Part shown: in pieces, positions 1 through 64,000 of the stretch
Layout of the letters: each line of letters opens with the position of its first letter
How positions within the stretch are numbered: the first letter of the stretch is position 1
NCBI GenBank assembly: GCA_021234155.1
Contig: JAJEKV010000094.1
Location: forward strand, 436,284-500,283
Source: Isoetes taiwanensis
Taxonomy: Eukaryota > Streptophyta > Lycopodiopsida > Isoetales > Isoetaceae
Length of the DNA: 64,000 nt
Direction of reading: 5' to 3'
Notes under the pieces: generated by a model
The model's database searches: none
The model's input: only the letters and a program-made list of their open reading frames with translations
Told to the model about the DNA's origin: nothing
Position numbers and translations under genes: made by a program

Positions 1-959
1 CAGTTATGTCTTCTGAATGGACAGATCGCGGACCTGCTAAAATAGTCCGGACCTGCTGATGGCGGCCTGATCTGAAGCCAGGATCCGGCTGGGCAAGGAT
101 TTGTGAAAGGCAATCGGCTACAGTAAGGGCACAATGCCGGATCTTTGCCGTACCTACAGTTCTGGCTATAGCATATGCCTCTGCATTCAAAGGTAAATTT
201 TTTATGATGTTTTGGGCTTTCTTGCATGAGAAGCTGATGGCGGCAATGTTCACATAGGTAAAGCAAATCGTTCTGGATTGTAAAATTTTGATTAGGTCTT
301 TAGGCTTCGCATGAATTTGCCTGAATTTTGACAGGCAATCTGCTTCAGGGTTTTATCAGACATTTCATCTATATCTATTCGATGCAGGTGCATCGGGCCT
401 AATTCTTTCCGACAATACCTGATAGGTGCTCTCAAAACTTTAGCTATGGAGCAGTAAACTGTGTTCATATTCTTTCTGTTGTGGCTTACTGGTGGGTTTT
501 TTGTTCCCTTATCTTTAAGGTACTTTTGGTTGCAGCTATTGAAAACTAATATAGCATTCTGTGACCAAACGGGTTCTTGTTGCTTATTGTATGGGGCATG
601 GATAAATCTCATTTCATTTCATTTCTATACAGGGGAAGCCCATGCTAGATGATTATGTAATCTCTATTCAATATAGCTTTGGGGGGAATGCTTTGTGATG
701 TTTTGCTTGCCAAATGAGTCCATTTATTAGAGCAAATAATATACAGCTAGGGCTGCATTGCAGCCTTCTAGATATGTGCCTGAAAATAAAATAACAAATA
801 GAACATTGAAATTTATGAAACTTTTCTCCCGCTGGTTCAAAGTATGGGGTGATGTGATACTTCTTTTCTCAGCCTTATCTTCTTCCTTATCCTCTATGCT
901 CTTTGTTGTACATTTTGACCTATAGAGAGATTTGTAGAGCAGTTGGAGGTTAGCTGAGG

Positions 960-1062
960 TGTGCATATTCATCCCTCTGTATACGGATGATGTGGTACTC
1001 ATATCCTCTTCCCCTGAAGGCTGTCAACATCATTTATTGGCACCAAGGGCCATTCAATCCTT
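960..1062 (+). pseudogene. LINE reverse transcriptase fragment (YADD-like motif)
   Basis: Translation gives TDDVVLISSSPEG, which matches the catalytic YADD box and the following leucine/serine-rich strand of non-LTR retrotransposon reverse transcriptases; the usual Y-A is Y-T here. Only about 30 residues are recognisable before the reading becomes unlike any RT. No endonuclease or RNase H lies around it, so it is a dead scrap. The same scrap occurs in copy B near 42777-42880 with frame-breaking changes. Confidence 0.6.
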
Positions 1063-1638
1063 TTCCAAGAGGTGTAACCATGAAAGTTTTGAGAAGAATA
1101 TAGCAGGCAGCAAAGAAAAACATAAGCAGTCATTTAAAAGAGAAAACAGGACTCAGATAAAATCATGCTTTGAGCCTGGCTAGGAAAAAGACAAAAGTTT
1201 CCTAATTTCAAAGTTCCAGTTTTTGTTTTTTCATTTTTATGCACGTATCTAGAGGGCTGCAATGTTCCCCAGCTGTATATGATAATTGCTGTAGTAAATC
1301 TCATAGACCCAAGTGGTCTCTCTTAAACATTAATATAATCTTTCTTTATCTTTTTGGCCTCTCTCTCCTTTGGCGGTGGCTATGGTGCTAACCCTGGCAA
1401 CCCTATTTACCTGAATGAATGTCATCCACAAATGATCCGAAGAGCCAGCCACGTTTTTTTTCGGTCTACCTTGTCCACTTTTGGACTACCAATTTAGTCT
1501 TTTTCTGTCCATTTGCTGTTCCGGCCTGCCGGAACCATTCTATTTTTCTTAACCTCACAATTTGACCACCTCCTTTGCCAAAACCATCCTCAGTGCTGTT
1601 CTGAAATGTACGAAAATTCTTTGACTGTTACACCAGTA

Positions 1639-1724
1639 CAATTGCCAACTTCTAGCTCTATTGGAACAGGAACTTCTTACTCAATTGCCAACTTCTAGCT
1701 CTATTGGAACAGGAACTCCTTACT
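1639..1724. repeat. 43-bp tandem duplication private to copy A
   Basis: The unit beginning caattgccaacttctagctc occurs at 1639 and again at 1682, almost identical. Copy B has a single unit near 43455, so the duplication arose after the segmental duplication, or was collapsed in copy B. Confidence 0.9.
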
Positions 1725-1990
1725 CACTTGCTGTTGACCCCAGATTTTGTGCTTCAACTTTGGGAGGTATTTGAATGAACTGTTAGACAGGTTACATTTA
1801 CTAGAAACAAATGACAAATCTTAGGGCAAAAGTGGCAAGCATCAGAGTTCAACAAATCAGGTTGCCTAAATTGAGCAATTACAAACAGTTGGGATGGAAC
1901 AGCAAGCAGACACTAACAAATGGGTGGAAGTGGTTAGGTAAAAACAACTTTTAGAGCCAGTTAATGATGTGAAAACCACCATTTCTGGAG

Positions 1991-2022
1991 GAAGAAAGAA
2001 AGAAAGAAAGAACGAAAGAAAG
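1991..2022. repeat. (GAAA)n tract, 3' tail of a minus-strand LINE
   Basis: The GAAA tract (TTTC on the minus strand) sits directly after the minus-strand LINE 3' end. Next to it is a hairpin-like segment, agacccgaagggtct, followed by gagacc. Similar segments next to simple-sequence tails appear at 23.75 kb and 45.66 kb, so this looks like the terminal microsatellite of that LINE family. Confidence 0.65.
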
Positions 2023-2800
2023 GTTTATTAACGTCTACGTAAGACCCGAAGGGTCTATGAGACCATAACACATACAGAATTCAAGGACTCCAGGAGGAAA
2101 ACCCTTCTGTTATCTAAAATATACAAACAAAAATATTAATTTAACAGAACTTATAGTGAAAATATAAGAATCTGCTCAAGTAGGGTTTGATGGGGATAGC
2201 CCATTCGTTCCTGTGACTGCTGCAAGGTAATTTATAATACCCTTTCTTGGCTTGCTTTGATGCTTGATGCTCGGCCTCTTCTGGAAAGACCTTTTATGTT
2301 TCATGACTGCTGATCGTTTTATCTTCTTAGACAGTGCCAAAGTCACCCCGTTAGAATCAGGATACTTCCTCTTCTGTGATGCCTCCAATATCATCTTATC
2401 ATCGTTTGACTCGGATGAAAAGAAATTAGTTATTTCTGTTTGCTTCAGGCACGTTGGATTCTTTTGTTTGAGAATGTTTCTCCTTTCTAGGGATAGTTTT
2501 ATATACAAAGTGAGATACATATTTCTAATCGTAATATTCTATCAGCTGTCATAGAGATGTGGGGTCTCTAAAAAGACAATGATATCTGCCTCTAATGATG
2601 TAGTAGGTTGGGCAGGTAAAAATAATGTTCCGACTCAGCCATGTTTAAATCGCACATTGGGCATTTCCGATCTTCATGACTAATATTTTTCGCCCTACCA
2701 ACCTCAATCTCCAAGTGGTGAAATGACACTCTAAACTGCCCCATAGAGTATCTCACTTTATTCGGCAGATCAATATCCAAATATCCAGGCCTTACGATGA
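2023..2800 (-). pseudogene. LINE C-terminal end, minus strand (copy A)
   Basis: The minus strand encodes a 62-residue piece (2780-2592) with the pattern FHHLEIEVGR, then edRkCPMC and AESEHYF. This is the CCHC-type C-terminal finger seen after the reverse transcriptase in many plant non-LTR elements. A second lysine/serine-rich piece (2520-2176) follows, then about 150 bases of 3' untranslated sequence and the GAAA tail. Endonuclease and reverse transcriptase domains are missing, as in a 5'-truncated insertion. A frame break separates the two pieces. Confidence 0.65.
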
Positions 2801-2835
2801 AACCATCTGCCCTCTTCCAGCTGGTATTATTTTGT

Positions 2836-3225
2836 GGTATTTCTGTCTTTTAAGCAAAAGCTTCAACAACGTCCATTTCTTTATTTTTATTTTTGAAATT
2901 TCTGGTTTGCAACAATATCCAAAACTCTTATTCAGGGAATTCGGCATCGAGCCCCCTCTTCAAGGAGGTTATAGAGCTTTCTTATTTTCTCTATTTTTGT
3001 CTTTTAGGAAAAAGCATCAACAACATCATTTTCTCTATTTTTATTTTTGAATTTTTTTATTTGCAGGAAGATCACTTGGTTTAGCCAGAAGAAGGGAGGG
3101 AGGCACCGAGCTACCTCTTCGAGAAGGTACAGAGCCTGTCTTGTTTCTCTATTTTTTGTCTATTAGGCAAAAGCATCAACAACTTCCATTTTTTTTATTC
3201 TTATTTTTAAATTTTGTATAGGGGA
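2836..3225. repeat. Threefold tandem repeat, unit about 155 bp
   Basis: The core ttttaggcaaaagcatcaac plus a T-rich run recurs at about 2848, 3001 and 3157. Between the T-rich cores lie short sequences ending in forms of cgagccccctcttcaaggag, cgagctacctcttcgagaag and similar. Some units have an acceptor-like ttgcag before and a gt after this segment, so each unit resembles a small exon with intron flanks. No protein is recognised. Confidence 0.7.
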
Positions 3226-3810
<585 letters not shown>

Positions 3811-5225
3811 TGCTTTTGATATTTATTTGCCCATTTTATCTAACGTCATCTATTTAGCTTTGTATCTTCACCATTAACTAGATATTGGGCCTTATTATTA
3901 GAAGTTACATGTATGAAAACATTGTACTAAAGTGGGTGCTTGCATCCAAATAGAGACTGAGATAACAGAAGTAACGCAGTGCAATGTATTGCACCAATTA
4001 CCAGCTAGTCTAAAGGCCATTACCATCAAGGAATCCACATCCTACTTATGATCAAACAGTAAAAAATGTTAAATCTTAGTGTCCATAGTGCAATAAAATG
4101 ATCACCCAACTTAGATGTACATGCATGAGCAACCTCTACATAGCACCATCACATCCAATTCCAGAAAGCATTGACTTGAAACTTAACAGTTCACTATACT
4201 TAGTACAAAGCTTCTACTATAACTCTTAGCATTTAGATGACACTTCGTGCCAGTGCCATTGTTCCTCTTGCCCTCATATATTCATTTGTACCAAATCAAC
4301 CACATTGCTTTTTTACAAAATGTCATTTGCGCATTTCTGTACTATAAATTTTCCTTCAAATTTAGCAATGTATGTACAAATGTCAATTATTTGATGTATA
4401 TCTACAATAAAATTGTATTTATGTTCGATGTGGACAAAATGTCTACAACTTGATGGATATCGACAAAAGTTGTATTTATGGTAATGTCGGGCACAATCAC
4501 TAGCTTCACTTGAAAGCAAAATTTCAAAGGCATGTCATTATAAAAAGCCCAAAGTGCCCAACTAAAAAGCCCATGAAAATGTTTTTCCCAAGAGAGCATA
4601 TGATTGCCGCCTTCTACATTTTTATTTAAGGAATAACTCTTTTGAAGTTTGTAACAAATGCATCAAACAAATGTGTAATGTATATAGTATGTTAATACTA
4701 CAAGGAAGCTCAAACACACAAATAAAGAGTAAAAGCAACACAAATTGCGGATGTGCTATCTCCATCATATATGAACAACACCAAGTTTGATAAGGATGAA
4801 GAAAAACTACATTTTGGCCCCTCGTTTATTGGTGTACACCATTCTAGCACTCCATCCTAGATACGAGAAGGTGATAATCAAAATTTTAAATAGATAAACA
4901 CCTGGTGGGTGGAGCTAAAGATAATCTATGTACATGCAAGGAATCCTTCCACCGGAGAGATTATTCTAACTTTCCTTTATTATTCAAACAATTTTCCTTG
5001 GTAGGAGGGAGTAGTAAATTTCACCATGACTACAAGACACATGTGGACATGACGGAGATGTATGATGTTGGTATGATAAGATGAGATAAGCAGAAGCGAG
5101 AAAAGGACAGGCTACAAGTAGGATTTGGTGATGGAAATTCCAATTACGCATGTGATGCGTTGAGGATACATATAAAATATCCCCATAATACTATTATATT
5201 ATGATGCACACTAGCTTAGGGTTTA
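3811..5225. other. AT-rich intergenic DNA, no gene seen
   Basis: No domain or splice-flanked exon is recognisable on either strand. A diverged direct repeat sits at about 4394-4485 (forms of gatgtatatctacaa and ttgtatttatg occur twice). Confidence 0.5.
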
Positions 5226-5355
5226 AGGTATGGGGAGTATCTTATATGAATATGGACACAAGTTCCAAAATGAGCTCTAATTAGGATTTTAGGTATGGGG
5301 AGTATTTTATATGAATATCGAAAGTAGTTCCAAAATGAGGTCTAAAAAGACGCCC
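5226..5355. repeat. 65-bp tandem duplication
   Basis: Two units begin with aggtatggggagtat, at 5226 and 5291, and continue through ttccaaaatgag. Confidence 0.9.
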
Positions 5356-6090
5356 TATCCAAAGCAAAAGCTAGAGCAATGATTCTTAACATAGAAGTAA
5401 GATATTTTTATCACGTCAACAGGTGGTGTTCACGTAAGCTTACATCAGCCATAGATCTTGGTGCAACTAGTCTTATCTTACACGAGCTTTTGTTCTATAG
5501 TCCCTATTATAATATTACCTTCTATTATTCTGTTGATGAGCCTTCAATGCAGTAGGGCTTGCAGCCTAGAGGGCCCTCTTCTTTTGAAGCTAAATTAGTG
5601 TAGTGCCCCCCGATTTCAACTGCTTTAACTTAGGCTGCACTACAAATTCTGCATTTTTTTTCGTTCATATATCTTCGCTTCCTCAAGGATCGATTCGATC
5701 TTGCTTTAAATTTCGTATTGTCAATTTGAACTTTGAGTCAACAAGTTGATTAGGTCTATCATATTCTTCAAATAAAGCTAAAGCTCAACCTCGCTTAAGT
5801 TACATCAGGCCATAGCTAGATACCAGACCCTGCTTTAAACCTCTAGGGGATGTCAAACTGATCTAGTAAGATAAACCCATTAAGGATAAATCTTTTTTAA
5901 ATTCAAAGCCTAAACGGTATCAACTTAACTTTGACGATAAAAATCATTCTTTCTTTCTTTCTTTCTTTGATTCATCAATCACATAAACTGTATTGTTGTC
6001 TCAAGGCCAAAGTCGCCAAAAGTTATGCAAACAGACGCTAATATTTGAGAAGATAAATCATCAGCAGACGATTTTTTTTTGCCCCAAAAT
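5356..6090. other. Intergenic DNA with a (TTTC)n run
   Basis: No coding signal is seen. A (TTTC)n run at 5948-5969 follows an A-rich stretch and could be another LINE tail, in plus orientation. Confidence 0.4.
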
Positions 6091-6225
6091 GGCATCGATC
6101 CAAGCCCCGATCATTATTCGGGATGGGACGATCGGCTATATATGTGCTCGTTATTCTTATGGCTCGTTGGCATCTTCTCACCAAGAAAGATCTCTTTCCT
6201 TGTCCATTGCTTCTTCTCCTCATCA
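6091..6225 (+). repeat. Dispersed repeat P, copy 1, with TATA-like box
   Basis: The segment from ggcatcgatccaagccccg through ctatatatgtgctcg to tctctttccttgtccattgc recurs at 12482-12610. Both copies keep the CTATATATG box and the pyrimidine-rich downstream part. That layout resembles a core promoter with a 5' leader, possibly of a mobile element. No ORF clearly follows. Confidence 0.75.
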
Positions 6226-6970
6226 TCTTGCTCCTCTTCCGGCGCCCTTCATCTTTACCACCATCCTTTCCTGTGTAAGCTTCGCCTATCTCGTGCACGA
6301 TGATTCCTTAATAGGTGGTGGTGAGAGCTTTCATGTTTGATTCCACTATCAATTGGTTATGGTCGCTCTTATTTGTTGTTTCTAGCGTAATTGTTTTGGG
6401 TTGATGAGGCTTTGATTATGGACTTGGGTTCCGGGTGATTGTTTGTCAATTAGGCTTTGTGGTCCTTGTACATGCAAATTTATAGATTATGAGCATTGAC
6501 TTCTCGCTGCTTTTGGTATTTGTAAAGTTGTTGTTCATGCCTGCGAAATTTCATAATTCTTTGTCCACGGCTCCAAACGGCATTTTTGCATCTTCTGCAA
6601 AGGGTTTTTACATCGGCCTGGTTGGCCTATTGCAGCTGGTTTTCACATCGCCTTTGCTGGCCGGCCCAAATGATTGCTCGCCAATTTCCATCAAATCACT
6701 CGGTGTCTCTTTGTCCTTTTAATGTTTTTATTTTGTTCTCTAGAACTTCTTACGATTGGCATTCATGAATTTTGCTCATATCGGTACTTCCTCGCCATGA
6801 TGTCGAGCTTGGTTGCGGGTCGAGAGTGCATTTTTGCCGAGGGCAGATTCGACATCTTGATGGTTGTACTCCATCGCCTAGGACCATGTTCATGGATCTT
6901 CCATATTAAATCTTTTCTATTTCCGCTTCCTCTTTTCGACCCCTTTTTTCCCTGGATTCAATATCTAATA

Positions 6971-7140
6971 TCTAGCACAATAACAGGGGCTTACTTTTAG
7001 ATTTTTATACGTTTTTTCACATGGTTTTTCTATGATTCCATTGTTGTATTAGTTGAGGTGTACTAGATAGTATTTCTAGAGTGCACCCTTTATGGGCCGT
7101 TGATTTTCGTTGGTTGGAACAATCCGAGGGTTGTTATCTT
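6971..7140 (+). repeat. Dispersed repeat Q, copy 1
   Basis: The block starts tctagcacaataacagggg and runs through ttttatacg, a T-rich stretch and tttctagagtgcaccctttatggg to a ttggttggaacaatccgaggg end. Related blocks are at 15913-16085 and 18404-18502. The terminal ccgttgg...aatccgagg segment resembles ends of plant DNA transposons, but I could not pair it with a partner end or target duplication. Confidence 0.7.
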
Positions 7141-7142
7141 TC

Positions 7143-7240
7143 TCTGCATGTGTTTGTGCATGAATACTGCGCATGTGTATGCATGTGCATGTGTACTGTG
7201 CATGTGCAAGTGCATGTGCATGTGTGCATGTGCATGTGTA
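7143..7240. repeat. (TGCATG)n-like low-complexity repeat
   Basis: Alternating purine-pyrimidine sequence built of tgcatg and gtgcatgtg units. ORFs across it are cysteine/methionine-rich artefacts. Confidence 0.9.
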
Positions 7241-7326
7241 CCCCTTTGGATTCTCGCTGCCGGAGTGGAATTTTGCTACTAGGAGGTGGATTTTTTGCTC
7301 ACACTTACAAAGGTATTTGTTTTTTA

Positions 7327-7350
7327 ATAGAATAGAATAGAATAGAATAG
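7327..7350. repeat. (AGAAT)n pentanucleotide repeat
   Basis: About five units of agaat followed by ggtttttaatg. The same pentamer flanks the LINE 3' end at 23.75 kb, so this is probably the tail of a minus-strand LINE remnant. Confidence 0.75.
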
Positions 7351-8460
7351 GTTTTTAATGTTTCTTCAGTTAGCATAATGGTTTTTTTTACAAGGTATTG
7401 GTTTCCCTCGTTCTACAATGTAGTGCTACAAAACCCGCCTTTGTTTCCCCTTTATATTCTAAGAACAACACATCAATATGGTCTTTGCCATGTGCGTGTG
7501 GTGGTTATACCGATGGTGGCGGGACCAATTGAACTTGATCTTCATTTATAGGGTTCTCTAGTATAGTAATAATGTTTGATCAACATCGTGTTTGACTTCG
7601 TGTGTCGAGGAATGTCATGTGGAATTGATGGATTGGGAGACTCTATAGTCCGCATTAATATAAAGGAAAAGAAATCGGTTAGATTGATTTTAATTTAGAA
7701 AATAGAACTTTAATAGCTTAAATGAAACCAATCAAATAAAAGCGCTCTACAATAATGTTTATTCATAAACCTTTAGTAGCTAAATAAAATTGAATCAAAT
7801 AAAAGATTTTGACATTGATATATGCTCTACAATAATGTTTTATTCACAAACCATTGCATGAACATCAACGCTACTCTGCAGCAGAATAATTGGTGAGGTT
7901 CATAAAGAACCGCTGAGACTTTTTTTATGGGTTGCCCCGGCTTTGGTTTAACAGTGAAGAGAATAAGCCAGCTTTGGTATGTGGAGTAGGTTTCTCGTGA
8001 ATCTGCCTGAAGCGAGATCAAGGGTAGAGTTTTTGAAGCAAGCTTGCTCGCTCGCTGCTCCACGGTTGTTACTTTTAGCTACGCTTATTTCTCTTTCACA
8101 ATGAAACCATTGTTTATCAATCTATACGATTTTGATGCTCCATTTCTAGTTTAAAGATAATGCATGATTCACCTTCTGGTTCGATTAAAGTTCCAAACCT
8201 ACAATATAAATGCATTCTTGTGGCCACCGCTTGACCGATTCAGATGACTCAAAAAGGGCATGGAATAATCCTTTTGCTGTGTACAAGAATCCGCTTTGTT
8301 GATTGAAGCTAAAGGTTGGCTCAGCTATGAACAATCCGGTAGGGGCCAGAAATATCCAAGAGTTGGAAGCAAACATAGGGCCTAAACTCTAGACTCTTTT
8401 TTGAATCAAGAACATGGTTGGTTGGATACATCAACTTTCATCATGCATCTCTACACTATC
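7351..8460. other. No recognised gene; small minus-strand ORFs
   Basis: Minus-strand ORFs at 8063-7827 and 8376-8185 encode 78 and 63 residues of ordinary composition, without any motif I recognise. A short direct repeat about 90 bases apart (around 7750 and 7832) contains ctctacaataatgttt. Confidence 0.35.
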
Positions 8461-8895
8461 CCCAAGGCCCCAAAGGGGCCAAAAATTTGTTAGTTAACAC
8501 AAACCATTACATCCAACACATTAAATTAGATTTTCCCTAAAACCCCGCTTTTGGTGCATATTCACACGGGAGTGACTCCTCGGGCAAGGAGAGCCGCTTT
8601 TATACCCCCTAAAACAAGATAATACATGCATGAAATCAACACAATTGAGTACATTGCCTCAAACGTTATAGTATTTCACAACTCTCATTATACAAAGATA
8701 AAAAAAATTCGCACGAAGCTTACCCCACAAATGAGGATCGCTATTCACGGTCCAAATCAAAGAATAAGTCGTGAATATGCCTATCCAATAGCTCTCATTG
8801 CCCAAGTCATCCCCTCGTGGAATATGCACCAAAACCAAAGGGGTTTTAGGGGAATTTAATTTAAAGTGTTGGATGTAGTGGTTTATGTTGATGTA
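8461..8895. mobile_element. Foldback/MITE family F, copy 1
   Basis: The left arm begins with the hairpin ggccccaaaggggcc, then aaccattacatccaacac and gtgcatattcacacggg. The right arm is its inverted complement (aatatgcaccaaaaccaaag through gtgttggatgtagtgg). Arms are roughly 130 bases around a core of about 200. Copies 2 and 3 are at 18046-18400 and 22008-22385. There is no transposase. Terminal inverted repeats with no coding capacity indicate a non-autonomous foldback element. Confidence 0.8.
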
Positions 8896-10125
8896 TCTTG
8901 GTCCTTCTAATTTTTTCAAGAACTACCGATTGCCGCCCTAAGCCATCGATTTTTCAATGTGGGATCCAGATCCGAGCTTCGGCTCTTTCCATTCCGACCG
9001 TTAGGTTGGATTTTGGCCAGCCGGGCCGGCGCGGCGCAGAACGCGGTGGTTGAGCCGCATGCAACATCGCTTCATCGATTTTTAGTGATACCGCTTTGCA
9101 GCCCTCAACCTTTCTTATGCTTCCTTTTCTTAACTTGCCCAGCTCCCCCAACCAAAGAGATTTCAATGGCTTTTAAACTTTTCCATCCCCAAAATTTCAA
9201 TCGAATTTGAGCTTTGTTGCACCACACACCTCTATATTTTTCCAACATCACAACAAGAATTATCCCGGACCTCAGATTTTCATTGCAAGTAGGCATAATT
9301 CCAGCTTTTTTGGTGTAGTATAGTTTTTCATGCTATAGTCTCAGATAAGCATTTCTATTCATGTATGGTTTCGAGGAGGATGCCGGACTTCTTCTGTGAT
9401 AGATCCGTGTTCAAATTTGTCAGGGCGCACTTAGTATCCATTTGAGTCATCTCGTGATATTTTTCATGGCTACTTTTAGTTCTCGATTGAATGCTTATAA
9501 AGATATACAATTGTTGGGCCATACACAATTTATACATTTTCATCTTTTCTTATGAATGTAAAATGTGTAGAGTTCTAAAAGTATTGATCCTATTCATAAA
9601 TGGCATATAGGACCTGAATCCTTTCTAGATTGTTTCCGAACCATTCCTAGAAGGGGCCCTACATCATTCCTTGAAGCGCCCGCCTTCGTTATTTTCTTAG
9701 ATCTATGAGTCTAACTAACGTGATTGATGCACAATTCATGTTGTTAGACGTCGAATCCTATTTGTTTAAGTATGGCAACTCTTGGCTACTTTTCCAAGTA
9801 TGTGTTTTGGAGCTTATTATATTCTTTGATTGTTTTCCCCCGATGGCTCTCCATGTTGTTGTCAAGAGGCATCATAGGTTTTTTTGTCCTTGTGTGCATC
9901 TATATTTAGCGTTTTGAATTTGTCATTGAGCATCACATTGAGCATCGTGGGTTGTATTTTTGAAGTTGTTTGCTAGTCATTGAGCATCCCGCAAAGTGGT
10001 GATTCTTGTTTAGTTCCAGCCATTTCTGGTATCTATGTTTATCGATTACATGTGGATTCGATAAATAGTGTGTTGCATTCTCCGTGATCTTCATGAACAT
10101 TTTTGTATGTTATGAAAAAAATTTC
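8896..10125. other. No gene seen; GC-rich patch at 8955-9075
   Basis: The patch at 8955-9075 is distinctly GC-rich (gccagccgggccggcgcggcgc) in AT-rich surroundings. Neither strand shows a recognisable protein. The rest is T-rich, with short chance ORFs. Confidence 0.35.
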
Positions 10126-11670
10126 ATTTTTCCCTCAATTTGGCCTTGACATTAATTTTATCTTCGTTGTTGATCTCTCTCTCGACCTCGAAGTTTCCCT
10201 TCTCAAATTTCACTTGGCCCCTTTGCCTTTTTCATGTGTATCTATGCATCCTTCTATCGGTTCCACCTCCATGTCGGTTTGATTTCGAATTTAGCTGATT
10301 TACCCTTTATCTCAACTTTGTTTTGTTGTCCTTTTGTTTACTTGTTCATTTGAACATAGACCTCTACCCCATTCGACGGCTTAGCCTTTCTTCACGTAAG
10401 CGGCAAGATTCAAGACTAATCGCACATACGCTTTAATTGTACTTTTCATATCCAGGTACCACTAAAACTTCGACTCTCCTTTTTTAGTAGGTATCCTCTT
10501 TCCATGTCTATTCAAATAAAGTTTTTCTTTGCATCCACATTTCACCACATACTATTCACATTGTAGTCCGTGACTGCAATTAATTTGGCCATAAATTTTC
10601 TCCTACATTTGCTTATCATTCTCGTTGTTAGACAACATTGGGTTACTTCATCTTAGAGGGATATGATCATTTTGCATTGGTGGACTTGCTAATTGCCACA
10701 TTCGCCATTTCATCTTAGAGGGATCCGCCTACTTTGCCTTGCTACTTAATTAGATTCCCTAGGATGAAAGAATTGGTTCACGCGCTTTCCTTTAGACATA
10801 CCGCTTCTATTGCTATATAGTATCATGGATCACGTTTTTGTTATAGGACCTTCATATCTTATTATATTTCTAAATGATCATCCCATTGATATTCTTGCAT
10901 TGCCTCTTCCACTGTCCCATTCTCGCCTCTGCCCTCGCATTTGCAATTTGACATGTTCTATATTTGTGGACTCATTCGATGCATGTTGATTTTGGCTTTT
11001 TATTTAAGACATACTACTACATATATATGTTTCGGTATTTGTGGTTTTTTCGTTATGTGGAGCTTCTTCCACTATTTTTTCATTGCTTGCTCTCTATCCC
11101 CACGTATTTTACTAGGCTAGCTCGACTATTTTTCGCCTTCTCTCATTCGGGCCAAGATTTAATTCCATGGATCTTTGGGGATTATGCCATAGTTCCATTT
11201 GTATTTAGGTGCTTGTGTTCTAACCTTTTCCTTGCAAGAGTCATGTGGTTTTTTATTTTCGCACATTTCACGATTTCTTTAATATTTTCTCTCATTTTCT
11301 AAAGTTTAATGTTGTTTCATCCAATAGAACTCATTAAACATGTTCATCGATCATATATAATGCGTATTAGATGGTCGGGTGCTATATTCCCAATTTCCTG
11401 TATTTTTTACATTTTTATAACTATTTTGAATTCCCCTCGTGTTGGCCTTTGCATTAGCTTTGTTCTTGACATGATCTCAACTTCGACCTCAAGACGCCTT
11501 TCTCGACTTTTGACTTTGTCCCATTGCTTGATTTTCATGTGTATCCAACCAACCGCTTCTACCAAAAATCAATCCTCCATGTCGGTTTAACTTCAATTTC
11601 GCTTTTTCCCCGACCTCAACCTTGATTTCTATCATTTTGTCCATTTACCCATTCGATCGATTTCACCTCC
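10126..11670. repeat. Diverged internal duplication, pyrimidine-rich
   Basis: 10130-10400 and 11400-11670 share the order gacctcgaag or gacctcaag, then ttttcatgtgtatc, then ctccatgtcggttt. A second diverged pair, catcttagagggat, is at about 10645 and 10712. The bias is strong (pyrimidine on plus, purine on minus). It may be a decayed minus-strand transposon ORF; the repeated minus-strand peptide contains KPTWR, which I cannot assign. Confidence 0.5.
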
Positions 11671-12116
11671 TTCACGAAAATGGTGCATCTACAAAGGACT
11701 GTATGCTTTTTCGCCCTCGAATTTGTTTATGACTCACCCATCAACTCTCTCCCTTTTAGTGAGTAACTTTTTTCTTGATGGCTCTACTAACAATATGTCA
11801 CTTTATCGAGTCATTATATTTTCATTTTCATTTTGTATGTACATTACGCCTTTTCGCTTTATTATTGCATAATATGCTAACGCTAACTTTACTAGCACGA
11901 TGTCACTTTTAAATACTATGGCTCAATCTCCATACAATCCAACCCCACCTTGGCACTCTTGACCTCCATCTCCTTTTTCCCCTCGGCTATAACCTTATCT
12001 TCATCTCCTTTTTCCCCTTCGACCTCATATTTCAACCTTCTCCTTTCGTGTATAACCATTTTAATTTTCTTCGGATTTGTCTCACTTTTGTTCGACCCAA
12101 CGATGTGATTTACATT

Positions 12117-12329
12117 TCATTTCAATCTCAAATTCCGTGTTGACCTTCCTCTTGAATTTATGCTAATATTTGCAACCTCTACCTCAAATGGATCGACTTG
12201 GATGTCATTTATCACGGATTTATGCATGCTGTTGTTCGTGCACATGGTCGCAGGCATCGTCATTTGGCCATCTTCCTCTTCCATCTGCAATAATTGCCTG
12301 TGGAGATCCACGTTGATGTTCGTGTTCAC
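12117..12329 (-). CDS. Unrecognised acidic ORF, 70 codons
   Basis: The peptide starts MNTNINVDLHRQLLQMEEED, is rich in N, E, D and M, and ends in a basic tail (GRSTRNLRLK). Its composition looks more like protein than its neighbours. An open reading continues past the stop in the same purine-rich style (EVEGEKGDEDKVIAEGKKE in a nearby frame). No domain is recognised; a decayed transposon ORF is possible. Confidence 0.25.
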   Translation of the reverse strand: MNTNINVDLHRQLLQMEEEDGQMTMPATMCTNNSMHKSVINDIQVDPFEVEVANISINSRGRSTRNLRLK

Positions 12330-12481
12330 GGCAGATGGCGGTCATCATGCTCTCCTCTCGCCACGTTGTTCAATGTTGTTGCTCAACATTTATATGTTTC
12401 CCCGGCCGATTGGGCTTGTAGATAAGGAAGTTATCCGTGATCGGACCGGCTTTTGTGTTTTGGGGAGTCCCTTCCTGCATC

Positions 12482-12610
12482 GGCATCGATTCAAGCCCTG
12501 ATCCTTATTCGAGATCGGACGAGTAGCTATATATGTGCTCGCCATTCTTATGGCTCAAGCATCGGGCGCCTTCTCACAAAGCAGCATCTCTTTCCTTGTC
12601 CATTGCTTCC
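12482..12610 (+). repeat. Dispersed repeat P, copy 2
   Basis: Matches 6091-6225, including gctatatatgtgctcg, attcttatggctc and catctctttccttgtccattgc. Differences cluster near former CTG/CAG positions. Confidence 0.75.
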
Positions 12611-14480
12611 CACCCCTACCCGCCTTTATATGTTGTTTTGAGTTCGACTATTTTTATATGTTTTGTTCAAGATCGACCACCCATTAGGTGATGGTTTTTC
12701 CACCATGGTTGCCGAAATTATTTTCCACCTACAAGGTGATGCTATCTATATTCTTCAAGCCGCTGGGATGCTAGATGATTTCCACCGCTGGTGATGCTAT
12801 TTTTTCTTTTTCCACCTCTTAGTGATGTTTTCTTTCTCTTTAAATGTTTGTTTAGGGTTTCTAACATCTAATGGGTGTTCTTTGCTTTTTGGGGACTATT
12901 TTCTTAAGGGGTACTCGCCTGTCATGGTTGTACCTATTTTCCTAACATTTAACGTGTACTTTCTAGGCATTTCTCCTTTCTTCCGTGTTTCACACATTCC
13001 ATGGCGCTGATGCGCCGCTTTTGGCTGGTTTTTTTACCAATTTCTTACCTTGCTCTTCGTGGCATCCTCGAGGTCGCTTGTCGAACATTTTCATTAGGGT
13101 TTTCTTCAAAACCCGAAGGGCGGGTTTTTTATTTCCATGAGAAGTTGTCGCCATTGTCCTCTCTCTTGCCTTTGCATATTTTCTTATTTCATTTATGGGA
13201 TAGCTAGACATTGTTCCTATGGTCACCTCCCCATTCAGATTTTTCCATATGTTGTATATCACATCGGGATGAACGACAAAGCCTATCGGCCGGTTTTTGT
13301 GTTCTTTTTACAGTCCCTTCCTAGTAATGGTAATGCATGACCAACTCAACCGGTAGAAATACTATATATTGTTCCCTTTACTTATAAATCCTAGACAAAA
13401 TATCTGTTGTGGGCCTAAAACTGTGTTGTTGTTATGATGAGCATGTTTAAAGAATCCTCTTTTTGAGCTATACAATTTGTTCCTTGTCCACTTTCATAGG
13501 GCTCAGATATCTATAACGGATCCATGTGGTTTTTTCGGATATAATTCCAAAGCAATTTTTTGGACATGCCCGAATGCCCATCCCATACTATCGAATAGCC
13601 ATCCTGGGCATCCAATGTGCCCTCGATGGCCATCTAGGGGATTATCGATACCCCATCCCATGGTTTATTCGACAACCCGAATCATTAATCATTAATGCGG
13701 TACCGGATTTTGACAAGAGTAGTCCGGTTCGACCAAGTAAAGTCCTTGGCCAGCCCATTCCCGCAAAAAAACCCGCTCAATGACTATTCCGGCAAGATTG
13801 AATTTGAATATTAATACAATGGTTTATTTGAATTTTAAAACTAACCCAATGGTTTATCGCTGATTATTTCGATCAATTCATAGTGGTTAATCGTAACACC
13901 AATAAGGGATTTATCCGACACCCAAAAATCTTATTACATGTTAATACATCCAAATTTACATCGTGGTTTATCCGACACTCTTCTCTCGGTGGTTTTTCCG
14001 ACAATTAATTGTCAAGATAGTATTATACATTGAGTACAAAGGCTCGTGTACAAACCCTATGACTATAATGTTGTACTTACACTAAATGTTATTTATTTGG
14101 ACACTTGCCATTCCCTTTATATAGACACTTGTGCTAATTTGAATGTGGTGCACTATATGGAGTAGCCATACCCCAAAAGGCATAAAACTCTTGCATTAAA
14201 CCATTGAATGCATTCATACAAAATATAGCAATATGCCGAATTGTTCTAAATTAATCTGAATCAACTTCAACCATCGGCGACATGCCCACCGCCTTTAATG
14301 CTCTCAACAATGAAATCTGGGACAAAATTTGGTTGTGTCCATAGCGCATCTAACAAGGTTCTCGTGATAAGTATGGTGAGGACTCCTCTAAGACGCTATT
14401 AATTAAGCCCTTCCGCCAAAACTACATGAAAGATAAATTCCCAAAATAGGTGCACAAGTTGTTGTTAGATGTTCCCCAAC
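12611..14480. other. No gene seen
   Basis: A variant phrase ggtttatccgacac recurs loosely between 13660 and 14010. A basic minus-strand ORF (13262-12990, many K and R) has no recognised domain. Confidence 0.35.
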
Positions 14481-14484
14481 CTAT

Positions 14485-14675
14485 ATGATGCTTCAATCAT
14501 ATAAATACGGAAATTTTTCTCCCATGGTAACTCCATCACCATGGAAAGGCCTTCCGTCTCTGACTCGACCACTTGTGATGGGCAAGTGTCCGGGTGAAGG
14601 ACACGGAGGTGTCATTCGGCCCCACACCTTCTATAGGAATCCTTGCACATATGCCTTTAGTTCGTAATCTTCTTT
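14485..14675. repeat. Diverged relative of the LTR-like block at 41.4 kb
   Basis: The order tatgatgctt, then ataaatac, then ctcccatgg.aactccatcaccat, matches 41395-41460 and continues with a diverged homologous stretch. No primer-binding site is visible beside this copy, so it may be a solo remnant of the same element. Confidence 0.45.
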
Positions 14676-14749
14676 AACCCTCGATGGTCCGATTGCCTTC
14701 AATGTCAAAAATGTCCTCATAGGCACTTTTGGTATTCCTCGATTGTAGA

Positions 14750-15910
14750 TCAAACTCGATGGTCACTATGAAAACAAAATTTCTCTTGAGAGTCAGATTT
14801 TGGACAAAACTCCTATTGAACAGATTTTATCAAAAAAGCAATCAGATGGGACATATGTTAAGGAAAGTACTAATGAAGATGTGAATGTCAGAAGTGAGGC
14901 TCAATTCTCCAAACTGCCAGAAGGTGACATATTCAAATAGACAAGAGTTAATGGAAGCTTCAAGAGAATTCAGAAACAAAAAGTAGTTAGAGAGCAAAAA
15001 AAGAGCAAGGGCTGATGGATGATCTGGGTGATTACAATGTTATGAAAAATAAAGGAGCTATAGTTATTGGGGAGCCTAAACTTATAGTAAGGGGTAGAGT
15101 TCCAAATAAACCAGGTTTTGCTACAGAAAATTTAAGAATAACCTTGAAGAACATAATCAAGGAGGCCAAGTAACAGGACAAAGGTCAATGCTCCTATACT
15201 CTCATGGACTTCCCTATCAAAAATATTAGTAAGAGTGGGTCATTAAATATAAAAACTCAAGACAAAACAAAGCAACCTTTGACTTCTAAGTATCAAGCCA
15301 TAAACTTGAAGGAATCTTCTATTCAGAAGTCTTCAAACTCCAATCTACCAGCAACAAAGTCTCAGCAAATTCCAAAGGATCCAGGTTCTATAAACTCTAA
15401 AGATTTATCTGATGGTGAATTGGTTTGCCAACCTATTAAGGAACACGAAACAACTGATCTCCAGCAACCTGTACAATGTTTTAATTCATTTCACGTATTA
15501 TCTAACCTTAATGGTGAGATATGTTGGTTTAGATAAGAGCACACCATGTGATCTAACTCACATTACAGTTCCTACTATAGCCCCTCCCATTTAAAAAACC
15601 CAGTTTGATATTCCTTCCCACTTGACTTCTGTTTCTCTGCCTTCTCTGATTGACTTGGACTCTCCTATGGTAAAATGTTCCACATGTTCTTCCAAGATTT
15701 CAAACAAGTTTACAGATCAAATGGCCTCTCTGCAGAAAGGTGTAGTCATCTTTTGCAAAGGCAGCAGGAATTTTCATTGGAAATTTTCTTGACTCAAGTG
15801 AATGACATTGATTTTGTAGCTGAGACTCCAGAGCATAGAGACATACTTACATCTAAAAGAAAGGAGCTTCGAGAAAAAGATGATACTAGGCAAGTTATGT
15901 TTCATCTTTG
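14750..15910 (+). pseudogene. LINE ORF1-like remnant
   Basis: Translations in shifting frames give hydrophilic, K/S/Q-rich protein. The clearest piece is 15204-15536, ending in NSFHVLSNLNGE. That ending resembles the phrase common near the ORF1/ORF2 boundary of plant L1-type elements. Earlier pieces (ISLESQILDKT, KVVREQKKSKG) are of similar composition. Several stops and shifts break it. The LINE ORF2 at 22.7 kb is on the same strand, but repeats and gene fragments lie between, so a joint origin is unproven. Confidence 0.45.
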
Positions 15911-15912
15911 AA

Positions 15913-16085
15913 TATGTAGCATAATAACAGGGGGTTTTCTTTGTGTTTTTGTACGCTTTTCACAAAGGTTTTCCTAAGATTTTATGGCGTATTCGAATGG
16001 ATGTACTAATGCGTACATCTAGAGTGCACCATTTCTTAGTCGTTGGATTTAGGTTTTTTTTTCAATGGTCTAACATCCAAGGGCT
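15913..16085 (+). repeat. Dispersed repeat Q, copy 2
   Basis: Shares gcataataacaggggg, tttttgtacgcttttcaca, atctagagtgcaccattt and the gttggattt...catccaaggg ending with copy 1 at 6971. Confidence 0.7.
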
Positions 16086-16784
16086 CACAACAAAAGCCCT
16101 TTTTTTTTTAGGGCTGAACATGCAAGCCTCGTGGATAGCATTTTAGGAAAGAAACTTGGAATGGCCTGACTTAAACGATCGGTGTTTTCGTGTTTCGAGA
16201 GGTAAAACAATCGCTTTGGGTCGAAATGTCTTTAGCGCCAAGTGCAACGCCTTCTACTTTCCAAAGACTAAAAGTCCAAGAGCGTTTAATGCTGATGGCG
16301 CCGACTGCTTCTTAGTCCGTCCCCACGGATGGGGGCTTCCAACGGCCGTCTGCATTGCTTGCCCCATGTCCCGTGCTTCCTGATTCCTGAGTTTTCAAAT
16401 CCAAATAATGGCGATGATCTTCCCGTGGTACAATATGGATCACTAGCGTGCTTTGGCGAATGAAGTCGGGCGAGTAGAAGGATTCTTGATTAAGGAAGAG
16501 ATTGCAGATCTCAATGCGCACCCAACAGACCGAGAAATCGGATTTGCAGCTTATAAAGCGCTAGCTTGTTCATGGCTTGCGTGATGCCATTCTATATGAG
16601 ATATGGATGAAGGAAAATGAGTCCATTGTAAAACAAATATATTTTTTCAAAGCGCTTCCATGGCCCGTAAATAAGGCCAAATCCGTGTTATGTGGCTCTA
16701 TATACTTCAAGACCCTTGAATTTGCGGGTAAATACCATATCTATGAGTATTGTTTCACATTTCAAGATCCATTCTCAAATTTTC

Positions 16785-17345
16785 TGCAACATAGGACATG
16801 CCTTTATAAAATGGGGTCAAGTGGCAAATGACTCACTCGATATTTTTCCACCGACATATGTAAGCAACTTGCAAAGTCGCATTCTCGTGTGAGTCTGAAA
16901 TTTCAAAGTTCATTTAGCTTGATTTGTCGGTTCTTCATCTCAATGTTGCTGAAATGCTTTATATTCACCTGCACACAGCTACAAAGAAAATAATTGAAAG
17001 GGCATTTAGGATGCCTATAGAGGATGTCTTTGAGGACTTTTCTGAGGAACCCATAGCATCTGGAAGCATTGCACATAAATTTGCAACTGTTTTTTAAGTT
17101 GTATCCTTCGCTTGATGTAATTATACTCCATGGAATGTGAAGGTTCATAAGGTCGCTTTTGAAGGAGCAAGGAGCTCAAATCGGAAACCAGTTGTTATTG
17201 TTGTCGCCAAGGTGTGTGGTGGCATTATCGCAAACATTTTCTTAGGCAAATCGATTGACATTATGGGCACTATTTTGTATTCTCGTGTTCGCCACCCTTC
17301 CGTGGAGAAGATGGGAGAAGAGAACATGGGAGCGCGAATGTGTTT
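16785..17345 (+). pseudogene. ABC1/UbiB atypical kinase gene fragment, about four exons
   Basis: Exon a (16785-16888) encodes AFIKWGQVANDSLDIFPPTY, matching the KxGQ region and the DIFP segment conserved in ABC1K/UbiB/ADCK kinases, and ends at a GTGAGT donor. Exon b starts at 16979 after a pyrimidine-rich stretch and CACACAG, and encodes IERAFRMPIEDVFEDF and SEEPIASGSIAH, matching the (E)EPIASASIAQVH glycine/alanine-rich loop. Further pieces (17137-17210 and 17288-17345) give KPVVIVVAKV then RHPSVE, matching the AVKVxHPxV strand with its ATP-binding lysine. The family sits in plastids and mitochondria and affects prenylquinone metabolism. Promoter side, catalytic loop and C-terminus are absent. 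Retained introns argue for a DNA-level copy rather than a retrocopy. Confidence 0.8.
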
Positions 17346-18045
17346 TAAATGAAGATTTTGCTAGATAATGCTAGATAATGCTAGATATAATGTACTTTTA
17401 GCTTCCAGAGTTGGAGACATTCTTCAAGGCAGCCTTCATGTGGAAGAGAGGCCGTCTTCTAGATCTCTGGACCAATTCCTATTGATAGTCAATTTGAATA
17501 CTCTTGTTTTATAGGCCATCGCCCTTTATAACCAGAGGATTGCAAAATGTGTTCTTGTGTTCTCAATAAGAAATTAGGCATGGAAATTAAAAAAGTAAAT
17601 TAGGTGATTTGAAATGCAAACTTTTGAGCAATATAATCATAACCTAGCATGCTTGGGTTTCTTTTCTTGCTGGTTACATATCATGGAAGGATATCAAAGC
17701 CTACAAGCTCGTGATTATCCGCTTATCATGTGAAGCATTGACGTTCTTGGACTTATTTTCCGATTGTTGGTGTGGAAATTTTTACCGATGAGTAGTGCCC
17801 TCCTCCAAGTTTGTACCATACCGGGTTGGCTACATGAAATTGAACTAATGTTCTGCTACTCAACGTAGAACATTTGATGTCCTTAGATTTGTCACTTGTG
17901 TGGAATTTTTTACATTGCTGATGAATAGTTTTATCTAGATCAACAGGTCCGATAACATGTTTTACTATAAATGCAGTTGTTTATTTTTTTGGCACTTATG
18001 TACTTATATAAACAACCTCTATAGTGTATATTTCTTGGTGTTTTA

Positions 18046-18400
18046 GTTAGGCCCGAAGGGCCCAAAAAAAATTTTTAATATAACAATCAACACACAACTA
18101 CTATTAACATTATTAACACAAACTATTACATTTAACACACGCTTAAATTAAAATCCCCTTAAACCCCTTTGGTTTGGGTGCATATTCACACCGGGGTTAC
18201 ATAGGGCAACGAGAGTCGTCGGATGGGCATATTTGCCCTTTATTCCAAGATCTAAACCGCATAGCATTCCTCGCTTTGGGGTATGCATGTACAAGTTTTT
18301 GTATACTATATATTAAGGTTTGTAAAATACTATAAGGTTTGAGAGAATGTACTTAATGGTGTTAATTTTGTACATGTATTGTAAATATGTTTTTGGGGCT
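18046..18400. mobile_element. Foldback/MITE family F, copy 2, truncated, core inverted
   Basis: The left arm (ggcccgaagggccc, then ccatt/ctattacattta, then gtgcatattcacac) matches copies 1 and 3. Its core, 18225-18395, is the reverse complement of the core of copy 3 (22140-22310). The element breaks just after the start of the right arm (ggggctctcg), where repeat Q begins, so the right arm is lost. Confidence 0.75.
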
Positions 18401-18403
18401 CTC

Positions 18404-18502
18404 GACCTTTTGATGTTTTATACGCTTTTCTATATGGTTTTTTCTATGATTTTATTATTGTATTCTGGTGCACATACTAAATAGTATTTCTAGAGCGATC
18501 GG
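18404..18502 (+). repeat. Dispersed repeat Q, copy 3 (partial)
   Basis: Shares ttttatacgcttttc, tctatgatttt and aaatagtatttctagag with copy 1. It abuts the broken edge of family F copy 2. Confidence 0.65.
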
Positions 18503-18904
18503 TTTTTTAACCGTGATTTTTATTAGGGAAAAAAATCATGAGGCCATGGTTTCTCTTTGATTTTCACCCTAAATAAACATGCGTGCCTCGTTAAAAAAAA
18601 AAAAAGCTACAGAAAAGCTATAGGGCTACATGCGAATGCCCTAGTCGAATTTTTTTAGGTCTAGGCCCGAATCTAATTCGCCCGGCCTTGCCCCTCGTTT
18701 GGCGATTTGGCAGCCATTCTTTGCATGCTTGAAAGATAAAGAAAAAGGCAATGGACGCTTACAACATCGCCTTCTTACCAACCCGCCAAGCTCAATGATA
18801 TGCCTTTGAAGCTAGTACTAGTTGTAGATGAAGTAAATTTGATTAGCTTTGTAGTTTAGTTATTGTTGATATGTGTTTTTGATGGTCCATGACTTTGCCT
18901 CGCA

Positions 18905-19200
18905 GGTTCATTTGTTTTTAGACATGGTGATAGATCTCCAACATCCTTTGGAAAATCAAAACCCAAGACTTTGGACCTCCTCGGGCAAGCAGATTGGAGC
19001 ACTTTGCCTTCACTTCCTCTCGCGAATATTACCACCAGCACATCCATTTGGTCACCTTTTAAAAAAGGTATGTTCATGGTGGCTTATGTTTAGGGTCAAT
19101 TGTAACTCATTGCAAGTTTTATTTGCCTGTGTGCAAGCAGTGCAAGAGAACTGACGCCGGATTAAACAATCTTATCTCCCTGCTTCAATGTAGAGTTAAA
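18905..19200 (+). pseudogene. Histidine acid phosphatase-like exon(s)
   Basis: After a cgcag acceptor, exon 18905-19067 encodes SFVFRHGDRSPTSF. The RHGDRxP motif holds the phospho-accepting histidine and phosphate-binding arginines of clade-2 histidine phosphatases. The exon ends at AAG followed by GTATGT. A second piece near 19140 has RELTP, resembling the (G)ELTxxG segment that comes next in the family. No other part of the enzyme is visible. PPIP5K-type kinases/phosphatases share the RHGDR motif and are an alternative. It lies on the same strand as the ABC1-type and VIM-type fragments. Confidence 0.5.
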
Positions 19201-19259
19201 GGAACCCTTTTCCTTGAACGCCCTATCTAAGCATAATGAACGAAAATCCATGGCATAAA

Positions 19260-20380
19260 ACCACTTTTGCCTTATTACAAGCATAGTGGATCTTCTCATG
19301 ACAGCCTAGTAGGGCTTTCAAAGATGAAAGACATAAGTGAAAAAGCATTACAGGGTATTCTTAATATGCCAAATACGCTTTGGCCCTCAATGCAAAGAAA
19401 CACAAGGCATGCTTCAACCAATTCATTTCTTAGCTTATATTCAATTTCTCTATTTTCCATTTATATTGTGTGCTATTATCTTGTATCCTTATCCGGCGTG
19501 ATCACCCCAAGTTTTGAGATGCTAATTTATTTGTTTGCATATTGGTATATTTTCTTGCCTCTAATTGTGTGTATCTTTTGGCATTTTTAATGCAGGCCTT
19601 TTATATTGCCTACGTACATGAAATATGCTTAGGACCTATCAAGTAGAGATTGGAAATAATCACAAATGAATTCTATATCTTGGTTGTTGATGCATCTACA
19701 ACATAAGAACTATGTTGTATTTGGAATGGCACGTTGTACTTGGAATAGAATAGGTTGCGGTGTTCGTTATGAATGGGGGTATTTTTACAATTCAATTTAT
19801 GTTTGAAGCTATAGAAGTGTGAACCAATTCAAATTTTGGATGCGAATACCCCGTGTCTTTTTCTTCTGAGTTCCTTGTAAAAGCTGTGATTATTTTAAAG
19901 TTGAAGTGCCCAAGTATTTACTTTCTTTTTGGTGTTTATGCCCATCCATTTAAGTTGCCTTGCCATTTTACATATCTACTTTACATCATTACAATTCGGG
20001 CCAAAATATGTTTTTAATACAACAACATAGATAACACATATGACACATATCATACCATATATAAAGCAGTAACATTTTTGTTCTTAAAAAATAGGAAGTA
20101 ATTTTTCTGGGCTGGCCTTGACACGTATGCGCCCATTGCATTTTTCGATTTCAATAAAATGAAAAAATCTCCAGCCCGCCACGTGCCGAGGAAACTCACC
20201 AGCCAGGAAACTAGGGTCGCAACCGCGGATTTGCCCCCGTGATTCGATGGAGTATGTATGGTTTGCAAAATTGTGCCACCGGATCAAGATGTCTTGCTCG
20301 CGGAAGCTGTTCTAGCCCTTTTGGCGTTATGGCCCGCCTTTGCCCCTTCAATCCGCTTCCATATTGGGCATTGGTCTTGC
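19260..20380. other. No recognised gene
   Basis: A 107-codon plus ORF at 19267 has a hydrophilic start and a hydrophobic end with no motif I know. 19990-20070 resembles the arm start of family F (attcgggccaaaatatg, ttaatacaacaac) but is too short to call. Confidence 0.35.
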
Positions 20381-20389
20381 CTGTGTTTC

Positions 20390-20910
20390 TTTCTCCGATT
20401 TTTCCAGTTCTTCAATTTCGACATCAGGGAAAAATCTCGAGGATCATTTGGTCGGCAAAATTAGGGTCGTTCAATCCGATTCTAGCCTTTCTAACAAAGA
20501 AAAGCTCGTTGTCCAAGAGCTTATGAGCAATGCCGAAAAGAAGACGCCAATGCATTGATTGTGGCAACAAATCTAAAGATTCAAAGGATTCTATGCCGGA
20601 CCTTTTAGATGAGAATTTGAACTGCATATTTTGCATGCAGATGACAACGCCCGATCACCGTAAATTTTAGTTAATTGTTTTGTGATCGTTGAATATTTTA
20701 GAACGATGTTTCTAAATGTTCGCTTTCAATTGAATCTGGACTTTTTAATCTACCATTGGTGCTTGATTGAAGCCTATTTGATGCTTTTATTATTGAAATT
20801 GAATTGAACGACTCAATTTCTTTTTCCCAAGTTGTGCGGACACCATGTGGGCACAATTTTTGCCTGAGATGCTTCCAAAGATGGATTGGACGGGGAAAGA
20901 AAAACTATAA
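20390..20910 (+). pseudogene. ORTHRUS/VIM-type E3 ubiquitin ligase fragment (N-terminal linker and RING)
   Basis: The segment around 20455-20530 encodes IRVVQSDSSLSNKEKLVVQE, resembling the linker before the first RING of ORTH/VIM proteins (short helix with DPSLSxxEKxxxRQ). Around 20595-20640 it gives LLDENLNCIFCMQM, the first CxxC of the RING. After an apparent intron, 20825-20900 gives TPCGHNFCLRCFQRWIGRGK, a near-perfect match to the rest of that RING. The next C-x-C of the RING is lost (NYKIR). These plant proteins are UHRF1-like readers that maintain CG methylation. PHD, SRA and second RING are absent. Retained intron and same orientation as its neighbours suggest DNA-level capture. Confidence 0.75.
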
Positions 20911-21539
20911 AATCCGCTACTATAAAAATCGGTCATCAATCCCCTCAGAATCAAGGCTTATTCATTGTTTGGAAAGAACTCCCTTCTCCCAAATGATCCC
21001 TCTTGCTTGCTCTATGCTTGAGTTTCAAGAATGCGCTTTGGGTCTAAGAATCCGACTCTTATGTAATTGAAATTAGCCTTGATAGAGTCCCGTAAGGATT
21101 GCCGGTAGAACCTTGGAACCCGGTGCCGGCCGGTTCTTGTTGCGGCCGCCATCGCTTCTTCGATATCGTTGTTTTTAAGGGGCTACCCAGGCCCCTGTTA
21201 TCCCCACGATATATCAATATATTTAGTGTCTAACGTTTCAACCATAACCCCGCATTTATATTAGTTATATCTACGATTCGACCATACTATAGCATGCCTT
21301 CACCTTTTAGAATATAGACTATGCTCTATTGGGACAATAGAGTCCATCTTTTAGAGACCTGGTTTTTGCATGCCTGGTTAAGGACAGAACTTAAGCCACG
21401 TTTGAATATATATTGACTGAAGTTATTGACTCCTACATATTAGTATATTGAGTAATAGAAGCTTACCTTAGCAAGCCTTGGTAGCTTAAACCGTAGAACC
21501 ATGCCGTAGTGGTGTTATAAGCAGAGACCTTGCTTAGAT

Positions 21540-21631
21540 GGCACACTTAGAAATTATGGCCATTACCATAAAAAATACCTGGCTTTTGCTAGGTATTTTT
21601 TATGGTAATGGCCATAATTTCTAAGTGTGCC
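21540..21631. repeat. Perfect 41-bp inverted repeat (hairpin)
   Basis: The arms 21540-21580 and 21591-21631 are exact reverse complements. Three further pairs, one of them G-T, can form in the 10-base spacer, leaving a TTTT loop. No coding sequence overlaps. A perfect stem of this length is either very young (foldback insertion, hairpin RNA locus) or an assembly/read inversion artefact. Confidence 0.97.
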
Positions 21632-22007
21632 TCTTTCTGACCAATTTCATAATATTAATGGTTAAATTTTTAGCCCATCAAGCTGGTTAACTTTTTCACA
21701 ATCCTCAAAAAGATGTGTATGTGGCATCTTTTGATTGGACTTGCTGTGATATCTATAAATCATCAAGAATGATTAAAGATGTTCAGCAAATTTGATTGGT
21801 GAAAAGAACCTAACCATTACTTTTAAGCCATTGCGATTTCAAAGAAAAAATTGTAACTTATTTACCTTGGTAGAATAGCGGGATGTTGCACGTTAAGCCA
21901 TTTGTTATGGGCTGGGAAAGAGAAACGTTCGCGGCGGCCTTGGCCGCCGCGATAAGTTTCTTGTAATAATATAATTAAAAATGTTTTCTAGTTTGTTCAT
22001 CAATTCT

Positions 22008-22385
22008 TAGGGCCCCAAAGGGGCCCAAAATTTTTTTGGTTAACACACAAACCATTATATCCAACACTCTAAAATTAAATCCCCCTTCAAACCCCCTTTG
22101 GTTTGGGTGCATATTCACACGGGGGGTGACGTAGGGCAGCGAGAGCCCCTATAATTATGTTTTGCACGTACAAAATCAACACCATATAGTATATTACCTC
22201 AAATCTTAGAGTATTTTGCAAATCTTGTTATACAGTATAGCAAATTCCATACATCCATACCCCACAAATGAGGAACTTTGTGTACGGTGTAGATTAAAGA
22301 ATAAGGGGTGAATATGCCTATCCAACAACTCTCGTTGCCCGGAGTCACCCCCCGTGTGAATATGCATTAATTCTAAGAATAACAG
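22008..22385. mobile_element. Foldback/MITE family F, copy 3
   Basis: The left arm starts ggccccaaaggggccc and continues through caaccc.ctttggtttgggtgc and atattcacacgg. The right arm is a shorter inverted copy ending near ccgtgtgaatatgcatt. The core (22145-22310) is related to copy 1 in the same orientation and to copy 2 in the opposite one. The LINE at 22.4 kb begins immediately downstream. Confidence 0.8.
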
Positions 22386-22723
22386 AATATTTCAATTTTC
22401 TCTTGGGGGATTCTCGGATTCAAGTGATAGTGAGGGATACGGAAGTGATACAGAAAATTGGGACAAGGAGGAGTATCTTATGGGGAGCTCTCATGTTGAG
22501 TCTAAGGCTGATCAGAATCATTTAAAAAAAAATGCTAGGAAAAATGATAGCAACATTGATAATGGGCTTATTTTCTTTGGATTGGATAAAACTCCCACAA
22601 AAATACAAAAAAGTAAAAAAAATAGTAAAAGTAAGATAAGATAAGATAAGATAAGTAAAAGGAAATCTACAAGAGCTAAAAAGTAGCTTCTCAACCCTCT
22701 TCCCATTCCTTCTCGCTTCTCCA

Positions 22724-23480
22724 ATGAAGGTTCTTTCTTGGGATATGAGGAATTAAGGGTCCTCTAAAAAGAAGACGTGCTATAGCTCAAATTTGACTTT
22801 ATAATGATGATATTATCCTTCTGCAAGAATTGAAGCTGCCTATCTTTGAGTGTGGTAACTTAGGAGATTGGATTTATCTTGGAACATCATCTACTTGGAT
22901 TGAGTCATCAGAGTTAGTGGTGGTTTAGCAATAATTTGGAAAAAGAGATTAGTCATCACCATTTCTACAATAGTCCTTCCAAGATATGGCAATTTACTCT
23001 ATTTGTGTCCGATTATTCATTTGGAATTATCAACATTTATGCTCCCACCAACCCTAAAGATAGAGAGCCTATTTGATTGAAATAAACAATTGGCTTACCT
23101 CACAAAGTATTGATAACCTGATTGTGGCTAGAGATTTCAATAAGACTCCTTCTTGGGATCTTAAATTGGGAAATAAGATTAATATGACAAGAAGTGAAAA
23201 AATGAATTGAGAAACTCTTTTCTCTGATAATAGTCTTATCTCTATTCCCTCTTCTACTTCAACCTTCACTTGGTCTAATAAGCGTAAGAATAATGCAGAG
23301 TTTATTGTTCTCTTGATAGATTTTTATGTCTCTAATCCTTCTTCTGCTATGTGGGACAACAGGTTTGTTACTAGTGATGAAGGTACCTCTATATCTGATC
23401 ATCAGTCTCAGTTTAATGTTCCTTATAAATTTAATGTTTCTCTTCTTGATAATGAGAAGTTGTGTTCTTAAATTCAGGAA
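22724..23480 (+). pseudogene. LINE ORF2, endonuclease domain
   Basis: Apurinic endonuclease-like domain that would nick the target DNA. Visible landmarks: the opening LSWDMRN, QELKL (metal-binding glutamate), GIINIYAPTNPKDR in broken frames near 23030, ARDFN near 23130 in place of GDFN, STFTWSNKR near 23265, and a D(H)QSQFN end near 23400. Frames change several times. Confidence 0.7.
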
Positions 23481-23746
23481 TTTCTATATGGATTTGGAGG
23501 AAAGCAAATAGATTGGACAATAGTTCCCTATCTAAAAAAAAACTACTCTAAGATAAAGAAAATTAAGGATTGGATCAAGAATTGGTCTAAGTCTAAGCAT
23601 GAAGAATGTCATATGGAAAAGGATCAACTCTTGATGTATATGAAGTTAGTTAGGTCTACTTCAAAAATGATCCCCCGTGAACTCAAATCTGGGTTGGAAG
23701 AAGATATTTTTGAGAGGAGAATCAGAAATATTGCAGAAATGGAGGA

Positions 23747-23840
23747 ATAGAATAGAATAGAATAGATTTTTACGGCCCACGGAGACCAATAGGTCATGGG
23801 ACCCATACAAAAAGTATATAAATCAAGTATATAAATGATA
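23747..23840 (-). mobile_element. Truncated LINE 3' end inserted in the LINE ORF2
   Basis: (GAATA)n is followed by ttttacggcccacggagacc and aataggtcatgggaccc. The last part recurs at 45.66 kb, and in weaker form at 2045 and 43.8 kb, always beside a simple repeat. Read on the minus strand this is a LINE 3' end with a TATTC-type tail. It separates NIAEMEE from DSGSTKFFF of the host ORF2. A 12-base direct repeat, aagtatataaat, occurs twice at its distal edge (23812 and 23826). Confidence 0.6.
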
Positions 23841-23959
23841 TGGATTCTGGTAGTACAAAGTTCTTCTTTAGGGTTGCAAATAGTAGATTGTTGAGGAACT
23901 CCTTTACTGAGGTTAAGGATGAGACCCACTATACTTCGCATCCACTCAAAGGGATATTG

Positions 23960-25400
23960 CTAACACTTTGCATGCTAAATTTAAGGATATCCGTCAGTGT
24001 AAGCCTATTCCTTCCAATGATCTCCAGAATGCTAATGCTTTTAAGTCTCTCATTGACAATACTCTTTCTTTTGCCTCTGATTCTATGGATTGCTCAATGA
24101 TCTCTTTGCCTTCACAAGATGAAATCTTTAACATTCTTAATAGTTTCAACAATGGGAAGTCTCTTGGTCCAGATGGCCTTCCTGCTGAATTCTATGTTAA
24201 ATTCTGGGATATTCTTAAAAATGATCTTACTTCTCTTGTGCATGCCTTCTGGAGTGCTGAGCATTTGCATCCTTCTATTTCTAGTGGTTTCATCTCCTTG
24301 ATTCCCAAGGTCGATCATCCGACCAATCTTCAAGATTGGAGGCCTATCTCTTTAACAAACATTACTTTTAAGCTTTGTGCTAAAAAATCATTGCTCTAAG
24401 AATTATCTCCGGAAGAATATCAAACCCTAAATCAATCTACTTTTCTTTCCAAGCGATATATTCTAGATAATTATGTGGCTGCTATGGAGGGTCTCCACTG
24501 GAATAAGATCTCTAAGCAGACTTACGTTCTTCTTAAACTGAATTTTAAACGAGCTTTTGATTCAGTGAGATGGGATTTTCTTGATTTTGCAATGTCTAAG
24601 CTTGGTTTTCTTCCCAAGCTAAGAAATCTCATTTTTCGGCCTTAATTCTAGATGCAATTGAGTCGTTCTTATCAATGGTTCTTCATTTAAATTCTTCCCC
24701 TTACTTGTGGTATTAGGCAAGGTTGTCCCCTTGCTCCTTATCTTTTTCTAGTTGCAGCTGAGTTCTTTACTAAAGCTATTTCTCATTATCAGAATCTTGG
24801 TCTTATTAAAGATCTTCGGCTTCCAATGAATCTCTTAGTATTCTACAATATGCTGATGACTCTTTTTCCTTTCTTGATGCTGATAATTAAATATTGAGTT
24901 CTTTATGAAAATTCTTAAGCAATTCTCAGTTGCTTCTAGTATCCACCTTAACCTTGACAAGAGATTGATAGTTGGAGATACTACTCATCAAAGTGTGGCT
25001 GGTATTAAAGTTCTCTCCCCTCTTCAAGCTACTATAAATTGTTGGGTATGCCTCTATTGTGGGATCCTATTCTTTCTAGAATCAAGAAGAAGCTTAATAA
25101 TTATAGGACTACTATATCCCTTGCTGGTAGAACTATAATTATAAACTCAGTCTTAACGAGCTCTCATGTATACTTCTCCACTGCTCTAGTAGCTCCTAAA
25201 TTAATCTATCATGATCTTGAGAAAATTATAAGAGGCTTTATCCGAAATGGTAAACATCTTGTGAACTGGGGCTCTATAAAGGTCATAGGGGGACTTGGCT
25301 GCAAGAATTTATTTCTTCAAGCTCAATCCTTAGCAGGTAAGTTCATCCGAAGGCCATTCATGGTAATCAATCTCCTCAGCCTCTAAGTTCATTAGATATT
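23960..25400 (+). pseudogene. LINE ORF2, reverse transcriptase domain
   Basis: This would copy the element RNA at the nicked target. Conserved blocks: LGPDGLPAEFY, LIPKVD...WRPISL, KLNFKRAFDSV (about 24535), QGCPLAPYLF and YADDSFSFLDAD-like (24851). Afterwards come the connector pieces GMPLLWDPILSRIKKKLNNY and SLAGRTIIINSV. The catalytic aspartates of YADD are preserved in sequence, but in-frame stops interrupt the reading between blocks. Confidence 0.8.
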
Positions 25401-25929
25401 GATTTATAAAAGTCATCCTTATGGTTATCCTTCTATTCAAAGATTCCGCTTCTCACTCACTGCTTTTGTTAATCTATAAGCCTACCACCAATATCTCTCC
25501 TCCATGTGCAATTTAATTAAAACATGGAATTCTAATTCTCCAAACTATGCTTTTGTTTCAAGAGATAAACTTCATGGTGAAATGCCTATTTTCTCGAATC
25601 CAATTCTTGCAGATCATGATTCTTCTATGCTAGCTATTCGACATCCAAAGATCCGCATCTAAATGGTCCGATGTTTGGTTTCATTAAAGACCTTTTCTTA
25701 AAAAGACAGGGATTATCTCTTGGACTAAGCTAAAAGAGCTCATTAGGGGCACCTCGATAAAAAAAAAAAAGTCTTCCATATTAAGAATCTTTTGTGTAAT
25801 CTCTCTACCACCAGGGAATGGAGATTGGGGGTATTGATGGCAAAGTGGGATATAAGGTGAGGATCTGCAGATAATGCTCTCTTTGCTAATGATGCAAATT
25901 GTAAAGCAATGACAAAGTGGCCAATCAAT

Positions 25930-26420
25930 AATGATCAGCTTAACACCTTATTCTCCAATGTTTGGTTTTTATTGTCCTCCCAAGATCTCTTATTTCATTT
26001 GGTTGGTTGCTAATGGCAGTTTGAATAATCTTTATTCTTTGTCAAGAAAGAATTCTAATGTTTTGGTAGATTGTCCCCATGGGGGATTCACACCTAAGAC
26101 CCGTGATAAACCTAGGTGCATGGAAGGGGTTTTTTCGACGCCAGACGATACTAGGGGTTTAAATCCCCTCTTACCGACATTCTAGTGTATTTTTTCCACG
26201 GAGGGGTTTTTCCAACACTTTTGCGTATATATAGGGTGTTTCTTCTCACCTTAAGCACGCAGGTGGCATATGCTCATGTGATAAAGGTGAACCCCCCGTG
26301 ATTGTCCCATGCTCTGTGGTAAGGATGAAAATATGAGTCTTATCTTCTTCCGCAATAAGCTAACGTGTTTCGGTCTTGGTTTAAACTAATAATTTGGAAT
26401 ATCTCATAATCAAGATCTTC
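25930..26420 (+). pseudogene. LINE zf-RVT C-terminal domain, split by an insertion
   Basis: The left half encodes PPKISYFIWLVANGSLNNLY and ends in VDCP. The right half resumes DCPMLCGKDENMSLIFF at 26300. Together these are the W-P-K...F-x-W and C-x-x-C-x-x-x-x-E-x-x-x-x-L-F-F pattern of the zf-RVT domain of plant LINEs. The break coincides exactly with the MULE-like insertion and its target duplication. Confidence 0.8.
26078..26299. mobile_element. 222-bp MULE-like MITE with 9-bp target site duplication
   Basis: The 9-base sequence gattgtccc occurs at 26069-26077 and again at 26300-26308, flanking the insertion. The ends form an imperfect inverted repeat: catgggggattcacacct on the left and, reversed, acggggggttcaccttt on the right. 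Nothing inside codes for protein. Nine-base target duplications are typical of Mutator-like elements. Removing the insertion and one repeat restores the zf-RVT reading, which confirms the boundaries. Confidence 0.85.
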
Positions 26421-26702
26421 GCCTATTCTTCAATCTAATGACAAATTCACTAACACTATTGTTCATTCTCGCTTTTGGAATATCCGGAAATAAAAAACCG
26501 TGGTTTTATATGAAATAAAAAACTTTCTATTTCCGGATTAAGCCGCATTTTCAATTTGACTTTGAAACTCTTGTTAGTGCTCACAAAAAAGATTTGGTCC
26601 TAACTATGACAGAAATGGACCTGATATGGAGAATACAAGGTGTTGTTTTGATTTGTTTGTTTCAAATTTGAATGTGATAGATTCTAACATCCTTTTTTCT
26701 CG

Positions 26703-26972
26703 ATGATCCTAGAATATCTTGAGTTCCCAGAGGATCGGGGAAGAGCAAGTTTGATAATCAATCTCTTTTTCGTGGAACCCTCAAGTGATGCCATGTTCGA
26801 GAAAAATTTGGCTACATCAATGGAGTCATATATGATGAGGGTTGGCTTGTCACATTATCGGAAGGATAGTGAAGACTTATGGGCTGCCATTTTCTCAAGA
26901 GGTGGTTCAGATCCGCTGCTTATGGTCGCTTTTCTAATCAACAATCATTTCAGTTTAACTGAAGGCAATTAA
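26703..26972 (+). CDS. Unrecognised ORF, 89 codons
   Basis: The peptide starts MILEYLEFPEDRGRASLIIN and has normal soluble-protein composition with no motif I know. It lies just past the LINE and upstream of the Ulp1-bearing region on the same strand, and could be an early exon of that element or gene. Confidence 0.25.
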   Translation: MILEYLEFPEDRGRASLIINLFFVEPSSDAMFEKNLATSMESYMMRVGLSHYRKDSEDLWAAIFSRGGSDPLLMVAFLINNHFSLTEGN

Positions 26973-27175
26973 CTATCAAGATAAAGACCGATGTACTATA
27001 ACCACAAGCAACTTGCGGATGTCTACGGATCAATGATTTTACTCTTGGGAGACGTTGATACATTTCATATTCTACAAGTATAGTTGGCCTACCAAGTCCT
27101 ATACCTTTGAACAATCCGATTCCTTCAACGCCTTACTTCGATTCTATCCTCTTTGTATAGTCATAGTCCTTTGAT

Positions 27176-27721
27176 TTGAGCATGGAATCTTTGTTGGTTG
27201 ATCTGATTTTTCTTTCCTCCTTTCATTTCTTTGGATTACCTACATTGGTGTGCTCTTATCTAAATTTTTTATCTTGTTTCACTATTTTGGTTGGTTTATA
27301 TTTTGAACGGGATTTGAGATCTAAGGTTTGCCAACGGATATTATTTCACTCGACATTGGTGGGATGTCGCTCAATGTTAAAGACCTCTGGTGCTTCAAAT
27401 TTTTCTCATCATTCCAGCCATTTTGGATATTACCGGGATATAGGATTTATTCAGCCTATGTTGCTCAGAATAACTGCATACTATTCTCTTTTCATCATGC
27501 TTTCATTTCAAAAAGCAATGGATTTTGCTTTGTACTTCTTAGGGTTAAAAAGGGGAGAAGTTGAGGAAGTCGTGATATGCGGTACCCACCAGCCAAGATA
27601 TAGGGACTTTTGTCTTCTTTTTGTGCTTGAGGTTAGCAATAACATGATAGGTCCACATGATATCCTCAAGCAAAAGGTACTCCTACCCGACGGAATTACC
27701 GGAAGGCATCCAACGCCATAA
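27176..27721 (+). CDS. Unrecognised 181-codon ORF
   Basis: Apart from a satellite artefact, this is the longest ORF in the window. The first half is aromatic and hydrophobic, possibly with membrane-like segments near residues 8-50; the second half is mixed (KRGEVEEVVICGTHQPRYRD). No family is recognised. It ends ATP-stop just before a minus-strand ORF. It may be chance, since the T-rich plus strand favours F/L/S/Y-rich frames. Confidence 0.3.
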   Translation: MSMESLLVDLIFLSSFHFFGLPTLVCSYLNFLSCFTILVGLYFERDLRSKVCQRILFHSTLVGCRSMLKTSGASNFSHHSSHFGYYRDIGFIQPMLLRITAYYSLFIMLSFQKAMDFALYFLGLKRGEVEEVVICGTHQPRYRDFCLLFVLEVSNNMIGPHDILKQKVLLPDGITGRHPTP

Positions 27722-28103
27722 GTTTAGACCCCCGGGTTCTATGTAATCGGCATTTCCTACCGACTACTTCCATCATACACTAAATCATCCCCGCCAATAT
27801 GCTCATCATCCTTTCTGAAAGCGAGGAGCATGCATCTTTCCTTGCTCCATGGTATGTCCTCATCCTCCACAAAATGGTCTATGAGGATGGTTTCAGCGTA
27901 AAACAGCACTTCAAAGAAAGTCCTGCATCCCAATCGTAAGGTCGAGAGCCGCTTGGCCCAACTAATGATGCCACCTGAGGATATTGGAGGCGGGTTGTCG
28001 CCACCCAACATCCGGATCAAGATTGCTTGGCTAAGGTACAATCCGAGGAGGGACTCCGTGGCCGATGCATTGGGGAATTATATCCTAATGTAGAACTCAA
28101 GAA

Positions 28104-28331
28104 ATGCAAAGACAAGTTGATGGGCCCTCAGATATTGGTGATGAAATCAACTTCGCAAGAATAAGGATGGAGAAGCTCGAAGAAAACCTAGCAACCCCAA
28201 TGCTCTCTATCCATGTACCATTGCTGGCGCTTAGAAGAAAAGAAGAGGAGGAGGAAAAGAGGAAAAATGCAAGAAGAAAAGAGGAGGAGGAAGAAAGGCG
28301 CTTGGTGGAGCAAGAGATAATGAAATTCTAA
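28104..28331 (+). CDS. Charged coiled-coil ORF, 75 codons
   Basis: Residues 45-70 are nearly all E, K and R (EEEEEKRKN, RRKEEEEERR), a single charged helix or coiled coil; the first part is ordinary. Such tails are common upstream of plant Ulp1-type transposon proteins, and a Ulp1-like domain lies 4 kb downstream on the same strand. The connection is inference. Confidence 0.35.
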   Translation: MQRQVDGPSDIGDEINFARIRMEKLEENLATPMLSIHVPLLALRRKEEEEEKRKNARRKEEEEERRLVEQEIMKF

Positions 28332-28860
28332 AAGTAAAAAATGCTGACGTCAGCGTCAATGGAAATTATTTTATCAATATTTATTTTCTCTATGTTTATT
28401 TTTATTTTTATTTTTGAAACACAAATAAAATTACAGAAAATACCTGCACATGTACATGAAGGCCAAAAGGTTCATCTTTATACAAGAGATAAAATATACA
28501 GTCATGTTTCGTTATAAAACAAATATACAATTTTTCTTTTTTATACTATAGGTGGTCCCCGCGAATCCTCAGAGCAAGTGCCAAATCCTTTGGCATTATT
28601 GTGACATGCTTGGCATGAATAGCACAAAGATTTGTATCGCAAAAAAGGACCACCAAGTAATCTTCTGTGGCTTCCTGCAAGGCAAGGATAGCATGGGTCT
28701 AGGGTAGAAGCATGAAAGGGTGGGCAAAACAAATACCGTGATTTTATATTTACAAATTCAAAATGTAAGGAAATCCTCCCCCCGTAAATTATTATTCTTG
28801 GAATGAATCATTAATAGGGCAAATAATTTTGAACTCTCCTCCTCCTGCTCAACCTTCCTC
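28332..28860. other. AT-rich spacer, no gene seen
   Basis: Begins with a T/A-rich run (28370-28430) like a degraded LINE or intron sequence. No domain on either strand. Confidence 0.4.
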
Positions 28861-28864
28861 CCCG

Positions 28865-29010
28865 CCGAACCTCCATAGCCTAAAAGCTTGACATCCATAT
28901 TCAACCTCCATAAATAAAGCTTGACATCCATATTCAACCTCCATAGCCGAAAGCTTGACATCCATCCATAGCCAAGATCAGACCTCCATAGCCAAAAGCT
29001 TGCATTTTCG
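28865..29010. repeat. Minisatellite, unit about 35 bp
   Basis: The phrase agcttgacatccatattcaac, then ctccatagcc, recurs three to four times with small indels. Confidence 0.85.
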
Positions 29011-29244
29011 TGAGAGTCAAGCACCGTGGAAGAGATCATGACGAAACAGCTTTGGAACAAAGACATCTCCAAGGAAATCTCCTCGCAACAAACCTCAGAA
29101 AAGCCCATGCCAATGTCTCCCACTAGAACCACCGCCAAAAACTCAAGAGTGGGTCTTCTTCAGACGGGAGGTCTTGCCGCCTCGAAGTTTGACAAGGTAA
29201 GCATCAAAGCAGCCTTAGGAGCAACAATTTTGATAGCATGTTTC

Positions 29245-29300
29245 CGTGGCTAGTGCAAATAGTGCGTGATGTTTGGGGTTCAAGCCCCCGCCGGTTAGGG
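29245..29300 (+). repeat. Possible tRNA-derived SINE head
   Basis: ggggttcaagcccc fits a T-arm/B-box (GGTTCAAGCCC) with a 4-5 bp stem. About 25 bases upstream, gtggctagtgcaaatagtgcg resembles an A-box if one or two bases are missing at a former CAG. No acceptor stem can be closed, so it is not a tRNA gene. Tail and target duplications were not found. Confidence 0.3.
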
Positions 29301-31716
29301 GTTATCAAGAGTGCGTGATTAAGCCCGGTTGATGGCGATTTTTTTTCCGTGGTATGAGCACGCTTTTTGTAGGAGGGACATTGCAAATCATCACATTCCA
29401 TTGTATTTTGCCCGAGCATATGCACTTCATTACAAAGGAGTACGCATTGATTGGGATGAGGTGAAAGCAAGTGCAAGTCTTCATTCAAAAGGCTCTCAAA
29501 AAGAATCCGACCCGGCCGCATTAGCTACAAAGAAAGTCTTCCAATGTTAAAGCTATTAAATGTATGCCTCGTAGAATTGGGGCAGCAAGCTGGAAATGAT
29601 GAAAAGGTGGAGGGAAACAAGAGCATTAGATTCCGCCTCCCCATGCTTGATGAAATACGACTTTAAAAGAGAAAAGGAAAAACAATGGAAATTGAACTGC
29701 TTGAAGCATGAGAGTGATAAGAGCTTTGACAAGACTTGTGCAGAGTAAAAGATGCAAAAATATGTGAGCAGCTCAAAGATATGGCGTGTTTAAAAGCAAG
29801 CTGAAGCCAACTGATGTGCAAATGGCTTTGGCATCCCATTTAGAGGAGGAGAAATCAAGTTATATTGCTGACTTAGATGCTCTAATGATTCCCATTGATT
29901 GTTTAAAGGCTGATTTTGCAAGAATTAGAAGCCGCCATTGAAAAATCAGCAAGGATTTGGAAGTTAATTCCAACCGTGGAGAATAGAATAAAGGAGATGA
30001 CTAAGCATTTGGAAAGGTCGACCCGATAGGTCCCGCAGCCCCGCCTCCCATACTCGCAAGAAGAAGATCTGAGCTTCATTCTCACATATAAGCAATACTT
30101 GTAGCAAAATACCAATGATTGCCTTGACTCGACCATGGTAATATCTCCACTTTGTGGTCATACATATTGTCTATTTTGTCTTATATTCGTGGTTTCAACG
30201 ACTAATACATGTGTACATGATTGTTCATGGTCCGAGGACCCGACATTAATCGCTTTAGGAATCCCTTCCGAGGTACATCTATTTCTATTTTGATTACATA
30301 ATTAGTTTGAGTGTACTTAGATGTAGTTAGTTTCCATCATGTACATAACCAGATTAACATTTGATTTGACGTGGTTTTGTCTTTACCAGAAAAGAGGAAA
30401 TGTATTTGCTTCTCAGATTTTACATTTACATGTGCCATGAAGTGCTTTTCTCGAATTCCTTTACAGGTGTATTAATAGGGTGTATTGCATTGATCAGATT
30501 TCTTTTGCATTTACATGTGATCAAAATGCATATGAATTTGGTATTTGATTCTTTCCTTTACATTCAATGTCAATGATGTATTTGATAGGGTGTATTGATA
30601 AAATATTTTGTTCTCAAATACATTTGAATTTAGTATTTGGTTTTCCTTTACATTGTGATAGCTATGTACACTAATGTACTTCTATTTTGTCGTTACATTA
30701 TCGCCAGAAAAGTTTGCCTCAGTAAAAACCTACTTGCATGTAATTAACATTTGTTCTGCTTTTGATTTGCATCCGATTGTTTTTCTTCTCAGATTTTGCT
30801 TCTATCTACTTACATCTTCCCTTGATTCTCAATCAAGTGTTTACATTTTTTATTGACACCCAATTGTGTCAATGCGCATATGGGTAGTATCAAGAAAGGA
30901 AGAAGTAAAACCGGCAGTAAACTAAACAATTCATGTTTCGCACTATGCTTAAGTTCTCAATATAGCAAAATTTCATGTTGTAGGTGAAAAGAAGAATGTT
31001 ATTGAGATGGGGTTGCATTTACCATTCTCGACATCCCAATTGCTCAACCCGCACAAAAGATGCCGCCGCTATCGATGTTGGAAGTCCATCCACATCTACA
31101 TCACCTTTGAGAATTGCAACAACTCATAAGCAATCGCTGCGTGATTTGGAGACAGAGGGGTATGTGGAAGGTAGGGTGATGACATTCTCGATTACATTAA
31201 GATTGCATCCGCTAGAAGTTAGAGTTCACTAATGTTCAATATTTTGCAGCCAGGGTTGTTTTCCAAAAAGAGATCCCACCTGCTGAAGCCGAGCCGCTAT
31301 TATTGAGCAACTAGTCAAAGCCCGTAAAGTAATTCTCTCCTTTCGTGGTTTCTATTTTTTTTTTTTTGTATTTTGAAACTTACGCTGACGGTTTACGATA
31401 AAATTATCAAGATGTTGGTGATCTACATTGAAAAAAAAAATTCAAGTCGCCGCTTTTCAAGTTGAGGAAAAGGCTTGTTCTTTGGCGTAATGTTTTTTTT
31501 TGTCTTGCTTTCAAAACATTAGAATGAAGCACTTTCTTGTCTCTTCTCGAGACTTGCGACGATTCAAAGGAGCTAGATGATGTTGAAGAAGCCTTGAGAT
31601 TGCAAAACAAGGCAACGACTAAATTTATGGTCAAAGCCGATGCCAAAACAAATTGAAAAAAAGAGAGTGCAAACCGTAAAGGGGACATCCGCCGCAAAAC
31701 CGGTAATTGCTAGCTT
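29301..31716. other. Mixed low-confidence coding scraps and intron-like DNA
   Basis: 29329-29560 has a plus ORF with WYEHAFC and YKGVRIDWDEV, loosely like a trihelix/Myb-type transposon ORF. 29560-29760 continues in broken K/E-rich frames. 30150-30960 is AT-rich and repetitive in acattta/tttacat words, like a long intron. 30984-31232 is an 82-codon ORF without a known domain. Confidence 0.3.
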
Positions 31717-31975
31717 ACATTGACTTACTTATACTTCAAGAGTTTATTATATTTTACTCGCTTTGCGTGTCTAAACCACCGAAACAGAGATTGAAGGTAT
31801 CAATTTATGCTTTATTGTCATGGATCAATTGTTAATATGACACTAACATTGACTTACTTATACTTCAAGAGTTTATTATATTCTACTCGCTTTGCGTGTC
31901 TAAACCACTCGAAACGAGATTGAAGGTATCAATTTATGCTTTATTGTCATGGATCAATTGTTAATATGACACTAA
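31717..31975. repeat. 129-bp tandem duplication
   Basis: Units begin at 31717 and 31846 (acattgacttacttatactt). They are nearly identical. The differences include ccaccgaaacagag versus ccactcgaaacgag, the CTG/CAG-type change described in the findings. Confidence 0.95.
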
Positions 31976-32231
31976 CATCTTGATCCGACAAATGTAAATG
32001 ATGACAAGGATAAACTTATGGAATTCACGCCATTCACGCCATTCAAGAACCGGCCCACGGGCTGAAATGAAATGAAAGTGGTTGCATCCGACATAGCAAT
32101 TTTATGTGCAACTAACTCTAAAATGAGTAGCCGCTTAGTGGATCTTTATGGCGTGTAATAACCCGGGTTGTAACCGAAATGTATTTGTTGCTATTCCTTG
32201 TCTCTAATGTTAATCTTAATCTAATCCGTGC

Positions 32232-32840
32232 TTGTATGAGACATTGCCTTCGAAAGTGGAAGAGCAAAATCTTTTTTATCCCCGCTACAACTATATAAGG
32301 TTTAGAGAAGCTACCAGCAAAGAAAAAGAAAGGGTGAATCACCAAGGATCACCGAATGTCATTGAAATAGTGAAATCGTGGATGAAGGGGATTGTGGTAG
32401 CTAAATGCCATCATATCCTTGCACCTATCCTTGAGAATGACCATTTTGTGTCGGGCCGCTTTTACGCCGCACCATCTCGATTCCAAGATCCTACCGCACT
32501 GTGAATTCACGCCTTGAATCCTCTTACAAGTTATGCGACCTACGAGAAAGCAATCAAAGGGTATGTAATACTTTTAAGTTGTTGCTTTGCTTTTTCTTCG
32601 CTAATTCGGGCCCCGCTAAATTTCGCGGATATGTAGGTCGCGACACACAAATGTTAACCACATCGACGGCCAAGTATCTAGAGGCGCCGATTTCATGAAG
32701 AGAAATAATGTTAATCGGATTCAAAGAAGTAGAGGTGCCACAAAGAGTCCCGATTTAACATCATGTGGGTTGTATGTGATGGGATTTATGCACAAATATG
32801 TTGAAGCTCTTGTCTCCGGTAGAGATATGGAAGTAAGTTG
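32232..32840 (+). pseudogene. Ulp1/C48-type cysteine protease domain, two exons
   Basis: The first exon encodes ILAPILENDHFVSGRFYA, with the catalytic histidine context of C48 (SUMO-protease-like) peptidases (I-xx-HW/HF), and then an expected aspartate region blurred at PSRFQDP. A donor-like GGTATGTAA follows near 32560, and the next exon begins after a tag near 32636. This exon encodes SCGLYVMGFMHKYVEAL, matching the D/SCGxYV catalytic cysteine box, and ends before a GTAAGT donor at about 32832. Plant transposons (MULE, CACTA) often carry such proteases. A host gene is less likely given the surroundings. Glutamine of the oxyanion hole may be in VPQR just upstream. Confidence 0.65.
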
Positions 32841-33198
32841 TATGCCTTCCCTTGTATGTAATCGCATCTCATGTTCCTTTAAATATTTCTAACCTTATTT
32901 ATGGATGTCACATTACATCTAAATGGTTCTCTCATGAATACCTCGTCACGACGACAATTTCTAATAGATGCTTTGGTCATGCATTGTGATGCCAATCCGA
33001 AAGAACGACGCCCAGCCAGCCCTCCGATTTCCGAAATGATCATGAGTCCGAAAGTATCCGATTTTGCAAGATGAACTATGTAACAGTTTATATATATCTT
33101 TTGTTCACATTTGTGTTCACATTTCCTATCATAAGGAATGTGTAAATGACACTATGTCAATAGTATACTACCGATAGTATACTTTATGACTATGTAAG

Positions 33199-33220
33199 TT
33201 TTTTTTTTTTTTTTTTTTTT
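33199..33220. repeat. Poly-T tract
   Basis: A run of 22 T followed by gaagaaaaaaag. Could be a retroelement tail on the minus strand, but no body is recognisable beside it. Confidence 0.8.
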
Positions 33221-33339
33221 GAAGAAAAAAAGATTTCTGATTTAAAGAACCCTTGTACCCTTTTTTGGTCAATCAAAACAAGCTTATTTGATTGTTTCGA
33301 CCGCTACAACATTACTTGATTGTTTTGATTGTTTCAACA

Positions 33340-33900
33340 CCACACTACCACACCCCCACCATTACTCCACCACACCACATCATACCACCACACACCACAC
33401 ACACACCACCACCACCACCACCACCACACACCCCACACACCACCACCACACCATTCACCACACACCACATCCGCTCGTGAATATGATAGTTGGTGTATGG
33501 TCTATGGTGTATGGTGTGTGGTGAATGGTGTGGTGTGTGGTGGAGTGTGTGGTGGGGTATGTGGTGAATGGTGTGGTGTGTGGTGGGATGTGCCTGCTCG
33601 TGAATATGATAGTTGGTGTATGGTCTATGGTGTATGGTGTGTGGTGAATGGTGTGGTGTGTGGTGGGGTGAGTGGTGGGGTGTGTGGTGGGGTGTGTGGT
33701 GAATGGTGTGGTGTGTGGTGGGATGTGCTCGCTCGTGAATATGATAGTTGGTGTATGGTCTATGGTGTATGGTGTGTGGTGAATGGTGTGGTGTGGTGGG
33801 GTGTGTGGTGAATGGTGTGGTGCGTGGTGGGATGTGCCTGCTCGGGTGAATATGATAGTGTGGGGCATGGTATGGTGCATGGTTTGGTGGTATACACACC
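33340..33900. repeat. CACCA/GGTGTG-rich minisatellite
   Basis: 33340-33472 is almost purely C and A (CAC/CCA words). 33473-33900 is its G/T complement-like counterpart, organised in four units that begin gctcgtgaatatgatag at 33473, 33596, 33731 and 33840 (the last with one extra base). The two halves are thus partly inverted. The long ORFs across it (160 and 191 codons of H, T, P or V, G, W) are compositional artefacts. Confidence 0.95.
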
Positions 33901-34442
33901 CTAACAGCTTTAGTGTTCATTTCATGCGATGGTATTGTTCAAGAGGTTTCCGACCAACATCCGTAAATTTTTGGCGATGCTTCAGATGCTTCAAGATGCA
34001 TTTAAAGAAAAAATACTCAACATATTTTCCTATTGGTCACCGGTTACCATATTTTGTTAGTGTGCAGATCATAAATTCTCGCACCTTGAAATTCCTTTGT
34101 TGGCTTTAATGTTTGTTTTGGTATACTATTTCAAGAATTGTACTTTGCATTTTATAATTAATGACAAAAACCGCCATTAACTTGAGTTGCACCAAAAACT
34201 TGAGTTGCAAACTAAGTACCAAACATGTTTCTTATATCTATACGTAAAGGATAGAAATAGTTCGCTTAACTAAAAGAACAAAGGAAACTCGTGAGAACAA
34301 GAAAAGCAAAAAAAATAGTCACAACAAATTGTAGAGAAGAGGAGTTCTCATTTAATGAAAAAGCTTTACAAAAAATGGAGTCACAAGGACTATTGCTTCG
34401 TGGTTTAATTAAAAGTTTTACAAAGAATAGTCACAAGGACTA

Positions 34443-34814
34443 TTACCAAAAAAATTGAAACCGTGGGATTACAAAAAAACAAGGCTTGATCTTCGTGCCA
34501 TCTTCAAATTTTATATATGAAGGTCGCCCTCCATGGCATACATCTTCATTTCGAGGAGTCGCCCTCGCCGAGGTAAGCCTCATGCACCCACTGATCACCC
34601 GCAACGGCTTACACCGATGATCCATGATGAGCTTCTCCACCTCGGTGGAGTGAACTTCGCCGATCAGAATCGGGTGGCCTCCTGAGGAAGACACGGATTC
34701 TCCTGAGGAAGACACCTGATTCTCCTGAGGAAGAGGAGGACCGTGGCCGGGCGGGGAGGAGCAGCACAATGGTCGGGATAGTGTTCCCATGAGTGTGGTC
34801 TTGAACTTGGCCAT
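34443..34814 (-). CDS. Unrecognised ORF, 123 codons
   Basis: The start is gccATGGcc, a favourable plant context. The peptide starts MAKFKTTLMGTLSRPLCC, has a serine/proline-rich region with three copies of a short repeat (SSSGE-like, from tcctgaggaagacac at about 34680-34730), then KPLRVISGCMRLTSAR and an ordinary tail. No domain recognised. Upstream sequence to 34880 is purine-rich like a 5' leader. It is the best orphan gene candidate of this part, but conservation is untested. Confidence 0.4.
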   Translation of the reverse strand: MAKFKTTLMGTLSRPLCCSSPPGHGPPLPQENQVSSSGESVSSSGGHPILIGEVHSTEVEKLIMDHRCKPLRVISGCMRLTSARATPRNEDVCHGGRPSYIKFEDGTKIKPCFFVIPRFQFFW

Positions 34815-35363
34815 GGCGGTGAAGGAGATGGACTAATGGGGAAGGAGGAAGGAGATGGCTAATAGACGATGGGGACTAAATGAAGCTACAAGCAGAATTT
34901 TGGGAATAAAAGGGATGTTTGCATGCATACGATTTTGTTTTGGGAATTAGGCGTAAGAGGAAAGGGATGTATCCATGCATACGATTTCACACCCTAGCAC
35001 AACCCTAACACAAAGTTAGCAATATCCCACATGCATATATCACAAAAAACGCACACATATATAAATAGGGTTTTGTTTATTATTGATAAGTGTGGATAGA
35101 GATTTAGATGTTGAAAAGTTATGGCTCACCGGGCTGTAATCTTCAATTACAAAGCCGTCATAACCGGCCCAAGATGTAATCCTAGTCCACCCTTTTTTAG
35201 TAATGGGCTCAAATATCCCACATGCATTCAATGTTCCTCAACAATTGCCAAATCAACAAATTGCCAAATCAACAAATGCCAAATGAATGGATTATGTTAA
35301 GGCATATTGTGTGCCTATGCATATTGTGTTTGGTAAAGCGTGAGTCAACAATATAGAGATAAC

Positions 35364-35616
35364 AAGGAATATTCCTTATTATTTTGAAAGGAATATTCCT
35401 TATTGCATTGAAAGGAATATTCCTTAGCTTAGTTATCGTGAATATTCCTTATTACCTTCAAAGGAATATTCTTTAGTTTGTTTAAGTGCACCCATAGTTA
35501 CAAGGAATATTCCTATTATTTTGAAAGGAATATTCCTTTTGCATTGAAAGGAATATTCCTTAGTGCCTAGTTATCTATCAAGAATATTCCTTATTACATT
35601 GAAAGGAATATTCCAC
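35364..35616. repeat. Array of ten GGAATATTCC palindromes
   Basis: The palindrome aaggaatattcctt or close variants occurs at about 35364, 35387, 35411, 35438, 35460, 35502, 35524, 35547, 35581 and 35602. The first five and last five form two copies of a higher-order unit with a 138-base offset. Each core matches nGAAnnTTCn, the heat-shock-element dimer pattern. No gene is adjacent within 400 bases. Confidence 0.95.
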
Positions 35617-36399
35617 ATTGAGTATAGCCCTTTCCTTTGAGCTAGGCTTGTGGGATATATGCCAAAGATCAACCATTGGCCAATTGGGTCGAAAAAGAGG
35701 ACAAGGGGGATAGATTTTGAGAAAAGGATGTTGAACAAATCATTGGCACAAATCATTGGTTAAGGAACAAATCATTGGCATGGTACGAGCCATATCGTAA
35801 AAAAAGGGAGAAGGGAATAGACAGGATAAAAATTCCTTTTTACCCGTGGTGACCGGGTTGATTCCGATGGCGGAGGAGATCGAACGACTAGATCACAATC
35901 CATATCCCCAATTCAAATGCAAACTCACCGGGCGACCCGATTCTTTGAGGAGATCAATGCCAACAGTGGAAACCAATTGAACTTACACTAAGTATAACAG
36001 CCTTTGAAGTATATAAACATTATATTAATGTTTGTGTTTTAATCTGTTCACATTCTCGACATATTCAGTTTGCAAGTCCATGCCTTAGTGCATAGAAAAG
36101 TTACTTCAACAACAAAGTTAACGATTACAGTAGATTCTACAATCTCCTCGCAAATTTCCCAAAGAACATTTCATGCCAATAGTTAGTCGGGCTCATATGC
36201 ATAAGATGTACCTTTAATCTTATGTTTGACTGCTCCAATGGAAATCTCACCCCACTTATCGACTCGATGGACAAGAACTTTCTTTCCTTGAATAAGCCCT
36301 CAGACTTTGATGGCAACCAGAATCAATTCAAAGTAGTTACCAGCTATAACTTCATTACCACAATAAAATTCATTTCCATAGTCATCCTTGGTGTCTTCT

Positions 36400-37640
36400 T
36401 TCGAGGGCATGTTTCACTTCTCAGTAATCGATGAGATAATAAGGGACCCTTTCATAATTGTCCGGGATGTGAATGATGCAAAATAATCTCCAACCCCGCA
36501 CCGCCTCATCCACATTGTCCACGCCATTTGCCCACAAGTCCTCTCGCCAGCATCTATCTTCTTCAACATTGTCCCCGCTTTGTAGGCTCTAGTTTTCTCA
36601 ACTCCCACCGCCACAATGATCAGATTCTCACAAGCAGCCAATCAAAATTGATGCATGCCTTACAAAAACATGAAAGAGATCTACACATTAACTTTGTTGG
36701 ATCATTTGGATCTATGGATGATACGCAATGAAGAGATTGCACCCCTTTCACCGAGCACATCAAATCTTTGGGAACGGCCAATGTCGACACCTTCCAAAAA
36801 TACCCTTTCCACATCGTAAACTTTCTTTCAAGAACCTCACATGCGCTTCGTGATTTTTTATCACTTTCCCATCCTTTTTTTTTTTTGTTCTCACCGAGCC
36901 ATAGTTTGGCTATGGCTCCTTCTCCGGCCATGTGTGCCCTTCCCATGTCCCGAGCCAAAGAAATTCCAAAGCAGCATTCTGATCTTATGCTCTTGATGAT
37001 ACCTAGTTACATGATAGAAAGCTCTTTCTCGACTTGAATTGGGTCGCACCCGTCGCGACCAAACTAAGTGGTATTTCATATGACCAAAGACCATTTTCTT
37101 TTTCAGCCAATTGAGGTGCATCTTTGAATGCTTTTTGTACAAAGTGAGTATCATGTGTTTTGTCATCCAAAATAAAGAAGTGCACACATTTCCTCATTTT
37201 ACCCTCGTACCTTGAACATCGCGATGTGGACCAATATGTCGATTTGTTCATTGTACCAATGTTGTGCTTGAATCTCGCTGAATGGCTTCAAAGTATAATT
37301 CTCCGAGAAATCAACAACCGATAATACGGTATCATCACTGAAGACTCTTCATGGATTCCTTTGAATTGTTTGCTCGCCAATGTGCCACAAAGTTATGATA
37401 TACAAACTTCGACATATGATCAAACATGTTATCCAACATATTACCGAGCTGCCTTTTCTTGTCAATTAGCTTTAGTCTTCGTGGAAGTTCCTTTCTTCGA
37501 GGGCTCATTAACGTAACCATAGACTTGCCAATCAAGCATTTGATCAATCTGCCCCTTGTATTCTCTTGGACACAACTCAATTAATTGTTTCCCACAATTT
37601 CCACAACTGATTTGATACATTGTAGCTTATGCCACTGCTG
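36400..37640 (-). pseudogene. Transposase-like protein (DFSENY / SDD-like / GHGKG family), minus strand
   Basis: Reading from high to low coordinates: DHMSKFVYHNFVAHWR (about 37470-37370), VVDFSENYTLKP and EIQAQHWYNEQIDILVHI (37310-37225), ILDDKTHDTHFVQKAF (about 37170-37115), GATQFKSRKSF (about 37040) and MLLWNFFGSGHGKGTH (about 36990-36940). I know this ordered set of motifs from a widespread uncharacterised protein family of plants, algae and animals, in which the third block reads W-S-D-G-C-x-x-Q-F/Y-K. Acidic residues in these blocks suggest an RNase H-like DDE nuclease (inference). Here the D-G-C is broken and several frameshifts occur. Upstream pieces (39330-38860, 40704-40492) may belong to it. 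Confidence 0.6.
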
Positions 37641-38600
37641 CCTCAAATAGCCGCTCATCACATACCATAGCCCTCCAAAATGTGCTAACATTATCAAATG
37701 TCTTGTCCTTCGCTTGACATATTCCAAAGATGAGCTTCGAGATGCACACACACCACAATTGCACTAACAATTTTCATGGAGTCTTGATCTCATCAAATTA
37801 AATGCCCGCTTGTACAGATCTGATTGCTCATGTTTCACGAACAACATGTGTTTTTTTTCCTTAGCTTTCTAATGCAAGAAGGTTTTAAGTATTCAAATTG
37901 CCTAAGCCCAATCCAACCTCTCGATACCGATCCACAAAATTGAATAATTCACCAGAAATTACAAAGGAAATAAAATTAGTCACCTCATTACATTACATTA
38001 CATTACATACAAATCTTTTACATATTCAAGACCCTAAACTCCCACACATACATGTACATTCTCGACATGAATTTTATTTCATTTACTATGAAGTCACATA
38101 ATTTTTTTAACAAACAATACATCTCCACACTAATTTCTTCTTAGTTATCACCACATCTACAATACATCCATCCGTAATATACATGTAAACAAATATACAT
38201 CCGTAATATACATGTAAACAAATATACATCCGTAACATACATGTAAACAAATATACATGTAATGTTGCCATGAAATAATTTGACATTTCCATGTAGAACA
38301 ACTAGGGCATCGCATCTACATTATATTCAAAAAGTAAAGAAATCGTTACAAACCTTACATCAATGTTACAAAATAAAAGACATCTTTATTCTCGCCAAAA
38401 AGTAAAGAAATCTACAAACTTTACATTCTTTATTCTTCAAAAACAAGATGCAATTACAAACTAAATTACAAATGCATTCGTAATGTCAATATATTGAATT
38501 GGTTGTGTCCTCTTCTTCATGACATCTCTAATTTTTGGTGAAACCTTTGAGTTATCTAACCAAAACCGAAAGCAACCATATCCTTCATAGCCCCGATCTA
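37641..38600. other. No gene seen; short satellites
   Basis: (CATTA)n at 37985-38010, and a minisatellite at about 38171-38262 with three units of acatgtaaacaaatatacat. The remainder is AT-rich. Confidence 0.6.
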
Positions 38601-39330
38601 TCGTATTTGTTCTTGATTTCGACCGCTAATGCCCACGATTTGTTCCACCTAGTGACATTCTTTTCCTTCTCTCGACTACTAGTTTCATATTTCTAGGATG
38701 TATTTTCAAAGAACTTAGTCGCTAGTGAAGTCTTCTCAGTAATTCTCCTTCCTCTCCAACCACCATAGATAGTACGTAATGCTTTGCGCAAGTCCGCCAT
38801 TGCTATTTGCATTTTTGACGCCTTGAGGCCATCCTTTAAATTCTTTTACCAGATCTGTTTTCACGATAGCCTCTTGAGGCCTTCCAATGACCTCGGCTCA
38901 AATAGGAATTGCAATCTTTTGTCCCCGCACAATCTTCTTGCAAATATACTTTGCTGCTTTTGAGTCAAATTAGATACCTCATTCATTATGAGATTTACGT
39001 AAGCATTCACCTTTCTTCTAATTGGCTTTGTCACGTGATCCACCCCTACAAACCCTCTCTGCTTCGATTTTCTTTGCCCGCTTGTAATGCTTTCCTAAAC
39101 TTCATCAATGAGAGGATTGAAATCAACCCGATGTCGACCTCGGCGCTTGCATGAGAGTCCAATCCTTCTTCCATAGTTTCTTCTTCAACCGGTGCTTTAA
39201 GACATCGATCCATTCTCAAAAAGGGGATACAACATCCTCGCACAAGAAATCGATTATTAACCGTATTTGTACTACCGCTTGAAGGGATTTGTATTATCGC
39301 TTTGAAGGAAAGGGATTTCAATTTGTTCAA
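38600..39330 (-). pseudogene. Minus-strand coding fragments, possibly upstream exons of the 37-kb transposase-like gene
   Basis: 39330-39046 encodes a peptide with EEETMEEGLDSHASAEVDIG, and 39043-38861 one with YVNLIMNEVSNLTQKQQSIF. Both have ordinary soluble-protein composition. The frames are joined by shifts. No known domain. The same strand and order as the 36.4-37.6 kb protein make a shared gene plausible. Confidence 0.3.
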
Positions 39331-39449
39331 GATACATTTGTTTCTTGAAATGCATTCGATTTAAGAGCAGCCTATAATCGATTCGCCAAGTTTTCGTTGA
39401 GGTAGAACCGAGCCATGTTTGATCGATTGAGTAAAGTTCAAAATGTGCG

Positions 39450-40690
39450 CCAAAGTTTTTTTTTTTCCTCAAGATATTTAGATTTTATTGATAGAGAAGC
39501 TAGTACAAGATTTCGGGAGGATTTGGTATAATTATGGAGAATATTGTAATGCGGAACCGCCTTTATTAATGATAGGCAACTCCATGTAAAATTCAAAATG
39601 TACATTACAAACACTTTAACCCAGCTCAAATTTTTACATCAATATACAAAAAATTCAATCACCCTTTCATGCTTCTACCCTCTAAAAAACGTAAGGTCGA
39701 TTTGAACTCCTAGGCGATCTCCCCGAACAAGCCGGGCTGAATGTCGGGCCATGAAGCGTAAGTTCAAGAACTGGGTACTTCAATCTCCCTCAATGCCACG
39801 GAGCCGGTATCCACCTATGGGGCTTCTTCAGCGAGGAGGCAAAATTAGAAAGACTCTTACCCCGGCCAGGATCTGGTTAGCGCCTAGGACTCATCCTTCA
39901 CGATGTCGCTTGTAGTCGCTTCCCAATTTGTTTGGGGTACTTTTACGCTTTCTTTTTTATTCTAAGAGTGTTGAGTTGGTCAACATCCCGCTTGACTTGG
40001 TTCTCTCTATCCGGGCCAGCCTTCCCTCTATGCATGCCGCTTTTCCATAATAGACGGTCCTCCTTTTGTATCTCTATGTACTTGTCCTACGAACCGGGCA
40101 TCTCTAGTTCATGGGTTGCGTGGACCTCCGGGCGAAGGTATGCGAGATAGTTCCTTCCAAATGACACTCTGGTCTCCTCGTCATAATAATAATGGGGTAT
40201 GGTGAAAGCACATCCTCCTACAACAAATTCTCCATCTCCTAAATAAATGTATTGCTCGCGTCTCTAACCTTTGGATCTCCACTTGCACCTCTTGTGCATC
40301 GCCTATTATAGCCATGTCCATAATCCACAGATCTCTACTCGGCAGCCTTCCTCATCATTGCCCGCCACATTTGGGGGTAATAGTGGACTAGTGTCATGGT
40401 TTGATCTCGCTACTCCACTAGTATATACTTTTGCCAACCGCATTGAGTTTAAGCAATAACCGCCCGCTAGATGAAAAGCGTGATAAGGTATCTAACCTCC
40501 TACTCTAAAATGTTGGACCAACTGCCAAGAAAAAGTTCGATCTTCTCGATCTCCAAAGAAGGTTGCATCCAAGTTCAGCAAAAATTTGGATAATATCAAG
40601 GGTCTCATAGCTCGGGTTTGTGTAGTGCGAGCCATGGCTATGGAGGCGGTGGGTAGGTGCCTATGTACCTGAAACAAGGGCTGATGCTTA
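39450..40690. other. No clear gene; T-rich tail-like segment at 39455-39660
   Basis: 39455-39480 is T-rich, followed by agatttattgatagag-type sequence reminiscent of LINE 3' ends in this window. 40704-40492 (minus) holds an unrecognised ORF with DATFFGDREDRTFSW. Confidence 0.3.
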
Positions 40691-40691
40691 C

Positions 40692-40889
40692 ATGGCGCAG
40701 GCAAGCTCGGCTATGGCGGTCAACTCCGGACGGATGGTCAAGCCCGGCTATGGCATAAGGAAGCCCGGCAAGTACGCTGGATCGGTGGAAGGAAGCTTGA
40801 AGTACGATGGCTATGGCGTAAGGAGAAAGCGAAGAGAAAGCACAAAAAAGGGGAAGGGAGGAAAAAACGCCTCAAAATTTAAATCCTAA
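40692..40889 (+). CDS. Unrecognised basic, Gly/Lys-rich ORF, 65 codons
   Basis: The peptide contains repeated GYGxRKPGKY-like units (VKPGYGIRKPGKYAGS, LKYDGYGVRRKRRES) and a lysine-rich tail. The repeat underneath is ggctatggc.taagga at about 40747 and 40810. It probably reflects a short DNA duplication rather than a real gene. Confidence 0.2.
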   Translation: MAQASSAMAVNSGRMVKPGYGIRKPGKYAGSVEGSLKYDGYGVRRKRRESTKKGKGGKNASKFKS

Positions 40890-41368
40890 CCTTTTCTTGT
40901 TTTTTCTTTCTTTATTTTCTAAATATATATAAAAAAATTTATATGGCAGACGCATATAGGATGCCGTGTAGGGGGCTTTTGGTTCTTAAGTCTCAATTCT
41001 GAGACCATCTTTCCCCCTACGCCACCTTAAGCCTAGGGCTGAAATGATGACACCTAGTGTGCCATCCGATGGAATCCTATCTAATTGGAGTGTTCCTGAT
41101 GTAATGGGGCAAGAATCCCTTCATCCGAGCCTCTTAAAACAGTTATGGCCTCCAGGAGCAAGAGACCTAATTCTTCCAAGACTCAATAGGGTCTGACGTT
41201 TATATGCTACAATCTACTTTCTAATTTATCCATTCTTCACGCATTTAGGATAAATAGCATACTACATATGGATTTAGGATAATATCCTACATTTAAGATC
41301 CACTACTAGCTAATCAATCTAATGAGTTAGAATATGGCTAGGGCTATGATCCAAATTACCAAAATCAT

Positions 41369-41605
41369 GGCTCGATACCATTGTGACGCCCACCTAATCT
41401 ATGTGATGCTCCCATCGTGATAAATACAGAAATTCCCTCCCATGGCAACTCCATCACCACCGAAGACCCTCCATCCGACTAGGACTACACGGCCATTCGT
41501 CCCACGCTTATGGGGAATCCTATATAGCTTAAAGCGCATATACATGTTAGCACCGACAAACAATACAAATAATAATCTTCTATATATATATAGTAATAAT
41601 GACAT
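41369..41605 (-). mobile_element. Short LTR with tRNA-Met-type primer-binding site (minus-strand element)
   Basis: On the minus strand the sequence ends gggcgtcaca, has one spacer base, then reads tggtatcgagcc at 41380-41369. That is the initiator-tRNA-Met primer site TGGTATCAGAGCC with a CAG-to-CG lesion of the kind found throughout. On the plus strand the LTR therefore starts tgtgacgccc at 41382; its other end is probably gaca at about 41602, giving roughly 220 bases. A diverged relative is at 14485-14675. No polyprotein is recognised on the internal side. Confidence 0.45.
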
Positions 41606-41829
41606 TTTAGGATAATCTCAGGCGCACTTTTTGGCCGCTGATTTTTTCATTTTATTTTGGTTCATTGGATTTTCGGTTTTTATTCCTCTCGTGTGGCTTT
41701 TGAAATCGACCGCTAGGTTTTACCAGTTGCAATAGTTGATTTGATTTGTATTTAGTCGGATTTGCACCGCCCGCTAGGTTTTAGATTTGCAATACATGGG
41801 CAAACGCAGGGAATGGAATGGTTCATGGT

Positions 41830-44575
41830 CGCTTATGTCTTCGAATGGACAGATCGCGGACCGCTAAAATAGTCCGACCTCGCCGATGGCGGCCCGATCC
41901 GCCGTGATCCGGGCCGGGCAAGGATTTGTGAAAGGCAATCGGCTACAAGAAGGGCACAATGCTCTGATCTTTGCCGCACCTACAGCTTCGCTATAGCATA
42001 TGCCTCGCATTCAAAGGTAAATTTTTATGATGTTTTGGGCTTTCTTGCATGAGAAGCCGATGGCGGCAATGTTCACATAGGTAAAGCAAATCGCTCGATT
42101 GTAAAATTTTGATTAGGTCTTTAGGCTTCGATGAATTTGCCTCAATTTTGACAGTAACTGCCGTGGTTTTATCGACATTTCATCTATATCTATTCGATGC
42201 AGGTGCATCGGGCCTAATTCTTTCCGACAATACCCGATAGGTGCTCTCAAAACTTTAGCTATGGAGCAAGAACCGTGGTTCATATTCTTTACTCGCTGTG
42301 GCTTCTTGGTGGGTTTTTTGTTCCCTTATCTTTAAGGTACTTTTTTGGTTGCGCCTATTGAAAACTAATATAGCTTTCTCGGACCAAACGGTTCTTGTTG
42401 CTTATTGTATGGGGCATGGATAAATCTCATTTCATTTCATTTCTATACTGTGGAAGCCCATGCTAGATGATTATGTAATCTCTATTCAATATAGCTTTGG
42501 GGAATGCTTTGTGATGTTTTGTTTGCCAAATGAGTCCATTTATTAGAGCAAATAATATATAGCTAGGGCTGCATTGCACTTTCTAGATATGTGCCCCAAA
42601 AATAAAATAACAAATAGAACATTGAAATTTATGAAACTTTTCTCCAAATGGTTCAAAGTATGGGGTGATGTGATACTTCTTTTCTCAAATTTATCTTCTT
42701 CCTTATCCTCTATGCTCTTTGTTGTACATTTTTGACCCATAGAGAGATTTGTAGGAGCAGTTGGAGGTTAGCCGAGGTGTGCATATTCATCCCTCCTCAG
42801 ATACCCGGATGATGTGGTACTCATATCCTCTTCCCTCAAGGTCGCCAACATCATTTATTGGCACCAAGGGCCATTCAATCCTTTTCCAAGAGGTGTAACC
42901 ATGAAAGTTTTGAGAAGAATATAGCAAAAGAAAGAAAAAAAACATAAGCAAATATTTAAAAGAGAAAAACAGGACTCGATAAAATCATGCTTTGAGCCCG
43001 CTAGGAAAAAAGACAAAAGTTTCCTAATTTCAAAGTTCCAGCTTTTGTTTTTCTCATTTTTATGCACGTATCTAGAGGGTCGCAATGCTCCCACCATATA
43101 TGATAATTGTCAGTAGTAAATCTCATATACCCAAATGGTCTCTCTTGAACATTAATATAATCTTTCTTTATCTTTTTGACCTCTCTCCTTTGGCGGTGGC
43201 TATGGTGCTAACCCTAGCAACCCCATTTACCTGAATGAATGTCATCCACAAATGATCCAAGAGCCACCCACCTTTTTTCGGCCTACCTTGTCCACTTTTG
43301 GACTACCAATTTAGTCTTTTTCTCGTCCATTTGTCGTTCCTACTGTTGGGACCATTTCTTTTCCTTAACCTCACAATTTGACCTTCTCCTTTGCCAAAAC
43401 CATCCTCGTCTTTGTTCGGAATGTATGAAGATTCTTCGATCGTTACACCAAGACAATTGCCAACTTCTAGCTCTATTGGAACAGAACTCCTTACTCGGGC
43501 TTTCGCTGACCCCAGCATTTTGTGCTTCAACTCGAGGTATTTGAATGAACTGTTAGCATGTGTTTACATTTACTAGAGACAAATGACAAATCTTAGGGCA
43601 AAAGCTGCAAGCATCGAGTTCAACAAATCAAAGTTGCCTAAATTGAGCAATTACAAAACAGCTTGGGATGGAAAACGCCAGCGCACACTAACAAATGGGT
43701 GGAAGTGGTTAGGAAAAACAACTTTTAGAGCCGCTTAATGATGTGAAACCACCATTTCTGAGGAAGAAAGAAAGAAAGAAAGAACGAAAGAAAGATTTAT
43801 TAACGCCTACGTAAGACCCGAAAGGTCTATGAGACCATAACACATACGTAATTCAAGGACTCCGTGAGGAAAACCCTTCTCATATCTAAAATATACAAAC
43901 AAAAATATTAATTTAACGTAACTTATAGTGAAAATATAAGAATCTGCTCAAGTAGGGTTTGATGGGGATAGCCCATTCGCTCCTCGTGGACTACCGCAAG
44001 GTAATTTATAATACCCTTTCTTGGCTTGCTTTGATGCTTGATGCTCGGCCTCTTTCGAAAGACCTTTTATGTTTCATGACCACTGATCGCTTTATCTTCT
44101 TAGAGCGATGCTGCCAAAGTCACCCCTAGAATCGATACTTCCTCTTCGTGGATGCCTCCAATATCATCTTATCATCGCTTGACTCGGATGAAAAGAAATT
44201 AGTTATTTCGCTTGCTTCAGCACGTTGGATTCTTTTGTTTGAGAATGTTTCTCCTTTCTAGGATAGTTTTATATACAAAGTGAGATACATATTTCTAATC
44301 GTAATATTCTATCACCGTCATAGAGATGTGGGGTCTCTAAAAGACAATGATATCTGCCTCTAATGATGTAGTAGGTTGGGGTAAAAATAATGTTCCACTC
44401 AGCCATGTTTAAATCGCACATTGGGCATTCGATCTTCATGACTAATATTTTTTTAAGCCCTACCAACCTCAATCTCCAAGTGGTGAAATGACACTCTAAA
44501 CCGCCCCATAGAGTATCTCACTTTATTCGGCAGATCAATATCCAAATATCCGTGCCTTTTACGATGAAACCATCT
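41830..44575. repeat. Segmental duplication, copy B
   Basis: Direct-orientation copy of 1-2810, starting gcttatgtcttcgaatgg. It is heavily altered at CTG/CAG sites: the first 360 bases of copy A have 13 CTG triplets, while the matching stretch here has two. It includes the RT scrap (42777-42880), the GAAA tract (about 43764-43795) and the LINE end. Confidence 0.95.
43765..44575 (-). pseudogene. LINE C-terminal end, minus strand (copy B)
   Basis: Equivalent of 1991-2800. The zinc-finger piece reads MKIECPMCDLNMAE before the frame is lost. The 3' hairpin-like agacccgaaaggtct and GAAA tail are retained. Confidence 0.65.
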
Positions 44576-45095
44576 CACATATATTTAGGAAGTTCCCCAA
44601 AGGAAAGATGAAGAAGTCCTTTTCAAAGCCAAGGCATCCATTCAATGCATTCTTAACTTGAAGGTATGTTATGATATATCCAATCGTGATGAGACAAGAG
44701 TTAAGAGAGCATATGCGATGCTCGAAATGAACATAATAGACGTAATTTTAGAAGACTGCTCAAGCACTAATCGGACATAAGTTGTATATATGGAGATCTA
44801 TTAAGAAGGTAGGTTTGTAAGACAATGTGAAGAATGAATGACGCAGATAAAAAAGATGGCTACACGATTGATTTTTATGACATGCCTTTTTAGTCAATAA
44901 TATATTCGGGGTCTTCAGATTTGACTATTCGTGTTAAAATGTGATATGAAACGGGAGACCTTTGTCGCATATGGTTTATGCTATTTTCTTACCAAATTGT
45001 TTGTGTGTTTGTACCAAATTCCCATTGCATGTGGCATCGAATTTATGGGAACAAGCATTGTTCAACGTGGCGCAGGAGTGCAAAGTTCGTGTATT
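44576..45095. other. No gene seen
   Basis: Past the duplication edge. A few exon-like words lead into the PPR remnant, but nothing can be assigned. Confidence 0.35.
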
Positions 45096-45099
45096 ATAC

Positions 45100-45265
45100 C
45101 GCCAGACGCTTGGAGATCATTGCTTAGTGCTTGCGTAGCGCCGCGGAATATGGACTTGAGAAGACAAAGGTTTTAAGGAGATTGTTTGTTTGGATTCTCG
45201 ATTGTGTCAGCAGGTATGTGCTCATTTCTAACATGTATGCTACCAAGAGTGTCGGGCCTAAAAGC
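45100..45265 (+). pseudogene. PPR protein E-motif remnant
   Basis: Encodes PPDAWRSLLSACVAPRNMDL, then in a shifted frame YVLISNMYATKS. W-x-x-L-L-S-A-C and Y-V-L-L-S-N-M-Y-A are hallmarks of the E motif that follows the repeat array in E- and DYW-class plant pentatricopeptide proteins, which edit organellar RNA. Upstream repeats and downstream DYW domain are not recognisable, so this is a broken fragment of about 55 residues. Confidence 0.75.
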
Positions 45266-45654
45266 ATTACACGTGCTTGATCTTGTCATCCACAAAACAA
45301 ATTACACGCACTTCTAGGACACAATTGTCCTAGATGCAAAGAATAGCCACAAATATCGCCATATGAAACTTTATTTGGATTCTTCTTCTACTTGGCGTGA
45401 AGGTATGTTCATCTAAATAGAGATAACCTAATGAAGAAAGAGCATACCCCATTACTATAAGAGGGAAGCCGGAGTTGAGAGGGATATTAGGGTCTTCTGC
45501 TTGGCATTATGCCACTTAGAGCAAGCAATACGCCTAGCTAAAAGAACCACAAAAATATAGCTCAAGTCTTTGCCAATGTATTGCATTTCCACAAGAGATT
45601 ATGTATTAGTACATCATGAAGGAACTATACCTTTTGGCAAATTTGACATGTATA

Positions 45655-45725
45655 ATATTAATAGAATATAATAGTTTTTTATCGCCCAATCGAGACCAAT
45701 CGCCTATGGGACCCGGAGAAGGAGC
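45655..45725 (-). mobile_element. LINE 3' end fragment
   Basis: agaatataatag is followed by tttttatcgcccaatcgagacc and cgcctatgggaccc, matching the fragment at 23747-23840. Only the 3' terminal segment is present. Confidence 0.55.
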
Positions 45726-46494
45726 GCAAACTTAACTTATTATCGTCTCGTTAAAAACCCCCACCAAGAAGGGTTTTCGAGGGATAAGCGACTTAGATTA
45801 AAAAAGAAAGAATGTAGTCTGTGGTGATCTCATGTTGTGAACAAGGAAAAAATGTGTTGCAGAATATGCACAACTTGGCAATTTGGTGCAAGACTTTGCA
45901 TTTGAAAATTTTACATTGTTTGAAGTGCATGCCTTCTCCTTTATAAGATATGGTTTTGCATGTACCGAAGGAAGAATGCTCTAAGTTAAGTTGCCAAGTC
46001 GGTCCGTGTGGTATAATATCGTGAGACAAAAATTGACTTAGTAATGGTAAAGAAAAACAAAGCACATGCCTATATGCCCAAAGAAATCAAACTCATACAG
46101 TAAAAATTATATGAATCTCAAATAATATAATCTCAAAATTGGCGACTTCTTTGACAAACTATACCAAACACGACCTAAAAAACAAAAAAATGGACGTACC
46201 CCACATCAAGTGGCAATTATTGTTTACTTAGATATCTACTTCTAAGTAGCAGCGAATATAACAAGGCAGAAATATTCCATTTCAGTTAACATTTGATCAA
46301 ACAACAATATAAGTCCATGTGTACAATAATATGCTTGGCGAATTAATGTCTTTTTAAGCAATAATAGTGAAGGGACGTGGTCTCTTATCTTTATTTTCTT
46401 TATAAAATCCATTTCCTTTTTTAACATGGACCCAAGATATGCCCAATGATGTTCTCAACAATTTATTAATTTTTGAACTTCTGATCGACGAAAA
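45726..46494. other. No gene seen
   Basis: AT-rich. A minus-strand 90-codon ORF at 46065 shows no known motif. Confidence 0.35.
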
Positions 46495-46523
46495 GCCCAG
46501 CAACGCTGGGCAATTTTTCTAGT
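46495..46523 (+). mobile_element. Helitron-like 3' terminus, plus orientation
   Basis: A 17-base hairpin, gcccagcaacgctgggc (7-bp stem), is followed after 7 bases by CTAGT. Helitrons end in CTRR preceded by a short GC-rich hairpin about 10 bases upstream and insert before T. The matching 5' TC end to the left is not identified. Confidence 0.6.
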
Positions 46524-46535
46524 AATAATAATAAT

Positions 46536-46564
46536 ACTAGTAACGGTGCCCAGCGTTGCTGGGC
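46536..46564 (-). mobile_element. Helitron-like 3' terminus, minus orientation
   Basis: Mirror image of the previous end: on the minus strand the same hairpin is followed by accgtta and CTAGT. The two ends are tail-to-tail, separated by an AAT-repeat of 12 bases. The element body would extend to higher coordinates, through the pectin acetylesterase fragment, which is in the sense orientation relative to it. Confidence 0.6.
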
Positions 46565-47109
46565 AAAAATTGAGAGCTTGTAAATGTTTTGGCCAAAATG
46601 AGAAAAGCGTGTAGTAATAATCCAACTTTTGTAACCAAGCCGAATTTTGGCCGAATGCCTGTCAACATCTGCGTTCGCTATGGATGTCGCGATCACACCG
46701 GATATTTCTTTTTCTCTTTTTGATCGGGATATTAAACTGTTGCAAATATGTTTTATACTTCTAAAATATGTTTTATTAGAAAAATACATACATAAGTTTT
46801 CACCTTGATGTACAGAACCTGAACCTATCCCTGCTTCAAACTGGCTACATATCATTCGAGGTGTATTATCGTTTGGGGTGTATTAGAATTTTTTGGGGCC
46901 ATTAGATCATGGCACATTTTAGGGAAGATTTCCTGTGCATCCATATGACCCGTCCGTTGAGAAAATTTATACCATTTAAGACATGGCCACAACTTTACAA
47001 ACCACTAAGGGTTCTGCAAAAAAATATAAAAGGGGTTTCTCAACCTCTACTTTATAATGTTCTCTCCTATGCTAGGTATTAGCATTACTCTAAATCTTGT
47101 CCATTTTTA

Positions 47110-48333
47110 TTTAATTTGGGAAAGTCATCCTTTCGAGCAATAAACTGGATCCATCTTGCATGCGCTGAGTTTTCCATGTTGATCTGCAGAGTCTGGCACT
47201 AAAACATTTTGGATCTGTAAACGGGAAAACGCGATTAAGGAAATGGGGAAAATTCATTCATGAATTTGTTTTCCAAAACGTAAACTGCTTACCTGCCATA
47301 TGTCATACGCAGGATTAAGAATATACATTGGCGTTTGAATAAAAGGGAGATGATATTGTGGCAAGAAGCACTGCAGAACATTCACAATGGCATCTTTGAA
47401 TCATTTTAGATTCTTTGTATATCACTTGCTAAAAGGAAATACCCGAGCAGCAGCCTCATGTTGGGAAATACAACTGTTTGGCAAACTTTTTCAAAGATGT
47501 TGCAAAAAACAAAAAGAACAACTTAGAAGAAGCACAATAGAAACTAAATTAATAGTTAAAAGACAAATGAGCTAAGAAATAGATAGATTAACATATAACC
47601 ATCACTATAATGGAGTTTCAAAATTTTCCGCCTTTAGATGCTTCTAGATAAAATGGTACTAAATCTCATTCACATAAACCTATGAAGTTTTCAATGCCAT
47701 TTCTAGCCAGTGGTCTGTAGCATGTGAAGCAAAATCCAACTTGAGTAGAAATGCCACTGGTTCTTCCGTAAAAGGGAGAGGAATAAAAGAAATATTGGAT
47801 AATTACCTGAAGTACGCTACTGCATGCCAACGTGATCAAGAACATACAGTAGCCTGCTGCGATAGCTAATCTCACAACAATTTGTTCATGTGAACTAACT
47901 CACCTAAGCAACAGTGCAGTGGTTCAGACTATCAGGCATCCCTCCAAGTTTAGGCCTTTGAAACTGCCATACTAATATACCAAACCTGGCCTTAAATACA
48001 GTTTTGTTTCAAGCTCCTTTAAGCTTCAATCCTTAAAGCTTGGAAATCTACATTCTATAAGAAGGAAAAAACATTTCTTACATACCTAAACTGGCGTATC
48101 ATTCTTCTCTTTTTGAGGTATTGAACTCAAGCAAGAATCTACATTTCAAGTAACAACTAATACAAACTGCAACTGCTTGTATAACAGAGCAGACGAATCC
48201 AGTGTATGAGAGACGAAGTCCAGAGCAAGCAATTTCTGCCAGCTACCTTTTTCTAAAACATCACGCTGGCAATCTTTCGGCATGACATCTTTAGCTCTAA
48301 GCTGCATGGTTTATCCACCAGAGCAACTGTGTC
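47110..48333 (-). pseudogene. Pectin acetylesterase gene fragment, three exons
   Basis: Exon near 48330-48255 encodes QLRAKDVMPKDCQRDV, resembling the LPKDC segment. Exon 47370-47293 has exact splice signals (ctgcag before, GTAAGC after) and encodes CFLPQYHLPFIQTP and MYILNPAYDIWQ, a strong match to C-F-F-P-Q...T-P-x-F-I-x-N-x-A-Y-D-x-W-Q of plant pectin acetylesterases (Notum-like hydrolases of the cell wall). After a 78-base intron, exon 47214-47110 starts IQNVLVPDSADQHGKLSACK, the expected continuation, then breaks. The catalytic GCSAGG exon and the C-terminus are missing. Introns are retained, so this is a DNA copy; it lies in a stretch rich in CTG/CAG. Confidence 0.75.
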
Positions 48334-48772
48334 CCACACAAATCATAAATAAGGTGAGATCCAACAACGAAAATACAGGTGCATCAAATGTAAAGCATGA
48401 AATAGACTCTCGTATCTGGAAAAGAAATAACATGCACCTAAATTTTTTTATTTAAAGGATAGAACGGCATGGCATAGAAGCAAACCGGCACTGAAGAACA
48501 AAAAATGGAGTTTGGCATTTTTCTGGTCTAATTCGTATTCATTCAACCCATACCTAGATTTGTTTCTTCAAAAGGGACAGCAGCATGGTGAAGACGCATT
48601 GGTCTGAAGAATGGCAAAATAGAGCTAGCTTTGAGCGGAACCCGGGATTAGTTTAATGGCCCTTCCAAATCCATGCCCCATCTATTCTTGAAGAAGCATT
48701 TTAATCTGATGCTCTGCCCAGAGACAAAAGCTACCATAAATATGTATAGCAGAATAAGGTGAAGAAAGGGCT

Positions 48773-48928
48773 ATGGCGGCAATAGCGTCCGGCGATAGCC
48801 TAAGAAAATTATCTGACGCCCTCGCTAACCCTAAGAATATGACGTGGCATAATCTCCTCCATTGGCTTCATCAAATCTGGAGCGTCCAAATTAGGGCTGG
48901 GTCCAACACTTACACAATAACATTATAA
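48773..48928 (+). CDS. Small ORF or first exon, 51 residues
   Basis: The peptide is MAAIASGDSLRKLSDALANP followed by KNMTWHNLLHWLHQIWSVQ and a short tail to a TAA at 48926. A start in ctATGGCGG context, an alanine-rich N-terminus and an amphipathic W/H/L segment look like genuine coding sequence. It may be the first exon of a lost gene. No family recognised. Confidence 0.35.
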   Translation: MAAIASGDSLRKLSDALANPKNMTWHNLLHWLHQIWSVQIRAGSNTYTITL

Positions 48929-49394
48929 TATAAGATGATTAAATCGAGCTTCTTAAGACCCAAAAGGGCATGAAGCTGAAATACAATAAAGTATCAAGTA
49001 TTGTGCAGAGTTTTTAACATAAGATGATGCTTATCTATATCGATATGAATGTCTCCAGACTCGGAGAGGATCCATCCGCCACGAGAGAAAAAGGTTAGAG
49101 TGTTCAGCCTCATGTCTCGCCTTTATTGGATCATATTGTGTGCATCAAGAAGGGTATGTTCTTCATCTTCAATCTGGCCGCCTTCACAAAACAGTAAAAT
49201 TCTTTCTCCCCTGGGATTTTCATCCATCGACCTTGTTTTAGATTCTTAGGTGATGAGAGCTGAGCCTATATCTTGCAATGACTTTCCTGGCACGTGGAGA
49301 TGTTTTCAGATAATCTTGTTCTGCGTATATTAACATTGGGTTAATCTCTGACTGATAAAACTCCATCTTTGTACCCTTTTCTTGCCACAGTTTC

Positions 49395-50860
49395 TCAATG
49401 ACCTTGGCTCCCCAACTGATCGCGGATCCCTTCGCCGTCGGTAGGCCAATTATGTTCTTCCAGTCCCCATTTATGTAACCACTCTTTTACTTCTTGGAAC
49501 CACCCTTGGCTGCTCGAGGTTTGCATTGCAAGGTGAGGAAGCCGACTCTCCTCTAGATTGCTGATCCTGTTAACATATGATAATGTTTGGCACAAAGCTT
49601 CACCTCTAAGGGAAGCATCCCCTGTCTCGCTAAAATCATTGCATAAGGCACTTGTTTTTATCCCAAGTTCTTCCCCGGCGAAGAGTTTGAGCACTCCTTC
49701 TATCTTCTCCCACATTTTGCTCGATAGAGATGGCCCCAAATTGGACAGCCCATATAGCACTACAGCTTGCACCGTGGTACGAAAAGAGCATTTTTGGAGC
49801 TTCCATCCCCGCTAAACCAGCTTTATGGCATCTTTGCAACATGCCGTGGCAGGCACGCTTTGCCTCCTCGCAATGCGTTTTCAATGCAAACCTTCTAGCT
49901 GTAATTTGAGCAGAATTCCAATCCTAGATATTTGTAAACATTAACCAATTCCAACCGCTCATTCTGATAAAAAGAAATCTGGTTTTGAGAACGTGCCACT
50001 TACCATGCATTTAGACTTGGATAAGTTCACCTTCATACATTTGTCCAGGCAAAAGAGGGCCGATTGTCTAGATATGTTTGTAACCCTTGTGAAGTTTAGA
50101 GAGAAGGACCACGCCATCTCGCATATATTAAGAGTTGGATAAGAAAGTTTCCAAGCAATGTTCCAAATTGTCCTTTGGATCTCATCCATTCTTCTAGGGA
50201 GTCAATGTAAAGCCCAAGAGCTTAGGGAGATAAGGGGCAGCCTTGTTTCACGCCACCGTGTGAACCTCATCCGTAGTTTTTCACAGAAAGTTTAGCAATT
50301 ACCTCTTCATACAATTTGGCCACAATGCCCCACGTATTCTCCGGAAGGCCTAACTCTTCCATCCTCTCTTCTAGGCCTGCTCTGGGACTGAGTCGAAAAA
50401 GCCTTCAGAAATCAATGAAAGCCATGTGCAACGATTTTTCCGGGACGCTTAGCTCTCCATTAAGACTCTGATCGAAAAATGTGATCATAAGTGCTATGAT
50501 CCTTCCCAAATCCTCGCTTGGGTGATGGTCCTCTTATCCGAGAATCAGCCCATGCAGCAATTTTCTTCTCGAGAATGCCTCCAAAGATTTTTGGAAAAAT
50601 GATGCCTACTAAGATTGTTCTCAGAAGCTCCCCGCGATCCCGCCTATCTCCCCGCTTTGTAAATAGATACTACTCGCATGTTTGCCATTGTCTAGGGAGA
50701 CCCTCCTTTGTCGCATCATTAAGAACCTTCGTGAGATATGGAATCAGCCCATCTCCTCCCCATTTTATCAATTCAAATTAAAGCCCTTCTAAATCGACCG
50801 CCTTCCCATTTGCCAATGATCGAAAGTGTACTCTTTAACCTCTGCCCTAAGTGAAAAGAT
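49395..50860 (-). pseudogene. LINE reverse transcriptase and connector
   Basis: LANGKAVDLEGL and LIKWGGDGLIPYLTKVLN (about 50815-50710), KIFGGILEKKIAAWADSRI (about 50590), GVKQGCPLSP-like (about 50245), a damaged LIYADD-like box (LIYARWRGPSL, about 50130), then VNLSKSKCMVSGT and a long thumb/connector ORF (49772-49395: YGLSNLGPSLSSKMWEKIEG). The aspartates of YADD are lost through frame errors in this copy. Confidence 0.8.
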
Positions 50861-51599
50861 CTTCTAAAATGGTGCAACCTTTCATCTTTGAAGCCCGTGG
50901 GGCATAATACAATTCCTTTGACAAATTCTAGCGCCTTTGATGTCTCCAAATTATGCCCTTCGTGGTGGCATGGCCAACTTAGACCAAAGCTTCTTGGCTT
51001 TTCTTCAAAAGCGCACTAAGGCCACTTGCCGAGTCTTGTAAAAGTCCGCCTTCTTCTTCTTTAAAGCTTTTTGTACCAATCGAGGTTTCATTTTCAGACC
51101 CTCGACGGCAATGACCTTCTCGGGCTATGAAGCATTCTTGGTCCCACCAAGACTTGGATTTCAGCGTGGGCAAGCTCGGGTTTCTCCAAAGCTTTTTCCG
51201 GCTGCATTCAGATAACTTGGGATAAGGATTGAGCATTTGGGCGCTTCCTTACGCTTTCAAGCAATCTAGACAAAGCTTGTTGGTAGGCGTCTCTTTTCAC
51301 ATAATCCAGCTTTGATTTTTGGGGCAAATTCCTTTTCCACTTTGCATTTTCGAAAACTCATATCCAAAGCAAAAAGGGACAGTACATGGTCCAACTCGTT
51401 GCTTGTCAATCGCCTTTGAGATAAGGGACTCGCTTCAGGGATCAGCGCTTAGCAGATAATCAACCGTCATCGCCTCCTTGCTAAGTAAAACATGTTGGCT
51501 TGTTAGTGCCCGGATATTTCAAATGCCATTGAGTATTTTAGATTGCGATGGAGCCAAGCTCTAACAAAGAGCTTACCCATTTGGTTTTTTATTCTGTTA

Positions 51600-52140
51600 G
51601 CCGAAGCTTCACAAATTGGGGATCATAGACTTCTTCTAACATCCGACATCCTCGGTATATTTGATACATTGCATATTTCGTGTCCTGGCATTAAAATCCC
51701 CTACTAGGACCTGTCCTTTATCTTGAAAATCTTGAATCTGCAATGTAAGAGCATGGTATGGATGGTCCGAGTCCATTCCTTCCTGTTTATACACCTTCAT
51801 ATTCAACGGCGCATAGTAGCAAGCAGCCAGGAATATTGGGTGAGATGTTCCTACTTTTATCCACATAAATTGACTCAGGTGTCTTTTTGTGCCACTCGAG
51901 ATGCTATCTCAAATTGTTTTCGGGCATACAATGCTATGCCTCCAAAACCACGACCCATGCACGAATCTTTCATATTCCATACTGCATCAACAAAGGCAAA
52001 ACCTGTCAAATCTGGTAATGAACTTGACTGGTGCTGCCATGTTTCCAGAAAAATTATAACATCTGCATTTTCCCAAATGTGTACTGTTGCATCTATTTTA
52101 GCCTGGTGTAAACCATGGATATTCCAAAGACATGACCTTT
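51600..52140 (-). pseudogene. LINE endonuclease domain
   Basis: Landmarks in order: WNIHGL, ADVIIFLETWQ (metal-binding E), GRGFGGIALYARK, then after a shift ACYYAPLN and VLVGDFNART. GDFNAR contains the catalytic aspartate and asparagine of AP-type endonucleases. It would nick target DNA to prime reverse transcription. Confidence 0.85.
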
Positions 52141-52489
52141 AGGTCTCGCTTTCCCTATTCTCGATTTTCTTCTCTTTGTTACAATGGGTGGTCCATCCAT
52201 CATAAGCGAATTTCATTAAAGTTGGAAATTTCGCGATTCCAATTTCTCGTGAAATCGCTTTCTTCCCTTTTATCACACATTTATGGCTAGATATGGCACT
52301 ATTTGCTTAAAAAGAAACCAGCTTATCATGCAAAAAACCGCTACATTTAATATAAAACAAATACGGTTTTAGTTGTCGAAGAGAACTATGGCGCCATTTA
52401 CTTGGAAAGTATGAGGAAAAGCTGCCCGAGAAACACAAAAAGCAAATATTAAATTGCCAAAAAAAGCCTCAAAGAAGCAAACAAAATGG

Positions 52490-52705
52490 CGCCGGCCGCT
52501 CCTTTAGCTTAGAAATAACCACAAAGCAAATAGCGTTGGAACGCCGATATTTGCTTTAACGCGAAAGGAAGCAATGGTGCAGCGCCGCTTATTTGCTTGA
52601 ACGGAAAGCAAGCAAATAGTGCGACGCTTATTTAAGAGCTTGTGCAAATAGTGCAAAGCCGCTTATTTGGCGTGAACGTGAAGACCAAGCAAATAGTGCT
52701 CGCGC
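52490..52705. repeat. GCGC inverted-repeat array 1
   Basis: Repeated words caaatagtgc, gcgcc and gcttatttg in both orientations (agcaaatagtgc, gccgcttatttg). Each pair could form a short hairpin. Lies just downstream of the minus-strand ParB/methylase-like relic. Confidence 0.75.
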
Positions 52706-53089
52706 CATTTTGCTATAGATAACACATATTTTCGAAGACCATGTAGATATATATATTAATAGAAATATTATATAAGATACAATTTTTCAAAACACGTAAT
52801 TTTTTTTAATAGTCATTGGCTAAGTGTTCATCGAGACTTTCTCATAATCATCCGTGTTAATTTTATCAAGGGTCAATTTGATCCCCGCTCGCTCCAGCTT
52901 TGGGCCGACGCCTCACCTTTCTCTCAGATGAGAAGCTTCTTCGTCTGCCCCTTCTCGAGATTCACCATCTTGCAAAGTCAAGACTTCCCGCTGGCATGCT
53001 GGTCAATGGCCTTTGGGTCAAGCCGGGGTACATGACGCTCTCGACCCTACCTGTAATGCCCGCCACGATTTCATCTTTCCTAACTCATG

Positions 53090-54345
53090 CTCAGATGTCA
53101 CAATCCGATTCTTCCTACATGAAGGGATGCCCTAGAGAAGGCTCCACCGTAGAAGAAATCTAGTACAATGTTACCTTGAGGGCAGAGCTTATCAACAAGG
53201 TAGAACGCAGCTTGCAGGACCAATCTGTTTATGCACCGATATATTCTCCTCCATACCCCTCGCCAACTCCACTTAAACCCTGCCTTGCATGAGTTTTTTA
53301 GCCATAACATCGCCTCACTTCCGGCATGCTTCCTTTAGGAATAGGAGGAATTTATGGAGCTTTCTAGGATGGTCGCCAAATAGCCTAAGGTCCGTGTCTT
53401 CGCCGCTCTCCGCCTCAGCGTCGAAATCCTCAGAAGCAAATAGAAGAGCTTGTGGCTCTTTGATTCCCTCGAACCACCGTAGCTCCGTGCTCTTCTTCAT
53501 AGATTCCTACAAACACTCTAGACCCGATTCTAGTCTTTCAAGCGACCGGCAAATAGTAAGTTATGTTCCGCCCGACGAAACATAGAATCCAAGATGTCTC
53601 TTGGTCTCGCCATCCGTGAGACATTATTGAAGAACGCTGTTACAGCCTCACTTTTCCAAGCCGAGTAAGCCGCCTTGCATCTAAACATATCATGCCGGCA
53701 GTAGAACCGCACGCTCGCTCGAATCCCCCCAGTGACATGCTCCACAAACCATCTTGGCGTGGCCTTTTCTCGCTTTCAGTCAAGGATTTTTCAATGGACC
53801 TGGCCAAGGAGAATGGCATGTTACCATGAACTCCCCTTTTGAGTATTCCTTCCTGCACTCCACTTATGGTGGCATACCCCAAAACCGTAAGTGCTTAATC
53901 CGAGAAGTGGTCTCGTGGCTTTCCTTAGGTCCTCTCGAATTTCTTGTACTTAGTGCCAATCTGACCGCAATGAAGTGCGATCTCCTTCTTCATGTAAGCA
54001 AGTACTCTTAAGTTCTCATACCGCCTTGAAGAAATTATCGCTTTTGTAATCTGAGGTGACTTTGACGATATATCCCCGCTTAAAGTTTCTTCGAGGACCT
54101 TTCTACAATCATCATAGTCCAAGCCCCTCATGCATCTAAGGTAGTTGTCACCGGCAATCTTTTGTCTTTAGCAAAATTGATTACTATAGCTTGACCCCTC
54201 GTTGTCCTTAGTTCTCCCTTCCTCCATTTGTTCCACATCCGGGCGAAGAGTGCATAGACATCATCCGGCATGAAGACAAACCGATTGACATCCTTCGTGT
54301 GTTTGCCCCTCTAATCTTGTCTCCATTTCAAGGTAGTGCCGCAAG
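53090..54345 (-). pseudogene. Downstream part of the ParB/methylase-like gene, with DNA-methylase-like motif
   Basis: Overlapping minus ORFs cover most of this interval. 54131-53925 encodes GLDYDDCRKVLEETLSGDIS. 53882-53530 holds MPFSLARSIEKSLTESEKRP and, in a second frame, SEAVTAFFNNVSRMARPRDI. 53310-53115 holds YLVDKLCPQGNIVLDFFYGG followed by AFSRASLHVGR. The last resembles motif I of N4/N6 DNA methyltransferases (pGd-V-L-D-x-F-x-G-s-G-x-x-x-x-A-a-l-x-x-G-R), although the second glycine pattern is GG rather than GxG. I find no D/S-P-P-Y/W box. In beta-class enzymes motif I comes C-terminal, which fits the order here. Function is inference. Confidence 0.45.
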
Positions 54346-54374
54346 AGAGTCGGGCATTTTAGAATTTCAAATGT

Positions 54375-54535
54375 TGCTATTTACATCTAATGGCGCAATG
54401 CGCTTATTTGAATTGAAATGGCGCAAGGCTTATTTGAATCGAAATGGCGCAAAAAAGCGCCATTTGATCGAAATGGCGCAGTGCTTTTGATTTACATCAA
54501 ATAGCGCAGCTGCCATTTCGATAAAATGAATGGGT
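54375..54535. repeat. GCGC inverted-repeat array 2, inside a likely intron
   Basis: Six or more aaatggcgca / gcgccattt words in both orientations, e.g. gaaatggcgcaaaaaagcgccatttgatcg. It sits directly downstream of the AAG/GTATGT donor at 54554/54553 of the minus-strand gene. Confidence 0.85.
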
Positions 54536-54553
54536 AAGGAGACGAAAACATAC

Positions 54554-55175
54554 CTTGTACTCGCACTTCTTGATCGCCCTTACCAAATAGGGCTGGTCTT
54601 CCGCGATTCCCGGTAATCGCTATAAGATGGTGGATCTGATCCACATATGGTTCCTTGAAGACAGCTTTGCTACTATATCATTCACATCCACACCGAAATA
54701 AGAAGGTCCGTGTCACCGATCTCTCCGTAAAGAACTCGCGATATTCTATAGACATAGATCTTGCCGAGCTCAGCCTAGCATCCTCTCGTCCCCAACTTAT
54801 CGCATTACACGAGCCGAAAGCAAAGAAATGACCGAATGATTACCATTGATAATATAAAATCTTTTCCGAATCAAGTCAGATTCCTGTGACCAGCTCAGCA
54901 ACTCCTTTGTATCCGGATCAAAGGGCACTACATCTCATCGGAGTGAATACCGGTGTGGATCCTCAAAGAAATGATTTGCGTAGCCTCCTAACATGCTCGG
55001 GGTTAATAACCCTGGCGGTCATATTAGGTGGGGCCTCTTCTAGATCCCAGATAGATATTCTTCTGGTGTATGTGACTCCAAGGGGGAACATGTGGCCGTG
55101 CTTTTGTATTTTCTTTAGTGTTTCCTCTGCCATTTCTTCTTCTTCGTCACGGTCCATCTTTAGTTCCTCGGGCAC
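54554..55175 (-). pseudogene. ParB/Srx-like domain exon of a plant gene
   Basis: The minus strand encodes MFPLGVTYTRRISIWDLEEA, then NMTARVINPEHVRRLRKSF, then after shifts VVPFDPDTKELLSW and RFYIINGNHSV, and ends KKCEYK at an AAG/GTATGT splice donor. The order (A-R-x-I-x-P-x-H-V-x-x-L-x-x-S, then I-I-N-G-N-H) parallels ParB N-terminal/sulfiredoxin-fold domains (R-x-D-x-x-x-i-x-x-L-x-x-S-I, then i-x-G-x-x-R), with N-G-N-H-S in place of G-G-H-R-R. Bacterial and phage ParB-like domains are often fused to DNA methylases, and a methylase-like motif lies downstream. The peptide is unknown to me in plants. Confidence 0.5.
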
Positions 55176-55465
55176 TTCAAGATCTGCAATCTTTTGTAAT
55201 TTCCTTTGCCCTTATCTCTGCTTTGGTTTGTGGCTTTCTCTTTGCTGGAGTGCTATCTCGGCCGTGGATGCTACATTTCTTATGTGCTTTGTAGCCTCCT
55301 TATTGTCACTAATAGTGCGGGTTACTATCGTGAGCTTTTCATCAAGAAGCTTTCGTGACTTCACTTGAGAATCATGTTTGTGAGCCTCGCCTCATCCCTC
55401 TTCTCATCCCTATGTCCCTCCCCTTCTCAACTTCGCCCTTCTTCTTGTTCTCAGATCCCCGTACA

Positions 55466-56140
55466 TCACCACCTCCACTGCTTTTGTTCCTTTGCCGCCT
55501 TTGGTGGCATTTTTAATTTTACACCTTTTCTCTCAGATTCTCCCAAAGAGCCATCCGGCCGTCCATTATCGGGCCGCATAAGTTGTTTCGAGAGCTTCGC
55601 TTTTACAATGTAGGACACGGGAGTTTTTGACATGTCCATGGCCGCCGCATGTATCATCAATCCTTTGAGGATCTCTACCGCGCCTTTGATATCCGCTGCT
55701 CTCGACTCATAAGATGGCAGCGCCAACCTTTTTTCTTGGCCGATGCTGCTTGGTCCTTCATGCCGACTCCATCATTGCAAGCTCGTGAGTAATCGCCAAT
55801 CCATGCAATAGAGATCAATGCCGCCACTCGACCGATCTTCCATCAGGTAACCAAGAAAGTCAAGTCTTCCTTGTTTCTTTTTGACTTCTCTCATGTTGAC
55901 AATGATGCCCATCCGGGCCACTCTGCTGAGGCTCCTTCTTCAATTGCACTGATTTGACAAGGAGGCAAAGTTCTCGCTTCTTGTCTCCCCTTTGGTTGGG
56001 TCTACGCCACCAAGGGTATGGCTCTAACGATCTCCATACACCAAGACCTTCCAAATGAGGACTATGCTCCTCAAGTCACCACGCTCCATTTCTTCTACAA
56101 GACCAGCCACCAAGCAGGTAAGCATGGTGAGAGAAATGGC
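55466..56140 (-). pseudogene. N-terminal part of the ParB/methylase-like gene
   Basis: From high to low coordinates: GLVEEMERGDLRSIVLIWKV, MGIIVNMREVKKKQGRLDFL, then ORF 55726-55466 (AADIKGAVEILKGLMIHAAA). A linker, ISDNKEATKHI/STAEIALQQRES-like in broken frames (55345-55200), leads to the ParB-like exon. Soluble, charged composition. An acceptor-like pyrimidine stretch lies beyond 56110. No known domain in this part. Confidence 0.35.
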
Positions 56141-56159
56141 ATGTGCTAGAAAGTTAAAA

Positions 56160-56560
56160 CAGTAAACGGTATTTAGATTAAATGGCGCAATTTAGATCTG
56201 TAAAATGGCGCACTGGGCCATTTATTTAGCTTTTTATATAATAGAGCAAATGGCGCAGTGCTTATTTAGACTAAAATGGCGCAAATGGGCCATTTTGAAG
56301 GGGACGAAGGGACCCATAAAGAGCTTAATTAAAGCCTAGTTTAGCGCCATTTAGTTTAAATGGCGACTGCGCTACTATTTAGTCTAAAATGGCGCAGTGC
56401 CATTTGCTCTTTTATGGGTCCGCTTCTACAAGAATATTAACAGACATTATAGAAATGGCGCTACCCATTTCACAAACTATAGGAGGAAAAGGTCGCTACA
56501 AACCCACCCTTCTTCCTAATGAAATGGCGCCCGCGCGCCCATTTCAGCTTACCTAAGACA
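56160..56560. repeat. GCGC inverted-repeat array 3
   Basis: About ten aaatggcgc / gcgccattt words in both orientations between 56160 and 56560, often paired around gcagtgc. Located at the 5' side of the minus-strand gene, probably intron or leader. Confidence 0.85.
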
Positions 56561-57415
56561 CTACACTTCAGCTACCTAAGACACTACCTAAGAAACAACA
56601 GATACTAACCTCGAAGCCCGCTCCCCGGATTTTGATCAAGATTGCGCCATTGTATAAAAGTATAAAAGTACACTAACCGTATAAATCCTACTCCACTTTT
56701 TTTTCCGAAAGCCCCCTGATCAACAAAGCGCCAGAGAGAGAAGATGGTTGAATAGGAGAGAGAATGTGCAAGGGCGCTTAGGCGCCAGGGGCGCTAAGGC
56801 TAAGGCGAAGGCTAAGGCTAAGGCTGAGGCGAGAAAAGAACAATGAAATTGAAAATGAAAATTGACTGAAAGAAAAGAAAAGAAAAGTCTGGGAAAGAAA
56901 AGAAAACCAATTTTACCCGCCTCGCCTCTTCAAATTTATACTGTCATTCCGCCTCGAAATTTTGAAAATTTCGATTTTTCCCCCCCAAGTCCGCTCTCTA
57001 CAAATTTTAAAAATTTTGAATTTTCCCCGCCAACCGCTTTCTCCCGCCGCTCACCATTATAAATCTTAGGTAGTTTAAGTCATTCCGCCAAGACGCCAGA
57101 AACCCGCCTACTACCAAATTTGAAATTTGAATTTGCCCGCCTGTATTTTGAACTTTGAATTTGCCCGCCGCCCACTTCATAATGGGCGCTTTTCACCGCT
57201 CATTGCCGTGAGGCGCATATGGTCATTAGAAGGCGCTATACTCGACCCGACGGCTATGCATTTTATGCACCTCGCCCCTCGCTTTCAATATTCGTGAGGT
57301 TTTGCGCTTTTGAGATCTCTTTTTGGTCGAAAGCAGGGCTTTTCTCCGACGCCTATTCCGCCTTTAGACGCTTGGTTCCTTAGTCGATAGCAAAGAGCTT
57401 TGCCGCCTTGGCCGC
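56561..57415. other. GC-word-rich non-coding DNA
   Basis: Includes an (aaggct)n/gcgctaagg minisatellite at about 56775-56835 and repeated tttgaattttcccgcc words (56950-57180). ggcgc words are frequent throughout. Could contain the promoter of the minus-strand gene, but no clear TATA box is assigned. Confidence 0.4.
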
Positions 57416-57419
57416 TTGT

Positions 57420-57615
57420 CTTTTTTTGTACCGCTTAGCCCTTGTCTTCATTCTTCAGCGCGCAGCTTTCGTTTCTTAGGGCGCCGGCTTCATTCTTCAG
57501 CGCTATTTCATTCCAGTGGCGCCGCCTTCATTTTTCAGCGCTTTGTCCAGATTCTCCAAGCGCTTGTCCGCATTGTCAAGATTATTCAGCGCTTGACCAA
57601 ATTCTTCAGCGCATT
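57420..57615. repeat. ttcttcagcgc minisatellite
   Basis: Imperfect units of about 30 bases centred on ttcttcagcgc recur about six times. ORFs across it (FFSA.SF/HSSARS) are artefacts of this repeat. Confidence 0.8.
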
Positions 57616-57844
57616 CTCCTCGATATGGCGATCCTAATCGCCAATGACGCCCGTGTTAGAGGCTATTCAGTTCTAGTAAAATGTTTTAGTATGTTTAATG
57701 TAGGATGTAGGATGTTAAATATTTTAATATGTTTAAGGGTAGATCTTCTCTATCTTGTTCAAGAGATAAGTTCTCAACAATTGATGTCTTGTCAATCTTG
57801 TAGTAATAGAAATCCATAACTCTAGCTATTAGATATAGCATTTA

Positions 57845-58110
57845 GAATAAAGATGCCATTTACCGTCAATGGGCCATTTTCCTTGAATGGAGCAAATAAA
57901 ATTCCTTGAAATGGAGCACCGCGCTTATTTCCCTTTAAAATGACGCAAATATTTAATGGGAAATGGCGCAAATGCCCATTTCAAGGGAATGGCGCAAATG
58001 CTCCATTTCAAGGAAAATGGCCTATTGATTGTAAATGGCGCAAATTCGCGCCATTTCAAGGTAAATGAGCGCGATCAAGGCCATTTCAGAAATGGAGCAC
58101 CGCTACCATT
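57845..58110. repeat. GCGC inverted-repeat array 4
   Basis: aaatggcgcaaatgcccatttcaagg and its inverted relatives recur about ten times. The same word family as arrays 1-3. Confidence 0.85.
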
Positions 58111-58199
58111 TGTCTCATGTCGTATAATTTCTTTCACATTTTCGCTTATTTTCACTAAGTATATGTCATCGAGGGTTGCATGTCTCTAACAAGTATATA

Positions 58200-58810
58200 T
58201 ATATATGTGTATTGATTCTCACAGAAAAGGCCCCCTCGCAAATCCTTGTCGATGGGGATGTGGTAGCTGCCGTGGGACATGAATTGCATAGAGGCCATCT
58301 CGCATGGCAGAACATTCCATGGTGCAATGTGGTCGCGGAGGTCACCGAAGCCATAGTGCCCACCCATGTGCTTCCCATTCCGTGAGGGAGCGTATAACAT
58401 TGCCGGGCCGGGGGACATTTATCGAATGGCCTCAAATCAAGTGAAATAATCGCGGAAGGAGCCCCAACTTACTCATCGGAAACGCCCGATAATCGAAACC
58501 CCGAACTTGCCTAGTAGTCCCTCCACAACATCATCGACTCGCTAAGTCGATCGCCCGCCCTTCAAACAAGAAGCAAAGACAGAATATGGTGAACCTTGTC
58601 GCAATAATACCGTGGGTTGGTAAGGGTGTCTTGGTGAATAGAACTTGCATCCATGGGAAGAATGTTGACGCACTCAACGAAGCAAAGGTAAGTTACCGAG
58701 GTCGTGGTGCCTACCCACATCCTTCCGATTCCATGTGATGGCGCCGACAACATTGAAGAGGTCAGGGCACGCTTATCGAATGGCCTCGCAAAGATATAAG
58801 ATATCATGCC
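58200..58810 (+). pseudogene. Duplicated transposon-like domain
   Basis: Two related stretches on the plus strand: HELHRGHLAWQNIPWCNVV ... IVPTHVLPIP (58270-58385) and CIHGKNVDALNEAKV ... VVPTHILPIP ... GTLIEWPRK (58640-58795). The pattern hydrophobic-H-G/R-x...V-x-V...P-I-P...A-x-N-I...G-x-x-I-E-W-P loosely resembles the C-terminal domain of plant En/Spm (CACTA) proteins. It may form the N-terminal part of the DUF7869-like gene downstream, on the same strand. Confidence 0.35.
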
Positions 58811-59855
58811 ATTGATTTAGCTACTCCATCACCGACCTCGATTGTAGAATCAGAGGGCAATGTCGATGCGATGAAGAAATTGATCCTACAAAGGGATCTA
58901 GGTACACGCTTTTCCTCGCAGGATAGCATCGATGATGATGAACCACCACCTAGTTTCTCAAGAACTCCATCTCTTGATAAGCATTGCCACATTCTTCATG
59001 CATGTGACCGGCAAATATGCAGAGGCCATAATTGTCTTCGATCCCCGTGATGCCGCTGACGATGAATTTTAGGAGACTCAAAGGTGGGGCTCAGGGGGAA
59101 AGATCCTTCCCCGCACTAATTACAGAGGATCTCAAATGTCATGCTTGTGCGTAAAGGCCGCCAGAAAATTACCTTGTACAATGGGAAAATAGCGATGTGA
59201 TGTCAGCAGGATGGAAGGACTGCCTCACAACATCCGCAAGCTCGAGAAGCTAAAGAAAATGAGGATATGGAAATAGAATCTTTGAGGACAACATTCAGGC
59301 TCAATTCAAACGAAAAAGGAAGTATACTTACACACATAGGATTCCAAGACAACCCAAGGGAAAGAGCAAAGAGGAAAGGCTATGCTCCACAACTTCAATC
59401 AATAAGTTCATGAAGACAAGTCACCTGCAAAAATACTTGCAACAAGAAACTTACCAAGCATCAAGTATGTGAATTAAGAAAAGAATTTTTATCTCAACCA
59501 TACAATGCAAGGGTTACGATTTTTTTGACGGGCCGAAAGTGACTTACACAGAGAAGGAGAGGACAGATAGTGCTCAAGGGATGGAATTGCCCTCACCGGT
59601 GGCGATGGCTTTTAGGTATCACCACCAACATTTTACAATTGGAGAAACAGATTTGAAGCAGTGCAAAGGTAGTCAACATGGTAATATCGGCTCTAAGAAG
59701 CCCGTGATCCACTACACCGGCCAATCAATGTGTGCTAGACAGATTCATTCAGAGAATGTCAAAGTATTCCCCATAGGAGCAAAAAAAAAGAGGTAGAGAT
59801 GATGTAAGAGAAAATGTACCTAAGCTTCCTTCCATTCTTAATAAGAAGCTTATAC
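58811..59855. other. Weak coding scraps, no assigned gene
   Basis: Plus-strand pieces such as HVTGKYAEAIIVFDPRDAAD (about 58990-59070) and an 85-codon ORF at 59539 have ordinary composition but no recognised domain. They could be exons of the adjoining element. Confidence 0.3.
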
Positions 59856-61620
59856 ATAAAGAAGTTGGAGCAAAAGGAAGAGCTTACAGAACAACCTGTA
59901 GCCTTGAACTCTTTTTATAGTATATGGAAAAGGGAATTTCCAGATGTTAGCATTGCAAAAAATACAGCCTTCTAAATGCAACATCTCAAGGTGGTAATTA
60001 AGCAAAAAGCCGGAAAAAAAAAAAAGATACAAGAGAGAGACGAAATCTTGCAATTCAACGTCGGGCTCATATATGCTAGAGCAACGCCTTTGCGTAAGTC
60101 AATATTGGCATTGGAGAGCATTGTCACAAATGTCTCCTCGAAAATCATCTATGTATAATACATGATAAGATGGATCAGGTTAAGACTTTAGTGCCTAGAA
60201 GTCATCATCTAGCAAAATCAGATGGAGAGGTGATCGCTTGAAGAGTAGTTTGACAGAGCTTTGACTCATGGGCATGGTGGTCGTGCCTATGGTCATTTTT
60301 CACTTGATTTATGGAAAGATGATTCAAACTTCCACATTGGTTCACTTTCTAGAATATTGCATAACTTGGAATTGGTGCAAGAGGACAAGATAGGTGACTT
60401 ATGTGGAAGTAAGCCCAGAGATTGCAAATGGATGCAAGCAAATAAGGACATCAATCCTTTGAAGAACAAACTTGCTTCCATGGGAGAAGTATTGCCAAAT
60501 ACTTCAACTACAACTAATCCCGAGGTGTTCAACCCTCTTCCCAAATCTCTATTTGCAACTTGATAATGCAAAGGGCAAAACAAAAATAGGTATGTCTTTT
60601 CATACTTATCTTATTTGACTTGGCTTAAGGTCTTTGATGAGATCCAAGTGGGCTTTTTATGATGGTCGGCCACACCCATGATGATATTGATGCTTTATTT
60701 GGAAATTTTTCAACCTTTGATGAGTTCGGGTTTGATGCTTTGACACTACCGTGAGCTACTTTACTTGTTTAGCAATGCAATGCAAAATCCCCAATTCCAT
60801 ACTTTATTGATGAAGTTCCAAATTGAAGGATTTTGTGAAGGGATTCATCCCTCGATAAGGGCCAACGCCTGGTTGGGCATAATCGAACCATTGCTCTTCA
60901 AATTTAAGATGGCGGAGATTGGCCTGTTATGCAATACAAAATGCGCCCTACACATAAAGAGTGGCTTCCAAAGCAGATTCTCCGTGAGTTAGAATGTGGA
61001 AAGAGGATGAACATGGTCAGCCAATGATACCAAGTGGTGTGCCACAAAATATTCCTCCTAGACCAACATTGAAAGATCTTCCGTGGTTGAAGGATAGCAT
61101 CAACAAATACATCTCCCTATGGAAGGACATATGTAAGAATCAAGAAAGTAGCTTGTTTGCAAGGCAATACACGGCAAGTGTTGAGTATTGGAGCCAGCCT
61201 TTCTTATCTCTTTGAGGATGTTGCTTCAGACGCCCTCAAAATGATGCATTTTGGCCACAAACAAGACAAGCTCCTCTAGAACAAATAGCATTTGTTCCAG
61301 AGGTCGACGAGATTCGCCTTTGGTCACACCCACCTTTACCATCTTATTGTGGCCCGCCGATGGTCGCCCGCTGTTGCCTCTTGAAGAGTTTGATCCTCAC
61401 GCATATGTGACAAAGGGTATGTTTGTTCTAGTCGACTGAGATGATAACACCGCCACTTGGTTAGATATGCAGAGGAGAATGTTGTTCTTGATCCGTAATC
61501 TACATATTTTGGCCATATTTTTGTATCGTGGTGGAAGCCTACCGAGGGGACTACAAAGACCGCTTGACTAAGCGCCATGCCTAATCCTTCCGATCCTTCA
61601 AGGTATGAAAATTTAGATGC
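59856..61620 (+). pseudogene. DUF7869-like transposon-associated gene
   Basis: In order: LNSFYSIWKREFPDVSIAKN (about 59900), AGKKKKIQERDEIL (60005), QLDNAKG (60555), VGHTHDDIDALFGNFSTFDE (about 60665-60725), PWLKDSINKYISLWKDICKN (about 61080) and KGMFVLVD (61415) followed by shifted AEENVVLD and SWWKPTEGT-like pieces (to 61560). The Q-L-D-N...G-H-T-H-D-D-I-D-x-x-F combination is diagnostic of the DUF7869 family as I know it, common in large plant, algal and invertebrate genomes and suspected to be transposon-derived. Frames change repeatedly. No terminal repeats found. Confidence 0.6.
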
Positions 61621-61649
61621 TATTCATTATGCCCGATGCCAATGGCAAG

Positions 61650-62090
61650 AGGCCAAAAAAAAAAATTCAAATATATTATAGACATGTGGAAAGACATAGC
61701 ACATTGTTCATCTTAATACATGAGATCTTGTACTTGTAATACATATCTTTCATCTTAATACATAACATTACTATATTTGTGATCATATATAACCGCTACA
61801 TCTTTAATATATAAATGCATACATGATTCATAGATAAGATGGTCGGTGCTTATATGTTGAACAGTGATTCAATCATCTTCGTGATCTCAGAGTAGTGATC
61901 CCCTCGATATCTCATAGCTCATGCGCCAGAAGCCATATCGATGGATCATAACACCTAATTGACGCAGGCAATGAATCTCACCAAAAGCTTTTCTTCGCAG
62001 TAGGATCAAGAAGAAGATGCCTATCTAGGCAACCAACAAGATCGAGTGGCTCATCGAGCACTTGATCGCCGATGTGGTGAATAGAAGAAG
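61650..62090. other. AT-rich DNA, no clear gene
   Basis: Short run of A at 61658, then atac/catac-rich sequence. The minus strand at 62110-61900 has an open stretch (GDQVLDEPLDLVGCLDRHLL) of unknown identity. Confidence 0.3.
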
Positions 62091-62094
62091 GAAA

Positions 62095-62165
62095 ATAATC
62101 CATGGGAGACGAATGACCCTAGCCCCAATGGAGCTGTTTTTATAGTGAAGTAAAATTATTGGGGT
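62095..62165. repeat. Dispersed repeat T, copy 1
   Basis: ccatgggagacgaatgaccc, atggagc and tttttatagtgaagtaaaattattg also occur at 62683-62740, beside the 67-codon minus ORF. On the minus strand both copies lie just upstream of an ORF, with ttcactataaa resembling a TATA box, so this may be a duplicated promoter/leader. Confidence 0.7.
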
Positions 62166-62477
62166 GGATCAGAAGCCATCATTGAGCGTATACAAGTATC
62201 ATGTACTGCATGTATGATTCTATCATGTACTCGATTCTATACATCAACTAATATTCACTATGCTTATATTATATATATCCCAATGTATACAAAATCATAA
62301 GTGCTTATATTAGGTATACATATCATAGATGATTCACTCGCCATTGCACGACTAATATAGGTGTGATTGAAAATAAAAGACAACTTGCATAGTTCATAGG
62401 TACTCATGTCATTATTATATCCTTAGCGCATACGCATTCACTCATCATCAACATCAAAGCACGTGATGCTATTCAGC

Positions 62478-62681
62478 TCAAAGATCTCCCCGATCGTGAA
62501 GCCAATAAAGGTGGACCTTAACACGAAAGTGAGCTTCCCCGCAAGCACTCAGTAGACCATCCGCTTTGGACCGCAGCCATGGATCAAGTTTGATACCATT
62601 TCTGTAGCATTCACACGCATCATTATAGCTAAGGTAGCACCCGGCGGATTGATGTTCTCGACGATCGTGCAAGGAAGCCAT
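62478..62681 (-). CDS. TPR-like ORF, 67 codons
   Basis: MASLHDRREHQSAGCYLSYN begins at the end of repeat T copy 2. NDACECYRNGIKLDPW resembles a TPR helix pair (A-x-x-x-Y-x-x-x-I-x-L-x-P). Too short for a functional TPR protein. A diverged counterpart downstream of repeat T copy 1 (62110-61900) suggests a local gene duplication. Confidence 0.35.
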   Translation of the reverse strand: MASLHDRREHQSAGCYLSYNDACECYRNGIKLDPWLRSKADGLLSACGEAHFRVKVHLYWLHDRGDL

Positions 62682-62682
62682 G

Positions 62683-62745
62683 GGAGATGAATGAGCTCTA
62701 CCACCGATGGAGCGCTTTTATAGTGAAGTAAAATTATTGATGTGA
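62683..62745. repeat. Dispersed repeat T, copy 2
   Basis: Matches 62095-62165 in the same orientation (catgggagatgaatgagc, cttttatagtgaagtaaaattattg). Confidence 0.7.
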
Positions 62746-62818
62746 ATTATTGGTGTTCATTGCCTTTATAATGAAAGTACCATACATGTATATGATCCAA
62801 TAATTTCTATGTATATAC

Positions 62819-62895
62819 TATCAATAATTTTGATGAGTATATACCATCAATAATTTTGGTGGGTATACCATCAATAATTTTGGTGGGTATAAATA
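62819..62895. repeat. Minisatellite, unit about 25 bp
   Basis: Three units of atcaataattttggtgggtat with one variant. Confidence 0.9.
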
Positions 62896-63194
62896 TACAT
62901 CAAATTGCCGAAAAAAGAACATTGGCCTCCGCCTAGCTATGACTTATTCTCGTCTTGAACGTGATTCTATCACTTGCAAGATGAATCATGAGGACTTCAA
63001 GCCGTGCCGCGAGCCAGATATACCGCTTGAAGACCGCTCACCATCGCTGTTCTCAATCCTCGCCATTATCCCCGATCCCGCCGATGTTATCATCCATCTC
63101 CCCGTGGAATAGGGAGTATCAAATGTTCATGATCGAAAGGATCTCGAGCGCCTTCGCTAGTTCTCGATCATTCGTAGTAATAGTAGAAGAATAA

Positions 63195-63475
63195 TATTAC
63201 TTGTTATCTTATTGTAATCTGTTGTGTTAGTATACAACAGTACACATAACCTTTTGTAATACACATAACCGTAATATAAGTAATAGTAAAATAATAGTAC
63301 TTGTTATCTTATTGTAATCTGGTTGTACTCTTTATTGTTATCTTATTGTAATCTTATTGTTATCGGTATACATAACCTTTTGTAATACACATAACCATAG
63401 TATGCAACAGGTATACATAACCTTTTGTAATACACATAACCATACTATAAGTATTGAGGTATACATAACCCTCCA
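63195..63475. repeat. Minisatellite, acataaccttttgtaatac and related units
   Basis: Interleaved units acataaccttttgtaatac (four copies) and ttgttatcttattgtaatc (three copies). Confidence 0.9.
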
Positions 63476-63789
63476 AGGTATACTATATAAAAATTATTCC
63501 AACTTGTCTTCAGAATTCCAACTTTAATGAAACTCTGCTTTCATCAAGACAAGATTACATAATAACAATACACGTACAAAATGCATCAAGAATGCTCAGA
63601 CTCCAAGGGGTTCAACCGACAAATGTGGCCTTTAGATAACAAATGCATTTAATCAAGACAATGGCATTGGCTGGCATAAAACAATGGCTAGGGTAGTCCA
63701 AATTCATCCTCCCTCCCCGTACACTTTGTAGATAGGCTGAAACATGCTATGGCATGAATGTAACCTTCCGGAGATGTAATCTCATAGAT

Positions 63790-63987
63790 TCACCCTATGA
63801 AACTACTCCAGGTTGAATGTCCCTGGTCCGATGAGGTAGGAAGAGGACGTATCCCCTTTTGGAGCACGATGGTTCCATGGGCAGCTAGAGGATTGTGGCA
63901 CCAGGGGCAACCACGAATCCGTACCTGACTCACCCCTCTAAATCTATAGGTTATCTCACCACATCTAGCAAGCCCAAGGTGTCCCAC
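63790..63987 (-). CDS. Unrecognised Cys-containing ORF at window edge
   Basis: MGHLGLARCGEITYRFRGVS, then VRIRGCPWCHNPLAAHG, ending WSSFIG. The C-P-W-C-H and an upstream C could bind zinc. The frame may extend past the right edge, so it may be partial. This stretch has CAG/CTG at ordinary density. Confidence 0.3.
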   Translation of the reverse strand: MGHLGLARCGEITYRFRGVSQVRIRGCPWCHNPLAAHGTIVLQKGIRPLPTSSDQGHSTWSSFIG

Positions 63988-64000
63988 TGGATGTTACTTG

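What the first reader, a model, noticed from the sequence alone, without database searches (positions are those of the whole stretch)
53090..56140. Plant gene relic joining a ParB/Srx-like domain and a DNA-methylase-like motif
The minus strand shows ARVINPEHVRRLRKSF and IINGNHSV (ParB/sulfiredoxin-fold pattern), a splice donor, and about 1.4 kb further NIVLDFFYGG and AFSRASLHVGR, close to methyltransferase motif I. ParB-like plus N4/N6 methylase fusions are known from phages and bacteria. A spliced plant version would be unexpected: a captured DNA-modification module, a transposon protein, or a nuclear gene family. I know of no description. The P-P-Y catalytic box is not visible and frames are broken.
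Basis: partly seen in the sequence, partly recalled or inferred. Interest (0 to 1): 0.8.

Follow-up and report, generated by a model that had tools for sequence, protein, structure and literature searches.

The report
Plant transposon gene with methylase-like domain

The parts
52204..63540 (.). whole DNA transposon, 11,337 bp
   Evidence: shared with copies on C907, C1034 and C1107; TIRs and 4-bp TSD
63516..63540 (-). left terminal inverted repeat (25 bp as queried)
52204..52227 (-). right terminal inverted repeat, imperfect in this copy
52200..52203 (.). target-site duplication, ATGA in element orientation; twin at 63541-63544
54554..56037 (-). exon 1 of the accessory gene (limits inferred): N-terminal domain, charged linker, ParB-like region; many frameshifts
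   Evidence: frameshift-aware fit to the L028 open frame, 56037 to 54557; donor by reading; alignments A2, A4
54342..54553 (-). intron (inferred, no transcript), with AAATGGCGC repeats
   Evidence: donor; exon limits; tandem repeat 54389-54484
52809..54341 (-). exon 2: helical part, then methylase fold without catalytic box
58931..61565 (+). DUF7869 gene on the opposite strand, taken as the transposase (broken here)
   Evidence: tblastn of pieces from relatives; DUF7869 E 1.1e-17 in the L032 piece; the window stretch itself was not scanned with Pfam
60413..60715 (+). stretch matching the L032 piece that holds DUF7869 (64% identity)
52393..58080 (.). AAATGGC/AAATGGCGC clusters: 52393-52704, 54416-54512, 56134-56522, 57855-58080 (one more AAATGGC at 55129, in exon 1)

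Best explanation
The finding is one damaged copy of the accessory gene of a large TIR DNA transposon, probably Sola-like, in a lycophyte genome. The element carries two divergent genes: a DUF7869 gene taken as the transposase, and a gene for a protein of about 1,000 residues (length inferred) made of an N-terminal domain, a charged linker, a ParB-like region and a DNA-methylase fold. Shown by computation: element limits, high copy number, gene order, predicted methylase fold, absence of the catalytic box, repeated motif. Inferred: the protein binds the AAATGGCGC arrays of its own element through the ParB-like and/or methylase-like part, and does not methylate. Bound there, it either protects the element from host silencing (as VANC proteins do for VANDAL elements) or acts as a DNA-binding partner of the transposase. 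My split: transposon gene 0.97; class-beta methylase fold 0.93; no methyl transfer 0.75; ParB/Srx fold 0.65; binds the repeated motif 0.45; anti-silencing rather than another role 0.3.
Confidence: 0.6

Rival explanations
1. The protein is an active N6A or N4C methylase that marks its own element, using an unusual catalytic motif, as proposed in print for the algal relatives.
For: Methylase fold; partly kept motif I and the motif II acid; apparent purifying selection; the algal protein is predicted to make 4mC or 6mA (PMC12477816).
Against: No [DNS]PP[YFW] in any of the 23 rows of A1 and A2 (only DPPN in a C-terminal tail of 2 rows, APPN in 3 and SPPI in 1 exon-1 row); LDAR/LDTR at the motif IV strand in 9 of 9 rows; first glycine of motif I variable (G/A/C/R). 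Not a full test: the genome-wide PF01555 search did not complete.
Confidence: 0.17
2. The protein is mainly a transposition subunit: it binds internal repeats and brings the ends together for the transposase, with no part in silencing.
For: Both genes are found together in diverged elements; motif arrays lie in noncoding parts of the element.
Against: In the window element AAATGGC lies between 52393 and 58080, with none in the left 5.4 kb; in element A the full motif lies at 6005-9968 of 631-11956, away from both ends.
Confidence: 0.3
3. A cargo gene with no role in the element, decaying after capture.
For: The window copy and others are frameshifted.
Against: Open frames across subfamilies about 40% identical and low dN/dS between two groups. 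Most indels between copies are 1-2 bases (10 of 30 copies compared with L012), as residual long-read error would also give.
Confidence: 0.1

Closest known systems
Sola1-1_Ec32 of Ectocarpus and its green and red algal counterparts (PMC12477816; passages read; the cited green and red algal works not seen)
   Same: Large DNA transposon; accessory gene opposite the transposase; ParB-like plus DNA-methylase domains; 1104 residues there, about 1,000 inferred here.
   Different: Host is a land plant; 11.3 kb rather than 21.5 kb; catalytic box absent (whether the algal protein has it was not checked); homology between the two proteins not tested.
Phage ParB-N6_N4 methylase fusions (PMC12704722; passages read)
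   Same: Same pair of domains proposed.
   Different: Phage proteins; here the ParB nucleotide-binding arginine and the methylase catalytic box are both missing.
VANC anti-silencing proteins of VANDAL transposons (PMC5735166, PMC10398659; search listing and start of abstracts only)
   Same: Transposon-encoded, sequence-specific protein; here a protein proposed to act on its own element through a short repeated motif.
   Different: No sequence or domain relation tested; function here is only inferred.
N4CMT of bdelloid rotifers (PMC8885841; passages read)
   Same: Amino-methylase of bacterial type in a eukaryote; its structures are rows 14-16 of the fold matches.
   Different: N4CMT has SPPY, is active, and is a captured host gene linked to transposon silencing.

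Membership tests
Class-beta N6_N4 DNA methylase (PF01555) | permuted fold: motif IV half, then motifs X, I, II | tested here: met
Class-beta N6_N4 DNA methylase (PF01555) | catalytic (D/N/S)PP(Y/F/W) | tested here: not met
   LDAR/LDTR in 9 of 9 rows that cover the site, several of one subfamily; none in 23 rows of A1 and A2
Class-beta N6_N4 DNA methylase (PF01555) | motif I FxGxG for SAM | tested here: inconclusive
   FSxG[AS] in 8 of 8 rows that cover it, first glycine variable
Class-beta N6_N4 DNA methylase (PF01555) | Pfam score over cut-off | tested here: not met
   18.8 bits against 26.7 for the best-described member, L049
ParB/Srx fold | fold | tested here: inconclusive
   strand/helix order fits by eye but model pLDDT 37
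ParB/Srx fold | sequence or profile match (PF02195, P1 ParB, PHROGs) | tested here: inconclusive
   no PF02195 match, none to P1 ParB; phrog_16091, without description, in 5 of 11 members, best E 0.0065
ParB/Srx fold | Box II arginine for nucleotide | tested here: not met
   GNH[ST] in 11 of 11 rows; role of the arginine from PMC12704722; the alignment to Box II is by eye
Sola superfamily | 4-bp TSD with TIRs | tested here: met
   5 of 5 elements in which both ends were read; in 2 further elements the left end was not found in the stretch fetched; criterion from PMC10741241 and PMC3627910
Sola superfamily | Sola transposase homology | not testable with these tools
   no Repbase; DUF7869 hit only

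The most novel reading that the evidence does not exclude
A plant transposon has turned a captured bacterial ParB-methylase into a catalytically dead, sequence-specific DNA binder with its own iterated site (AAATGGCGC), a self-targeting system convergent with VANC anti-silencing proteins, kept across deeply diverged subfamilies.
Probability: 0.25. Interest if true: 0.8.

Novelty: new variant of a known kind. Interest (0 to 1): 0.55.

Why it matters
If it binds its own repeats without methylating, it shows a route by which transposons turn a bacterial DNA writer into a self-recognition protein, and gives a ready motif to test how large elements persist in seed-free plants. It also extends an accessory gene class reported from algae to a land plant.

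Tried and rejected
Judged unlikely: a single-copy host gene (40 places by DNA and 151 exon-1 matches; only 7 elements were followed to their ends, so a domesticated copy elsewhere is not excluded); a viral insert (no relative confirmed in viral contigs, pattern-limited scans; phage tblastn of exon 2 gave 37 records, E 4 to 10 in the 10 rows shown, all 10 on genes annotated as methylases; exon 1 no phage match); a prokaryotic contaminant (no relative of exon 1 confirmed in genome contigs; exon 2 not tried there). PF02195 in the own genome gave nothing. NCBIfam gave nothing for 6 proteins. PDB sequence searches with single proteins gave nothing; profiles gave M.RsrI at E 0.21-0.22 and a chance hit for exon 2, and nothing relevant for exon 1. 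Pfam with exon-1 members gave 11 families at E 0.033 or worse, none ParB. The exon-1 fold search listed no ParB chain; the model is too poor for that to count. Papers: in the rows listed by searches (15 of 157; 12 of 40; 3 of 3; 10 of 12; 8 of 547) I saw no land-plant case; DUF7869 is in no paper. References 50 and 51 of PMC12477816 (Iyer 2011, Petroll 2025) are not held, so their content is known only from the citing passage. The species name rests on assembly size (1658.26 Mb in 1110 contigs here; 1658.30 Mb and 204 + 909 sequences in PMC8566536, passages read).

Never answered: a genome-wide exon-2 search, a PF01555 search of the own genome and a genome-wide motif-pair search; so a copy with an intact catalytic box elsewhere in this genome is not excluded.

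Full report
What is there. The quoted peptides lie on the minus strand at the given place. A DNA search of the plant assembly shows that the region is repeated: 69 matched pieces at 40 places, 30 fetched. In 28 of the 30 fetched copies the shared sequence ends at the base that is window 52204, where unrelated flanks begin (L002 and L021 stop earlier). The other end of the window element is at 63540. The two ends are inverted repeats of about 25 bp. Perfect 4-bp target duplications flank 5 elements: window ATGA, C907 ATAA, C1107 TTTG, C1034 TTAG, element A ACTT; in 2 further elements (the L028 copy and element B) the left end was not found in the stretch fetched. The element is thus an 11.3-kb DNA transposon.

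Genes. In relatives exon 1 lies in open frames of 521-603 codons (10 copies) and exon 2 in frames of 528-564 codons (3 copies), counted from stop to stop. An exon-1 protein search gave 151 matches (150 of 5050 candidates scored), from 100% down to 50% identity in the rows listed. Another gene runs the opposite way, at window 58931-61565; the matching piece of a sister copy hits DUF7869 at E 1.1e-17. I take it as the transposase; that is inference. Element A, whose accessory protein (L043) is 39-46% identical to those of L028, L048, L049, L010 and L017, shares this region with the window at 69% DNA identity over 2.3 kb and has its own TIRs.

ParB part. The strings NPEHV..L..SF, V.PF and YYI.NGNHS..AAQLV, and the strand order in a poor model (mean pLDDT 37), resemble ParB/Srx by eye. 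No test here confirms it; in PHROGs 5 of 11 members match a family without description, phrog_16091, best E 0.0065, which I could not identify. The nucleotide-binding arginine is not there. I keep 'ParB-like' as a working name, helped by the published algal architecture.

Is it alive? dN/dS is 0.10-0.15 in the 4 pairs between the L028/L017 and L048/L049 groups, with dS of 2.1-2.9; 13 of 46 pairs were computable in all, range 0.10-0.54, and 33 gave no dS. The window copy holds many frameshifts but only 2 in-frame stops in the fitted parts, and most indels between copies are 1-2 bases, at 0.20-0.39 indels per substitution in 10 comparisons with L012 (10 of 30 copies taken). Residual long-read error may explain part of the damage; the assembly used Nanopore reads. 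This is a suspicion, not a result.

A repeated motif. AAATGGCGC occurs 18 times in the window element and 0 times in the other 52,663 bases of the window; 26 times in element A, 16 in the C907 copy, 23 in the 15.7-kb stretch B. AAATGGC was seen 29, 33 and 28 times in the window element, element A and the C907 copy, against about 3 expected (100 first-order Markov sequences each, maximum 9). None of the 18 and none of the 26 full motifs lies in the inferred coding parts, about half of each element; of the shorter AAATGGC, 1 of 29 and 4 of 33 do. Copies are clustered, so the binomial figures there overstate the odds, and the coding limits of element A are rough. In element A 17 palindromes ATGGCGCCAT occur, in the window and C907 elements 1 each. 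A motif kept across subfamilies, in the intron and between genes, looks like a protein-binding site. That the accessory protein is its reader is my inference. How common the motif is elsewhere in the genome did not complete.

Comparison. Ectocarpus Sola1-1_Ec32 has a ParB-methylase gene opposite the transposase, and the authors cite green and red algal cases. So the kind is known. New are the land-plant host, the missing catalytic box and the motif arrays, as far as the listed searches show. VANC proteins give a model of how such a protein could work; I saw only the listing and abstract starts.

Noticed in passing
window 50000-52140, minus strand: ORF pieces that look by eye like a LINE (endonuclease-like), just beyond the transposon end.
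   Followed up: no
L029, frame starting at 4926: A 227-aa frame resembling by eye the N-terminal part of the DUF7869 gene, running across and beyond the right end of that copy: perhaps a related element as target or neighbour.
   Followed up: no
L043:4294-4801, L049:1-792 (minus), L055: Gypsy-type retrotransposon pieces (integrase, chromodomain-like, gag-like) beside these copies, by eye.
   Followed up: no
window 33367-33891: CA/GT-rich minisatellite with a ~135-bp higher unit.
   Followed up: no
element A (L052+L043+L053): Palindrome ATGGCGCCAT 17 times in element A but once in the window element: subfamilies may differ in site form.
   Followed up: partly
alignment A5 (ParB-like region): 5 of 11 members match phrog_16091, a phage protein family without description, best E 0.0065.
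   Followed up: no

Follow-up and report, generated by a model that had tools for sequence, protein, structure and literature searches.

A decayed 11-kb TIR transposon of the quillwort Isoetes taiwanensis with a second gene that likely encodes a ParB/methyltransferase-like protein predicted to bind its own palindrome arrays

Genes combining a ParB-like part with a DNA methyltransferase are in print for transposons of brown, green and red algae, and the accessible part of that work proposes that the encoded proteins bind and modify their own element, with no target site named there (PMC12477816). One of them, the giant transposon Sola1-1_Ec32 of Ectocarpus, carries a gene for a 1104-aa protein with ParB-like and N4/N6 methyltransferase parts (PMC12477816). 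The first-pass annotation of the locus described here knew of no description of a spliced plant version; for algal transposons, as noted, such fusions are in print. For land plants, a ParB-methyltransferase transposon gene was not found among the open-access literature matches listed, and Iyer 2011 and Petroll 2025, on green and red algae, may mention one. The words ParB and Sola are absent from the main texts of two Isoetes genome papers.

The locus lies in a window of 64,000 nucleotides, which is the whole stretch of DNA that was analysed. It is read here as a decayed 11-kb TIR transposon whose second gene likely encodes a ParB/methyltransferase-like protein, predicted to bind the element's own palindrome arrays and to do so without normal methylation. 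The probability of this reading is put at roughly 0.5.

The element is a DNA transposon of 11,337 bp with a TIR of about 26 bp, AAGCAGAGTTTCATTAAAGTTGGAAT, at both ends (Table 1). The genome searched comprises 1,658,258,908 bases in 1110 contigs, and eight other copies, out of 20 chosen, were obtained at 10 kb each. Most of these eight share a sharp right end, and the matching inverted end in the window lies 11.3 kb off. Left-end sequence was obtained for six of the eight, five of which yielded both ends; in L035 the left end is absent from the stretch obtained, and the counts of ends and TSDs leave out L031 and L037. A perfect 4-bp TSD was present in all six copies with both ends found, namely the window copy and five others (ATGA, TGTA, TATA, TATA, AATG and TTGT), which span lengths of 10,759-12,350 bp. 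The TIRs and TSDs led us to discard a Helitron, an LTR element or a LINE as explanations. In L037, the left TIR of another copy lies inside the element at oriented position 6449, which marks a nested insertion of the same family. Just past the right end of the element in L031, a sequence of about 0.67 kb stands in tandem copies (7542-9553), and just beyond the right end in the window (51636-52138, minus strand) there are open pieces that resemble a LINE endonuclease by eye (VLVGDFNART...).

The first-pass annotation had described a plant gene relic and had offered a transposon protein and a nuclear gene family among its options. The position of the gene inside an 11-kb TIR element, with TSDs in six of six end-mapped copies, bears out the former option, and the host gene relic is replaced by an accessory gene of a transposon. 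It is highly improbable that a host nuclear gene or pseudogene was picked up once by the transposon: the gene is long and has an intron, as a host gene might, but it lies within the same TIRs in each of the end-mapped copies, and the copies diverged while the ParB-like block stayed under selection.

Table 1. Positions of the transposon and its parts in the window (position 1 is the first letter of the window).
Feature	Position	Strand	Basis
TIR DNA transposon, entire	52204..63540	-	TIRs and TSD ATGA/ATGA; both ends mapped in L032, L033, L034, L036 and L038
Right terminal inverted repeat, decayed (...TTTAATGAAATTCGCTT)	52204..52229	-	
Half-sites near the right end	52391..52710	.	
Exon 2, broken: middle region, family DARQ site, methyltransferase motif I, stop	52806..54338	-	
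Methyltransferase motif I-like stretch GNIVLDFFYGGAFSRASLHVGR	53110..53175	-	phrog_3008 and hhalign
Predicted intron, 215 bp, with decayed palindromes; acceptor mutated to GG here	54339..54553	-	
Decayed palindromes in the intron (AAATGGCGC half-sites)	54416..54479	.	
Exon 1, broken: N-terminal region and ParB-like block; start codon guessed	54554..56037	-	alignment to open exons of L031, L034, L036 and L038
ParB-like block (NPEHVRRLRKSF ... IINGNHSV)	54797..55211	-	string search and hhalign
Palindrome/half-site cluster upstream of exon 1	56180..56530	.	
Palindrome/half-site cluster between the divergent genes, transposase-like side	57961..58056	.	
Transposase-like gene, DUF7869 (PF25273) stretch; broken here	60534..60809	+	E 4.5e-8
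Left terminal inverted repeat AAGCAGAGTTTCATTAAAGTTGGAAT	63515..63540	-	

The transposase-like gene and the ParB-like gene are divergent and lie on opposite strands. In copy L036, DUF7869 (PF25273) is matched with an E-value of 6.3e-36. All 15 database relatives of the DUF7869 protein belong to PF25273; two are called "hypothetical protein", the rest are nameless and none is named Sola. The protein carries a DNxxGQNKN...GHTH motif, which may resemble Sola. A 4-bp TSD is a Sola habit according to the accessible part of PMC10741241, and the Isoetes element shares this trait. The element is likely a member of the Sola superfamily, as suggested by the TSD, with its transposase known here as DUF7869 alone. 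In L032 (345-1718, minus strand) and L036 (6505-7392, plus strand), a stretch ending in GTFIEWPR occurs twice in the transposase-like gene, preceding its DUF7869 part.

The accessory gene consists of two predicted exons on the minus strand (52806-56037) and is broken. The strings quoted in the first-pass annotation are real and all lie in this gene: ARVINPEHVRRLRKSF is found in the open stretch 54963-55211, IINGNHSV in 54797-54934, and NIVLDFFYGG together with AFSRASLHVGR in 53098-53334, each on the minus strand. The splice donor that it had reported is present as GTACAAG/GTATGT (54554/54553), and all eight other copies retain the donor after ...DEYK. The acceptor before HYLEM is kept in seven of the eight, and both counts include the divergent L038. 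At the acceptor position the window reads GCGG, where seven of the eight other copies have GCAG or TCAG and L032 has lost its acceptor. We infer that both motifs belong to one gene, as had been supposed, joined by a predicted splice; the intron measures 118-228 bp in seven of the eight copies and falls within this range in the window. The frames are indeed broken, exon 1 having 15-29 stops in each frame and exon 2 having 24-27, and the window copy is regarded as a relic because of these frames and the GG acceptor. The relic of the earlier description is thus upheld for the window copy, whereas the unit is larger than noted, comprising the whole gene and the element around it.

The gene is one of many. 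The 82-aa ParB piece (NPEHVRRLRKSF) has at least 151 genome matches as counted (1,922 first-look candidates, 150 scored), with identities of 59-99% among the matches listed, self excepted. Because the same protein recurs in the genome, the quoted strings are more than chance. The search for intact paralogues, which had been proposed along with the original description, succeeded in part: frames of the ParB-like exon are open over 300-555 codons in some genome matches, but both exons are open throughout in none of the eight copies examined at 10 kb.

Selection was assessed on 186 codons of the ParB-like block, where dN/dS is 0.03 for L038-L031, 0.10 for L026-L031 and 0.11 for L031-L034; in two further L038 pairs the synonymous sites are saturated. 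L031-L036, the closest pair, has a value of 0.32. The exon 2 comparison (183-188 codons) gives no dS for any of the three L038 pairs because of saturation, their dN values being 0.23-0.26, and two close pairs have dN/dS values of 0.32 and 0.42. Judged by these codon comparisons, the ParB-like block of the diverged copies is under purifying selection, and the protein was therefore kept during copy divergence. In recent copies, constraint is weaker or none, and a present-day function is putative.

The second characteristic of the family is its palindromes. In the window, AAATGGCGC occurs 18 times against an expectation of 0.52, and all occurrences lie within 52391-58056. In the copies it forms half of a 22-bp palindrome, AAATGGCGCA-NN-TGCGCCATTT, with AAATGGCGCAGCTGCGCCATTT as a candidate binding site. 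Each of the eight copies contains 5-17 palindrome sites at up to two mismatches, and none appeared in 20 first-order simulations of each; neighbouring sites are spaced 27-28 bp apart in 38 of 75 steps by hand count. The perfect palindrome is found at 408 sites genome-wide (1.66 Gb), and the reversed pattern at none. Of the 408, 50 were listed, and for 33 of these 50 a listed ParB-exon match is no more than 6 kb away; unlisted copies may or may not account for the remaining 17. Clusters are located on both sides of the intergenic region and in the intron, and half-sites near the right end. This 22-bp palindrome, with its intergenic and intronic clusters, is new here. The window's own palindromes are decayed, and L038 keeps its palindromes although synonymous positions are saturated, giving no dS, in five of six comparisons.

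Repeats bound by a transposase are common near transposon ends. The palindromes could also be bound by the transposase, or else by a host factor, as promoter or subterminal repeats, with the ParB-like protein doing something else. We consider this unlikely, although with some weight: its support comes from the clusters in the space separating the divergent genes and from those half-sites that stand close to the right end. Against it, all eight copies also have half-sites within the ParB-like gene's intron, and no AAATGGCGC half-sites occur at the window copy's left end.

Established domain models recognize little of the protein. The first-pass annotation was to count as refuted if profile searches with intact paralogues hit neither fold, and for Pfam this came out literally: neither ParB nor a methylase was recognized in the window or in the open exons of other copies, a result that is softened only by the motif I comparison. 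Exon 1 gave no Pfam match in L031 and Pox_G5 alone in L038 (E 0.31), with no match of the PF02195 type, and NCBIfam gave no fitting match on open exons. As a reference, 13 ParB-methylases of phages and archaeal viruses were used, consisting of M.PhiCh1-I and 12 of the 30 listed among 1,577 matching records. The ParB-like block was aligned to this reference by hhalign with a P-value of 0.064 over the expected ParB boxes; the score was reached by 9 of 200 column shuffles, one of which scored 34.5 against the observed 20.5. When the template was ParB only, 5 of 200 shuffles reached it. The ParB pattern noted at first is therefore kept as far as the alignment over the expected boxes goes, but it is weakened by these shuffles and by the missing Pfam match. 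The ParB box carries an arginine (GE/HxR), and the box of this family is GNHS, without arginine. The case for a ParB/sulfiredoxin fold in the N-terminal block, as far as these alignments suggest one, is marginal.

Structure prediction, also proposed earlier, lent no support to either fold. Two AlphaFold models from alignments of 13-14 close paralogues had mean pLDDT values of 36.1 and 35.3, and a search of solved structures returned no useful match. The search of the window exon against a protein database gave no candidate, and a spliced copy pair compared with 5.8 billion proteins revealed no fusion homologue among the 7,992 scored candidates sharing most words. A search for viral contigs gave no confirmed match. 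Of the first 14 phage regions, six were inspected beyond their annotation: L053 (M.PhiCh1-I) has a ParB part, L045 and L046 have none by Pfam, and L054, L056 and L057 have none by eye. When window pieces and X-masked frames were compared with Pfam and PHROGs, the useful matches were phrog_3008 and DUF7869; those to AP2 (E 0.17), DUF1031 (E 0.027) and the like were weak and were judged to be noise.

The methyltransferase-like part fares better in its first motif. The motif I piece of the window matches phrog_3008 in PHROGs with an E-value of 0.0069, and phrog_3008 is the sole PHROGs match of L036 (E 0.065). The AdoMet motif I of the family is PGNIVLDFFSGGAFSRASLHVGR. In hhalign, the exon-2 profile falls on the reference motif I with a P-value of 0.002, and none of 200 column shuffles reaches the score, which agrees with the likeness seen in the first-pass annotation. 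On the basis of the alignments and shuffles, motif I is therefore considered supported and the ParB likeness suggestive. These results also bear on whether both likenesses could be due to chance in a transposon ORF of unknown kind with an unrelated fold. The open exons without a fitting Pfam match, the marginal ParB comparison and the uninformative structure prediction would allow for this, but motif I outscores all 200 shuffles, both blocks match the corresponding parts of one phage fusion profile in the same order, and transposons of the same architecture are in print according to the accessible part of PMC12477816. A chance likeness is thus quite improbable.

The catalytic box, by contrast with motif I, is missing. 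The absence of a P-P-Y box, noted earlier for the window, is a family trait, since the [DNS]PP[YFW] or DPPY-like tetrad is absent from all 13 exon-2 rows, some of them partial. No PF01555 (N6_N4_Mtase) match was obtained with Pfam in exon 2 of L036. A conserved ICLDARQ, equated by eye, occupies the expected place; in comparisons of the DARQ block, shuffles reach the score in 91 of 200 cases for phage methylases and in 57 of 200 for the DLPY methylases of the genome, and neither likeness is significant. Two copies with just 77% protein likeness have an identical DARQ, which means that the change did not arise by decay of single copies. We infer that the methyltransferase-like domain keeps motif I and has lost the DPPY catalytic box. 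The genome also holds a second high-copy family with a true PF01555 match (L001-L008 and L029; at least 150 matches counted), which has a DLPY box in four readable loci, repeat ORFs of the GIHFGF/CIPEYTL type nearby and no ParB-like part found, and which is possibly another methylase-bearing mobile element. Loci L001-L008 were considered as a better-kept paralogue and rejected; with their DLPY box and no ParB-like match, they look like a different family.

DNA methylases often use symmetric sites, and the palindrome is such a site. The protein might be a functional DNA methylase and place N4-methylcytosine or N6-methyladenine marks in the palindromes or throughout the element, which would also suit the match of motif I to phage ParB-methylases and the predicted methylase activity of algal transposon proteins in the accessible part of PMC12477816. 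The family-wide loss of the tetrad and the DARQ shared by such diverged copies speak against it, and we regard it as rather improbable. Because the catalytic box is missing, a marking function is less likely than for the algal proteins.

The reading favoured here remains that of a protein binding the palindromes of its own element. ParB proteins bind palindromic parS sites. By analogy, the ParB-like block would bind the palindromes, and the methyltransferase-like domain would act as a binding or assembly module rather than as a normal methylase. Bound to its own copies, the protein would control expression, gather the ends for transposition or fend off host silencing. Expression control is preferred because the palindromes lie between the divergent genes and in the gene's own intron. 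The presence of a ParB-like protein beside private palindrome arrays, some of them intronic, suggests that the element may recognize itself. A bolder version is tentative and somewhat doubtful: a vascular-plant transposon with its own ParB-parS-like system, in which a ParB-type protein with a repurposed, non-catalytic methyltransferase domain would coat dedicated palindrome arrays in the element's intergenic region and intron as a self-mark independent of host chromatin. The lack of the catalytic box would suggest that binding alone can suffice for proteins of this kind. The strict 22-bp palindrome gives this high-copy family a candidate target, so that the idea of self-binding is directly testable in vitro.

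Compared with described systems, the Isoetes element is likely a land-plant version of the algal kind, in which the catalytic site is altered and parS-like arrays are present. The fusions of phages and archaeal viruses (such as M.PhiCh1-I, locus L053, and the "ParB-like partition" proteins L062-L064) also have ParB at the N-terminus, a methylase at the C-terminus and an alignable motif I. However, the 13 reference viral fusions, 395-480 aa long with one cut at the record end, keep DPPY or SPPY, which the Isoetes family lacks, and the ParB box of M.PhiCh1-I is GEHR rather than GNHS. As described in the accessible part of PMC8885841, N4CMT of bdelloid rotifers is likewise a bacterial-type amino-methylase in a eukaryote, but it belongs to the host, has a chromodomain and helps to silence transposons, whereas the Isoetes gene belongs to a transposon. 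Plant Sola transposons such as Sola1 of Physcomitrella resemble the Isoetes element in TIRs, 4-bp TSDs and a length in the same range, as far as the accessible parts of PMC9033089 and PMC10741241 describe them. Ectocarpus Sola1-1_Ec32, in the accessible part of PMC12477816, is likewise a DNA transposon with an accessory ParB-like/methyltransferase-like gene opposite the transposase, a likeness of layout that is tempered by the marginal ParB part of the Isoetes gene, and it is 21.5 kb long against about 11 kb in Isoetes. The Isoetes element differs from it in a host that is likely a land plant, in the absent DPPY box and in the palindrome arrays described, and its quillwort host would extend such elements to land plants.
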